From Diospyros lotus (lineage: Eukaryota > Streptophyta > Magnoliopsida > Ericales > Ebenaceae), in contig NC_068338.1 of NCBI RefSeq assembly GCF_014633365.1, positions 21,152,616 to 21,216,615 on the forward strand: a DNA stretch of 64,000 nt, given 5' to 3'. The position numbers and the translations under genes were made by a program. The notes below the pieces were generated by a model that worked only from the letters and a program-made list of their open reading frames with translations, was not told the DNA's origin and made no database searches. Shown one piece after another: positions 1 through 64,000 of this stretch. Within the stretch, counting starts at the first letter, position 1; every line of letters begins with the position of its first letter.

Positions 1-2117
1 TTGGGGCATATTATATCGGAGGAAGGGGTTAAAACATACCCCAGCAAGGTCACAACAATGGTGGAGTGGCCAAGGCCTGGATCCGTAAGAGAACTGAGGG
101 GATTCTTGGGGTTAACAGGCTACTACCGGAAATTTATAAGGCATTATGGGGTAATTATCAGGCCTCTGACAAATCTATTGAAGAAAGATGGGTTCCATTG
201 GAATCCCCAAGCAGAAGCAACCTTCTTGACTCTCAAAAAAGCAATGACCCAAGCACCAGTATTGGCTCTACCCGATTTCTCCAAACAATTCATAGTAGAG
301 ACGGATGCTTGTGACAAAGGAATAAGGGCGATACTAATGCAGGAGGGAAGACCTATTGCCTATATCAGTCAGGCTCTGGGACCTAAGCATTTGGGGTGGA
401 GTGTGTATGAGGAGCTGCTAGCAGTACTAAAGGCCATAGACAAATGGAGGCATTATTTAGAAGGTAACCCTTTTGTGATTAAAACAAATCATGAGTCTTA
501 GATTCCTATCCCAGCAAAGATTACAGTCCCAGCTACAGAAGAAAGGGGTATCCAAGCTCATAGGGCTGGATTATACCATACTCTTACCACAATGAGAAGG
601 AAAATATAGTGGCGGACGCCCTATCCAAAAGGGAGGATAGAGACAAGGAAGGCCAATGCCACGCTATCACAGCAGTGGTGCCAGAATGGATGAAAGAAGT
701 GGTGCAAAGTTACAAGAATACTAAGTGTGTGAAAGAACTCTTAACCAAATTGGCAATACAAACTACAAACGAGAAAGGTTACTCACTGTCCAGCGGCCTC
801 ATCAGATTTCAAGGTAGACTGGTGGTGGGAGATGATAAAGGGTTGAAAGAAAAGATATTGCGGTCACTGCATTGCTCACCTTTAGGGGGTCATTCCGGGA
901 TACGAGCTACCTACCACAAGGTCAAACAATTGTTCTTTTGGCCAAAATAAAAGCAAGACGTGGTAGAATTTGTGTTAGCATGTGAGACGTGCCAAAGATG
1001 TAAGCATGAGCAAGTGCCATATCTAGGCATGTTGCAGCCTTTAGAGGTTCCAGAACATGCATGGGAAGGTATATCTATGGATTTTGTGGAGGGGTTACCA
1101 AAATCTGAAGGCAAAGACGTGATTCTAGTGGTGGTGGACAGACTAACAAAATTTGGGCACTTTATCAACCTCACGCACCCCTTCTCTGCCCACGAGGTGG
1201 CTAGGATTTTCATGAATTTAGTGGTAAAGCTACACGGGGTCCCTAAGATAATAGTATCAGATAAGGATAAAATATTCAGTAGTAATTTCTGGCAAGAATT
1301 GTTCAAGAAACTGGGAGTTGGGTTGCAGCTATCTACCTCCTACCACCCTCAAACCGATGGCCAAATGGAGAGGGTTAACCAATGTCTCGAAGCATACCTA
1401 AGGTGCATGTGTTTTACAAGGCCCAAGAGTTGGAACCGATGGCTGCCGCTAGCCTAGTGGTGGTACATCTCCTATTTTCATAGTGCCATCAAGAGAAGTC
1501 CTTTCGAGGCTGTGTTTGGATACAAACCCCCTTTACTGTCGGCTATAGCTAGCACTTCTTCTAGCCTGGTAGCAATAGAGCAGTACTTACAACAAAGGAA
1601 GGATATGTTCTCTGTTCTAAAGAAGGAATTGGCTGGTGCTCAAAACAGGATGAAACAAGCAGCGGATAAGAGGAGAAGGGACAAGACTTTTGAGATTGGG
1701 GACAAGGTGTTCCTTAAGGTTAGAAGGTCTTTATAGCAACCGCTCACTTCCACACTGGCATCAAAGCTCAGTCCCAAGTACTTTGGGCTCTATGTCATTG
1801 AAGCTAGAGTAGGAAAAGTAGCCTACAAGTTAAGGTCACCTGAAAGAATAAACATGCACCCAGCGTTTCACGTGTCACTTCTCAAGAAATCCCTTGATCT
1901 AGGGGCCACCAGCAGCCAACAACTACTGACAGCAGAAAATGAGCTTGAAGAGACCCTAGAGCCGTGGCCATCCTAGACAAGAGGGTGGTCTATCAAGGAG
2001 CAGCACCCCTAACACAAGTTCTAGTCCAATGGTTGCAATTACAATCAAACCATACTACATGGGAGTACCTACCTGAGTTGTTGACAAGGTTCCCACGAGT
2101 GGCCGGCCTACTGTGAA
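1..2117 (+). pseudogene. Gyp1 pol fragment: RT C-terminus, RNase H, integrase, chromodomain-like tail (Ty3/gypsy)
   Basis: This is the 3' half of a Ty3/gypsy pol polyprotein; the window opens inside it. The first 501 bases read the RT thumb/connection (GYYRKFIRHYG) and the RNase H start (ETDACDKGIRAILMQ). A frameshift between 501 and 609 leads into the integrase frame. That frame shows an HHCC-type zinc region (HSG..., then CETCQRC near 985-1005), a catalytic core (MDFVEGLP about 1077, SDKDKIF about 1257, HPQTDGQMERVNQ about 1343-1380) and a C-terminal segment ending in a chromodomain-like stretch (VLVQWLQ...TTWEYLPEL, about 2022-2080). Stops at 948-950, 1455-1457 and 1734-1736, plus a second frameshift near 1968, show it is dead. 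The tail suggests a chromovirus, but I cannot fix the lineage. Confidence 0.9.
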
Positions 2118-2141
2118 GGATTCTTGGGGACAAGAATGTAA

Positions 2142-2158
2142 TTGAAGGGGGGGGAGAA
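2142..2158 (+). other. Gyp1 polypurine tract
   Basis: A G-rich run directly precedes the TG that opens the 3' LTR, just after the pol stop. This is the expected position of the plus-strand primer of an LTR retrotransposon. Confidence 0.7.
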
Positions 2159-2566
2159 TGTCACAACCCCATGGGCTGTTTTGTAATTTTTAATTGCATT
2201 TTAAATTTTCAGTTGTAGAATTGGAGGGAGCTAACCGATTCTATTAGTGGCTTTACCATAATACCCTCGGGTGCATGTAAACCATGAGGAATAGCCTATA
2301 TAAGGCTCTTAAGCGGGAGGATGGGAATTCATTGTGGAATGAGAATTGAATTCTTTCCCTCTAATTTTCTCTCTCTAATCTCTTCTCTCACTTTCCCTCC
2401 CAAATTCTTTTTCTGATCTCTCTCTCTTTCTCTTCTCAAATAGTCGAACTCAAGCCTCTTTCTCGAGGCTTGACTGGCAGCCGTTAAATCATAACTTTCT
2501 CCCATTCACCAGCTGCTCCCTCTCTTAGGTGCAAGCCCTCCCATTATCCTTTGGCATCATCTACAC
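2159..2566 (+). repeat. Gyp1 3' LTR (right border approximate)
   Basis: The sequence begins TGTCACAACCCC right after the polypurine tract. It contains a TATA-like region with a short leader (agcctatataaggctc, about 2293) and then pyrimidine-rich CT tracts, as in U3/R. The right border is not certain; CATCTACACA near 2566 is my best guess. The 5' LTR lies outside the window, so no TSD can be checked. Confidence 0.6.
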
Positions 2567-2768
2567 AACCTAAGGGCTCCACCAGCCAAACATTAACAAC
2601 AATCATTACAGTACATTTATGGCTTGAACCTTCAAGCATTAACAACACATGCTTGACTCAATACTTTCATGTAACATTCCCACATTATGCACGCATATCA
2701 TGAACACGTCATTTTATGCATTAGGCTTCCATAAAATCATTTCATGCATAATATCAACATATAGTAAC
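2567..2768. repeat. AT-rich flank of CopA, probably a gypsy-type LTR fragment (-)
   Basis: No gene here. Together with 27542-27807 and 32852-33394, this looks like one minus-strand gypsy-type LTR of about 1 kb that was split by CopA and then by CopD. Its far end (33394, ...GTGTCACA) would be the LTR start read on the minus strand. I could not find the left border or a TSD. Confidence 0.35.
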
Positions 2769-3021
2769 TATTAGAAGATACAGTTTCCTTTCCTAGGAAA
2801 GTATATTTTTGGTTGTTTATACTACAGGCTATTAAGGATTTGATTCAGTTTATTTTTTTCATTATTTGTTTCCTGATTTTCAGTAGATTCAATTATAGGA
2901 AATTAGGTTTAGGCAATTTCCTATTTTATAGATTAGGTTTCTATTCTATTCTTCATTTACCAACTGTATATATTTAGGGAGTGCTTCCCTATAGATTGGA
3001 TTACTAGTTTACTTTTGAATA
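2769..3021 (+). repeat. CopA 5' LTR
   Basis: It matches 27277-27536 along its length (ttagaa...ttcctaggaaa...ttggattact...tttacttttgaa). It is followed immediately by a tRNA-iMet-type primer site. Confidence 0.85.
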
Positions 3022-3035
3022 TGGTATCAGAGCCC
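3022..3035 (+). other. CopA primer-binding site (tRNA-iMet type)
   Basis: TGGTATCAGAGCCC starts directly at the end of the 5' LTR. It is complementary to the 3' end of plant initiator tRNA-Met, the usual copia primer. Confidence 0.9.
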
Positions 3036-3152
3036 TAGGTTTGTATTCCTGGAATCGGGCACTGCTTTTGTTCTTTCTTCTTGGTTATGCAACTTTGGTA
3101 ACCAATAACGTCCTCCAATCCACTTTAGTATCACCCTTAAACTCGTGGAATC

Positions 3153-3574
3153 ATGATGGACATAACCGAGTCGAGCAATATAACAAAGGCACTTTTCGTT
3201 GAAAGTAATGACACGACTTCAAGTGGGGACTTGCGTGACATTTAGGCAGCATATGGACTGAATGGAAATAATTACTTGAAGTGGTCTTAGTTAATCCACA
3301 TGTTTCTGAAAGGCAGAAGGAAGCTAGGTCACCTACTCGGAACCGGGCCTAAGAAGGATGATCCTACATATGCAACCAGAGATGAGGAAGACTCGTTGGT
3401 AATGTCTTGGTTGTGGAACTCCATGCTACCAGAAATCAATGACACAGTTATGCTCTTGGGCACTGTTAAGGAGATTTGGGACGCAATCAAACTCATATAT
3501 TCCAAAGTTCATGATGCTGCTCAGATTTATGAGATCAAGATGAAAGTAGCATCCACCAAGCAAGGATCTCAGTC
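3153..3574 (+). pseudogene. CopA gag, N-terminal part
   Basis: It starts at an ATG about 120 bases after the primer site. It reads the copia gag N-terminus, including a YLKWS-like segment that is interrupted by a stop, followed by LLGTVKEIWDAIKLIYSKV. It is cut at 3574 by SoloLTR-1 and resumes at 5265 after the duplicated CRGTC-type target. The parallel gag in CopC (15544-16480) shows what the uninterrupted order should be. Several stops make it non-functional. Confidence 0.75.
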
Positions 3575-5264
3575 TATGGCACCCCCGGCCACACCTTCGG
3601 GGTGCCACCATAACCCATAGTTACAACCATGGCCACTGGCCAAATTTGAAGGTCGGCTATGCCCCAACAAGTTTGGGCGCCCTGGGTGGGATCCAAGTTT
3701 CGTCGCCTTCCCTTACTGAGAACTTGAGCCCCAAGAGAAAATAGCTAGTGGAGGGCACTTGAATCTCCGTCGAGCTATGCGCTTGAATTCTCAGAGCTGT
3801 TACAGAGACATAATGAGATCATGAGAGCAAATTTACATAAAATCCATAATTTCCTAGCAAATAGTCAAAACCCAAACCATATGCTTAGTACTCGTTCACC
3901 TCACACATACTTATTACAAACTATAAAAATAACCGTATAACTCATGTCCCAAATGACAAAATAAACAATTATATGGAACCTCAACCCACCAGCAGCTAGA
4001 CTGCTCAGAACAAGATGCCATCACAGCCCTTTATTAGCATCCAACAGTGATGCATCCACCACCATCACCTTTCTCTTGCTACGGGCTATCTACAAGGTTA
4101 GCTATAGGGGGGGGGGGGGGGGAGTCTCAAGACTCAGTAAAGGCAATATGTAAAATAGCAAATCATAGCTCATAACAAACATAAAAAAATATGAAGTGAA
4201 TCATGCATGCAGGGTTGTTCACCTCATCCATCCTAGACTCTTGGTGACCCCATATGATTTTCCATGGACCCTAACACGAGCTTTGTATAGTCCCCAAAAT
4301 CTATAGCCTCATGCCTAATCACTCCCCTATCATCATATGCAAGTCATGACAATATAATTTGCACAGAAAACATATAAACCCTTACACAGTAATATCTATT
4401 GCCTTCCTTGGCAATTCCTCTAAGTCGTTAGAATCACCAACGTCACGCTTCAAAATTTCTCTAACAACAATTAAACTCAATAAGTAAAAAGAACTATTTA
4501 AATAAGTACCACTAGACCCAAATGTATCTAATACCAGATATATCTTATTTATTTTGCTCCTTAGCTTGCTTTCTTCCTTCTAATCCCTCCTTAAATTCAC
4601 GTTGGCCTTCTCCTTTCTAATTTCCCCTCTTTCTAATTTTCCCTTTACTTGCTCTCCACTATTTATAGCCAATTTACACACATTTCAGCCACAATTAAAG
4701 CATTCCACGTCTTCTTAAAATCCTATAATCCTATGCCTTTCCCTTAAATTTCTAAACTTTTCCTTAATTTTCTACAACTTTTTGATTTAAGGAGGGAATC
4801 TTGCAAAAGTGGCAGCAGCATCATCATGAATTAGGGAGATGTGCTTGCAGAAAAGAAATAAAATAATGCATTAGGTGGCAGCCTTCTTCAGTAAAAAAAA
4901 TCCAGCCTTGCTCCCACAAAAAATCGAATCCGCAACTTGCAAGCAAATACCTATCCTCATGCGCACCACCACCAGTCTGCAAGCTTCCTCATTATATATA
5001 TGTGCCACAATTAATTATATACTAATCTAGATCCTAGTTTCTGAAATTACATTTAAACCCTAGAAATTCGATAACTTCCAATCACTTTCCCATTCAAAAA
5101 TATAATAAATTTAATGTCTTCCATTAAATTCCTCAAAGCCACAAATCACCAATAAAACACAGATAATTATAATTTCTCCCATTAAAATCCTCAAACTCTC
5201 AAATAACCAATAAATCATCATAGCCCCATAAATTAATTCTTTCCTAAGATACCAGGGTGTTACA
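3575..5264 (-). repeat. SoloLTR-1: gypsy-type solo LTR inside CopA gag
   Basis: This 1690-bp insertion interrupts CopA gag exactly where related elements read continuously. It is flanked by an imperfect 5-bp TSD (cagtc 3570-3574, cggtc 5265-5269). Read on the minus strand it begins TGTAACACCCTGG, a typical plant Ty3/gypsy LTR start. No internal region or coding potential is visible, so it is probably an LTR-LTR recombinant. It contains a G homopolymer at about 4109-4121. Confidence 0.7.
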
Positions 5265-5789
5265 CGGTCAATCATTGAATATGCCAACCTTTTGCAAATC
5301 TTGTGGCAAGAGATGAACCATTATCAATGCATTTAGATGAAGTGCAGCGATGATTCTGCCTTACAAAAAATGTTTGTTGAAAAAGAAAGAATTTATGACT
5401 TTCTTGCTGAATTAAATCTGGAGTTCGATGCAGTTAGAGTGTAAATCCTTGGAAAGGAAGACCTGCCTTCCCTAAATGAGACCATCACAACTGTGTGTGC
5501 TGAGGAAGGATGAAAAGGAGTGATGCTTGAGACAATCGTTGCAAACAGTTCAACTCTTGCAACTGTGAAGAATCCTGACTCGGACAAGCAACCTAGAGAG
5601 AATAAGAAGCCATCTGATTCATCAAAAGTGAACAACAAGGACTCTCTATGGTATACCTATTGCAGGAAGCCCCATCATACCATAGAAAAGTGTCGGAAGC
5701 TTCATGGTAAGCCTCCTAAGAATGGACAACCAAGAGGACATAGACAGGTCTATGTGGCTCGTATATAGAAGCCAGCTAAAGGAAGACCT
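5265..5789 (+). pseudogene. CopA gag, C-terminal part with zinc knuckle
   Basis: Gag resumes after SoloLTR-1 (SIIEYANLLQILWQEM-like), runs through FLAELNLEFDAVRV and reaches a CCHC knuckle: CRKPHHTIEKC with the first Cys of the motif two residues upstream (about 5660-5695). The knuckle pattern CX2CX4HX4C is intact. Stops at about 5442 and 5511 break the frame. The reading stops at 5789 where GagX is inserted; the next 41 bases of CopA are at 9174-9214. Confidence 0.75.
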
Positions 5790-6104
5790 TGTCATGACCC
5801 TAGGGTTTAGCTAGGGTTTAGGAAGGAATTTGGATAAGAATTAAGAGGAAGGGAGAGCAGAAAGGGAGGGAAGGAAGAATAGGACATAATTGAGGGAGAG
5901 AGAGAGAAAAGCCGTGGGAGAGTATTGAGAGAGGGAATTGAGATTCAAATCATTCATTCCTTTCTCTAACTACTCAAGCCTATTTATAGGCTTACAATTG
6001 AAGATGCTAACAACAACAACATAAAATGCAACTAATGCAACTAATAAGGAAAACACATGACATGTATTACTAATATATCCTTGGGGTTCCTTGGGGTCAT
6101 GACA
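5790..6104 (-). repeat. GagX 3' LTR
   Basis: It begins TGTCATGACCC and ends GGGGTCATGACA, so the LTR has an unusually long terminal inverted repeat of about 11 bp. A TATA-like palindrome (cctatttatagg) lies near 5970. The copy at 8859-9173 is nearly identical. Confidence 0.9.
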
Positions 6105-6121
6105 ATCCCCACCCCTTCAAA
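6105..6121 (-). other. GagX polypurine tract
   Basis: On the minus strand GAAGGGGTGGGGAT lies directly before the 3' LTR, at the expected place for the plus-strand primer. Confidence 0.75.
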
Positions 6122-6183
6122 CAATTCTTGTCCCCAAGAATTGATAGTTGTTGACCCCATTCCTCAACCGATTCCAGCCCTAG

Positions 6184-6924
6184 CTATCTGGTTTCTTCTT
6201 CGCCTTTTCTTGTGCTTATCTCGTATCTTCTTTTTCTTTTGCCTTTTCGTGTCTTTTCCTTTAAAAACATTAGTACTATGACTTGCTGCAACAGCAAGTC
6301 CAGCCATCCCCTCATCCTGATTTCCATGGAGAATGCTTCCAATTGATCCGTTATAACTGCAACCATATCATTTCCATTCATAGAAAGGAACTCCAACTTC
6401 GTTGCAAGCCAAAATTTGAATCGGCATTGCAGCTCTCCAACTGAAAGAGGAATAAACAAAACAGCAAGAATTTTGTTCCCCTCAACGGAAATTTCTTCCA
6501 AGCATAAGCAGCCTCTGTTAATCTCTAACCAACCTTGAATTGTACTCCAATGGCCATTAACTTTAATTAAAGCACCCTTTGAAGTAACAGCAAGACTATC
6601 ACTTACAGCAGCTGCAGGATTGTGCAAGTCCTCAACCTCCTGCTTCTTCCTTTGGTCCAAGTCCTCGTTACGTGGCTGTCTTTCATCATTGGCACGGAAC
6701 CTATCAGCAACGTCATCCTCATATTCCGAAGTTACTCCATTCGTTTCCTGCAAATATAAGCTGTAATTTTCGCTAATATCCATGTCTGATCTCTCTTTAT
6801 TGCTGGAGTTTTCAGTTTTAATTGGCCAGTCCAGCTCCAAATTTTCCTCAGATTCCTGCTGGTCATAATTTGCAGTCTTAGAAGCTCCCTCAATCAGTTG
6901 GCTGCCCTTAATATAACTGTTAGG
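6184..6924 (-). CDS. GagX second ORF, function unknown, downstream of an in-frame TAG
   Basis: This 246-codon open frame is in the same frame as gag and separated from it by a single TAG (6925-6927). There is no good ATG at its start, so it would need readthrough or reinitiation. The first half is acidic and hydrophilic (ERSDMDISENY, EDDVADRF, DLDQRKKQEVEDL). The middle is mixed, with GHWSTIQGWLEINRGCL and aromatic/hydrophobic strands. The end is strongly basic (KEKTRKGKRKRR). I see no protease, RT, integrase or zinc-knuckle motif, and I do not recognise the family. It could be a decayed gag extension, a captured host fragment or an accessory protein. An open frame of this length in a 2.75-kb internal region is notable. 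Confidence 0.5.
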   Translation of the reverse strand, partial: PNSYIKGSQLIEGASKTANYDQQESEENLELDWPIKTENSSNKERSDMDISENYSLYLQETNGVTSEYEDDVADRFRANDERQPRNEDLDQRKKQEVEDLHNPAAAVSDSLAVTSKGALIKVNGHWSTIQGWLEINRGCLCLEEISVEGNKILAVLFIPLSVGELQCRFKFWLATKLEFLSMNGNDMVAVITDQLEAFSMEIRMRGWLDLLLQQVIVLMFLKEKTRKGKRKRRYEISTRKGEEETR

Positions 6925-7728
6925 CTACAACTCTTGCTTTCTAAAAATGGCTTTCAAAGCGAGTTCCTGCAGCCTTGCTCTCTCGGCTGCCTCTTTCACA
7001 GTTGTCGGCATCATCATTCTGACCATTGACCTTAGTTTGTCTTTCAAACCACTAATAAATCTTGATACAAAATAGTGCTCTGTTAGAGTTGGCTGAGCAC
7101 TCCACAATAGGGACCTTAATTCCTCAAATCTATCCCAATAATTTGTCACCGATCCCTCCTGAATTAATTTGTTGAACTCCTTAGTCACCTTAATCATGTT
7201 CTTCTTCATCCCAAATTGGTCATGTAAATTTCCAGCGAGATCAGTCCACTTGATCTCCCCTTTCCTAGACATTGGAGTATGATTGGAAGTGTGGGAAGAT
7301 GAACATCTTACTTGAATTTCCGATTTCAAGGCCTGTAGTTCCCTTGCTTCTTGCAAGCCATAGGTCATAGGAAGGGTGCCATGTTTGGGCAAACTTGGAT
7401 CAGCAGCCCGGGGAGGAAAATCTGGTGACAGCATGTTGAACATGTTGTTGATCCGCTCGACATGTTGCTTCATCATCTTCTGATGCCTCTCCAAGTCTCT
7501 CTGCACTCTTTCTTGAGAGGTAGCTAGTCCCCAACGCATGTTTGCTTTGCTGGCTGCATTATCCTCCCAGCTGTGGGTCATTGCCTTCTGCGTGACCTTA
7601 TATTCCCTAGCTCCAAAATTCAGCTGTTGCTGCTGCCTTCGATAATCACTTGATCTTAGTCGCCACCAAGAACAATCTTCAGGTCCGATTCTTCTTCGTA
7701 GAACTTCTTGAATTTGCCGAAATTTCAA
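6925..7728 (-). CDS. GagX gag-like protein (retrotransposon gag domain)
   Basis: The open frame is 267 codons from the nearest upstream stop. The first ATG is at 7581-7579, giving about 218 residues. The N-terminal part is charged and coiled-coil-like (SQERVQRDLERHQKMMKQHVERI). The second half matches the capsid-like retrotransposon gag pattern: KWTDLAGNLHDQFG, then EFNKLIQEGSVTNYWDRFEELRSLL, then FISGLKDKLRSMVRMM and a KEAAERARLQE helix. No CCHC knuckle follows. The product would form the virus-like particle. The frame ends at TAG 6925-6927, after which the same frame stays open to 6184. Confidence 0.75.
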   Translation of the reverse strand: MKFRQIQEVLRRRIGPEDCSWWRLRSSDYRRQQQQLNFGAREYKVTQKAMTHSWEDNAASKANMRWGLATSQERVQRDLERHQKMMKQHVERINNMFNMLSPDFPPRAADPSLPKHGTLPMTYGLQEARELQALKSEIQVRCSSSHTSNHTPMSRKGEIKWTDLAGNLHDQFGMKKNMIKVTKEFNKLIQEGSVTNYWDRFEELRSLLWSAQPTLTEHYFVSRFISGLKDKLRSMVRMMMPTTVKEAAERARLQELALKAIFRKQEL

Positions 7729-8858
7729 GAATCACTGTCCAATCCATTTCGTCACCTGCTGTGGTTTGACCATCCCAATTCCAAGCCGCAAAGCTTGAGT
7801 AACGATGCAGTAGCTGAGAATCAGCTGCTGCAATTCTGCCTTCTAATAATTTGCTTCGTCTACTATTTCCGAACCCGACCGCTCCTGCCTTTCACCTCAA
7901 TCACATGCAATGAGTTTGCTGAAATCAAACTGATTTAAGGCTAGCCCAGTGGAGTCGGAATCGCTCGGCCACCGTGCATGGAAATACAAAATGTTGAACA
8001 AGACTAGCAGGAACGAGTCCCAGAATGATGCCAATCTCTGTAAAAACTTACTGTATATCGTCGGAATTCATTGCTCAACTCCCAAACCTACTGCCAAGGA
8101 TTGTGGCGCCTTCTCTACTCACCGAATCTAAGTAATTCTTGATTGCCACCCAATCACCATCCACTATCTCGCTTCTGAAGCACTTCCGCTGCGTAACTCC
8201 TCTTCCTATCCAGTTTAAGTTTGTCACTGAAATCAATTGCATATGGCCGCGCATGTAGATCCGATCCTCCCGTTCTGTATCAAATTCGTTGCGGCTCGGC
8301 TTCCTATTCTTCCGAATTCAATACCTCTAATCCGCAATTGAATTGCCGATCAGAGCCTACAGTCCGCAAGAACTTGTTTCTCACAGTCACCCTCCTGCTT
8401 TGTGTCCGTAGCCAAGACAGCCTTCAATTTCCGAACCTAACACTACGGTTTTGCCCATTGTCAAACTCGCTTGCGTCTTCTTGTCATCACTACAAATTCA
8501 AGACCGCTGGACTTACTTCCACGCCGTGCCTTAACCACTCGCCAATCACAGGGATCCGTAATCACCGAAATTTCACTTATCTCTGCCTTGGCTGACAATC
8601 GCTGAAATCTGCTTCACTTAGATCCATCGAGATCTGGATCTACTTCGCCTCCAATTTTGGACTTGATTAACTCAATCAAGTCAGCCGAAAATTTCCCCCA
8701 GACTGAACCGCACTCTGATGTTCAGCAATCGTTATTTCCTCTTCCACTTCACCCTAGTTTCGTCACTAGGACTCATGAAGCAGCCTAGAGTAGATTCTGC
8801 AGCCTAGTGTCTCGATTGATTGAAATCACAACCGAGGAACGACGTCTCTGATACCAAA
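7729..8858 (-). other. GagX leader between primer site and gag
   Basis: About 1.1 kb separates the 5' LTR from gag. It has no convincing gene. Open frames on the opposite strand here (7708-7938, 8221-8595) have no recognisable domains. Leaders of this length are common in plant gypsy elements and usually hold packaging signals. Confidence 0.6.
8846..8858 (-). other. GagX primer-binding site (tRNA-iMet type)
   Basis: Read on the minus strand, TTTGGTATCAGAG directly follows the 5' LTR end (...GGTCATGACA). The TGGTATCAGAG core is complementary to initiator tRNA-Met. Confidence 0.85.
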
Positions 8859-9173
8859 TGTCATGACCCTAGGGTTTAACTAGGGTTTAGGAAGGAATTT
8901 GGATAAGAATTAAGAGGAAGGGAGAGCAGAAAGGGAGGGAAGGAAGAATAGAACATAATTGAGGGAGAGAGAGAGAAAAGCCGTGGGAGAGTATTGAGAG
9001 AGGGAATTGAGATTCAAATCATTCATTCCTTTCTCTAACTACTCAAGCCTATTTATAGGCTTACAATTGAAGATGCTAACAACAACAACATAAAATGCAA
9101 CTAATGCAACTACTAAGGAAAACACATGACATGTATTACTAATATATCCTTGGCGTTCCTTGGGGTCATGACA
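8859..9173 (-). repeat. GagX 5' LTR
   Basis: Same length (315 bp) and nearly the same sequence as 5790-6104, with TGTCATGACC...GGTCATGACA ends. It drives transcription on the minus strand, opposite to ECM29. Confidence 0.9.
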
Positions 9174-9214
9174 GACCCCAAGAACAATTAAGTCCAGTAG
9201 AGCTCAATAGGGAG

Positions 9215-9537
9215 TGTCAACGATGAAGGATCGGATCTTATCCTTATTCTCCGACAAGATCAAATCAGCGTTGATTGGCAGTGATTATTATTTGTTGCCT
9301 AAAACATTGAATGTATCTTCTGGAAGATGGATTGCTGTATATTTCTATTAGTGGTTGTATCTTTCCATTATTTGTTGTATCCTATAGTTGTATAGGTTTC
9401 CAAAATCAGGTTTGGAAACTTGCTTATTTGGTTTCTTAGAAACTCCCTCATTTAGTAGGAAGTCTTGTATATAGTTTGATCTACCCTTCAAAGGGGAATA
9501 AGATCGAAAAACCTTCTTTACCACATCTTTCTCAACA
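9215..9537 (+). repeat. CopB 5' LTR
   Basis: It starts TGTCAACGATGAAGG and ends CTCAACA before the primer site. It matches the 3' LTR at 14018-14533, except that the latter holds a 184-bp MITE. Confidence 0.9.
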
Positions 9538-9550
9538 TGGTATCAGAGCC
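9538..9550 (+). other. CopB primer-binding site (tRNA-iMet type)
   Basis: TGGTATCAGAGCC lies immediately downstream of the LTR end. Confidence 0.9.
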
Positions 9551-9617
9551 ATAGGATCTTAAGTCACCATTTTTTTGAGACAATCGTGGCCTTCATCAAT
9601 CTTCTTCATGAGACAAT

Positions 9618-10540
9618 ATGTCTACCACCCAAAACCCTATACTAGACTCAGTTGATTCCAGCAATACGACAGAAATGTCGTTTGCTGGAACCAATAGTGG
9701 GGGCTCATGGGGGAGAATTATAGAACCTTCAAGCAGCTTACCAATTCAATGGTAGAACTACTTGAAGTGGTCCCAGTTTATCTACACATTCCTAAAGGGA
9801 AAGGGGAAGCTCAATCATTTATTGGGATGAGAAAGATTCCCTGGTGATGTCCTGGCTATGGTACTCCATGGTTCCATAGATCAGCGATACGGTGATGTTC
9901 TTAACAACAACCAAGGACATTTGGGAGCCAATAAAGCTTATCTACTCCAAGGTTCGTGATGTGGCACAGATCTATGAGATAAGGGCTAAAGTGGCAACCA
10001 CCAAGCAAGGTATAAGGTCCACCACAAAGTATGCAAACCTGTTCCAAACTCTATGGCAAGAACTGGACCATTACCAATTCTTGAAGATGAAGTGCAGTGA
10101 GGATGCTGCATTACATAAAAGGTTTGTGGAGAAGGAGAGGATGTATGACTTCCTAGCTGGGCTCAACATAGAGTTTGATGCGGTAAGGGTACAAATCCTT
10201 GGTAAGGAGGATTTGCCTTCCTTGAATGAAGTTATTTCCATGGTTCGTGCAGAAGGAGGAGGAAGGGGAGTTATGCTCGAAACTTCCCCAGGGGAAAGCT
10301 CTGCCTTGGTGTCATTGAAAGCTCATAATCAGAGTGAAGGGCCTAGAGAAGAGAAGAAAGTTGTGGACAGAGACTCTCTATGGTGTACCTATTGCAAAAA
10401 GCCTAGGCCCACCATAGAGAAATGTTAGAAGCTCCATGGAAGGCCACCCAAAGGAGGACCATCAAGGAGACAAGGGCAAGGACATGTGTACATGGCCAGC
10501 AACCTCCAACAACTTGAACAGAAAGATTCAGAATAGGGAG
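9618..10540 (+). pseudogene. CopB gag
   Basis: The ATG at 9618 begins an MSTTQNP-type N-terminus. After stops and a frameshift before 9892, the main gag body is open to 10428: KDIWEPIKLIYSKV, FQTLWQELDHYQFLKMKC, FLAGLNIEFDAVRVQILGKEDLPSLNE. The zinc knuckle near 10387-10425 reads CTYCKKPRPTIEKC, where the metal-binding His is replaced by Pro. A stop follows at 10426-10428. Gag packages RNA in virus-like particles; this one is broken. Confidence 0.85.
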
Positions 10541-10545
10541 ATGCC

Positions 10546-11157
10546 TTGGAGCTCAACAAGGCTGAGATTGAGAAATTGAGGAATTTTTTGCGATCCCTTG
10601 ACAAGAAAGCTGAAAAAGGTACCTGCTCTCTTGCCTTTACAGGTACTTCTTTCCCTTGTTTTTCTCTACATGCTTCGGAAATTGTTCACCAAAATTCTTG
10701 GGTCCTAGATTCTGGAGCATCAGATCACATGATCCCTTTTTCACATTTTTTCATCACCTATAACCCTTGTTCTAGCTCCGAAAAGATTGCAATGGCAGAT
10801 GATTCTTTGACCACTGTTGTTGGTCAAGGGAATGTTCTTCTTAGTGAACATCTCACCCTTAAAATTGTCCTTCATGTTCCTAAATTGTTTACCAATCTCA
10901 TCTCTATCCAGAAACTCATTTTGGACACTAATTGCAGTGTTGTTTTTCATTCAAATCTCTGTGAGATACAAAAACAGGGTATGAAGATGATGATTGGGCT
11001 TGCTAGGGCTAGAGCTAAACTTTACTACCTTGAGGAACTGGGTGAGCAAGACAAAAAAGGAGAAGATTCCTCTTGTGTCATGCCTAGCTCAATTCAACAA
11101 AAACCAATTGTGGTTACACCATTATCAACTTGGTCATCCTTTTTTCCTAACTCTTAG
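10546..11157 (+). pseudogene. CopB protease and GAG-pre-integrase segment
   Basis: An aspartic protease motif WVLDSGASDHM is intact near 10699-10731, followed by LHVPKLFTNLISIQKL, the usual copia protease C-terminal strand. The frame then reaches KLYYLEEL and shifts; the GAG-pre-integrase zinc segment (WLHHYQLGHP) continues in another frame at 11110-11215. So one frameshift separates protease from integrase. Confidence 0.8.
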
Positions 11158-11990
11158 GGTGATGTTTCCTGAATTATCTAAGGGTCTAGACATTAGGAAT
11201 TTCCATTTTGCTTAATGTGAGTTTGCAAAACACAAGAGAATGTCTTTTCCTCCATCTAATAAAAGAACTAAATCTCCTTTCTCCTTAATCCACAGTGATG
11301 TTTGGGGCCCATCAACTGTCCTAATATTTCTGAGGCACAATGGTTTGTTATTTTTGTGGATGATTGCACAAGGGTTGTATGGTTATATCTAGTGAAAACA
11401 AAGTCTAAGGTAGGCAATGTTTTTCTTATATTCTACAACATGATCAAGAATCAATTTAGAGTAGAAATAAAACAGTTTAGGTCTGGTAACGCCAAGGATT
11501 CTTTCAACCAATCCCTATCTGTTTCTTTCAACAGAAGGGCATCATTCATGATTCTTCATGACCTTACACTCCTCAACAGAATGGAGTGACAGAGATAAAG
11601 AATGGCCACCTCCTAGCTGTTATCAAAGCTCTTCTATTCCACCATAATGTTCCTCAACATTATTGGGGAGAAGTAACTCTAATAGCCACCTTCCTTATCA
11701 ATAGACTACCCTCACAATCTCGAGTCTCACAATCCAATTTAATTGTTAACCAAACACTTTCCTGATGTTCATGTGTCTAGCTATTGGAAACCCAAGATAT
11801 TTGGGTGTGTAGCCTTTGTTCATGTCCCTACTATTAACAAAGGAAAATTAGATCCTTGTGCTCTAAAGTGTGTGTTCATTGGATACTCCCCTACTCAAAA
11901 AGGTTACCGATGCTATCATCCTCCTTCAAAGAAATTATGTGTCAGCAGATGTAACATTTGTAGAGAATGATTCTTATTTTAGACATCCTA
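11158..11990 (+). pseudogene. CopB integrase
   Basis: The pieces in order are CEFAKHKRMSFP (zinc region), a frameshift, FVDDCTRVVWLYL (core) and FRSGNAKDSFNQS. After another shift come the ERKNG-equivalent segment, which is degraded, and the C-terminal KPKIFGCVAFVHVP...LDPCALKCVFIGYSPTQKGY at 11743-11935. At least three frame disruptions make it inactive. Confidence 0.75.
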
Positions 11991-12479
11991 ACTCACAAGA
12001 ATAGAATCTACCTTTGACTAATAGGGATCAGCCTCTTATTCTTCCTGATCCTAACCTATCATCCTTCTCAATTCCATCTCCTATTCTGAGGGACTCACTG
12101 GGTATGACATCAGAGGAACCTTCACTAGGGACTCCTCGACTGCTGCAGGTGTATTCAAGGAGAAAAAGGCTAGACTCTACTCCTATGCAAGCCCAAACAT
12201 CCAAAGCAAGCCCTAATCCTACTACAGACATCACTGACAATTCTGTCAATCCTTCTAAAAAATCACTAGGTTTCTTTTGCTAATCCTTTAATACTTGATG
12301 ATAGGCCTGCTAAACCTATTGAACCCATACGTGAAACAAACATCTCTAAGTGTGATCTTGACTAGTCAATTGCACTTAGGAAGGGTACTAGAACTTACAC
12401 CAAACATCCCTTACATTTATTCCTATCCTATTCTAAGTTGTTATCCCCCCACAAAGCCTTCCTTACCAATCTCCATACC

Positions 12480-13620
12480 ATTCCTAAAGCAATAGGGAAT
12501 AAGAATTGGAAGAATGCCACGGAGGCTGAGATGGTAGCCCTAGAAAAGAACCAAACATGGGAACTTGTGCAGTTGCCTAAAGGGAAATATCCAGTGGGCT
12601 GAAAATGGGTTTATACATTGAAATATAAGTCTGATAGGTCATTGGATAGGTACAAAGCAAGATTGGTGGCCAAGGGGTATACACAAGTGTATGGGGTAGA
12701 CTACCTAGATACCTTTGCACTGGTTGCTAAGCTGAATACAATCAGGGTACTTGTATCTTTGGTTGCTATTCTAGGTTGGCCACTACAACAATTTGATGTA
12801 AAAAATGCATTTTTGCGTGGGGATCTAGAGGAGGAGGTTTATATGGAAGTACCACCGGGATATGGCCCAGCAACACAGGAGAAGATAGTATGCAAACTAA
12901 AAAAGGCCCTATATGGACTGAAGCAGTCCCCAAGGGCCTGGCTTGGCCGATTTACAAGTGTGATGCTTAGTATGGGATATAAGCAAAGTCAAGGGGATCA
13001 TACCTTATTCATCCATCACTTGGCCACAAGGGGAGTGACAATTCTCATAGTATATGTGGATGACATTGTTGTCACTGGCAATGATGAGGAAGGCATGAGT
13101 AAGCTAAAGAAGTGTTTGATCAGTGAATTTGAAATTAAAGATTTGGGGAGGTTGAAATATTTTTTGGGTCAAGAAGTGACACATTCAAAAGAGGGAATTT
13201 TCATTTCTCAGCAAAAGTATATAGTAGATCTCCTAACTGAAACTAGAATGTTTGGTTGCAAGGCAGTGGAAACTCCCATTGAACCAAATCACAAGTTGGG
13301 AGAAGTCTTAGAAGATAGTATGGTTGAGAAAGGGTCCTATCAAAGGCTGGTTGGAAAGTTGATTTATCTAGCTAATAGTCGGCTAAACATTGCCTATGCA
13401 ATGGGAGTGGTCAGCCAATTCATGCACAAACCAAGAGAGGCTCACCTAAAGGCAATGTATAGGATCCTACATTACTTGAAGGAAACCCCCGGGAAAGGTA
13501 TTATGTTCAAGAAAGGAGAGGCCATGTCACTTGAGGCTTACACGGATGCTGACTATGCAGGATCCTTTGTGGACATGAGGTCCACATCAGGATATTGCAC
13601 CTTTTTTAGGGGGGAATTTG
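12480..13620 (+). pseudogene. CopB reverse transcriptase
   Basis: Most of the copia RT is open from 12618: [61 protein letters not shown] and the catalytic LIVYVDDIVVTGND near 13046. A TGA at 12601-12603 replaces the conserved Cys codon of the upstream PVGCKWV-type motif. Otherwise this is the best preserved polymerase in the left half of the window. Confidence 0.85.
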
Positions 13621-14010
13621 GTCACATGGAGAAGCAGAAAACAAAGTATAGTGGCTCGGTCAAGTGTAGAGGCTGAATTTAGATCCATGCCTCTAGGGAT
13701 GTGTGAGTTACTATGGCTAAAAATTTTGTTGAATGATTTTAAGATTAAGTGGACAGCATCGATGAGGGTTTACTGTGATAACAAATCGGCAATTAGTATT
13801 GCCCATAATCCAATCCAACATCACAGAACAAAACATGTTGAAGTGGATAGAAATTTCATTAAGGAGAAATTGGACAGTGGCCTAATTTGTACCCCTTATA
13901 TCTCCTCAAGTGACCAATTGGTGAATGTGTTAACTAAAGGACTACCAGCAGTTGTGTTCCACAGGTTGATGAGCACGATTGGGATGTATGATATCCACTC
14001 CCAATCTTGA
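13525..14010 (+). pseudogene. CopB RNase H
   Basis: The segment LEAYTDADYAGSFVDMRSTSGYCTFF is followed by a frameshift near 13618. It then continues WRSRKQSIVARSSVEAEFRSM, VYCDNKSAISIAHNP, HHRTKHVEVDRNFIKEKL and the end LVNVLTKGLP. This is the copia RNase H and C-terminal end, stopping at 14008-14010 just before the polypurine tract. Confidence 0.85.
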
Positions 14011-14017
14011 GAGGGAG

Positions 14018-14533
14018 TGTCGACGATGAAGGACCAGATCTTGTCCTTATTCTCCGACAAGATCAAATCAGCGTTGATTGGCAATGATTATTATTTGTTT
14101 CCTAAAACATAGAATGTATCTTCTAGAAGATGGATTGTTGTATATTTCTATTAGTGGTTGTATCTTTCCATTATTTGTCGTATCCTACAGTTATATAGGT
14201 TTCTAAAATGAATCATGCTACATGTACATCATTTTTGTACATCTTGGGCTACACAAAGGGTATTATGACCAAAATACCCTGCGCCTCTCCGTGAGCCTCA
14301 CGCGCCTCTATGCGCCTCATGAGGGGTTTTTTGTCATAATACCCCATTTTGTAGCCCAAGGTCTACAAAATGGGTGTACCAATAGCATTTTCCTTCTAAA
14401 ATTAGGTTTGGTAACTTTCTTATTTGGTTTCTTAGAAACTTCCTAATTTAATAGGAAGTCTTGTATATAGTTTGATCTACCCTTCAAAGGGGAATAAGAT
14501 TGTAAAACCATCTTTCCCACGTCTTTCTTGACA
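14018..14533 (+). repeat. CopB 3' LTR carrying a MITE
   Basis: It starts TGTCGACGATG after GAGAGGGAG (polypurine tract) and ends CTTGACA. It matches the 323-bp 5' LTR apart from the 184-bp insertion and one target copy at 14210-14402. Confidence 0.9.
14210..14393. mobile_element. 184-bp MITE with 9-bp TSD and long foldback arms
   Basis: It is absent from the CopB 5' LTR, so the empty site is visible at 9404-9410. It is flanked by ttctaaaat on both sides (14201-14209, 14394-14402). The ends are imperfect inverted repeats (ATGCTA..GTACA in each arm). The inverted similarity extends inward (gggctacacaaagggtattatgac against gtcataatacccc...gtagccc), so the whole unit can fold back. A 9-bp TSD points to a Mutator-like source; hAT (8 bp) is the alternative. 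No coding capacity. Confidence 0.85.
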
Positions 14534-14538
14534 AGGAG

Positions 14539-15165
14539 GAGATTGCAAAATTAAGAAGTTTGTTGGGATCATTAGAGAAGAAAACTGGGATAGGTACTTG
14601 CACTCTCACCTTTATAGTTATGTCTTCCTCTCCTCATGTCCTTCATGCTTCGGATATAGCCCTTCCAAATGCCTGGATAATTGACTCAGGAGCCAAGATC
14701 ATATGACATGTTCTTCCCACAGATTTATCTCTTATACACCATGTCCTTGTACTAGGAAAATAACCATTGCAAATGGCTCGATAATAACTATGGCCGGACA
14801 AGGGGATGTCCTCATAAATGATCAACTCACCCTAAAAATGTTCTCGATGTGCCTAAGCTATTCACCAACCTTGTGTTAATCCAAAAACTCACCATAGATT
14901 CTAATTGCAATGTAATTTGTTATTCATCCTTTTGTCAGTTTTAAGAATAGGGCGCAAGGAGGATGATTGGACATGCTAGAGAGAGAGAGGTGGTCTTTAC
15001 TATTTTGAAGAACCTAGTGGACAGTTTAATAAAGAGAGAGTTTTCCCTCTATCATTCATTATTGAGTTGTCCATAAAGACAAGCTTTGGCTTCACCATCT
15101 TCATCTTAGTCATCCCTCTTTTAGTGTTCTTAAATTAATGTTTCCTTTATTGTTCAAAAGAAGTT
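14539..15165 (+). pseudogene. CopA protease and GAG-pre-integrase segment
   Basis: CopA resumes after CopB with the spacer before protease, then a protease motif WIIDSGA near 14674-14694 followed by an indel. Next come FISYTPCP- and GQGDVLIND-like segments and the LWLHHLHLSHPS-type zinc region. It reads with several frameshifts. About 100 bp that CopC and CopE have around CELAKHKR seem to be missing, and the segment ends at the CopC target aagtt. Confidence 0.7.
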
Positions 15166-15423
15166 TGGTAGAGGATCTCGAGATCCATATTCCCATATTT
15201 TCATATTTCCATATTCCTTTTCTAGGAGATCCTATCTCTATCTTGACAATTTCTTATAGGTTGTATTCTAGGTGTTTGTGTTTCCTAATTTCCAAAGGTT
15301 ATGGTTAGGGAACTGCCTAATTTAGAGATTAGTTTATGTTCTTCTCTTCATTGACCAACTATATATAATTGGGTAATTCTTACCCTAAGTGTAATAGATT
15401 GGTTTTACTAGTTACTCTTGACA
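15166..15423 (+). repeat. CopC 5' LTR
   Basis: It begins TGGTAGAGGATC and ends CTCTTGACA. It matches 24308-24548 (TGTTAGAGGATC...CTCTCGACA) with moderate divergence, consistent with an older insertion. Confidence 0.85.
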
Positions 15424-15437
15424 TAGTATCTGAGCCC
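15424..15437 (+). other. CopC primer-binding site, mutated
   Basis: TAGTATCTGAGCCC occupies the primer position. It differs at two bases from the iMet-type TGGTATCAGAGCCC of CopA. Confidence 0.75.
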
Positions 15438-15543
15438 TAGGTCCATATTCCTGGAATTGAGCACTGCCTTCAGTCTTTTTTGTTTGGTCGTAGCTAGTTT
15501 TGGCATCTAATCCACTTTAGTAGCATCCTAAAACCCTTGAACA

Positions 15544-16480
15544 ATGATAGACACAGTCAAATCCAGCAATACAACAAAGGTACCTTTTGTTGGAAGCAGT
15601 GTCACAACTTTGGGTGGGGAGTTGCAGAACATGTAGCCAACATATCGACTGAATGGAATGAACTATTTGAAGTGATCTCAATTAATCTGTACGTTTCTAA
15701 ATGGCAAAGGGAAGCTGAGTCATCTACTTGGAATCAGGCCTAAGAAGGATAATCCTACATATGCAGCCTAGGACGAAGAAGATTCATTGGTCATGTCTTG
15801 GCTATGGAACTCCATCCTTCTAGAGATCAATGACATGGTTATGTTCCTAAGCATTGTCAAGGAAATCTAGGATGTAGTTAAACTCATGTACTCCAAGGTC
15901 CATGATGCTACTCAAATTTATAAGATCAAGACAAAAGTGATGGCTACCAAGCAAGGATCTCGGTCAATCACCGAATATGCCAACCTCTTGCCAACATTGT
16001 GGCAAGAGTTGGACCACTATCAATACATTCAGATGAAATGTAGTGATGATGTAGCTATTCAAAAACAATTTGTTGAGAAAGAAAGAATTTATAATTTCCT
16101 TGCTAGCCTAAATCTAGAGTTTGATGTTGTAAGAGTTCAGATCCTTGGAAAGGAGGATCTACATTCTTTAAATGAAACAATTGCAATTGTGTGTGCAAAG
16201 GAAAGATGGAGGGGAGTGATGCTTGAGACTTCCTCTACAGACAACTCAACTCTTATAACTGTGAAGAGTCCTAGCTTAGACAAGCAATCTAGAGAGGATA
16301 AGAAGCCATTTGATTCATCAGAAATGAACAAGGACTCCTTATGGTGCAACTATTGCATGAAGCCCTGTCATACCATAGAGAAGTGTTGGAAGCTCCATGG
16401 TAAGCCTTCTAAGAATGGGCAACTAAGAGGACAAGGACTGGTTTATGTGGCTAGTAGCCAACAACCTACTGAAGGAAAAA
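15544..16480 (+). pseudogene. CopC gag
   Basis: The ATG at 15544 starts an N-terminus similar to CopA gag. Stops and a shift lead into the open body at 15886-16527: ITEYANLLPTLWQELDHYQYIQMKC, FLASLNLEFDVVRVQILGKED, then the knuckle CNYCMKPCHTIEKC (CX2CX4HX4C intact) near 16347-16388 and KLHGKPSKNGQ. It serves as the reference for the interrupted CopA gag. Confidence 0.85.
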
Positions 16481-16501
16481 CTCCAAGAATAGGCAAGTCC
16501 A

Positions 16502-17640
16502 GTGGAGCTCAACCGGGAAGAGATTGAAAAACTAAGAAGTTTGTTGGGGTCATTGGAGAAGAAACTTGGGACAAGTACTTGCACTCTAGCCTTTACAGGT
16601 ATGTCTTCCTCTTCTCATGCCTTTCATGCTTTGGATATAACCCTTTCTAATACCTGGATACTTGACTCAGGAGCCACATATCATATGATTTGTTCCTTCC
16701 ATAGATTTATATCCTATACACCATATCCCAGCACATGAAAAAAACCATAGCAGATGGATCAGTAACAATTGTGGCTGATCAAGGAGATGTCCTCATAAAC
16801 AGTCACCTCACCCCTTAAAATGTTCTCCATGTCCCTAAGCTTTGCACTAACCTCATGTCAATTTAAAAACTTACCATAGACTCCAATTGTATTGTCATTT
16901 TTCATTCATCCTTTTGTGAATTTCAGGAACAAGTCACGAGGAGAATGATTAGGCGTGCTAGAGAGAGAGATGGGCTTTACTATCTTGAAGATCTTAGTAG
17001 ACAAGTTAATAAAGGGAGAGTTTCCCCTCTATCATTCATAGTTGAGTCCTCCAAGTCCAATAAAGATAAGCTATGGCTTCATCACTTTCATCTTGGTCAT
17101 CCCTCTTTTAGGGTTCTTAAATTGATGTTTCCTTTATTGTTTAAAGGATTAGATGTTGAGGATTTCCGTTGTGATGTGTGTGAGCTTGCAAAACAAAAGA
17201 GAGTTTCATTCCCTATCACTAATAAAAGAAGTTCTCTTCCATTTACAATCATCCACAATGATATATGGGGTCCCTCAATTGTTCCTAATATTTTTTGGAG
17301 CTCAATGGTTTGTCTCCTTTGTTGATGACTGCACTCGTGTGATTTGGTTATACCTTTTGAAAACCAAATTTGAGGTGTGCACCATTTTTCCAATCTTTTT
17401 CAATATAGTTAGAACTCAATTCAGTGTTGAAATAAAAATATTTCGTTCTAATAATGCCAAAGAGTAGTTCAATCAGTCTTTGTCATCCTTTTTTCACGAA
17501 AAGGGCATAATTCATGAATCTTCTTGTGTCCATACTCCTCAGCAAAATAGGGTGGTTGAGAGAAAGAATGGTCACCTTCTAGCTATTACAAGAGATCTCA
17601 TAATTTAGAAGAATGTCCTAAAACAATATTGGGGAAAGGT
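16502..17640 (+). pseudogene. CopC protease and integrase
   Basis: Protease WILDSGATYHM (about 16656) has Tyr where relatives have Asp or Asn after the DSGA motif. It is followed by FISYTPYPST, a stop, then GLYYLEDLSRQ, LWLHHFHLGHPS and CELAKQKR at 16975-17210. Integrase core pieces are FVSFVDDCTRVIWLYL (17310) and, after a TAG at 17465-17467, [19 protein letters not shown] (17535-17590). Frameshifts occur near 17290 and after 17640. Confidence 0.8.
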
Positions 17641-17682
17641 TGTAAGCCACTCACCTTATCAACCGATTACCCTTAAGGAGTT

Positions 17683-18765
17683 TTGATTCCCATAGTCCAA
17701 TCCAACTCCTCACCAAATTCTTTCCTGGGTTCGATGCCTTCAATGGTCTTGCCCCCAAAGTTTTTGGTTGCCTATCTTTTGTCCATATACACACTCCACA
17801 TAGGGGGAAACTTGATCCCCGTGCACTTAAATGTATCTTTTTTGGGTATTCTTCCACTCAAAAGGGATATAAGTGTTATCATCCACTTGCTAAGAAGTTT
17901 CTTGTGTTAGCTAATGTCACCTTTGTGGAAGATAATTCCTATTTAGATCGTCCTTATCTTCATGGGGAGACTTCCTTCTTGGAAGACAAGGACATAGATC
18001 TCTTTCTTCTCGACTTTCCTTCCTCTTCAATTCCTTTGGTTTCTAACGCATAGGACTCACAAGACATGATATAGGGGGAGCAACCACCAACTTCATCTTG
18101 TCCATTACAGGTGGTATTCTAGAAGGAAAGTGCCTGCTCCTCAACCTATACAGGCTACATTATCTGGTCCTGGTCCTGGTCCTGGTATTACCACAGTAAC
18201 TACCATTCCCACTCTTGGAATTGAACTTGTCACTAACTCTGATCCAAATGACCTTGATCTTCCTATTTTCATCAAAAAGGGAACAAGAACTTGTACCAAA
18301 CACCCTCTACACTTGTTCATGTCCTATACAAACCTGTCTCCTAAACACATCTTTTCTCACTAGCCTAAACACAATTCCCATACCTAAGACTTTTTCTAAA
18401 GCAATAGGCAATGAGAATTGGAGGAATGCCATGGAGGTAGAGATGGCAATACTGGAAAAAGTCAAACATGGGAGTTGGTGAAACTACCAAAGGGGAAGAA
18501 CCCAATAGGATGCAAATGGATGTTCACAATGAAGTATAGATCAGATGAGACATTAGTATAGATCAGACGAGACATTAGAAAGGTACAAAGCAAAATTAGT
18601 TGCTAGGGGATATATACAAACATATGGGGTGGATTATCTTGAGACATTTGCTCCAGTAGCTAAAATGAACACTGTAAGAGTGTTATTATCTTTGGCTGCC
18701 AACCTAGGCTGGAAATTGCAACAGTTTGATATCGAGAATGCATTCTTACATGGTGACGTATATGA
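17683..18765 (+). pseudogene. CopC integrase tail and 5' part of reverse transcriptase
   Basis: Integrase C-terminus (FVHIHTPHRGKLDPRALKC-type) is followed by the variable linker, the DPNDLDLPIFIKKGTRTCTKHP segment and the RT N-terminus ([33 protein letters not shown]). The last copia-like residues are DIENAFLHGD at about 18727-18758; then homology stops and ECM29 intron begins. A 22-bp tandem duplication lies at 18534-18577. Confidence 0.75.
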
Positions 18766-18889
18766 GTTAAACAAATGATTTGAATAACTTTTTAGGTGAT
18801 ATGAACTCTATTACTATTAAATTTGTAGGTAACTCTCCAACCAGCTTTACAGACTAACATAATTCAAAACCTTATTGACATGATTTCAG

Positions 18890-19057
18890 GAGGCATTTAC
18901 TCACCTATTAGGTGAGCAAAATGATCTCACACAGGAGCTGGCATCCCAAGGACTGAGTATTGTATATGAACTTGGCAATGCATCTATGAAGAAAAATTTA
19001 GTAAATGCACTGGTCGGCACACTAACTGGTTCAGGAAAAAGGAAAAGAGCTGTCAAG
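18890..19057 (+). CDS. ECM29: ECM29 exon (first in window)
   Basis: This exon encodes 56 residues, EAFTHLLGEQNDLTQELASQGLS-type sequence followed by IVYELGNASMKK and ALVGTLTGSGKRKRAVK. I recognise it as plant ECM29, a large HEAT-repeat protein that binds the 26S proteasome and acts as adaptor and assembly checkpoint. The acceptor is TTTCAG|GAG and the donor AAG|GTGAGC. The phase is 0 at both ends. It starts only about 125 bp after CopC RT homology ends, and the preceding exon is not visible in the window. Confidence 0.93.
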
Positions 19058-19188
19058 GTGAGCACCAACTCCTATATCATTTTCTCATATGTATTCTGCT
19101 CTGACTTTGGCTGTCCACATAAAAAGAAAACAGAATTGAAACAATTAATAAAAGATCTCAGTTTTTAAAACTTCATTCATCTGCTTAG

Positions 19189-19482
19189 CTTGTAGAAGAT
19201 TCAGAGGTATTCCAAGAAGGCACTGTTGGTGAAAGTCCCAGTGGAGGAAAACTTGGCACTTATAAGGAGCTTTGCAATCTGGCAAATGACATGGGGCAAC
19301 CAGACTTAATTTATAAGTTCATGGATTTGGCTAATTATCAAGCTTCTTTAAATTCCAAGAGGGGTGCTGCTTTTGGTTTTTCTAAGATAGCCAAGCAAGC
19401 AGGGGATGCTCTACAACCTCACCTTCATTTATTGATTCCAAGGCTTGTCCGTTACCAATATGATCCTGATAAAAATGTGCAG
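19189..19482 (+). CDS. ECM29: ECM29 exon (second in window)
   Basis: 98 residues, phase 0 at both ends: LVEDSEVFQEGTVGESPSGGK, YKELCNLANDMGQPDLIYKF, MDLANYQASLNSKRGAAFGF, SKIAKQAGDALQPHLHLLIP and RLVRYQYDPDKNVQ. This is a highly conserved ECM29 HEAT segment with no stop or indel. Acceptor GCTTAG|CTT, donor CAG|GTATAC. It is joined to the previous exon by a 131-bp intron, a normal plant size. Confidence 0.95.
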
Positions 19483-19689
19483 GTATACATTTCTGTGTTC
19501 TTTATAGTAAGGTATATATTGATCAGAATATAAAGTGTGGTTTCTTTTTGTGTTTTGCCAATATTTGATTCACTGCATTCGGTATGTGCAGTTCTTTTTA
19601 CTTTTCTTTTTTTGGTACGGAAAAGTCTGGCAACAAAATTTAATAAATACTTTTATTCTGTTCTTATTGCTTCTAATCCTTTGCTTTAG

Positions 19690-19866
19690 GATGCGATGGC
19701 CCACATCTGGAAATCACTGGTGGCAGACTCTAAGAGAACCATCGATGAACACTTTGACCTTATTATTGAGGATTTATTAATACAATGTGGATCCAGGCTG
19801 TGGCGTTCGCGTGAATCTTCTTGTCTTGCTTTAGCAGATATTATCCAAGGACGGAAATTTGATCAG
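19690..19866 (+). CDS. ECM29: ECM29 exon (third in window)
   Basis: 59 residues: DAMAHIWKSLVADSKRTIDE, HFDLIIEDLLIQCGSRLWRS and RESSCLALADIIQGRKFDQ. Acceptor TTTTAG|GAT, donor CAG|GTTGGC, phase 0. If the next intron were retained, translation would stop after five more codons (TAG at 19882-19884). The next exon, starting GTTGGAAAGC, is 26.1 kb away. Confidence 0.95.
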
Positions 19867-20557
19867 GTTGGCTTTGTTTTGTAGAGTGAGACAGTTTTAT
19901 ATTTCCAAAATGTTTAATTAGTTATCATTTTAATCTGTTCACCTACTGGAAGGCATAACCTGACAAACTGTTGTAACAGCTCATCTAGAGCTTTGATACC
20001 ACAACTTGTTGCTTCGTGAGATTTCTTTTTTTTTTTTCTTTTTCTTTTTTTACTTTACCCCTCGGTACCATAACCTGTTACAACCCCACACCCTTTTCTC
20101 TTGCCTTGGCTGAATATCATCCTCCAGTGGATGATGGAACAATAGATAACGTGCATGGGAAGCTATTGTCCCCATTGTCTAGCCGTTGGGTGTGTACATG
20201 TGGCACAAGTGTGGCTTAGTAGTCCCTCTTCTATTCTTGTTGTGCATGGTGTGAATCCATTTCCTTTCTCCCTCTTTGGCTCTTTTTGCATCTTTAATCA
20301 ACCTCCAAAAGTGGCTTTCCCACCATCAGTCAACCTGAGTTATTGTAGTAGGAAGTCGACCCCATATTTGATTTTGTCCCTCTATAGTCTAGGTCTTGAA
20401 CTTTTTGCCTTAAACAGTTGACCTCCGATTGCTTGTAGTCAACCTCCACAATTGACTGGTCATGTTGTGTGAACACCCTGAATCCTCACCCAAGTTTTAA
20501 CAAGTTTTATACCCAAGATCTTCTCAATAGACTACCAATGTGAGATTGGGTTATAAC
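19867..20557 (+). other. ECM29 intron sequence between exon 3 and the hAT-like element
   Basis: No gene. It is a T-rich plant intron (a long T tract near 20025-20050) with no element I can name. Its end at 20557 is the left edge of the hAT-like element. Confidence 0.6.
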
Positions 20558-20569
20558 CAGTGTTGTTAA

Positions 20570-22417
20570 TGAAAGTGAAGCAAGATCGCTACCGGGCAAG
20601 CAGCGTAGTTCAAAAATTTTGAACCTTACCCCGATCCCAGCGACTGGATCAACGTCGAAATTATAACATTCACAAACAAAATAAAATAAATCTAACCTTT
20701 AGATTTTTAAGTCGTTCGCAGATTCGAGCCGTCCAAGCGTCCGGCCTCTAACTTGTGATATGCAGCGCACGTCCGTTAGCGAGGAGAGTGAAATGGGAGT
20801 GCTAGCTCCTTCTCCTAACAAGGCTTGTGAATGGACCGGAGAAGAACGGATTTTCAACTCTTGAAAACCATAAAATAAAAGCTTAATTTGGGCATCCCAT
20901 AAAGGGCTATTTATAGAGGAACAACCTCCTAGGGTTTTCTAAACCCTAATAGACATGGATTGGGGTAGCCCATTAATCCTAGTTCAACTAGAACCTTATG
21001 TGGGCTAATCTTAGTCCAACTAGAAATTAAAGTGGCCCAAATTCATTTATAAAATATTTGGCCCAAATCTAATTTAAGTCTAAATATTTAATATTTGGCC
21101 CAAAGCTAATTTAGCCCAAATATAATATTTATTATTTAATATTTGACTCAAATCTAATTTAGCCCAAATATTTAATTTAATTTAATATTTGGCCTAAGTA
21201 CTTTATTTAGCCCAAGTATTAAATTAAGCCCAAATTATTAAATTAGAAACTCCTTTCTAGTTTAATCAATTGTTATTTTAGGAAACTCTTTCCTTTATGA
21301 CGACCCCTCGTCATATCAATGTCATTACATCTATTTATTCTTTTCCCGTGAGAACCTACGACGGCACAACTTCTTGCTGAAGTGTCTCACTTAACCATAC
21401 GTCCGCTCTCCTGGTTTAAGCCAGGGACCATGCCTATTGCGTATGACTCATTAGGCTTCCAAATATGTTGGCAATGTGTCGATACGAACACATAAGACAA
21501 GATTGGCCTCTAGCAAGGCATCATGCCTACCCAATTATTCAGAAGAATTCATAATCCGCAAATAACCTTTCACGAGCATGGTTACCGTGTAATTCGATCA
21601 TCTCGTCAATGTATCTTATGTGATCTCAAGTCTGGCAATGTGTTGCTTGATTATGATCACATGAGTTTTTCTTCGGTCATCTGGATAGCTTCACTTATTA
21701 GAAAGTGAATCAATAACTCCTTATCGATCTCTTTCACCATGGTCATGAATTTAAAGTAAATATCCACCAAAGGCGCTTTAGATACATCATCCTCTATCAA
21801 GGGATAGATAAGTCCCATCTTGGTTATGCACCCATCTCCATGAGCCTCACGATATGCCCAACAATCGCCCACTTGCAGCCTTTATCTAGGCCCATCGAAA
21901 CGATGTCAAAGCATACCAATCTTCTTTTGAAATGACCATGATAACCTCAAGTCAAAGGATTAGTTACACCCATCTTGTATGAGAATACCATCAATATATA
22001 ACCAAAATGGAATCTCATGGCGAGTCATGTCCAGTGACACGTTCTCCAACATTGGTCACCTATATACTTATCTAGGCATCTCCATGTCTATGGGTGTGAG
22101 ACCCCCATTGCTATCACATAACAAAAACATAGCACATACAAGTCTTACTGCAATTGTCAATGTTCATTCTTGACATTGCTACAACTTGGGACATTTAATG
22201 ATGTCGAGAAACTGTGATACATCATCTCACATCTTTACATATTAATCATAGCATACATCATATGGACTTCTATCTAGTTTCATCCGATCATTACATTAAT
22301 AACAAGAAACTAATAGAACGACTTCTTGTAGAATTAAATAACTCTTTATAAATATGATTGCAAATGTCAATGTACAATTTGTCCAATCTGATTAGGTCTA
22401 GAGCACCTACACTAACA
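20570..22417 (-). repeat. Solo LTR T1 (1848 bp) inside the hAT-like element
   Basis: It is flanked by an exact TSD gttaa (20565-20569, 22418-22422), which cuts the hAT terminal region. Read on the minus strand it begins TGTTAGTGTAGGTGC and ends CTTCACTTTCA. The start resembles T2 at 36522-43656 (TGTTAGTGTTGGTGC), so both are members of one long-LTR family. It is noncoding; small open frames inside lack domains. Confidence 0.8.
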
Positions 22418-22954
22418 GTTAAAAGCCCAAGGCACACTAAGGTACAAAGGGTCTTGGAGCCTAAGGCGCAAGGCGAGGCGTGCGCCTGGCAAGTGCAAGG
22501 TGCATGCTGACCAAGAAGAAAGAAAAATATACTTCTTAATTGAATAATATGTCATAAAATAGATCCTAATCACATATCAACATTTATGTTATCAAAAAAT
22601 TCAAGAATTCAACATATATTAAATAAATCACAACATAAACATACTTCATGACATACCTGTAAATTTCAGCAAATTAAATCCCACCATATTTCAACAAATC
22701 AGAAAAAGGAATCGACATTTAAACACCACAAATAAAAAAAAAAAAAATAGTATTTGACATATATAATTAAAAGACAACAAAATAGTTCTAAAAATGTCAT
22801 TAAACTTAAGCAAAACCCACCAAAAAATGTTAGTTTTAAGACTTTGAAGTCAACAGTCAACTTAAAAGAAAAAGTTAAATGATCAACCTTAAACCATTAA
22901 TAGGTCCTAAATGGCTAAATTTTAATTAGGATTAACTAGATATACATAATAAAC

Positions 22955-23335
22955 TAGAAGAAGAATAAGAAAGAAGAAGAAGAAGAAGAAGGAGAATGAT
23001 AGCAGCAATGTAAGATTGAGAAGAAGAAGAAAAAGAAACAGGCTAGCAGTAGTAGCAGTGTAAGAAGAAGAAGAAGAAGAAGAAGTTTAGCAGCAGCGGA
23101 AGAAGAAGAAGAAGGAGGATAGCAGAAGAAGAAGAAGGAGCAAGAGGATAGCAACAACGTAAGAAGCAGCCGTGTAAGAAGAAGAAGAAGAAGGAGAAGG
23201 ATAGCAGCAATGTAAGATTGAGAAGCAACCGCGTAATAAGAAGAAGAAGAAGAAGCAACAAGGATTGCCAAAAAAGAAGCAGGCTAGCAGCTACCAGCAG
23301 TGTAAGAAGAAGAAAAAGAAGAGAAGAATCAGGGA
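22955..23335 (+). repeat. GAA/AGC purine-rich low-complexity tract
   Basis: Imperfect GAAGAA repeats are punctuated by agcagc/tagcag units within the hAT-like element. It produces poly-Leu/Ser open frames on the opposite strand, which are artefacts. Confidence 0.85.
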
Positions 23336-23782
23336 TTGTCGATATGTTACCTTAGCCTGGAGAAGCAATGAAGCACCTCAATTAGAACTGGAAAACTAGA
23401 GAAGAACTTGAGGAGTTGCAGTTGCTGCGTTGCGTGAGAGAAGAGAGTGTTGCGTAAGAGAGTTGGAGCCTTGGAGGTGTAGTCTCTTGGCCTTCTAGAA
23501 ATCAGATGAGCTGGAGCATGATATTTTTGAGTTTTGTTGACTTTTCAATATTGTATTTTATTATTTTCTTTCTCTTTAAGTTTTAACAGAAAAATGTTTA
23601 AAAAATAAAACATGCTGAAAAATCAGCTGCGCCTGATGGATGTGTGCCTGAGGGAGGTGCGCCTAAAGGGCCTAGGCACGCCTGGCTGGATCTCGCCTCG
23701 CCTAGGTATGGCAAGGCGAGATGGCTGTGCCTTGAAGGGCCTTGCGCCTAGGCGCGCCTTTAACAACACTGAGTAAAAGTCA

Positions 23783-24300
23783 TATTGTTTAAGAAAGGGG
23801 GAGAGTTGTCTCTTGAGGCCTATACTGATGCTAACTATGCAAGGTCGGTTGTTGATAGAAGATCAACATCGGGGTATTACACATTTGAAGTAGCTAGACA
23901 CTACTTCAAATGTGACTTGGAGAAGTAAGAAACAAAGTGTTGTAGCCCGATCAAGTGTTGAAGCAGAGTTCAGATCAATGGCCCTGCGAATATGTGAATT
24001 ACTGTGGATCAAGATACTCTTAGAAGACCTAAAACTCGAGTGGAAAGAACCTATGAGACTCTACTGTGATAATAAATAAGCTATTAATATTGTTCATAAT
24101 CCGTACAACATGACCAGACAAAGCATGTTGAAGTAGCTAGACACTTCATAAAAGAGAAACTAGATAGTGGCTTGATTTGCACCCCATTTGTGCCTACTGG
24201 CGATCAACTTGCAGATATTCTTACAAAGGGACTTCCTAGCCATGTGTGTCAGAGATTATTGAGCAAGATTGGAATGCAAGACATTTACTCACAATCTTGA
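23783..24300 (+). pseudogene. CopC RNase H
   Basis: It starts at ILFKKGGELSLEAYTDANYA and continues with SVVDRRSTSGYYTF, a local insertion that forms a hairpin (23881-23913), then WRSKKQSVVARSSVEAEFRSM, YCDNK, HVEVARHFIKEKLDSGLIC and LADILTKGLPSHVC to the stop at 24298-24300. A stop inside the CDNK motif region and a one-base loss near 24105 break the frame. Confidence 0.8.
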
Positions 24301-24307
24301 GGGGGAG
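24297..24307 (+). other. CopC polypurine tract
   Basis: TTGAGGGGGAG lies between the RNase H stop and the TGTTAGAGG start of the 3' LTR. Confidence 0.85.
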
Positions 24308-24548
24308 TGTTAGAGGATCCCGAGATCCATATTTCCATACTCCTTTTCTAGGAGATCTTATCTCTATCTTGACTATATTTTACTGGCTGTATTCTAGGTG
24401 CATGTGTTTCCTAATTTCTGTAGGTTATGGTTAGGCAATTGCCTAATTTAGAGATTAGTTTATGATCTTCTCTTCATTAACCAACTATATATAATTGGGT
24501 AATTCTACCCTAAGTGAAATAGGTTGGTTTTACTAGTTACTCTCGACA
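24308..24548 (+). repeat. CopC 3' LTR
   Basis: TGTTAGAGGATCCCGAG to CTCTCGACA, followed by the TSD copy aagtt and the resumed CopA integrase. Confidence 0.9.
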
Positions 24549-25414
24549 AAGTTCTCTTCTATTTGCAATTATTTACAGGAACATATGTGGCTCTTCAACT
24601 GTTCCTAATATTTCTAGAGCCCAATGGTTTATCTCTTTTATTGATGACTGCACTCGTGTAACTTGCTTATACCTTTTAAAAACCAAATTTGAGGTGTGCA
24701 CACTTTTTTCAATCTTCTACAATATGGTCAAAATCCAATTCGGTGTCAAAAGTAAAAGGATTTCGTTATGATAATGCAAAATATTATTTCAATCAATCTT
24801 TATCATCCTTATTTCAAGAAAAATGCATAATTCATGAGTCCTCTTGTGTTAATATACCACAACAAAACAGGGTGGCCGAAAGAAAAAATGGTCATCTCCT
24901 AGCTATCACAAGAGCCCTTCTACTTCAAAAGAATGTCCCAAAATTGTATTGGGGAGAAGCAGTTTTGACAGCCACTCACCTCATAAACAAACTACTCTCA
25001 CGGAGCCTAGATTCCCACAATTCAATACAACTCCTCACAAAATTCTTCCCAAGTTTCAATGCCTCCAATGGGCTGCTCCCAAAAGTCTTTGGTTGCATAT
25101 CTTTCATCCATATACACACTCAACATAGGGGCAAACTTGATCCATGTACTCTCAAATGCATCTTTGTTGGTTATTCTTCCACCCAAAAGTGGTATAAGTG
25201 TTATCATCCTCCCATAAAGAAGTTTCTTGTGTCCGTTGATGTCACCTTTATTGAAAATAATTCATATTTTGATCATACTTATCTTCAGGGGGAGACTTCA
25301 TTCTTAGAAGACAAGGACAATGATTTCTTTCTCCTTGAATTCCTTTCTTTGAGCCAATATTCGATTCCTATTCCATCACTTGAGTTCCAGTCATCCATTC
25401 AAAGTGACTCATAG
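24549..25414 (+). pseudogene. CopA integrase
   Basis: CopA resumes with GPSTVPNIS-type sequence (degraded) and FISFIDDCTRVTCLYLLK. The open stretch 24689-25414 holds FRYDNAKYYFNQSLSS, the core motif [57 protein letters not shown] and CIFVGYSSTQKWYKC. The catalytic Glu region is present. The left end joins exactly to the CopC TSD. Confidence 0.85.
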
Positions 25415-26757
25415 GAAATGATGAAGGGGGAGCAACCACCAACATCGACTTGTCCACTACAGATGTATTCAAGAAGAAAAACACCAGCCACTTAACCTAG
25501 CAAGCTCCATCATCCAAACAGGGTCCTAATCCTGATGCCACTGAGGTAACCACTATGCCCAATCCTAGTGTAATTGAACCCAATCAGAGTGATCTTGACA
25601 TTCCTATTGCTATCAAAAAAGGAACAAGAACCTTTACCAAACATCCCCTATACTTGTTCATGCCCTATACAAGCCTGTCTCCTAAACACAAAGCCTTCCT
25701 CACCAGCCTAAACACAATTCCCATACCCAAGACCTTATCCGAAGCATTAGGTAATGAGAATTGGAGGGATGCTATGAAGACAGAGATGGAAGTACTTGAG
25801 AAAAATCAAACATGAGAATTGGTGAAATTATTGAAGGGAAGAACCTAGTGGGATGCAAATGAGTATTCATAGTGAAGTATAGACCAGACATGTCGTTAGA
25901 AAGGTACAAAGCAAGATTAGTTGCTAAGGGATATACACAAGCATATGGAGTGGATTATATTAAGACATTTGCTCCAGTGGCTAAAATGAACATTGTGAGA
26001 ATGCTATTATCTTTGGCTACCAACTTAGGCTGGAAATTGCAATAGTTTGATGTCAAGACGCGTTCTTACATGGAGACCTTGAGGAGGAGATCTATATGGA
26101 AGTATCGTCTGACTTTGAATCAAAGACAAGGGAAGATGTGGTGTGCAAGTTGAAAAAGGCTCTATATGGATTGAAGCAATTACCGAGGCATGGTTTGGGC
26201 GATTCACCAAAGTAATGTGTGGTATGGGGTACAAACAGAGTAGGGTGATCATACTCTATTTGTAAACCACGTAGTCTCAAGGGGAGTGACTGCATTGCTG
26301 GTATATGTGGATGATATCATAGTGACTAGAGATGGTATGGAAGGAATGGAAAAATTAAAAAGTTGTTTGGTCGAAGAATTTGAGATTAAGGAGCTAGGCA
26401 GGTTGAAATATTTTCTGAGTATTGAGCTTGCACACTCTAGGTAGGGTATCTTCATATCCCAACAAAAATACATCCTAGACTTGTTGACTGGAACTAGTAG
26501 CCTGGGAAGTAAAGCTGTTGATACACCCATAGAGCCTAATCACCAACTTGGAGATGTCCCAGAAGATGGGGCAGTGTATAAAGGGTCCTATCAAAGGCTT
26601 GTTGGAACTTGGAGGACTTATTTACCTGTCACATACAAGACCAGACATAGCTTATGCTGTGAGTGCGGTAAGTGAGTTCATGCATAATCCTAAAGAAACA
26701 CATCTCAAAGCAATACACAAGATTCTGCAAAATATTTAAAGGGGACATCAGGCAAAG
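25415..26757 (+). pseudogene. CopA reverse transcriptase
   Basis: The linker IPIAIKKGTRTFTKHP and RT N-terminus ALGNENWRDAMKTEMEVLEKN run to a stop at 25813-25815. Further stops and shifts follow, but [16 protein letters not shown], the [17 protein letters not shown] segment and the catalytic YVDDIIVT (about 26299-26325) are still readable. It ends [20 protein letters not shown]. It is complete in extent, so it shows exactly which RT part CopC lost. Confidence 0.8.
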
Positions 26758-26762
26758 GAATA

Positions 26763-27269
26763 TTGTTTAAGAAAAAGGAAGAGTTGTCTCTTGAGGCTTA
26801 TATTAATGTAGACTATGCAGGGTTGATTGTCGACAGAAGATCAACATTAGGGCATTCCACATTTCTAAGAGGTGATCTTGTGGCCTGGAGAAGTAAGAAA
26901 CAAAATGTTATAGCCCAATCAAGGGCAGAAGCTGAGCTCAGATCAATGGCTCGGGGAATATATGAATTACTATGGCTCAAGATAATCTTGGAAGATCTAA
27001 AAATCAAGTGGAAGGAACCTATTAGGCTCTATTGTGATAATAAGTCAACTATCAACATTGTTCATAATCTGGTACATCATGATCGGACAAAACATGTTGA
27101 AGTTGATAGACACTTTATAAAAGAGAAACTTGATAGTAGCCTAATTTGCACCCCATTTGTGTCCACCGGTGATCAATTTGCCGACATTCTCACAAAAGGA
27201 CTTCCTAGCACCGTGTGTCAAAGATTAATAAGCAAGATTGCAATGCAAGGCATTCACTCATCATCTTGA
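26763..27269 (+). pseudogene. CopA RNase H
   Basis: An open frame of 168 codons: LEAYINVDYAGLIVDRRS, WRSKKQNVIAQSRAEAELRSM, LYCDNKSTINIVHN, KHVEVDRHFIKEKLDSSLIC and FADILTKGLPSTVC to the stop at 27267-27269. The first catalytic Asp of the usual TDADYAG motif has become Asn-Val (INVDYAG). Confidence 0.85.
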
Positions 27270-27276
27270 GGGGAAG

Positions 27277-27536
27277 TATTAGAATATACAATTTTCTTTC
27301 CTAGGAAACTATATTTTCGGTTGATTATATCACAGGCTGTTAGGGATTTGATTCAGTTTATTCTTTCCATTATTTGTTTCCTAATTTCAGTAGACTCGAT
27401 TATAGGAAATTAGGTTTAGGGAATTTCCGATTTTAGAGATTAGCTTTCTGTTCTATTCTTTATCTACCAACTGTATATATTTGGGGAATGCTTCTCTAAG
27501 AGAATATAGATTGGATTACTGGTTTACTTTTGAACA
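27277..27536 (+). repeat. CopA 3' LTR
   Basis: It follows a polypurine tract (CTTGAGGGGAAG). It begins TATTAGAA and ends TTTTGAACA, before the TSD copy ataac. Confidence 0.85.
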
Positions 27537-27541
27537 ATAAC

Positions 27542-27807
27542 CATAAGTATGCACTTACCTCAAGTTAAGACTTAGTTTCTTCAAGCTTCCTTTAGCTTTC
27601 TAGCAGACCTTTCTTATTTCTCAGCTCCTTTCTCGCTTCCCAGCATAACTTCCTTACATCCTTCAACTTTCTCACTCTAAAGCTCTTTCTTATGGAGATC
27701 TTCCCACTCTCATTTCAGTTTTCTCTTGAAATAAAAAAGGTCTGGCCTATTCATAGGCAAGGGAAACAGCCTACTTCTCTGCTGAGGCAACTGAGTGCAT
27801 GGCAGCC
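27542..27807 (-). repeat. LTR-like fragment between CopA and CopD
   Basis: No gene. It contains ctattcataggcaagg, a TATA-like stretch if read on the minus strand, and CT-rich sequence. It is probably the middle of the same gypsy-type LTR as 2567-2768 and 32852-33394. Confidence 0.4.
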
Positions 27808-28066
27808 TGTAAAGAAACAACTAGGGCAGAAATAAAACAGAGAGAATGAAAGATAGGACTCAGCTGATAGAAGAATAATCAAGCCTCAATAGATTCGGAA
27901 GATGAGCTGCCTTTAAATAGACAGCTCAACCGCTTATAACAAGATACACATAGGCAGCCGCTAACTGAAAAAGGAACGAACTGAAAACTAACTGAAAATA
28001 CAAAGAGCAATATACATATAGCTAACTGAGAGAAAGAACATGAACATGATATTTAAACTACTCACA
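27808..28066 (-). repeat. CopD 3' LTR
   Basis: On the minus strand it starts TGTGAGTAGTTTAAATATC right after GAGGGGAAG (polypurine tract, about 28067-28076) and ends CTTTACA. Confidence 0.92.
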
Positions 28067-29727
28067 CTTCCCCTCAAATCAGACTCCATAGAAGTTGAGT
28101 GACCAAGTGTGGAGAATGTAGCAGCAGCGGTAGAACCAGCATGGACAGGAGACAACACCAAACCAAGTCTTGCGTGTAGAAACTTAAACCTGTCTCTAGG
28201 CAGTCCTTTTGTAAGAACATCAACCACTTGACTAGTTGTAGGAATATATCGAACCTCTACTTCACCATTTTCCACCTTCTCGCGAACAAAGTGAACATCA
28301 ACTTCAATATGTTTGGTTCGAGAATGAAAAACTGGATTCTCGGACATACTTTTGGCAGCTAAGTTATCACTCCACACAATAGGAACAGCAGCACACGGAT
28401 AGCCTAGCTCTTGAAACAATGTTTTCAGCCACATCAACTCAGTCACACCCAAAGCAATAGCGCGATATTCAGCCTCTCCTACAGACCTAGCAACAACAGT
28501 CTGTTTCTTGGAACCCCAAATAATGAGATTCTTGCCAAAATAAACACAAAAGCCACTGGTAGAACGCCGAGTCACTTTGCAGCCAGCATGGTCGGCATCC
28601 GTGTACACTTGTAAGGACAAATCATCTTGAGATGGAGAGAAAACCAAACCCAAGCCAACTGTGCCCTTTAGGTATCGAAGAAGACGCTTACAAGCCAACC
28701 AATGCTGCACCTTAGGACAAGACAAAAATTGACTAAGCTTGTTAACTGTAAAAGCTATGTCCGGGCGAGTATATGTCAAGTATTGCAGTGAGCCAATGAG
28801 AGTTCTATACAAAGAAGGATTGAAAATTAGTTCTCCTTCATCTGTTAAAGAAACTCCAGCAGCCAAAGGAGTACCACATGGCTTGCCATCATGCATAACA
28901 GCCTTTTTCAGTAAGTCAAGAACATACCTAGTCTGAGTTAAGTAGATACCACTGCTGTCTCTATAAGTTTCAAAACCCAAAAAATAGTTCACCGAACCAA
29001 GAGTTTTAAGAGCAAAATGTGTGTCCAATGCTCTAATACATGATTTAAGTGCATCATTATCAGAACCAGTGAGTAGAATATCATCAACATAGATCAACAC
29101 ATAAAGCACACAACTAGCAGTCTTCTTAACAAACAAAGATGCATCTGACATAGCACGAATAAATCCCCATGACTGTAATGCTGTCCTCAGCTTCATATAC
29201 CAGGCTCGAGGAGCTTGTTTGAGGCCATATAAAGACTTTTGCAACTTGCAAACATGTGTAGGGAACTGAGAATTAACAAATCCCTCAGGTTGAACCATAT
29301 AAACTGCTTCATTTAAGTCTCTATTGAGAAAAGTATTATTGACATCAAATTGTTGGATGTCCCAACCATAGGTAACTGCCAAAGCAAACAAAACACGAAT
29401 GGTTGGTGCCTTAACAACCGGACTAAAGGTTTCAGCATAATCTACACCCGGGGTTTGATGAAATCCCTTAGCAACCAGCCTAGCTTTGTACTTAATAATA
29501 GAACCATCAGCATTATATTTCACTTTAAACACCCACTTACAGCCAACCAGATTCATATCCTTAGACATGGGAACCAAATCCCAAGTATGATTTTTCTGTA
29601 AGGCTGTATATTCTTCATGCATGGCCTGAACCCATCGTGAGTCTAAAAGGGCCTCACTAACAGAATTAGGTTCAACAGAACTCACTAAGGCATGAGGAGA
29701 AGGAGTAACTAACTGTTGAGACTTGGA
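27988..29727 (-). pseudogene. CopD reverse transcriptase and RNase H
   Basis: Open from 29685 to 27988. The stop lies just inside the LTR. Motifs in order: [65 protein letters not shown], the catalytic LIYVDDILLTGSD, YLTYTRPDIAFTVNKLSQF, then RNase H LQVYTDADHAGCKVTRRSTS, KQTVVARSVGEAEYRAIA, VWSDNLAAKSM and VDVLTKGLPRDRF. The catalytic residues look intact. Upstream, a TGA at 29727-29729 separates it from integrase in the same frame. Confidence 0.9.
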
Positions 29728-30700
29728 TCAGGTGACCATAGGGTGAAGAGAGGGAGCAAAAATAGGTTTGGAGGTCTTAGGTTTAGACGGAGGTGCAGAT
29801 GAAGAAGCTGGATTAGATGGCAACTGTTGTAAGTGTTCTACAACCAGAGAGGAGACATTTATGTGACTATTAGACTGTGTGGGAACCGGAGCTGATGCAG
29901 TCGAGGGACACCATGAAGAATTAGAGCGAGTGAAAATAGGTTCTAGAAATGCAGTAGAATATCCGTGAGAAACAGGTGAGGAAGACAATGAAGAAGGAGA
30001 AAACAAAGAAGGATAAGGAAAATCACTAGGATTAAAATGGACATGCCGAGACACATATACTCTCCCAAATGAATGCAAGCACTTGTAACCAACTTGAGTA
30101 TGACTATAGCCAAGAAAAACACATTTGGCTGAATGAAAATCAAACTTATGTTGATTATATGGACAAAGAAAGGGAAAATAAGCACAACCAAAAGGTTGAA
30201 GAATGAAGTAATTAGGTTGTTTATTATATAGCAGTTCAAATGGTGTCAAAGACTTGAGGGAAGAAGAAGGAAGCAAGTTAATAAGATGAACTGCTGTTTG
30301 AAAGGACTCCACCCAAAACCGAAGAGGCATACAAGCACGAGACAACAAAGTTAATCCCATTTCAGCGATGTGTCTGTGTTTACGTTCAGCGACACCATTC
30401 TGCTGATGAGTATGTGGACAAGTAAATCTAGATTGGATGCCATGAGTTCAAAGATAAGGCAAGAAAGCTCGAAATTCCCCTCCATTATCAGTTTGCAAAG
30501 CTTTAAGCTTAGTGTTGTATTGAAGTTCTGCAAACTTATGGAAGACAGTGAATGCAGACAAAGCATCTGATTTAAGCTTTAGGGGATATATCCAAGTATA
30601 CCGAGTGTATGCATCAACAAAAATGATGTAGTACCTATAGCCTTCTAGAGACAAAATGGGGGCTGGTCCCCAGAGATCAGAATAAATTAATTCCAAGGGT
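29728..30700 (-). pseudogene. CopD integrase
   Basis: Core motifs ELIYSDLWGPAP, FVDAYTRYTWIYPL, LQTDNGGEFRAFLPYL, then a TGA, then HQQNGVAERKHRHIAEMGLTLL, FGCAYFPFLCPYN and KCVFLGYSHTQVGYKC. The Asp, Asp and Glu of the core are all present. The two parts are in one frame, broken only by the TGA at about 30448. The downstream linker ends HPMVT followed by TGA where relatives have Arg, consistent with a CGA to TGA change. Confidence 0.88.
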
Positions 30701-31460
30701 TTAACTGCAGTAATGTCATGACTTGAAAAAGGAAGCTAGCTTAACTTTCCAATTTTGCAAGAATCACAAAAGGACAAATCAGAACCTGAACAAGAAATTC
30801 CCATTTTATTCAACACAAACTTGAGTACATTCATTGAAGGATGTCCCAGCTTATCATGCCATTGTTGACAAATTTGAGTGTGTTGCTGAACAGCATTTAC
30901 AACATGTGGGAACTCATGACAAAATGAGTTTGACCTTGTACACATAGCTAGTTTATTACATGTTTTTGAAGGAAAAACAGAAGAAACTAAAGAAGTGTCT
31001 AGAGATGAAGCAGGAATGTTGGCACCAGCAGAACAAGATGCTGGAGTCAAACGATAAAGCCCATCCTTAAGGTGTCCCCGAAGCAGCACCGGTCCGAAAG
31101 CCTTGTCCTTAATCAAACAAACATTGGAATCAAATTCAGCTACCACATTATAGTCATGAGTAAGCTGAGACACACTAATCAAATTTTTCTTCATACTAGG
31201 AACATGAAGAACATTAGATAATGGAAGGACTAAATTTGGTTGAGATTGCAAATAATTGGTGCCAACATGATTAATAGGAAGTTGCTTACCATTGCCAACA
31301 GCAACTTTGTCGCCACCAGTGTAGGGAGCATGTAAAGAGAGGTTGTTAAGGTTGGAGGTGATGTGATTAGTTGCTCCAGAGTCAACAAACCATTTTGAAT
31401 CGGGAAGGGAAGGAGAAGCTGTAAAGTTGTTAGGTGTGAAAGAATTAGAAGAACTACCTT
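30701..31460 (-). pseudogene. CopD protease and GAG-pre-integrase region
   Basis: Protease motif WFVDSGATNHIT (about 31375-31410), then SNVLHVPSMKKNLISVSQ, the zinc segment QWHDKLGHPSMNVLKFVL and FCDSCKIGKLS, followed by a TAG in the frame (30736-30738). A further TAA precedes protease near 31458. Confidence 0.85.
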
Positions 31461-32555
31461 AGTGAGTGCCTTGTGTTGAAGCCATATTATTAGTGTAGTT
31501 CCCGTTAGAGTCACTAAAGGAGGCCATGTAAGCTCTTGAAGGAACTTGATTCATAAACTGAGGCTGAGTAATAAACTGTGTTGGATTACCACCATCAGAT
31601 CTGCCAAAACTTGTGTTTGATGGCCGCTGGAATGTTTTATCAAATCGATGATAACAGCGATCCACAAAGTGGCCTGGCTTACCACACAACTAACAGTAAA
31701 TTCTCCTATTTGAATTCCTCCCTCGACCTCCTCTTCCTCCTCTATTACCATATCCATTTCCTCTCTGAGACGAACCTCCTCGAGTGCTACTGAAATTATA
31801 ATTCTGAGCAGAAGGCATTGAAGCCACATTGACATGCATGGTAGAGACCGAATCAAAATTGGCAGTGGAGTTTTTGACTGAAAGTCTTTGTTCATGCATC
31901 AATAACAAATATTGGACCTTTTCCAAATCGACCTCATCCATTAATAAGGCTCACAACTGTCTCATACTCCTGATCTAAACCATTAAGAATTGTAAGCAAC
32001 AATTCTTTATCATTAAGTGGTTCACCTATTGCTGCCAAAGTGTGTCCGACTGTTTTAATCTTGAGAATGAAATCATTTATAGACAGAGTCCTTTTTCATA
32101 GATCTTAGCTGCTGTTTTAATTGAAAGGATTTGGCTATAGTTTAGCGAGAGTACAAACTTTCTAGAATACTCCATACCTCAACCGATGACTCACTATGAA
32201 TCACCTGAGCAAGGACCTCTTGATCGATTGTTGAGAACAGCCATCCCAATAGAAGCTGATCGGATCGAATCCAGCTCAAGTAGGCTGGATTAACTTCCGT
32301 TTCTTCACCATCGGAAGGAGCCAGAAACTTCATAGGAGGTGTCGTTTTATTGAGAAACGACACTAGATCGAATGCACGCACCGTAGCAAGAACTTGTGCC
32401 TTCCAGAAAATATAATTGCTGAAATTGAGTTTAATCGGAATGAAATTCAACGCCTTACCAACAGACGAGAAGTCCAACTGAGATCCAGTCGATAATGAAG
32501 AAGAAGAACGAGGAGAGGGAGACGAGGGAGAATCGAGAACATGATTGGAGGCCAT
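31461..32555 (-). pseudogene. CopD gag
   Basis: It starts at ATG 32555 shortly after the primer site. The N-terminal half is open to 32142: NFIPIKLNFSNYIFWKAQVL, SWIRSDQLLLGWLFSTIDQEVLAQV. It is then disrupted near 32140-31950 and resumes with VDLEKVQYLLLMHEQRL, a basic Gly/Arg-rich tract (RGGRGGRGRNSNRR) and a zinc knuckle CGKPGHFVDRC whose first Cys is interrupted by a stop (TAG at about 31690). Confidence 0.85.
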
Positions 32556-32585
32556 CGACTATTTCGAACCGAAGCTCTGATACCA

Positions 32586-32846
32586 TGTAAAGAAACAACT
32601 AGGACAGAAATAAAATAGAGAGAATGAAAGATAGGACTCAGCTGATAGAAGAATAATCAAGCCTCAATAGATTCGGAAGATGAGCTGCCTTTAAATAGAC
32701 AGCTCAACCGCTTATAACAAGATACACATAGGCAGCCGCTAACTGAAAAAGGAACGAACTGAAAACTAACTGAAAATACAAAGAGCAATATACATATAGC
32801 TAACTGAGAGAAAGAACATGAACATGATATTTAAACTACTCTAACA
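32586..32846 (-). repeat. CopD 5' LTR and adjoining primer site
   Basis: The LTR reads TGTTAGAGTAG...CTTTACA on the minus strand. It is followed by TGGTATCAGAGC (positions 32574-32585), complementary to initiator tRNA-Met. Confidence 0.92.
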
Positions 32847-32851
32847 CAGCC

Positions 32852-33394
32852 TGGCTGCCACTTGGCTCTTGTTTGGTGGCATTTTCCTGCAGAGACAGCC
32901 AGCTATCTGCTTCAACTGAAGCACCTGCCACCCTTTTGTCTTTTTTGTTGCCACCTAGCCATAGATGCAAGTGTTCGTGTAGGTAGGAAGACACCTCACC
33001 TGTATGCTTCAGCAATTCAGCCACCTCACCATGTTTCTAAAATCTTCTACAGATTCCCTATAGCTGGAACCTCACTAGTTCTTGCTTAATTAACCATAAT
33101 CCCCTTATTTAATCCTTAATCCAACTTCCTCAATTCTTAACCAAAATTACTAATTTCCATATCATTGGAATCCTCTTTTTATGCCTAATAACATATTAAA
33201 AATGCAGATATTTATCCCTTAATCTAGTCCCCAAAAACTGATTTTAAATTCAGCTGCTTACCTGAGGTTTTTCACTTGCTTGGCTTGCCACCTTAAATAT
33301 TTTGTTTCAGAAACTGTCTAATAATAGCTCCTCATGTTTTGAAGTGTCAGGTACCCTCTTCCTATGTTTATTAATAAATTTATGGGGTGTCACA
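32852..33394 (-). repeat. Right part of a gypsy-type LTR interrupted by CopD
   Basis: No gene. Its right end (ATAAATTTATGGGGTGTCACA) reads TGTGACACCCCATAAA on the minus strand, a typical gypsy LTR start. The left continuation is across CopD at 27542-27807. Confidence 0.5.
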
Positions 33395-33834
33395 AACAGA
33401 ACGCAATCTCGTTTGAGAAAGAGAAAGACAGACAGACAAAAGAAACCATCACCAATGGTGCCATAGGCAAACTCAAGCAAGAATCAAAGAGAGAGTAAAG
33501 AAAGATATACATACAGAGAGAAAGGGCTTAGTGATGATGAAACCCATCTTCTTTAGCAAATGACAACCTCTTTTATGCCTCCTTCTCACCTTTCCTATCT
33601 TTCTTTCACGCTCTCTGGTGGAACCCAACAATTGCTAGCATTCTTGCAAAGAAACTATCATTTGGGTTGTGAGAGAAAGAGAACTAGGTTAAGCCATGGA
33701 TGAACCTCTAAACTAGTTTGGCCACGTCCAAAATTCAGGAGAGATTTTAAAAAGGGAAAATTGGTCATTTCACCGTATCTTTAACCACAGGAGAGGTCTA
33801 TGTCATTTCCAAGAATGCATAGGTATCTTGTGCC
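33395..33834. other. Unassigned sequence, probably intron
   Basis: 440 bp of purine-rich (gagagaaag) and mixed sequence with no open frame or repeat border that I recognise. It ends where CopE RT homology begins. Confidence 0.5.
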
Positions 33835-34790
33835 ACATGAATTAGCTAACAACGCCAACAACAAATTCTATGTCAAGTCTAGTATGTGACAAATAGATGA
33901 GCCTCCTAACTAACCTTTGGTAGAGGCTCTTATTTGTTGTTGCATCCTCTAGGCTATCACCAAGTCGATGACTAGGCTCAATAGGTGTTTCAACATGTCT
34001 GCACCCTAGCTTGCCTATGTCTGTCAGTAAATCTATGATATATTTCTGTTGAGATATAAAAATCCTTTGTTGAGAATGGGCCACTTCAATACCCAAAAAA
34101 TACTTCAGCTTGCCTAACTCCTTTATTAAACACTTCTTTAGGCTTTCCATTCCTTCCAAGTCATCCCCTATCATTATGATGTCATCCACATATACCAATA
34201 AATTGTACTTTTTCGAAAATATAATGTCTTATAAATAGAGTATGATCACCTTGACTTTGTTTGTATCCCAAATTGAGCATAGCTTTGGTAAACCTTCCAA
34301 ACCATGTCCTTGGAGATTATATCAAGCCATATAATGCCTTATCTATCTGTATATAGCATCCTTTCCTACACTTGGACATAACCCAAGTGGAACTTCCTTA
34401 TAAATCTCTTCCTCTAGGTCTCCATGTAAAAAGACATTTTTCACATCAAATTGCAGCAATTTCCAATGAAGATTAGCCACTAGAGACAACAATATTCTTA
34501 TGGTGTTCATTTTTGCAACCGGAGCAAATGTTTCAAGATAATCTACACCATAGGTTTGGGTATAGTGCTTAGCAACCAACTTTGCTTTATACATTTCCAA
34601 TGACCCATCTGAGGTATATTTAACTGTAAACACCCATCTACATCCCACTAGTTTTTTTTCCTTTAGACAAGCTTACCAGATCCCATGTCTTGTTTTTTTC
34701 AAATGCCTGCATCTGCATCTGCATCTCCACCTTCGTAGCATTTTTCCAATTCTCATCACTTAATGCCTCTAGACATTGTTTTTGGTATGG
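33835..34790 (-). pseudogene. CopE reverse transcriptase (3' truncated)
   Basis: [60 protein letters not shown] are open at 34343-34648. After a short break come MVYVDDIIMIGDDLEGMES, KELGKLKYFLGIEVAHSQ and [19 protein letters not shown]. The homology ends at about 33835, two codons into the EFMH motif, with no RNase H. Confidence 0.85.
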
Positions 34791-35100
34791 GAATGGAGCT
34801 TATGTTAGTAAGTAGAGCTTTATGACTATGGGATAGGATTTTGTAAGACATAAATAGGTGTAGAGGGTGCTTTGTGCATGCTCTAGTTCCTTTACGATTA
34901 GCAATAGGAAGTTCACTATCACTTGATTTAGATGGTTCAACAATAGGTTCAATCTCATTAGGAGAGGTAGAAGGAGAAGTAATTACCTTATTATGACCAA
35001 AGTCAAGAATGGGGGTAGAGTCTGATGATTTAATAGGTATCGGATAAGCAACTGGTCCCTTTCTTCTTGAGTATACTTGTAGTGGACGGTGGGTAGGCTC

Positions 35101-36180
35101 TTAAGTTGGTCCTTCCTGCATCAATTCTTGTGTCTGGGAGTGATTATTAGACACAAGTTGTAAAGGTGGAACAACAGGTTGTAGGGATGGAACAGAGGGA
35201 ATAGATGAGGCTGCAAACTCAGGAAGGAAGAGATCGCTGGCCTTATTTTCAGGTACTGAGGTCTTCCCCTGAAGAGAAGGTTGAGCAAAGTACTGATTTT
35301 GTTCAGTAAATGTAACATCAGTTGATTCAAAAAACTTCTTGATTGGGGGATGAAAACACTTATACCCTTTTTGAGTAGATGAATAACCAACAAAGATACA
35401 TTTAAGAGCTCTAGGATCAAGTTTTCTCCTATGTTGAGAGTATAAATGTACAAATGCTACACATCTGAACACTCTAGGAATAAGGCCATTGGAGATTGAA
35501 AACTATGGGCTTTGTGAATTAAGGTTTCTTGAAGGCAACATGTTAATAAGATGGGTAGCAGTTAAAATAGCTTCCCCTCAGTACTATTTTGGAACATTTT
35601 TTTGAAATAGAAGGGCTCTTGTAATGGCAAGACGATAACCATTCTTCCTCTCAACCACCCCATTTTGTTGAGGGGTATTAACACAAGAGAATTCATGGAT
35701 TATATCTCTTGCTTGAAAATAGGGAGAAAGGGACTGATTGAAATAGTCTTTAGCATTATCAGAACAAACTCTTTTAATATCAACATTGAATTGAGTTCTC
35801 ACCATATTATAGAAAATTGGAAATATGGAACTCACTTTAGATTTATTTTTCGAAAGGTAAACCTAGATGACACGAGTGCAATCATCAATAAAAGACACAA
35901 ACCACCGAGCCCCAGTGATATTAGAAATAGGTAAGGGACCACATATGTCACTATGGATAAGAGCAAATGGAGAAGAACTTCTTTTCATACTAACTAGAAA
36001 AGATGTTCTTTTATGTTTTGCAAGTTCACATATTTCACAATGAAAAACCTCTCCAACTAATCCTTTGAATAATAAAGGAAACATCAATCTAAGAGCATTA
36101 AAAGATGGATGACCAAAATGTAGGTGTTGTAACTAGATTCTTTCTTTACGTGACTTTGAGGACTCAGTCAGAAAAGATAA
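35101..36180 (-). pseudogene. CopE integrase
   Basis: Zinc segment CEICELAKHKRTSF (about 36030), LIHSDICGPLPISNITGARWF, FIDDCTRVI, then KRVCSDNAKDYFNQSLS, TPQQNGVVERKNGYRLAITRALL and the C-terminal FRCVAFVHLYSQHRRKL, KCIFVGYSSTQKGYKC. Frameshifts occur near 35863 and 35580. Confidence 0.85.
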
Positions 36181-36189
36181 TGGCAAGAA

Positions 36190-36516
36190 CTAAGCTGCCC
36201 TATCCTCCTGTCCACTAGATTCCTCAAGATAGTAGAGACCATCTCTCTCTTTAGCATGTCCAATCATTTTCCTCATGTCCTGTTCCATAATTTCACAATA
36301 AGAAGAATGAAAAACCACCCTATAGTTAGAATCTGTGGTGAGTTTTTGAATTGAAATAAGATTAGTGAACAACTTGGATACATGCAGGGCATTTCTTAGT
36401 ATGAGAGAGTCATTGATGTAAACATCTCCTTGGTCGGCTATTGTGGTTTTTGTGCCATCAGCAATGGTTATCTTTCTATTGCTAGGACACACTGTATATG
36501 AAATAAATTTCTGGGA
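36190..36516 (-). pseudogene. CopE protease, C-terminal part
   Basis: QKFISYTVCPSNRKITIADG, QGDVYINDSLILRNALHVSK, LFTNLISIQKL and RDGLYYLEESSGQ form the copia protease C-terminal half leading to the GAG-pre-integrase segment. It is separated from its own active-site segment (about 43665-43700) by T2. Confidence 0.85.
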
Positions 36517-38294
36517 GGAACTGATGAGGAACGCCAATTATTAGAGTATCAATGCAAGGGTTTAATCAGATTTTCAATATTTTTTCGAAAAATTAATAAA
36601 ATGGCAGCAGAAACATAAACCAAAATCAACTTGCAAGACTCGTTTCGATGTCCATATGCTATCCAAAATTAAACCATGCCATAGGGGGTTTAGTAGGTAT
36701 ACCTTTCAACACTTAAAGGTCAATGTAGAGGTTGAAATCCTTCTGATGGCAGCAACTCCTTGCTCCAAACTGCTTCCGAACAATCTTTCAGTTAGACCAA
36801 ACCATTTCCCGAAAACACGGGAGGCCTAGTTAGTCCACGCTCTAGTGAGATAGTGAATCCCAACACTCTTTCTTTGTGCTAGGCAGAGAGACAAAGGGAG
36901 ATTAGGGCTGGAAATGAAGTGGGTTCAAATCAAAGTGGCTTCTCAAGCTTGATAGTCTCACAATCAAGAACAATAAGCTACAATAGCTATGAGGAAGTAA
37001 GGGGAGCAATGGAAGGAGGGCAATCAGAGGGTCTTTCGAGCTCTGAAGATAGAGAAGAATTCAGGCTAGGGTTGAGAGAAATTCAATGCTACTAACTACC
37101 TTGCATTCTCAACTTGCTTATATATGCAATACCCAAAACCCTAGCTGCCTAAATATTCTCACAACAGACAAGGGACATGGAAATCGTGCTGGGAACATGG
37201 AGGAGACCAAGAGGACGCACGTCGTCCTCCTCTCGTTCACCCTTGCCATGTGCCCCAACCTTTCCGCCTCACGAATTGATAAACAATCATGCAATTTGTC
37301 AACGCAATCGACAGAAACTGTGAATAGTTCATCTTGGAACGGTCGATAGTTCCCAAAGGCTATTGACCATTTTGGTCCCTTTATCAAAAACATCCACAAA
37401 TTGCATCTACGTTCGCTATTAATTCTTAATAGCACTTTCATTATCTCATAATGACACTAAGGCCCTCGTTAATACATAACGGCATGCACATCAACTCTCG
37501 ACGATTGCTCCTTATAAATTAATCATTGAACTCAATCCGTTAACTCTTAACGGTAATATCATTAACTCTTAATTACGGTTTCAGCCTTAATCGCTTAGTC
37601 AACCATCACACTCGGATATGCATGTGACCTTTTAGGTTCACTACTAAGTAGCAATCAAGACATGTCAAACTCTTTGACATTGACCAAACATTTTGGTCTA
37701 AAACAAGGATCTCTCCATCTCCTCGATGTATCTCAAAAGACCCTAAGTGACAACTAGTATTATGTCAGAGCGATCCTACCAATAATGAAGTCTCACTTCA
37801 GAATAAAACCTATTTGGGCTTTCGATTATCATGTACTATAATCCCTCCATCAGTTATCACCCCGATCGAGTACTGATCAAACTCACTAACTCGATGACAA
37901 TGCTAAAATCAGTGTGGTGTGATTGAGATTACACATCAGAACTCTTTCCAATCAAGGGTACCCTTGTCAGGGGTTTTTACAATCAAGACCACCACTGATC
38001 GCATAGGATGTTCACCTAACGCCAAAGATCGATGGATCCCACTAACAATCACCTGCCTCCATATGCCACTATATAGGGACCACACAGTGTATGTCCCATC
38101 CAGTAATCGGATGGTTTTTAGCAACGGCAAATCCCTGGTACTAACATACAAGACAATTGTATTGCCTCCGGTCTAAGGACCAGTAACAATTGAAGGTTGT
38201 GATAGACCATAGATCCTCTCAACCATGTGATTTATCATGTGCGTCACATTCAGTAAATGTTTCACTAACACCTACCCATATGTATACTATATCC

Positions 38295-38516
38295 TGTGAA
38301 TGTTATTCTCTCAGTTAAACTAACAGAAAAGAAGAGAGAGAAATCATGAAAATGAACCTCGATCAATGAATATTATAAAACAGAGGAATAGCTATTTATA
38401 TAGCTATTTACAATAACAAACTAACAACAACAACTTAAAGAAGCATAACAGAAAAAGCAGCTAATTGCTATAACAGAATACAAAACAATATATCAGCTAA
38501 GATAATGTCTCCAACA
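38295..38516 (-). repeat. CopF 3' LTR
   Basis: On the minus strand TGTTGGAGACATTATC to AACATTCACA. It matches 43051-43274 with about ten small differences. Confidence 0.9.
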
Positions 38517-38523
38517 TTCCCCC

Positions 38524-40197
38524 TCAATCTGAACCTCCCGGTAGAATAACTTTTTGCTGATTAGTCTTGCTGCTGTCTTTGCCCAAGAACAGATTAGCTA
38601 TCATATTAGAGCAAACGGGAGAGATTTGTAGACCAAGCTTAGAACATAAAAACTTCAATCTGTCTCTCAGTAAACCTTTTGTAAAAATATCAGCAACTTG
38701 ATGCAGTGAAGGCACATACCAAATTTCCACTTCCTTATTCTCTACTTTCTCCCTCACAAAATGCACATCTATTTTAATATGTTTAGTCCGAGAGTGAAAC
38801 ACTGGATTCTCAACTATGCATTTTGCTACTAGATTGTCACACCACAACATCGGAACAGTAGAAATCTTGTAACCTAACTCAGTGAAAAGTGATTGCAGCC
38901 ACATGATTTCAATAACACCTTGAGCCATAGCACAGTACTCAACTTCACCCACAAACCGAGCCACTACTGATTGTTTACGAGAACTCCAAACCAGCAAGTT
39001 GGAACCAAGAAACACACATATACCACTAGTAGATTTTCTAGATATTTTGCAGCTAGCATAGTCTGCATCTGTAAAGACTATGAGAGTCATATCAGGAGAA
39101 GATTTAAAGCATAGTCCAAGACCAATAGTACCTTTTAAGTACCTAAGAAGACGTTTACATGTTGTCCAGTGTTGTAATTTAGGGGATGCCAAGAATTGAC
39201 TCAACTTATTCACCACAAACGAGATATCTGGCTGAGTATGGGTCAAATATTGAAGAGAACCAACAATAGTTCTATACAAGGATGGATCTGGAAAAAGTTC
39301 ACCTTCATCAGTAAAGGAGACTGCCAAATTAACTGGTGTATTACATGGTTTGCAATCATTCATACCAGCTTTATTTAACAAATCAACAGTATACTTCAAT
39401 TGTGTAAGATACAAACCAGTCTTATCGCAATGTGCTTCAAAACCTAAGAAGTAATTGACTGATCCTAAGGTTTTGAGAGCAAAATGCTGATCCAAATCAT
39501 GAATACATTGCTGAAGAGCAAGAGAATCTGACCCTGTGACAAGGATATCATCAACATACACCAAAAGAAACAACACTGCACTAGAAGAGCGCTTAATAAA
39601 CAGAGAAGCATCAGCAACTGATTGAACAAAACCCCATGCTTGCAGTGCAGTTTTAAGTTTGGTGTACCAAGCTCTTCGAGCTTGTTTGAGACCATAGAGG
39701 GATTTCTTAAGTTTGCAGACAAACTTAGGCAACTGAGCATCTATAAATCCTTCCGGCTGTGACATATATACATTCTCTGTCAATTCCCCATTTAGAAATG
39801 CATTGTTGATGTCAACTTGTTGTATATCCCAACCAAAAGTGAGAGCCAATGAAAACAACACTCTTATGGTGGGTGCTTTTACAATTGGACTGAAAGTATC
39901 ATTGTAATCAATTCCAAGATTTTTGAAGGAATCCTTTAGCTACGAGACGAGCTTTATGCCTAAGAATAGATCCATCAAAATTGTATTTGACCCGAAATAC
40001 CCATTTACACCCAATAAGATTCATTTCCGAAGAATAGGGAACCAACTCCCATGTCTGATTGGACTACAAGGCATGAAACTCCTCCTGCATAGCCTTAGTC
40101 TAGTGAGGATCACAAAGAGCTTCATGAACTGATCTAGGTTCAAGAGAAGTTAACAAGATATGAGGAGAGGTAACAAAAGATTGTTTTGATCGAGTGA
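38524..40197 (-). pseudogene. CopF reverse transcriptase and RNase H
   Basis: The main open frame is 39861-38524 (445 codons): QQVDINNAFLNGELTENVYM, LYGLKQARRAWYTKL, catalytic LLVYVDDILVTGSDS, YLTHTQPDISFVVNKLSQFL, then RNase H LIVFTDADYASCKISRKSTS, MLWCDNLVAKCIVENP and VADIFTKGLLRDRL. The upstream RT part (39862-40197) is broken by a frameshift and by a TAG before TKAMQEE. Confidence 0.88.
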
Positions 40198-41200
40198 TCA
40201 TAGGATGAATAGATGGAGCTGGAGGTAACTGATATTTAGGTACTTTAGGTTTAAAAGGTTGAATGAACGGAGAATTGGACGAAAGAAATAAAGGATCAGA
40301 ATTTTCATGTAATGAGATTCTTGAATTGCGTGAGACAGCAGCTGATAAAGGTGAAACCAAGGACTGAGACACCCGAGGAACATTTGAATAAGAAAAAGGA
40401 AGAGACTGAAATAGTTCAGTTGAAGGTCCTGAGGATGTAGACATAGAGAGGAGTAAGGAAATTCAAGAGGATTGAACTCAAGATGTCTAGAGACATATAT
40501 TATTCCTGTGGGATGCAAACATCGATAACCAGCCTGATCAATACTATAACCAATAAACACACATTTAGATGAACGGAAATCAAATTTGTGTTTATTATAA
40601 GGTCTAAGATAAGGAAAACATGAACAACCAAACGGTTGTAATTTGAGATAATCAGGTTGCTTGAGATAGAGTAATTTAAAGGGACAGGCAAAGTGAAGCA
40701 CAGCTGACGGAAGGCGATTAATGAGATAGACAACAGTTTGAAAAGCTGTTGCCCAAAACTTTAGAGGCATTTGAGCACGAGTCAATAAGATCAATCCCAT
40801 TTCAGTAACATGACGATATTTGCGTTCAGCCACACCATTTTGTTGGTGTGTGTATGGATAAGAAAATCTAGGTTGAATCCCACAAGATTGAAGATAAGGA
40901 AGAAAAGCTTTAAACTTCCCCCCATTATCAGTTTGTAAAGCTTTCAACTTAGAATTATACTATAATTCAACAAGCTTGTGAAAAGTAATAAAAGTTTGCA
41001 AGGAATCAGATTTCAATTTCAACGGAAATAACCAGGAGTAGCGGGTGTAGGCATTAACAAAAATGATATAGTACCTAAAACCCTCAACAGAAAGCATAGG
41101 TGCTAGACCCCATACATCTGAGTATATCAATTCCAGAGGCTGCTTAGCAGTAATAGGGCAATTTTCAAAAGGAAATTGATGTGATTTACCAATTTTGCAT
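40198..41200 (-). pseudogene. CopF integrase
   Basis: LELIYSDVWGLAPMLSVEGF, FVNAYTRYSWLFPLKLKSDS, a stop, ALQTDNGGKFKAFLPYLQSC, HQQNGVAERKYRHVTEMGLILL, FGCSCFPYLRPYNKHKFDF and KCVFIGYSIDQAGYRC. The second catalytic Asp region reads NGGKF instead of the usual NGGEF, and the first FVDA-type motif reads FVNA. Probably inactive. Confidence 0.85.
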
Positions 41201-41910
41201 GAATCACAGAATGGAACTGAAGATTTAGAACAATCAATTTGAATTTTATTCAAAACATGTTTCAATACATGAAAAGTGGGATGGCTGAGCTTGGCATGCC
41301 ACTGTTGTCCTATACAATTTGTTTGAGCTACATTTACATTCAAAGGCAGATCTGGAACAATCTGTTGTTTTGTGGATTTATTTGAAAAAGAATTAGTAAC
41401 ATCCACGACCTTGGAGGAAAGATTGGCAGCAATAGTTGAGATCTTGGAAGAATTAATGGTCTTGGATATGGGCACAGAAGATCAACGCAGGCTCCAATTG
41501 ATATAGACCATTCCTAAGTGTTCCTCGGAGTAACACCAGACCTGAGGCTTTGTCCTTAATCAAACAAGAAGTTGAATCAAACTCAGCAACAACATTGTTA
41601 TCCTTTGTAAGTTGAGAAACACTAAGAAGACTCTTTTTCATTTTAGGAACATGCAGAACATTAGACAAGGAAAGAACTGACTGAGGATGAGTGTGAGTAT
41701 ATAAATGACTTGCACCAATATGAGAGATAGCCAGATAGGCAAACTCTTACCATCACCAACAGTAACCTTGTCATTGCCATGATAAGGAGATGAAAGAGAC
41801 AAATTGTTGAGACTTGTTGCAACATGATTAGTAGCTCCAGAATCAACAAACCATGGAGGAGGAGAAAACTGAGATTGAACATCAGCAGATGGAGCAAATG
41901 ACTGATGTGC
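41201..41910 (-). pseudogene. CopF protease and GAG-pre-integrase region
   Basis: Protease WFVDSGATNHVATSLNNLSLS near 41855-41815, then a frameshift into SNVLHVPKMKKSLLSVSQLT and DKASGLVLLRGTLRNGLYQL, another shift, then QQWHAKLSHPTFHVLKHVLN and FCDSCKIGKSHQFPF. Confidence 0.85.
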
Positions 41911-42995
41911 AGAAGATGAAGAACCTAAATCAAACATAAAGACTTCATTCACTTCACTAGGACCGGCCAAATATGCTTGTGGTTCAGCTTGAAAACCACT
42001 ATTAGTGCCTTGATTGAACTGTCCATAGTTTTGAAACTGACCTTGATTGAATTGTTCATAGTTTTGAAACTGACTAGGACTTCTCTGAAAAATTTTGTCA
42101 TATCGATGATAACATTTGTCTACAAGATGACCTGGTTTACCACATAATTGACAGTAAAACCTCTTATTGTTATTAAACCGACCTCGGCCTCTACCACCTT
42201 GGTTCATAAATCCTCCTCCTCAAAAACCTCCTCTATTTTGATTAGGATAACTACTACCAGATTTAGATCCAGATGTTGCAACGTTCACATTAACAGCATC
42301 AAAATTAACCGAAGATGAAACAGTTGAGTTATTGGTAACTAATCGTTGTTCATGCATAAGAAGAAGATATTGAACTTTCTCCAAGTTAATCTCATCCATT
42401 TGGTACGTAATTAGACTCACCACAGTATCATACTCATGATCAAGTCCATTTAAGATAGCTAACAACAAATCCTTGTCACCTAGGGGTTCGCCAATTGCCG
42501 ACAAGGCATGAGCGATAGTTTTGATCCGTAAAGTAATTATTAATTGACAGAGAATTTTTCTTAACAGATCTGAGTTGTTATCTTAGTTGAAACGATTGTG
42601 TTATAGTTTTCTGAGAGTAAAGCGTTTCAAGAGATGACCATACCTCTCCAACAGATTCACAATGAATTACTTGAGCTAATACCTCTTTATCCATTGTCGA
42701 GAACAACCAACCAAGCAGTAGCTGATCTGACCTAATCCACATGAGGTACTCAGGATTAATAATCGTTGTGTCCGAACCTTCTACTTCTGCATCAGGATTC
42801 GATACATATTTTGATGGCGACGACGAGTTGTGAATGAACGGACCCAAATCAAAGGCTCAAATAGTGGCTAGGATTTGCGCCTTCCCAAATAGGTAGTTAC
42901 TGTTGTCTAATTTGATCGGAACAAAATTCAAGGATTTCGCAACAGAAGGAAAATCAATTTGTGAATCCGAAGAACACATTGATCGAGGTAAGGAC
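41911..42995 (-). pseudogene. CopF gag
   Basis: Pieces of gag: YLMWIRSDQLLLGWLFSTMD, KEVLAQVIHCESVGEVWSSL, MDEINLEKVQYLLLMHEQRL, the Gly/Arg tract GGRGRGRFNNNKR and the knuckle CQLCGKPGHLVDKC (CX2CX4HX4C intact, about 42110-42150). A Gln/Phe/Asn repeat (FNQGQFQNYGQ) follows. Frameshifts and a missing start make it dead. Confidence 0.85.
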
Positions 42996-43050
42996 GAGGC
43001 ACTAGGGTTCCGATTGGAAGCCGTAGACGATAGTTAAGGCTCTGATACCA

Positions 43051-43274
43051 TGTGAATGTTATTCTCTCAGTTAAACAAGCAGAAAAGAAGAGAGAGAGAA
43101 ATCATGAAAATGAACCTCGATCAATGAATATTATAAAACAGAGGAATAGCTATTTATATAGCTATTTACAATAACAAACTAACAGCAACAACTTAAAGAA
43201 GCATAACAGAAAAAGCAACTAACTGCTATAATAGAATACAAAACAATATATTAGCTACGATAATGTCTCCAACA
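43051..43274 (-). repeat. CopF 5' LTR and primer site
   Basis: Its left end on the + strand follows TCTGATACCA, so on the minus strand the LTR is followed by TGGTATCAGAGCC at 43050-43038. Confidence 0.92.
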
Positions 43275-43661
43275 TATCCATCTCATGGATTATGGCATGC
43301 GACTCACCATCCTTTATCATTAGCATCTCATACTAATCAGATGTAATATCCCATGTGTCAGTCCGTAATCGACTAATCATAATCCCCTTCTGAGAAGTCT
43401 AAGGACTGTTAATGATCATTAAGATATCTTTATTACAAAGGTCAATTGTCACATATTCTTAACACTTAAGAATAAGACCTTTAACAAGAAATCTAGGGAC
43501 TCATTCATATATAATGATTGGAGAGTTATGAATGAAGATATGACCTTAAAATATGAAAACATATTTTATTACATATTGCAAGAATTACATCATTAGTCCC
43601 ATAATTATAAATGTCAGATGCCATCTAAATCTACCATTAGGGCACCAACACTAACAGGAAC

Positions 43662-44842
43662 AAGTCATGTGGTCTATGGCCCCTGAATCAATGATCTAGA
43701 CACCTGAGAGGGTCACATTCGAGGCATTTAGAGCATAAGAGAAGGAAGAAATACCTAAAAAGGTTAAGGTACAGGTGCCTAATCCAGTTGGTTTCTCTAG
43801 GACCCAAGTAACTATCTCAGCTTTGTAACTTCTTCCTTATTAAACTCAGTTAGTGATTCTTGAGAATCCCTTTCCCTAATTTGCTGAGTGTTTCCCACAT
43901 ATGCTTGCTCATGTCTTCTCTGCTTGTCTGATGACCCTTTGTTCTCAGCTTAAGGCTTACCATGTAGCTTCTATCATTTTTTTATGGTATGTCTAGGCTT
44001 TTTACAATAAGTACACCGTAAGAGATCCTTATTTGATTGAGATCCATCAAGTGTCCTTTTAACCTCACTTGATTGTTGTTCAAAACTAGGATGTTGTAGA
44101 GTCACTATTCTTGTCATTAGAGCTGAACTATCTACTGTAGGAGTATCAAGCATAACTCCTCTCTTTCCCTCCTCAGCATGAACAATAACTAGGGTCTTAT
44201 TTAGAGATGGCAAGTCTTCTTTCCCAAGTATTTGTACCCTCACTACATCAAACTGAATATTCAGTCCAGTAAGGAATTCATAAATCCTATCCTTCTCAAC
44301 AAACCTTTTGAGAAGAGCTAGATCCTCACTACATGTCATCTTGATACACTGATAATGATCCATCTCCTGCCATAAAGTTTGCAGAAGATTGAAGTATTTT
44401 GTGATTGACCGATTCCCCCGCTTTGTAGCTTAGATTTTAGTTTTAATCTCATAAATCTGGTTTGCATCCCAAACTTTAGAATAAGTCTGCTTAACAGCAT
44501 CCCAAATCTCTTAAGCTGTGTTCAGAAACATGACAATGTCACTGATTTCTAGAAGTATTGAGTTCCATAGCCAAGACATTACTATAGAGTCTTCTTCATC
44601 CCAAGCTTCAAATGTGGGATCCCCTTTCTTAGGCCTAGTGCCAAGTAAATGACTCAACTTGCCTCTTCCATTCAAGAATGTGCGAACCAACTAAGACCAT
44701 TTCAGACAATTCTTACCATTTAACCCATAGGCTGTTTGGATATTTTGCAATTCCCCGGTTGGAGTTGTGGCGTTGTACTCTCCGTTGACAGGTATTGTAA
44801 CAGGTGCCTTAGATGCACGGCTGGATTCAGTTGTAGTGGACA
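43662..44842 (-). pseudogene. CopE gag and protease active-site segment
   Basis: Gag begins at ATG 44842 (MSTTTESS...), reads LNGKNCLKWS then stops. Its main body is open at 44363-43974: MDHYQCIKMTCSEDLALLKR, FLTGLNIQFDVVRVQILGKED and the knuckle CTYCKKPRHTIKK. The last Cys of the knuckle is lost in a stop-containing stretch. The protease active-site motif IIDSGAIDHM is at about 43670-43700, after which T2 interrupts. Confidence 0.85.
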
Positions 44843-44975
44843 TGGTCTTTAGGTAAAAATCGCTTAATCTCTCGGGTCAAAAAAATGGGGTAGAATCTCA
44901 TCCTTGCAATAGTACAAGTTTGCGGGGCATAAGGACACGAAGAAGAGTAATATCGTTCTAGAAAAAAGCCAACAG

Positions 44976-45242
44976 CTCTGAAACCATGACAGAATTTGAG
45001 CAAGAAAATCGTATTTCTTATTTTTAGGAGAAGAAGACTCAATATAGCTTTTGAAGAGTCAACCACCCACTTTCTTAAAAATAGGATTCTAACTTAACTA
45101 CCTAATTTGAAACAAAGACAAGAAGGTAAAGATAAAGACTCAGCCCACTTATGGATCAGATTTAACCATAACTTCCTATTCAAAAACAAAACAAGATTAG
45201 AGCAATCAGATAAAATTAAAAAATAAAACTTATCTCCCGACA
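44976..45242 (-). repeat. CopE 5' LTR (44988-45242) and mutated primer site
   Basis: On the minus strand the LTR runs TGTCGGGAGATAAG to AAATTCTGTCA and is followed by TGGTTTCAGAGC (44987-44976), one base from the iMet-type site. No matching 3' LTR exists because the element is truncated. Confidence 0.75.
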
Positions 45243-46006
45243 CTTAGATAAGTTTTCAACTTTTATTCCTCTTTCAGTCTACTTGGGTTACCATCTTCAC
45301 CTAATTCCTACTCAGCCAATATTCCACCAAAATTCGTACCAGTTGTCATCCTAAGTTCACCACAATTTGGAGTACAATATACTAAAACTTTGTACAAAAA
45401 TTCATCCATTAAATCCTCCAAAACAATTGTCAACATGAGGTCTGAAATCTGTAACATAAGGGAATGATTTTGCCTGCCTTGAACATTTGATGTTTAAAGT
45501 CGACTTCCAGGTTGGCTGGTCTCTTCCTTAAGCCTCATTTGATGTCCAACCCCTCATAGATGTTGTTTTGGGATCAATCATCATTGTGGTTTTCATAAGT
45601 TTCTATAAGTTACATTGTTGGGGTCTAACTTTCCTTAAAATCTTAAAATCTTCTACATTTTAATAGAATTGACTAGTTTCCATTTCATATTAACTTCGGC
45701 CACATTATTTTTAGATTCAGCACACTTTTCTTTTATGGGATCAACCTTTCATTAAAGTGCACTGAATAGTTTTTTTATTGGCATTTTGCATTTATAGATA
45801 GGTTTAATCTTTTACTGGGATTTTACAGTTAGACAGGTTTAATTTTTTGTTTTCTTACATTTTCATGAAGTTCCAAATAATTTTGATGTTTTTCTTATGT
45901 CAAATAGCACATTGTTGCAAAACTTTAAACCAGGCTCATTTCAATAATTAGTGCTAATCATTGTGATTATGTGTTTCTAATATTTTGATGGATCCTTGTA
46001 ATACAG
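45243..46006 (+). other. ECM29 intron, 3' end of the 26.1-kb intron
   Basis: No gene or recognisable repeat. It is T-rich sequence ending in a normal acceptor (TAATACAG). Confidence 0.65.
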
Positions 46007-46270
46007 GTTGGAAAGCATTTGAAAAGAATATGGACAGCTGCATTTCGTGCTATGGATGACATAAAGGAGACAGTTCGCAATTCTGGTGACAGGTTATGCC
46101 GTGCCATTACTTCATTAACAACAAGATTATGTGATATCTCCTTGACCGAAACATCAGACACAAGACAAGCAATGGAGATTATTTTGCCTTTGTTGCTAAC
46201 AGAAGGAATAATGAGTAAAGTTGACAATATTCGCAAGGCATCCATTGCAATGGTTATGAAACTTACAAAG
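46007..46270 (+). CDS. ECM29: ECM29 exon (fourth in window)
   Basis: 88 residues, phase 0: VGKHLKRIWTAAFRAMDDIK, ETVRNSGDRLCRAITSLTTR, LCDISLTETSDTRQAMEI and ILPLLLTEGIMSKVDNIRKA, then SIAMVMKLTK. It continues HEAT repeats directly after ...GRKFDQ of the exon at 19690-19866, 26,140 bp away. Acceptor ACAG|GTT, donor AAG|GTATTT. No stop or indel. Confidence 0.95.
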
Positions 46271-47821
46271 GTATTTATCTAGATTTAGAGATATTAGACC
46301 AGTGTAGATAATGTTTAGTTGTTTCATGGTTAAACTCTTCTGTTATAAACTGGGTTTTAATTCTCAATATGAAGGCTTCATATCATTCAGGGGCACCAAT
46401 TTCTCACTTCATATGTTCTGTTTCTTGTAAATAAGCTCTTCATTTTTCATCAAAATTGTTTCTGGCCACTTAATATGTATTCAACCTTCTATGTTAAAAT
46501 GAAATGAAAGAACCTTCTTTTTCTGTTCCTGTTGAAGAATCTGCTTAATATATGGCTTGGAAGTCTAATCCCTTCCATTTACACTCAAAACTCTTTAGAA
46601 TTAATAGTTGGGATGATTTGACATAATTTTTTCTTATGCAAATTACACCTAATTTCTCCATATTTTTTAGAAATGTTATATCTCTTAATGTCTCCGTCTT
46701 CATTTGTTTACCAATATAATCCATGGGATTTGTAGCATCGATGACCTTTATCTGTCATCTTGGTTCCTATGACTGTTGAGTTTCATCAGTCTATAGCTTT
46801 ATATTTATTTTCCAAATTAATTGTCTTGTCCATTATTTTCTTCTCTAGTCCTCCTGCTTGCTTGAGTAGTCAGGTGTCCCCACTCCATGTGGTTCCTGTC
46901 CCCCCCACCCCCCCCACCCCCCCCCCCCCCCCCCCCGCCCCCTCCTGCACCCTCTCAGAACAGTTGATAATAGCTTGTTTGGCCGAAGAATACTTATTAT
47001 CTTGAAGTGGCATCACTATATTGATGGCCCTACACCAGAGCACCAACCTAATTTACCCTTTAACAGTCATTAGACAGCAAAAATTTATTCACTGCACCTA
47101 AGAAATCTTGTTTCCCATTTGGTAACAACACAGAGACTTTTTTGTAATAAGAGATGTAAAATCCCTCTCTTATGCACTCTGGATGCCTCAGTTCTAGTTT
47201 TGACTGGTTGCAACAAATTATAAACTCATATATTATAATCACCTTCTTGCCTTAAAATACTACTCCATCATGGATGCTTTAATCCAGAAATGTTAAATTG
47301 TTAAATGAGAGTTGATGAGTCTATAAACCCAAGCACTTCCTTTCTTGCACTTTTACCGGTGGATAAAGTAAACTTCATTTGTATATGTGTAAAACGTTAG
47401 TTTGGGGATTTCTCTATTTTGCAGCTCTTGACAAATGAAATTCAACCCAGCATGACAACTAAACTATTGTTATATTTATTTGGTTAGTGGGGAAACTCTG
47501 CTCTTTCATTCAAATTTCATTATGAATTTGATTGAAAGTTTTTATTCTGAAGGATCTGATGTTTCACCATGTTCTCAATATGTTTGAACAGTTAGATTTC
47601 TCTTGTCCAAGATTTTATAGCTGATCAGATCCAGTTCCCTCTTGATGCCTTTTTAATGCTGCCATCGCCCTCTTCCACACTTCAACTACTAAATGGTTGA
47701 ATAATATAATAATGAATTATGCTGCCATTTGATTAAGAGTTGTCATGTGATGTACATATAATTGTGTTTGTACCAGAAACTCTTCATTGATCTATATTAA
47801 GATTTTCTGTCTTATTTTCAG
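46271..47821 (+). other. ECM29 intron (1551 bp)
   Basis: No gene. A C homopolymer-rich tract lies at about 46900-46936. The intron ends TTTTCAG. No transposon border was recognised. Confidence 0.7.
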
Positions 47822-47920
47822 GCAGCAGGAGTAGCAATTCGTCCACATTTATCTGATCTGGTTTGTTGCATGCTGGAAAGCTTATCAAGCCTTGAAGACC
47901 AGGGCCTCAATTATGTTCAG
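47822..47920 (+). CDS. ECM29: ECM29 exon (fifth in window)
   Basis: 33 residues: AAGVAIRPHLSDLVCCMLES, LSSLEDQGLNYVQ. Very strongly conserved in plant ECM29. Acceptor TTTCAG|GCA, donor CAG|GTGCGT, phase 0. Confidence 0.94.
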
Positions 47921-48105
47921 GTGCGTCTGTTGTTGTGTACCATGCTGATATTTGAAATATTGTCACACATTTTGGAACATGCAGCTCATCTGAGGTCTTA
48001 TGATGTAACTCTTGTAGTAGATCTTCCTGCATGGCTCTGCCCCCTCTCCCCCTCTTTTTTCATTCTTTATGATATGCATTGATTTTTTTTCCCCTTTTCT
48101 AATAG

Positions 48106-48290
48106 TTACATGCAGCAAATGCTGGAATACAAATGGAGAAAATTGAAAGTTTGCGGATTTCAATAGCCAAAAGCTCTCCAATGTGGGAAACCCTTGATCG
48201 TTGCATAGATGTTGTGGATACCCAATCGTTGGAGCTGTTAGTTCCTCGTCTTGCTCAGTTGGTTCGATCTGGAGTAGGCTTGAACACGAG
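48106..48290 (+). CDS. ECM29: ECM29 exon (sixth in window)
   Basis: 61 codons plus two bases: LHAANAGIQMEKIESLRISI, AKSSPMWETLDRCIDVVDTQ and SLELLVPRLAQLVRSGVGLN, then T and the first two bases of Arg (AG|G). Acceptor TAATAG|TTA, donor GAG|GTACGT. The split Arg codon is completed by the first base of the exon at 61995. Confidence 0.94.
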
Positions 48291-49393
48291 GTACGTTGTA
48301 AAGCCTTTATAACTGTTAAGGCATGATTATATAGTTTCTCTACAAGGTACTACAATATAGTAACCATATATCTTGAGATATATTGAATCTATGTAGGATA
48401 TAGAATATATGTATTGAGATTGAGATATACAGAATATATGTAGGATATATTATTTCCTTTTTTAGTAGTCTAAGTCCATGCATATAAAGGTTGTACATAC
48501 CATTCAATGGTGAAGGGAAAATATAGATTGTCTTATCACATGGTATCAAAGCCATGACCCTAACCCTAGTTAGGTTAAAAGCAGCAACAGCCACCATCCA
48601 TCACAGTCGTCGTCTATCGCTGGCCTTGTCTCAATCGCCGGCCCTTGCCACTATCGCTAACACTGTTCATTGTTGACTTTGTCCTCGTTGCTAGCTATCC
48701 TCACATGCCTTTTCAAGATTGCATGGTCAATCTCGTCAACGGCCATTCAACCTTGTCGGTTGCCAGTCACCCAAGCAAATTGTCTGTTGTCAATCATCCT
48801 CACTAGGATGTGAGTCGCCATTGCTGACGCTAGCACCCCTTCATCAAGTCCGACCTAAATCTGACTCAATCTTATTGTCTTGCACAATATCCTTGTCACC
48901 GACTATCTTTCACGCATCTCAAATCTGATCTCCATCCATGGTAACCAAGGCCAACAATACCCTAGTCACCCAAGATCCCAATCATCATCATTGTCTCGTA
49001 TTTTTTCACCACACCTATTATTACTGTAGAAAATATGTAGTTATTCAGTTTTGAATATTCCATTTGAGTATACAGTTTGTTATAATTTTATTTCTAAGAT
49101 ATTTCTTTTCCTTGTTTGGCAGTTTCTAAGTCATAATTGACTCCTATGGAGCAGTTACATCTATACCATATATATTGCTTTGTAAATTTTGAATGAAAGG
49201 AAGTTGATTTTCTGTCAAATTTTAGATGATATCAAAGCAGTCGTAACACCGATCTGTTCATTCCAAGTTTGTGACTGGTTTCATTCCAAATTTGCATATG
49301 ATAATTTTGATTTGTTCTTCTCTATTATGTACCTGATTCCATTTCTATTCCATCGAGCATTTGGATCCTGTTTCTCGTGTTTTTTCATCTACA

Positions 49394-50245
49394 ATGGACT
49401 CTACTGTTAAAGTTTCTTCTTCCTCTCAAATTCCCTCAATTTCGACCCCAACATGAGGATCTGATTCCTTTGCTCTTCTTATTATCGGACATAAATTGAA
49501 TGGCCACAATTATCTGCAGTGGTCTCATTTAGTTATGATGTTCATTTGTGGTCGAGGAAAGGATGATTATCTCACTAGTGTTGCCCCTAAATGGAAGACT
49601 GATGATCCAATGTACAAGGTGTGGAAGACAGAGAACAATATGGTCATGCCATGGCTTATCAACTCCATAACGAATCAAGTCGGTGAAAACTTTATTCTCT
49701 ACGAGACGGCACAAGAAATCTGGACAGCCACCAAGGGGACATACTCCGACATGAAAGATGCAGCGAAAACCTTTGAAATTGAAGGAATACTCCATGATTT
49801 TCATCAAGGGGATCTCACTGTCACCCAATATTTTAGTTTACTGACAAGATATTGGCAACAACTTGAAATGTATGAGACAACGGCATGGGAACGTCAAACC
49901 GATATTGGAAAATACAAGAAGATTATTGAGAAGAAGCGAATTTATAAGTTTTTCCTGGGTCTTAACAAGAATTTAGATGAAGTCCGAGGGTGGATTTTAG
50001 CCATCAAACCTCTACCAAATCTACGTGAAGTTGCCTCAAAAGTGCAACGTGAAGAAAGTAAAAAGAAGGTGATGATGGGCACAACAAATCAGCCACTAAC
50101 TACTGAAGTTTCTGCCATGCTTTTTTAGGGTACAGATGCTCATCTCACCAAGAAAGGCAGACCCTGGTGCGATCATTGCAAAAAGGCAAGACACACTCGA
50201 GATACATGCTGGAATATCCATGGCAAACCCCTTGATTGGGAACCA
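49394..50245 (+). pseudogene. CopH gag
   Basis: From the ATG at about 49394 the frame runs with one TGA near 49454 to a TAG at 50126-50128: LNGHNYLQWSHLVMMFICGR, MPWLINSITNQVGENFILYE, QYFSLLTRYWQQLEMYETTA, IYKFFLGLNKNLDEVRG. The same frame then continues into a complete zinc knuckle CDHCKKARHTRDTC and WNIHGKPLDW. Only two stops separate the parts. Confidence 0.85.
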
Positions 50246-50734
50246 AGAACTAAGAAAGAAAGTCATGGACATAGGAGAATTCTTGGGTGCAAAAGGAGAA
50301 TTCTATTGCAGTTCCAAATCGTCAATTCAACAAAGAACAATTGGAAATTATTCAACAGTTAATTTCCCAAGTTCAACAAACATCTATCACTCCAACCACT
50401 GCCCTCTTAAGGCTAAAAGGATGGACAACAATGGTATTTGGATAATTGATTCTAGAGCTTCTAATCATATGACTGGTGGATATATCTTTAATCCAAGATT
50501 TCCAACCTTGTTCTAAAAATTACACTATGCGTATTGCCAATGGTTCCATATCAAAAGTGTTTGGTACAAGTTATGTTATCCTTCCAAGAACTTTACACTT
50601 GAATCAATTTTATTGGTTCCAAAGCTGGATTGTAATCTACTATCTATTAGTCAGCTACCTCGAGAAAAGAATTGTTACTAAATTTTTCCCAAATCATTGT
50701 TTTTTCAAGATTTGAATTCATGACAGATGATTGG
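50246..50734 (+). pseudogene. CopH protease, N-terminal part
   Basis: The active-site motif reads WIIDSRASNHMTGG near 50439-50480, so the Gly of the DSGA triad is Arg. It continues in other frames as KNYTMRIANGSISKVFGT and ends at the CopI insertion. Its continuation (DNVELHSGLYMFN) is at 55225. Confidence 0.8.
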
Positions 50735-50927
50735 TCTAAACAAAGCTAAGAAAATATATTTCTCTATTTCTTATAATTACACGCTAATTCCCCTTTTCTC
50801 TTTATAGAGGAAGAGAATAATACAAAAAGAAAATAACAAAAAAAGAAAGAAGAATACACACAGAATATACATAGCTTCTAAGATATACAAAGAATATTCT
50901 ATATTCAAAAATACTTCTATTTCTACA
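50735..50927 (-). repeat. CopI 3' LTR
   Basis: On the minus strand TGTAGAAATAGAAG to GCTTTGTTTAGA, preceded by a polypurine tract. Confidence 0.9.
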
Positions 50928-50934
50928 CTCCCCC

Positions 50935-51522
50935 TCAAGTCGGCTTGAAGATATCTTCCATGGCAAACTTGCTCACAAGTTTCTCAAACTGAGTTTTGTG
51001 TAATCCTTTTGTAAGAATATCAGCCACTTGGTCAACTGTTAGAATGTAGGGCATACAAATTACTCCATTATCAATTTTTTCCTTAATAAAGTGTTTATCC
51101 ACCTCTACATGCTTCGTCCTGTCATGGAGAACTGGATTATGAGCAATAGAGATTGCAACTTTATTATCACAATAAACTTTAGCTGGTAGGGAAGTGGAGA
51201 CTCTCAAGTTTGATAGGAACCTCTTTGTCCACATGACCTCACAAATGCCATGGGCAACTGCACGAAATTCGGCTTTAGCACTGCTTCTGGCCACCACATT
51301 TTGTTTCTTACTCCTCCAAGTAACAAGATTACCTTCCACAAAGGTGCAGTACCCTGATGTAGATCTTCTGTCAATTATACTGCCTACCCAATCTGCATCT
51401 GTATAAGCCTCTATATGAAGATGTCCATGTTTTCTAAAAATTAGACCTTTCCCAGGGGTTCCCTTTAGGTACCGCTGAATTCTGTAAGTAGCTTCAAAAT
51501 GTTGTGAACCAGGTGAGTGCAT
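50935..51522 (-). pseudogene. CopI RNase H
   Basis: An intact 195-codon frame: FEATYRIQRYLKGTPGKGLI, IEAYTDADWVGSIIDRRSTS, WRSKKQNVVARSSAKAEFRA, VYCDNKVAISIAHNP, HVEVDKHFIKEKIDNGVICM and VADILTKGLHKTQF, ending at the stop just before the polypurine tract. It is listed as a pseudogene because the upstream RT junction is shifted near 51545. Confidence 0.85.
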
Positions 51523-51544
51523 AAATTGACTTACAACACTTACA

Positions 51545-52780
51545 GCAAAGGCTATGTCTGGTCGAGTATGGGATAGATAAGTCTACCCACAAGCTTTTGA
51601 TATTTCTCCCTTTCTACCACGTCTTTGGCCTTGACAGGTTGAAGTTTTAAGTTGAGTTCAATGGGAGTTTCAGCAACCTTACACCCAAGCATTCCTGTTT
51701 CATTGAGTAAATCCAGAATATACTTACGTTGGTTGACAAAGATCCCCTCTTTAGATCTTGCAAATTCCATCCCAAGAAAGTACTTTAGAGGACCCAAGTC
51801 CTTGATCTCGAACTCATGAGCTAATCTCCTCTTAAGCTCTTCAATCTCTCCCTTGTCATCACCAGTCATTATTATATCATCCACATAGACAATTAAAATT
51901 ATTTTCTTACCATCACTAGCATGCTTGAAGAATAGTGTGTGATCTACTTGGCTTTGAATGTAACCATAGCTTTCCACTGTCTTTCCAAATCTTTCAAACC
52001 ATGCTCTCGGAGACTATTTTAGACTGTATAAGGATTTTTTTAAATGACATACCTTGTTTGTACCGAGCCTGTTCTCAAATCCTGATGGAAGATCCATAAA
52101 CACTTTTTCTTCTAAGTCACCATTTAGGAAGACATTCTTTACATCAAATTGGTGGAGTGGCCAATCAAAATTCACTGCAAGGGTGAGAAGAACTCGAATG
52201 GAGTTTATTTTAACTACTGGAGCAAATGTTTCTTAATAGTCGATGCCGTATGTTTGGGTGAATCCCTTAGCAACCAGTCTTGCTTTATATCTTTTTATGC
52301 TCCCATCTACCTTACGTTTTATAATAAATACCCACTTACAATCTACCATTGTTTTACCTTCTGGTTTGTTCACAATCTCCCAAGTTCCATTCTTTCTAAG
52401 AGCACTCATTTCCTCCTGGATTGCTAACTTCCAATCTGGGTCACCAAGGGCATCCTGAATTGTTCTTGGGACATGCAGGTTAGAAATATTTGAAAGAAAG
52501 GCCTTATGATAATTAGACAATTTTTGGTATGACAGGTACTTAGCAATCGAGTGTTTAGTACAAGATCTCACTCCTTTCCTGGTAGCAATAGGAACATCAA
52601 GATCGGACAAGTCAAATGAAGAATAATCTGAAATAGTGAGTTTAGAATTACTATGAGAAGAAGAAGTACTATCGGAAGGCCCATCATTCGAAGACGTCGA
52701 TTGTTCAATAGTTAGAGGAATATTGAACCAGGAATATTCTCCCCCTGGTTTCAATCCTATCATGCTAGGCACCTGTGAAC
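51545..52780 (-). pseudogene. CopI reverse transcriptase
   Basis: PSMIGLKPGGEYSWFNIPLT (linker), [75 protein letters not shown] then a stop at 52233-52235. It goes on through FAPVVKINSI-type sequence to LIVYVDDIIMTGDDKGEIEE (about 51880), KYFLGMEFARSKEGIFVNQ and RKYILDLLNETGMLGCKVAE. The catalytic YVDD is intact. A stop (W to TAG) lies near 52018. Confidence 0.87.
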
Positions 52781-53910
52781 TAGACACCCTGTTCCACAAT
52801 ATTTGGGACATTTATATCCTTGAGTTGTTCATCAAAGTGGAGAGGAGCACCAATCATGATAGGACGAGGATCATAGAGTTTTAAGGAATTATCCTCCTCA
52901 ACACTAGAATGCAAAAAATTATCTTCTTTCTCAATGTGCTCCCCCTGAAGATGATTTTTGGGAAAGTAGGGTTGAGTTTCGAGGAAAGACGCATCCATAC
53001 TAATATAAGTTTTTTTGGTGACAGGATTAAAGCATTTGTACCCTTTTTTATTTGGTGCATAACCTAGAAAGACACATTTTTCAGCTATAGAATCCAATTT
53101 GGAACGAAATATTTGAGGAATATAAACAATGCAAGTACATCCAAAAACTTTTAAGGATAACTTAGAATATATATGGCATAGAGGGAATAGTTGTGTTAAA
53201 GAGTGTAAGGAGTTTGAAACTGTAGAACACGAATGGGCATACGATTGATGAGATAGAAAGCGGTTAAAATTGCATCACCCCAAAGGTATTTAGGGACATT
53301 CATAGAAAACACGATGGCCCTGGCAACCTCTAGTAGGTGTCGATTTTTCCGTTCAGCAATACCATTTTGTTGGGGAGTTTCACGGCAAATGGATTGATGT
53401 AAAATTCTTTTTTCCTTTAAAAAATCCCCAAAGATTCATTAAAATATTCAATGCCATTATCAGATCGAAGAATACAGATTTTTGTGTTAAATTGAGTTTC
53501 AATCGGATGGAAAAAATCCTTGAAAGTTCTAGGCACATCTAATTTCTTTGCAGTAAGTAAACCCAACACACTCGAGTATGATCATCAATAAAAGTAACAA
53601 ACCACTTTTTGCTAGACAAAGTGGAGACCTTAGAAGGGCCCCAAACATCACTATGTATCAAATAGAATGGTTTTGAAGGACAATAGGGTTTTGGAAGAAA
53701 TTTAACACTATGATCTTTGGATAAATGACAACTCTCGCATTGAAACATAAAAGGATCCACTCCTTTAAACAACATAGAAAATAAATATCTCAAGTAAGGA
53801 AAACTAAGATGGTCTAGCCTAAGATGCCATTGCATTATTTGATTAGAAACAGAAGTAGAACTAATTCCACTCAACCCGTGAGCTTTTTTATTACGCAAGA
53901 CATCCCCCAT
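52780..53910 (-). pseudogene. CopI integrase
   Basis: Zinc segment QWHLRLDHLSFPYLRYLF, CESCHLSKDHSVKF; core LIHSDVWGPSKVSTLSSKKW, FVTFIDDHTRVCWVYLL, then degraded sequence with RQQNGIAERKNRHLLE-like remains near 53330-53390, and the C-terminal KCVFLGYAPNKKGYKCFNPV open from 53097. Frameshifts near 53540 and 53400. Confidence 0.83.
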
Positions 53911-53928
53911 CCAAATAGTAGAGCCTAT

Positions 53929-54316
53929 TTATTTCTCTAGCACTGCCAATCGTCTTCCCCGAGTTTTGGGCCTGAAAAATGCAATAGGAATCAAAAAAGA
54001 TAACACGACAGTTACAGTCTTTAGAGAGTTTACTAACAGATAGAAGATTGCAGGCAAGTTTAGGAATATGAAGTACTGATTAAAGATCAATATTGTCAAG
54101 TTTAATGAGACCTTTACCTGCAATAGGTGAAAGACTACCATCAGCTATTCTTATTTTTTCACTACCAGAACAAGGAATATACGAGTTGAATAGATGCGAT
54201 GAACCAGTCATATGATTAGATGCTCCTGAATCAATGATCCATGGAAAAGAGCTATAGAGGGCAAATGAATTTCTACCTGAATAGGCCAATGAACAATTGG
54301 GTGTACCAGGGGACAA
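53929..54316 (-). pseudogene. CopI protease
   Basis: SPGTPNCSLAYSGRN, then WIIDSGASNHMTGSSHLFNS with an intact active site, SGSEKIRIADGSLSPIAGKG and, after a frameshift, the NLACNLLSVSKLSKDCNC-type strand. Confidence 0.85.
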
Positions 54317-54435
54317 ATTAGGCTTTAGCAGTTGCAGAAGTTGATCAAGAAACGAACAGCGACCGGATCGGCATGAAACTGATCTTGAGAAGGCTAGGAT
54401 CGCTAGGTCGAAGTGACTGAAGATGCAGATTCAGT
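54317..54435 (-). pseudogene. CopI residual gag (N- and C-terminal ends only)
   Basis: An MTESASSV start at ATG 54435 is followed within about 35 codons by the gag C-terminal linker (LDQLLQLLK after one frame change). The capsid-like body and the zinc knuckle are absent, so an internal deletion of several hundred bases removed them. Confidence 0.65.
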
Positions 54436-55020
54436 CATGGTGGCTGGAAAAAAAAAGGATCAGGGCAGCAAAAACAAGGCAGAGCACTAGCCGGATCTGC
54501 ACACAGTGACCGGATTTGGACCCGCTAGTAAGAACCCACGGATTTGGGCGCTTAGATCTGGGTACCCAGGTCCCCAATCTCAACAATAGAAACCAGATTG
54601 TATTTGGGTGAAAGAAGCAACAAAGAACAGCGACCAAGGGCGGCTTTGATGCGTGAATTGGGGCAGCATGAACGCGACCAAGGACGGCGGATAGAGCGGC
54701 TCTGGTGTGCGATGCATAGTCGAGCTTCGCGACCGTGGATAGGGGTGATTGATGTAGCGGCACGAACGACGGAGAGGCTAGAAGGCCGAAGCCGTTCCAG
54801 AGGTGGGAACCCACTGGAGAACGACAACGACTATAGAGCCGACAGTGGTCGGGATGGCCGGATCTTAGAGGCGGTGGCCGATGTAAGGGCGGCGACAGCC
54901 TAAGGATGCAGCGGTGACAAGCGGCCAGTGAAATGGTGGCGGCAAATCTTGGGTATAGCAGATGGATAGAAGAAATTAGGGTTTCACAGTGAATGGCTGT
55001 GATTTAATCCCTAATTCTTA
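54436..55020 (-). other. CopI GC-rich leader
   Basis: About 580 bp between primer site and gag start, much richer in G+C and CpG than its surroundings. It has no recognisable gene. Open frames on both strands here have no domain and appear to be by-products of base composition. Confidence 0.65.
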
Positions 55021-55224
55021 CTTTGATACCATCTAAACAAAGCTAAGAAAATATATTTCTCTATTTCTTATAATTACACGCTAATTCCCCTTTTCTCTTT
55101 ATAGAGGAAGAGAATAATACAAAAGGAAAATAACAAAAACAGAAAGAAGAATATACACAGAATATACATAGCTTCTAAGATATACAAAGAATATTCTATA
55201 TTCAAAAATACTTCTATTTCTACA
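55021..55224 (-). repeat. CopI 5' LTR (55032-55224) with adjoining primer site
   Basis: On the minus strand the LTR ends TTTAGA and is followed at once by TGGTATCAAAG, an iMet-type site with one change. Confidence 0.88.
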
Positions 55225-55860
55225 ATTGATAATGTTGAGTTACATTCGGGGCTCTATATGTTCAACGTGAACAAGTCCTCTAGAAGACAAACTCAAAAGA
55301 CAGTTGATGGGAAATGCTCTTTTTCAACTCTTAGGTCTAGTAATGATAGTGAAATTATGTTATGGCACTCTCATTTGGGTCAGCCTAGTCTTTTGTATCT
55401 CAAAGAACTCCTTACATCCTTATTTAATAAATTTCAATTGATGTTACATGTGAAATCTATCAATTATCTAAGTATGGTCATAATTCTTATCCGCGTCAAA
55501 CTTACCAAGAATCTCATCTTTTTTCATTAATTCACAATGATGTTTGGGGACTTTCTAAAATTAAAAGTGTAACCAGGGCAAGGTGGTTTGTTTCATTTAA
55601 AAATGACCACACTTGTCTCTCATGGTTATTTCTCATGAAAGAAAAATCCGAGGTAGGTCAACTATTCAAAAACTTCCACATCTTGGTTCAAACTCAATTT
55701 AATGCCAAAATTCAAGGGGAGAGTGATAATTTTGAAGAATTTTGGTTTTGGGATTTTGAATCATCTCCTGCTACTGTCCTTCCTTCTACTACTCCTAGTC
55801 CAAAGTCTCATATCACTGAAAATCAGTCAAATTTTTAGTCTTTGACTGTTCCTTTAAAGT
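55225..55860 (+). pseudogene. CopH GAG-pre-integrase and truncated integrase
   Basis: LHSGLYMFN, then WHSHLGQPSLLYLKELL (zinc segment), IHNDVWGLSKI-like and RWFVSFKNDHTCLSWLFLMKEKS. At QFNAKIQ the sequence jumps to the linker (SESSPATVLPSTTPS-like). The second catalytic Asp, the Glu and the C-terminal GYSP region are missing. Confidence 0.75.
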
Positions 55861-55871
55861 AGTTACAGCCT

Positions 55872-57545
55872 TTGAGTATTCCTTCAATTGTTAACAACAA
55901 AGAGTTAATTGTCTATTCTAGAGGGAAGAAAGATCAAGGACATATAGAAGAACAAGTGCAACTCACTACTAACCATGAAGCTGAACCAAATTCAATTCCA
56001 AAAGAGACACAAAAAGGTAACACTGTTTCTCATTCTAAAGAGGTATATTTAGATGATCTTGATCCACCAATTGCCCAAAGAAAAGGTGTAAGGTCTTGCA
56101 CAAAGTATCCCATATGCAATTTCCTATCTTACAAGAAGTTGTCCCTAGAATATCGTGTTTTTACTACTAAACTCACAGGTATTCAAGTTCCTAATAATAT
56201 ACAAGAAGCTCTATGGATACCTGAATGGAAGCAAGCTATAAATGAAGAAATTAGAGCACTTGAAAAGAATGGAACTTGGGATGTAATCAATTTACTTCTT
56301 GGAAAGAATCCAATTAGATGCAAATGGATTTTTACTATTAAGCACAAAGCAGATGGAAGTGTTGAAAGGTCAAAGCTCGATTAGTTGCTAAAGGTTTCGC
56401 ACAGGTTTATGGTATTAACTACCAAGAGACTTTTGCTCCTGTTACTAAATTAAATACAATTTGAGTACTTTTAACTCTTGCAGTGAATAATAACTAAAAA
56501 TTACATCAATTAGATATCAAGAATGCTTTTCTCAATGGAGATTTAGAAGAGGCGTACATAGAGATACCTACAAGTCTTAAGGATCAAACAAATTCAAACA
56601 AAGTCTATAAGTTAAAGAAATCTCTTTATGGTCTCAAACAGTCTCCTAGAGCTTAGTTTGATAGATTTACTAAAGCAATAAAGAAGTTTGGTTATTCACA
56701 ATGTCAATCTAATCATACTTTGTTTATAAACAATTCTCCTAGTGGAAAAATATCTATTATTATTGTGTATGTAGATGATATAATCCTAGCAAGAGATTAT
56801 GAAGAGGAGATTTAGCAAACTCAAGATTTCTTGCAAACGAATTTGAAGTCAAAGACTTGGGAAATCTGAGATATTTTCTTGGGATGAAAATTACAAGATC
56901 CAAGACAGATATTGCAGTTTCTTAACGTAAGTATGTTCTTGATCTATTTAAGGAAACTAGAATGTGTCATGATCCTAGGGCTTAACCTAGGATCAGTTTG
57001 GAATCGGAAGAATCCGATTCAGCTAAGCCAAGAACAGAAGGGAATTAGGGAGGAAATGGGAAGAATGAGGGAGAGATTAGAAGAAGTTTTAAGGAGATTA
57101 GAGAACAGAAAAAAAGGGAGATGAAGATCAAGAAAGGGGAGAGAATTTGGAAGAGGAGAAAATCAGATTCAATTCATTAATTTCTTGGATAACAAAACAA
57201 ACCATTACAGCAATCTTTTATAGGCATATTTGCCTTCTAACAGCCTAGCACATGCTCCCATGTGCTTCTAACCACTTGCTAAAATATCCCTAACAAACTA
57301 TTTTATCCTATTACAATAATACCCTTTTATTGATCATAGGGTCATGACAGAATGCTTGGATGCAAACCTTCAGATACTCCAATGGAGATTGTAACTAAAG
57401 ATAAAGAGAAAAGGAAAAATGCTCTTGCTGACAAAGGAAGATATCGGAGACTAGTTGGTAAACTTATTTATCTATCACATACAAGGCCTGATATTGGTTT
57501 TACCAGTAAGTGTAGCCAGTCAATTTATGAACAATCCCACTAAAG
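55872..57545 (+). pseudogene. CopH reverse transcriptase, interrupted by a solo LTR
   Basis: [57 protein letters not shown] (open to 56384), then broken frames with NAFLNGDLEEAYIEIP, KKSLYGLKQSPRA, IIIVYVDDIILARD (about 56760) and YVLDLFKETRM. After the solo LTR it resumes at 57350 with LGCKPSDTPMEI and [14 protein letters not shown]. Confidence 0.85.
56965..57349 (-). repeat. Solo LTR of the GagX family
   Basis: 385 bp from TGTCATGATCCTAGGG to GGGTCATGACA, with the exact TSD gaatg (56960-56964, 57350-57354). The ends and the CCTAGGG/ATAGGC landmarks match the GagX LTRs, but the body is longer and divergent. No internal region. Confidence 0.88.
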
Positions 57546-58075
57546 AGTGTATGAACTGATTGTATCACAATTTGAGATACCTAAAGAAAACTCCTGGGAA
57601 GATCTATACTTTAAAATGACTAAGAAGAGGAATATTGAAGTATTCACTGATGCAGATTGTGCTAGTTTTATTACTGATCGCAAGTCAACTTCTAGATATT
57701 GTACTTATGTATGAGGAAACTTGGTAACTTGGTGTAGCAAAAAGCAAACAGTTGTCACTCGAAGTAGTGCAAAGCAGAATTTAGAGCAATGACTCATAGA
57801 ATATGCGAAGGAATGTGGTTAAAGTAATTGCTCCTTGAACTTAAAGTTGTATCAAGTGATCAAATTAATATATTGTGTGATAATCAAGCTGCTATAAGCA
57901 TAGCTAAAAATCTAGTTCATCGTGATTGAACTAAACATGTGGAAATAAATAGACACTTTATAAAAGAAAAAGTTGAAGATGGGACTATCAATATTTCCTA
58001 CATACTTAGTGCTCTTCAAATTGCAAACATTCTAATCATGGCTCTACCTAAGATCTAGTTTGAGGATATGAGATC
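57546..58075 (+). pseudogene. CopH RNase H
   Basis: EVFTDADCASFITDRKSTSR, WCSKKQTVVTRSSAK, then after shifts LCDNQAAISIAKN, KHVEINRHFIKEKVEDGTIN and QIANILIMALPK. Multiple stops. A polypurine-type AGAGGGAG follows at 58106-58113. Confidence 0.8.
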
Positions 58076-58113
58076 CAAGATGGATTTACTTAACATTTAC
58101 AACCCAGAGGGAG

Positions 58114-58285
58114 TGTAGAAAATATTTAGTTATTCAATTTTGAATTTTCCATTAGAGTGTACAGTTTGTTATAATTTTATTTTTAGGATATTTCTTTTCC
58201 TTGTTTGGCAGTTTCTAATTCATAATTGACTCCTATGGAGCAGTTACATATGTACCATATATGTTGCTCTATAATTTTATTTAGA
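58114..58285 (+). repeat. CopH 3' LTR
   Basis: It begins TGTAGAAAATATTTAG and ends ATTTTATTTAGA. It has a deletion near the 3' end relative to 49025-49226. Confidence 0.8.
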
Positions 58286-58815
58286 GCAGAGGTCTTTGTT
58301 GATCATGGTGGTTCAGTCCCTAAAGAACAATCTACCCTTGCCATAACTTAGACTGGATCCCATTCTAATTGTGGAGGTAATGGAGGGGTTGTCATGGTGA
58401 CCATTCTAGTTTAGATATCGTATTGGCCCCACCAGGGAGACTTGTTAGGACCTTCATCGTCCCCCACCTCACATGGCCAATACAGCTCAAGTTGTTAGTG
58501 ACAATTTAGATATCCAGAATTCTACCAGTGGCTATCTCAAAAGGAGAGTACGCTTAATTCCTTCAATTTTATGCTACACAACAAGCTACTTCATCTATTA
58601 CATCGTTTGCCCATACTAGTAATCCCATGGTATGTTTTACCCAATCCTCTTCTCTCAGCCCATGGATTCTGATTCAGGTTCTACCAACCACGTATCTAGT
58701 TTTAATTCTTTGTTCTCTTATACCCATAGCACAAGGTATTTACGTACTATTACACTGGTTGATGGTTCCAAGCCTCAATTAAGGGTATCAAGAGTGCAAA
58801 ACCCCTACCCACATT
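58286..58815 (+). pseudogene. CopG gag tail and protease
   Basis: Degraded gag C-terminus followed by SPWILDSGSTNHV-type protease (DSGSTNHV near 58667-58693, frame broken just upstream), YLRTITLVDGSKPQLRV. Sequence similarity ends about 58815 where Gyp2 LTR begins. Confidence 0.7.
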
Positions 58816-58821
58816 GCCCTT

Positions 58822-59507
58822 AATGCAACATGGAAACGTAATAACTAGTCTCACGTTAAAACTAAGAACGAACCTATTTAGGAGAAAAGGTTTGATATTA
58901 TTCAAGCTGCCCAATAAACTCAAAATAAGAGTATTTATGGGCTAAACCCTAAACCCTAATTAAATCAAGAAAAGGAAATCCTAATTAAAGCAGGAAAAGG
59001 AAATCAAAAGAAAGTCAATCCAAATTAAAATAAACTGTAAGGGCCCTAAAACATGCCTAAACGAGCCCCCCACTTGCAAGACATTATTGTCTTTGCTTGT
59101 CTATTTGGTCCAAAAAAATCACTTGTAAGACGTTCCACGTCAATCCTCTCCAGCTAAGAAAAACTCGACCTCAAGTTACCATGAAGATTAGGATACAAGG
59201 GTCCATCGGAGGAATGATAGGCATAAAGATCTGCAACATTGAACGTCTTGGAGATACCCATCGAATCTGGCAAACCCACGTGGCATAGGCATCGTCATTA
59301 ATCTTGTTCAAGATTGTTTTAAGGGCCATATTTCTTGGGTTGCAGCTTACTATAAGTGCCTACTGGGAACATCTCTTTGCACAGAAACACCAACACATCC
59401 TCACCTACTGCAAACAACTTCTCTTTGCGATATCGATCAGCAGCTTGTTTATACTTGGAGTTAGCTTGTTTCAGCTTCTGCTTCACATCTTCCTGCATTG
59501 TCTGCCA
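58822..59507 (-). mobile_element. Gyp2: Ty3/gypsy 3' end (integrase tail plus LTR)
   Basis: On the minus strand, 59507-59090 reads the gypsy integrase C-terminus: [40 protein letters not shown], then after one shift [21 protein letters not shown] polypurine stretch (AAGTGGGGGGC) near 59073-59083 and an LTR-like segment of roughly 58822-59055 follow. The left part is lost where CopJ begins; it does not resume on CopJ's other side. Confidence 0.75.
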
Positions 59508-59633
59508 TGTATCTTTCCATTCTTGTGTGATATAGGTTTCCTATGTTGTTCCTTTTCTCCTCTATAAGAGGACTTATCATGTACATATGTTCATATGAAG
59601 GAATTATTCAGTTTCTTACATGGTATCAAAGCC
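59508..59633 (+). repeat. CopJ 5' LTR and primer site
   Basis: A 113-bp LTR with a TATA-like tctataagagg stretch, ending CTTACA, followed by TGGTATCAAAGCC at 59621-59633. Confidence 0.85.
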
Positions 59634-59758
59634 TACGATTCCTTCCTAGTGTCCCTACACCCTAGTGTGCCTTCATTACACGTCTCTATTATTTCTCCTA
59701 TTCTCTTTGATCAAGCCTTCATTACTACCTTGTTGCTCACCCGATTGCAAAAGTGAGC

Positions 59759-60639
59759 ATGTCAGAGATTTCAAAAGTCACCCCATACATGGCAACTGGA
59801 GAATTAGCCCCAATTGATCAGCCGACCGAAGCTGGAGCCAAAGAGCTGCCTGGAATACATCAATCCTACGACCTAGACAGTAGGTACTACTTGCAATGGG
59901 CCTAGCTAGTAAGGACCTTTCTCAAGGGTTGTGGAAAGATCAGTCACTTGACTGCCCCTCCTCCTAAAGCCTCTGATCCTACCTTCCCGGCGTGGGACAT
60001 TGTAGATTCTCAGATTATGTCATGGTTGTGGATGCCATGCAACCCGAGGTGAGTAAAAATTATATATTTTTGGCTTCAGCAAAAGAGATTTGGGAAACAG
60101 TAAAACAAACTTATTCTAAGATCCAAGATGTCTCAGTAATCTTTGAAGTTAAAACAAAGATTAGTAGCACTAAACAAGGGGGCTTGATTGTAACAGAATA
60201 TTATAACAGGATGAATGGTTTGTGGCTAGAGTTAGACCATTATCAAAACATCAAAATGGTGTGCGGTGAGGATGCTGCCACCCTCAACCGAATACTTGAA
60301 AGGGATAGGGTTGTGGACTTCCTAGCCGGCCTCAACACAGAATTTGACCAGGTTAGAGTGCAAATTCTTGGTAGAGAGAGACTCCCTTTCCTTAACGAGC
60401 TTTTTGCTATTGTTAGAAGTGAAAAGAATCAGACGGTAGCCATGCTTAGTGAACCCAACTCAGAAGGTTCAGCTATGGTGTCAAATAAAGGAGGAGGAGC
60501 AAGGCTTAGAACTGGGAAAGCAGAAGTTCAAACTAAAACCTCCAATAGAGAAGGGCTATGGTGTACTTACTGTAAGAAGCCTAGGCACACCTAAGATACA
60601 TGATTTAAGCTTCATGGGAAGGAGCTTGTTCTAAGCCGA
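59759..60639 (+). pseudogene. CopJ gag
   Basis: ATG 59759 (MSEISKVTPYM). Stops early, then an open body from 59992: AKEIWETVKQTYSKIQDVSV, MNGLWLELDHYQNIKMVCGE, FLAGLNTEFDQVRVQILGRE. The knuckle CTYCKKPRHT is cut by a stop at the codon after Thr, and the last Cys is a stop as well. Confidence 0.83.
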
Positions 60640-61511
60640 ATGGCAGGCTTCAAAAGCCTGGCATCAAAGAACCAAGCTTATTTATCTAACAAGGGACAAG
60701 AAGAGGGAGGACCTGCTGATAAGATAGAATCCATCTCGAGTTCTTATCTTAATCAATTGAGTAAGCTGCCATCTTTGGTAAGGTATAAAGGATCTACTTA
60801 TGTATTCAAACGAAGGCAACCTACTATGGAAACTCAGCATGCACCAACATCAGTTCCTAGGCAAGGTATGGACTTTATATAGCCTTCAACCTCAGTTCAA
60901 ACTTCCTGATGATTTAGACCTTCCTATTGCTATTAGAAAGGGGGTTAGAAGTTGTACTTAACACCCCTTAGCCAATTTTCTGTCCTACCGCTGTCTTCCC
61001 AAAACCACAAGAGCATCCTAGCATTTGTGGATTCCATTGTGATTCCTAAATCAGTTGATGAGGCTTTAAAGGATCAGAACTGGAGACAAGTTATGCTGGA
61101 GGAGATAAGAACACCAAAAAAGAATCAGACATGGGAGTTGGTATCCAAACCAAAGGGAGTCACACCAGTAGGCTGCAGGTGGATTTTTAATGTGAAATTC
61201 AAGGCTGGTGGGATCTTAGAAAGGTATAAAACTAGATTAGTGGTCAAGGGTTACACTCAATCCTATGGCATAGATTACCTTGAGACATTTGCCCCTATGG
61301 CAAAGATGACTACTGTGAGAATTCTTCTTTCACTAACAGCTTATTTTGGATGAAAGCTACAGCAGTTAGATGTAAAGAATGTATTCCTACATGGAGACTT
61401 GGAGGAAGAAATCTTCATGGAATTGCCTCTTGGATTTCAAGAAAGGGATGCAGGGAAAGTCTGCAGGCTCAAGAAGGCTCTCTATGGGCTCAAGGGTTAC
61501 ACTCAATCCTA
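60640..61511 (+). pseudogene. CopJ linker and N-terminal reverse transcriptase
   Basis: After gag the frame jumps to DDLDLPIAIRKGVRSCT, SVDEALKDQNWRQVMLEEIR, PVGCRWIFNVKFKAGGILER, VKGYTQSYGIDYLETFAPMA, then [20 protein letters not shown] and LKKALYGLK, where a 21-bp copy of upstream sequence (61491-61511) replaces the rest. Confidence 0.83.
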
Positions 61512-61523
61512 AATGTGTACACA

Positions 61524-61628
61524 TGTATCTTTCCTTTCTTGTGTGATATAGGTTTCCTATGTAGTTCCTTTCCTTGAGGACTTATCATGTACATATGTTC
61601 ATATCAAGGAATTATTCAGTTTCTTACA
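61524..61628 (+). repeat. CopJ 3' LTR
   Basis: TGTATCTTTCCTTTC to TTTCTTACA. It lacks about 10 bp (tctcctctat region) present in the left LTR. Confidence 0.85.
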
Positions 61629-61994
61629 GTATGTCATAGGAGAATATGTTAACACTCATGATAATTAATCTTAAATTTTTAAAATTGTCACTTTAGATGT
61701 AAAATGCTGAATACTGTCATAGAAGTAAGCTAGATCGCACTAATGTGATATTTGCTTTATTGAGATGGGTATGCTTTCTTACTTGCATATTGGAGAACAG
61801 CCCCTCTTAGCAGAATATGCTCATGTCTAGCTAATATCTTATTAAGCATCACATCCATAAGCATCTAACCAAAAAACTTAGTACAATTTCATTTGTTGAT
61901 AGGATTCTTTATTTTACAGTTTTTTTGTTATTTGATGAATGCAGACAATCAATATCTTACAGTTGTCTTCTCCAATTTACTATTGTTGCCGCAG
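61629..61994 (+). other. ECM29 intron, 3' end of the 13.7-kb intron
   Basis: AT-rich, no gene or repeat seen. It ends with the acceptor TTGCCGCAG before G|GTTGGTGTAGC. Confidence 0.7.
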
Positions 61995-62330
61995 GGTTGG
62001 TGTAGCAAACTTCATTAGTTTGTTAGTTCAAAAAGTTGGTGTTGATATTAGACCGTTCACAAGCATGCTACTGAAGATTTTGTTTCCGGTCATTAAGGAG
62101 GAGAAAAGTGCTTCATCCAAACATGCATTTGGAAATGCTTGTGCAATAGTTCTAAAGTATGCAGCTCCATCTCTGGCCCAAAAATTAATTGAAGATGCAT
62201 CCGCCTTGCATTCTGGTGACAGGAATGCTCAGATTTCATGTGCAATTTTATTGAAATGCTGTTCGTCCATGGCCTCAGATGTATTGAGTGGATATCATGC
62301 TGTGGTTGTTCCTGTTATTTTTGTTTCAAG
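61995..62330 (+). CDS. ECM29: ECM29 exon (seventh in window)
   Basis: One base completing Arg, then 111 codons plus two bases: VGVANFISLLVQKVGVDIRP, FTSMLLKILFPVIKEEKSAS, SKHAFGNACAIVLKYAAPSL, AQKLIEDASALHSGDRNAQI and SCAILLKCCSSMASDVLSGY, ending FVSR (split codon AG|). Acceptor CCGCAG|G, donor AAG|GTTAGA. It is the last ECM29 part in the window; the following exon would be beyond 64000 or unrecognised. Confidence 0.94.
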
Positions 62331-62744
62331 GTTAGAGTATGGACACTTACTTTTGTTTGTTGCTGTATCAACATTTGTTGCTCAGAGTCATCATCTCAAG
62401 ATGCGTTGTGCCCTGTTATGTACCTTCATTTTTCTGGTTTAGATCTGTTAATCACAAATGGGTAATTGTCAAACAGATGAATCACGTGTCAAGGATATGA
62501 ATTATAAAATTAGGTCCCTTTCATATTTTCTTCAGTAGAATGTCATAGAAGTGTTTAATATATAAACATGATAGAGCACTAAACCAACATTTTTCATGCA
62601 TGGAACTTTTTTTACTGTTTTTTTTTTCATTTTTTTTTGGGTCTTATTCAAGAAATCCATTGAACTGAAACTAAGGAAGAAGAGTTAACTGGTCACATCA
62701 ACTATTGACCCTAAGGATTTGAAAATGAAAAGAAATGTACTTTG
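62331..62744 (+). other. ECM29 intron, start
   Basis: No coding sequence. T-rich tracts near 62608-62640. Confidence 0.65.
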
Positions 62745-63079
62745 TTGGCACAGGTTCTATGTCAATGAGATAAAGGGTTAAGCGTTGCTAATTAAGGACT
62801 CTTCACATCCATCACAAGCCTCACACCTTGTGACTCAAGTCAGTCCATGGGACATGGTAGGTAATGACAATGATAACCCGTACTACACAAGTTAACAGAA
62901 TGGACACCACATAACCTACTAACTGTTGACCATTTATACTCATCCATTTATGCTGGCTCTTTACCATCACCTGCACCCATTCAAGTTTTAAGGAGCATTG
63001 TAGCCTACTCTAGGCTTAAATCCAGCTTATGTAATCTCACTTAAGAGCTTTCAACACACTGAAACAGCAAGGTGTTACA
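62745..63079 (-). repeat. Gyp3 LTR (left border approximate)
   Basis: Read on the minus strand it begins TGTAACACCTTGCTG at 63079, directly after a purine-rich GAAGGGAAAT and the short gypsy pol C-terminal reading AKFQGRSSYNEGK. The other border near 62745 is a guess. Confidence 0.55.
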
Positions 63080-64000
63080 ATTTCCCTTCGTTATAAGAAC
63101 TTCTTCCTTGAAATTTAGCAACAGTTATACCACATTTTCATAGCACTATTCTGATTACCTTCACGATCTCAAATTAAGACATCCCTCAAGGGTATAAAGG
63201 TATTCACATCACATAACTAATAAAAGGGGATTTCGATTGATCTCTTAACTCCCAACATACCAGCATCTATCTTGAGGCATAATCTCATTCCATTTACTGT
63301 TAACACTGGGCAACATTTCTCTCTTGGTCTTACTCTAGGTTAGGACTCTACTCACATATGCAGGTGTTAATGCATCATCCAAGTCATGCATAGTAAGACA
63401 CTATCATGCTATCTCACACAAGCAGACATAGAGATGAAAATATTACCTTGCTTCCCTATTCATGACATTCCTACATTGCCTCAAGCCACAGCATAGTACT
63501 ATTTCGATACTGTTGGGCATCATTTGTTTGCATCAACTGGGGCTGTGTATGTTGCCTCCAATCTTTCCTAGTTGCCGAACAATCCTTAGCTAGATGTCCT
63601 AGCTCGCCACATCTGAAACATAGATTCTGCCCTCATGCCTTGGAACTGCTCACACTATGCTTCTATGCCCCATCTCATTGCATGTAAAACAAGTTGGAGT
63701 CTTTTCTTGGTTGTATCTTTGAATAAAATACATAAAAGCATATACTTTTGTTGGGTCACGCCTTCATTTGTCCTACATTTTGTGAAATTATAGTCATTAC
63801 CCACATCATATTCCTTTGATTCTTGGCACTCAACTTATGATACCACACCTAATATTTGCCAACTGAAATTTAACAATCCGGTCTGCCCAAAAAAATAAAT
63901 TTGGAAGCATACTCCATGCTTGATGTGCCATCCTTCTCAAAATTTAAGTTTAGTAGGGAACAGGGAAGTCTTTTATTATGTTGGAGTGAATGTTAACATT
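63080..64000 (-). pseudogene. Gyp3: Ty3/gypsy remnant, gag zinc knuckles and pol end
   Basis: On the minus strand, about 63700-63570 encodes two zinc knuckles in tandem. The first reads CFTCNEMGHRSIV with its last Cys codon replaced by TGA. The second, CFRCGELGHLAKDC, is intact (CX2CX4HX4C). Only about 450 bp further on is the end of pol next to the LTR, so protease, RT and integrase have been deleted. The element continues past the window edge. Confidence 0.6.

Follow-up and report, generated by a model that had tools for sequence, protein, structure and literature searches.

The ECM29 gene and three of its exons

The window, a stretch of 64,000 nucleotides of Diospyros lotus DNA (C1:21,152,616-21,216,615 within the 630-Mb assembly), lies within the gene for ECM29. 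Comparison of the 1820-residue protein with the genome gave 30 matches (26 of the 35 candidates scored), which form one collinear locus of about 122 kb, C1:21,105,773-21,228,019, and finer mapping of the protein to this locus places the exon pieces on a single strand with gene order kept. Exon W ends at C1:21,145,973, about 25.5 kb upstream of exon X, as read from the mapped sequence. Exons X (18890-19057, 168 nt), Y (19189-19482, 294 nt) and Z (19690-19866, 177 nt) follow on the forward strand and are collectively called XYZ, the genomic segment that spans them being 977 bp long. The next exon in order after Z is D, also on the forward strand, at 46007-46270.

Exons X, Y, Z and D are open, in frame and of lengths that are multiples of three, and their splice signals are present. 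Their joined translation is found letter for letter in the annotated D. lotus protein LOC127810408 isoform X2, which represents a cluster of three sequences and contains XYZ once; no other of the 120 entries listed from 554 hits is named as D. lotus. Comparison with solved structures gave weak matches only, to transportin-1. Conservation was scored on 83 proteins of 1700-1850 amino acids from the same 120 listed of 554 hits, a column being considered conserved if at least 97% of the 82 proteins other than that of D. lotus were alike. Changed conserved columns in the D. lotus protein number 3 of 131 for XYZ, 6 of 119 for the four exons after it, 5 of 213 for the upstream part and 1 of 50 for the C-terminal end. 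There is no excess of changes in XYZ over the rest of ECM29, and its constraint is like that of the other exons. Five other focal species have 0-2 changes in XYZ, so that ECM29 of D. lotus is faster than theirs in most segments, XYZ included. Judged by open reading frames, splice sites and constraint, XYZ are probably functional ECM29 exons.

At the DNA level the 977-bp segment has exactly one match in 630 Mb, namely itself (one candidate; a strongly diverged copy could escape such a search). The original prediction, made from the letters of the window, had proposed looking for a second copy of these exons in the 50 kb upstream; the search was run and none was found there.

The nested elements around the exons

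XYZ lies within a copia element, CopC, which lies within CopA, which in turn lies within a dispersed repeat of about 1.6 kb, R0. The prediction of three ECM29 exons with intact splice sites (18890-19866) inside a retrotransposon that is inside another, and of the next exon outside both elements at 46007, is confirmed in a stronger form than stated. Its particulars for the two elements also hold: an exact 5-bp target duplication (aagtt) at the outer ends of CopC, a near-perfect one for CopA, and about 0.7 kb of CopC reverse transcriptase missing at the exon block.

CopC is on the forward strand and consists of a 5' LTR (15166-15423), a left internal part up to the reverse transcriptase, delimited by homology to relatives (15424-18766), a right internal part with RNase H (23772-24307) and a 3' LTR (24308-24548). 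Its target duplication is perfect (AAGTT/AAGTT), and 0.68 kb of the element is absent at the exon block. With two LTRs and an identical 5-bp target duplication, CopC is a single nested LTR insertion. CopA, on the same strand, has a 5' LTR (2769-3020), an internal region to the left of CopC (14535-15165) whose last bases are the target duplication AAGTT, an internal region to the right (24549-27276) whose first bases are again AAGTT, and a 3' LTR (27277-27536) followed by ATAAC. The target duplication of CopA itself is GTAAC on the left versus ATAAC on the right. Among 40 other genome matches at the left CopA/CopC junction, none reaches 20 bases on each side of it.

When 250 bp from each flank of CopA were joined, with the target duplication kept once, and searched in the genome, at least 43 matches were obtained, among them the two halves in the window and at least 19 other places where the match extends through the join over no fewer than 417 of the 500 bp (72-87% identity). 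Because these places match uninterrupted across the join, the two sequences that flank CopA are neighbouring halves of a single dispersed repeat, R0. Its flanks being contiguous at empty sites, CopA is also a single nested LTR insertion. The reservation attached to the original prediction, that the halves of CopC and of CopA might belong to different insertions, fails, since the joined flanks of CopA form one repeat.

R0 is unbroken in both copies fetched, and here is in four pieces, in order, at window positions -3474 to -2948, 2476-2774, 27538-27807 and 32852-33394. As features of the forward strand, the left piece in the window (about 2476-2768) has the CopA target duplication GTAAC as its last bases, the piece to the right of CopA (about 27542-27807) is contiguous with the left piece in other genomic copies, and the last piece (32852-33394) lies beyond a young copia element (27808-32841, target duplication CAGCC). 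The flanks of R0 itself, AAAGG versus AACAG, match at 3 of 5 positions. LTR divergence (K2P) is 0.118 for CopA, 0.098 for CopC and 0.087 for CopB, which fits the order of nesting.

The hAT element and the two joints

The right edge of the exon block is formed by a hAT-type transposon at 20558-23771, to which no strand is assigned, with both ends intact. Its 12-bp terminal inverted repeats (TIRs), CAGTGTTGTTAA/TTAACAACACTG, have close variants in its relatives, and these repeats and the length of the target duplication in the family suggest membership of the hAT superfamily. The element contains an insert at 20570-22417 (target duplication GTTAA), which we take from its ends and motifs to be of the LTR type. 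The left end of the hAT adjoins the ECM29 intron side, where the intron head and then an old remnant, presumably LTR-like by its ends and motifs, occupy 19867-20557 of the forward strand; the last 57 bp are a dispersed repeat and end in GTTATAAC at the hAT end. The right end adjoins CopC and is flanked by AGTAAAAG.

The hAT family is abundant (54 matches listed, from the best 40 of 575 candidates scored). Fifteen copies were fetched, chosen for having both halves close together, and were found to be about 5-20% divergent. In three no left end was found; in the twelve with both ends the 8-bp flanks match at 8/8 positions in eight, at 7/8 in three and at 5/8 in one. The flanks of the window copy, GTTATAAC and AGTAAAAG, match at 4/8 only, so there is no target duplication at this copy, on which basis it is regarded as a rearrangement joint. 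The repeat to the left of the hAT elsewhere continues past this point, with AAAC in 4 of 11 copies and AAAT in 3 of 11, the downstream sequence being alike in at least six; the hAT therefore interrupts that repeat. Insertion of an LTR element two bases inside the hAT was rejected, for the same reason, as the cause of the left end. The continuation of the repeat was also sought in the gene region as a guide to the old site, and nothing convincing was found at the poor sensitivity afforded by copies that are about 70-78% alike.

At the right joint, homology to 17 hAT relatives breaks off at 23771-23776, that to 22 CopC relatives begins at 23766-23782, and none of these 39 other hits spans both sides. 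The hAT runs without loss to its terminal base, 23771, where CopC resumes. A breakpoint at the very end of an element of more than 3 kb suggests involvement of the hAT end, for example through a transposase cut. However, the last six bases of the hAT (23766-23771, ACACTG) agree with the bases of CopC relatives there at 3-5 of 6 positions in all 10 relatives read, which carry ACAC or similar exactly at the hAT end point. Given this resemblance, the precise contact between the hAT terminus and CopC is weaker evidence for transposase, and the joint may instead have formed by microhomology end joining.

At the left joint, 38 of 40 other matches to CopC lose homology between 18753 and 18766, another already at 18720, and the last at 18777. 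Only this last one enters the tail of the ECM29 intron that precedes exon X (18767-18889, forward strand). As the DNA there is almost without other matches, the left joint has no long shared repeat that might mislead an assembler. No hAT end is present at this joint.

Origin of the arrangement and its meaning

Simple insertion cannot put older exons within younger elements, so XYZ must either have moved or have been duplicated with one copy lost. Host gene capture by retrotransposons is known, as in maize Bs1, which resembles the present case in having host exons in an LTR element; here, unlike in Bs1, the exons retain their introns and no copy was found outside the element. Capture via a reverse-transcribed spliced transcript is rejected because the introns are kept. 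Among titles and the beginnings of abstracts, in a literature with most subscription journals outside it, we found no description of a gene whose exons had been moved into a nested retrotransposon inside that gene.

The original prediction offered three routes and is partly supported: tandem duplication by unequal exchange, followed by deletions, is the best supported of them, the hAT with mismatched flanks marking the right joint. We consider it fairly probable that a segment carrying XYZ was duplicated next to the hAT, by end joining among other means, and that deletions then left one copy inside CopC. A duplication of the segment, with the hAT at its right-hand joint, would have been followed by two deletions that left a single XYZ within CopC. 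The nest may originally have stood upstream or downstream of XYZ; the two orders would be equally workable, each with one duplication and two deletions. The same hAT mark could come from reversed-ends transposition, from exchange between two hATs or from end joining at a hAT end. In favor of duplication, there is one insertion per layer: the CopC target duplication is perfect, the CopA flanks are contiguous elsewhere, and the R0 pieces are in order. In maize, Ac/Ds and dhAT elements give rise to tandem direct duplications by reversed-ends transposition (PMC3744419), with a hAT at the junction that has one old and one non-matching flank. The hAT at the joint would bear this mark, its non-matching flank being found at the junction as in maize, where neighbouring host DNA is duplicated. 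Unlike in maize, there is here a single exon copy within nested retrotransposons, the partner hAT is unseen, and CopC-like ACAC is present at the joint. Two tandem copies are absent, XYZ being single in the genome and neither a remnant of XYZ or of its intron flanks nor a second copy or remnant of the hAT being found elsewhere in the 134-kb gene region; duplication therefore requires later loss. Against it, too, the region shows no detectable trace of a second XYZ copy or of the other hAT flank, so that the duplicated stage is unobserved; three events at the least are required; and 1 of the 12 hAT relatives (the one at 5/8) is also without a matching target duplication.

A single event would account for both junctions and for the missing 0.68 kb if a break in CopC was filled by copying the gene's own XYZ region, the original XYZ being lost later. 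The joints would then lie at the hAT or at microhomology on the right, where the ACAC-like resemblance suits template switching or end joining, and at an end joining to CopC at about 18766 on the left. In plants, according to Wicker et al. (2010) as cited in PMC3503983, double-strand-break repair can copy host gene DNA into a break elsewhere, and the gene seems to have moved once the original is lost; unlike in those cases, the exons here moved within one gene with order kept. The form of this reading that the original prediction gave, with original exons upstream, is refuted as stated because XYZ is single in 630 Mb, the ECM29 matches form one collinear locus, and no second copy lies in the 50 kb upstream. 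The remaining form still requires a second event to remove the original exons, and we regard it as rather unlikely. A duplicate stage is not needed, in line with the single XYZ copy, if XYZ travelled into CopC as cargo between the outer ends of two hATs and deletion then removed the left hAT together with the middle of CopC. Such macrotransposition in maize, reportedly described by Huang and Dooner in 2008, is cited in PMC4270019, which tells of hAT ends that shift neighbouring gene DNA nearby, with the broken ends joined and composite insertions formed. The locus is like these in its hAT end, complete to the last base where CopC resumes, and in the nearby displacement of gene DNA, and unlike them in that its left junction lacks a second hAT end. 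ECM29 would also have been briefly without these exons. Resemblance of the hAT terminal bases to the adjoining CopC bases is unexpected from transposition, so that composite transposition fits less well, and we think it quite improbable. If true, it would mean that three working exons of ECM29 were cut out and pasted elsewhere, and that the gene survived this because they moved only locally and kept their order.

The third route, a wrong join through repeats that placed XYZ in CopC, draws on a region rich in repeats and on a structure known here from the assembly. Yet on the left CopC meets near-unique DNA, and on the right the joint falls at the terminus of a hAT; the sequence is free of Ns; the fetched hAT relatives diverge by about 5-20%, and the 134 kb examined gave no second hAT copy; and XYZ is found nowhere else. 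Misassembly is accordingly very unlikely. Copia families being abundant, two independent CopA/CopC pairs in two flanking introns might mimic one nest, which we hold to be extremely improbable: the CopC target duplication is perfect, the left CopA/CopC junction is spanned by none of 40 other matches, and CopA flanks that are adjacent halves of one repeat already contradict it.

Duplication followed by loss, or any of the other routes by which XYZ itself moved, would make this a natural case in which exons of ECM29 changed neighbours while the gene remained unchanged, the position of the exons being younger than the transposons that surround them. Exons in a transposon need not mean capture or a pseudogene. 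The locus raises the question of how often exons in long introns are silently reshuffled by duplication and subsequent deletion where DNA transposons mark the joints. As several Diospyros genomes are published, the intermediate stages are directly testable.

Retroelements in and around the D. lotus ECM29 exons

The ECM29 locus of D. lotus extends over 122 kb (C1:21105773-21228019), and retroelement sequence is present in several of its introns. The dispersed repeat R0 (about 1.6 kb), which is split here into pieces by inserted elements, harbors an LTR element at window positions about -2947 to 2474 (negative values lie upstream of the window start), with GGCAG at each side and 93% likeness between its LTR copies. 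Also within R0 is a copia element on the minus strand (27808-32841), bounded by a perfect CAGCC target duplication; it is very young, with an LTR K2P of 0.008. The LTR element at 5790-9180, within the outer copia element CopA, is another young insertion, its LTRs being 98% alike and its open frames lying at 6184-7731 on the minus strand.

ECM29 gene models of Quercus suber and Tanacetum

In the 2042-residue ECM29 model of Quercus suber (P0078), one segment, which takes in the region of exon X and part of exon Y, is present twice, starting at residues 706 and 994. The repeat may be an exon duplication resembling the proposed intermediate, in which the segment carrying exons X, Y, and Z is duplicated, or else an annotation error, because 1816-residue ECM29 models also exist in this species. 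Two Tanacetum gene models (P0068 and P0075) have retroelement domains fused to ECM29 pieces. ECM29 fragments may lie near or within retroelements there, as in D. lotus, or the gene models may be merged ones.
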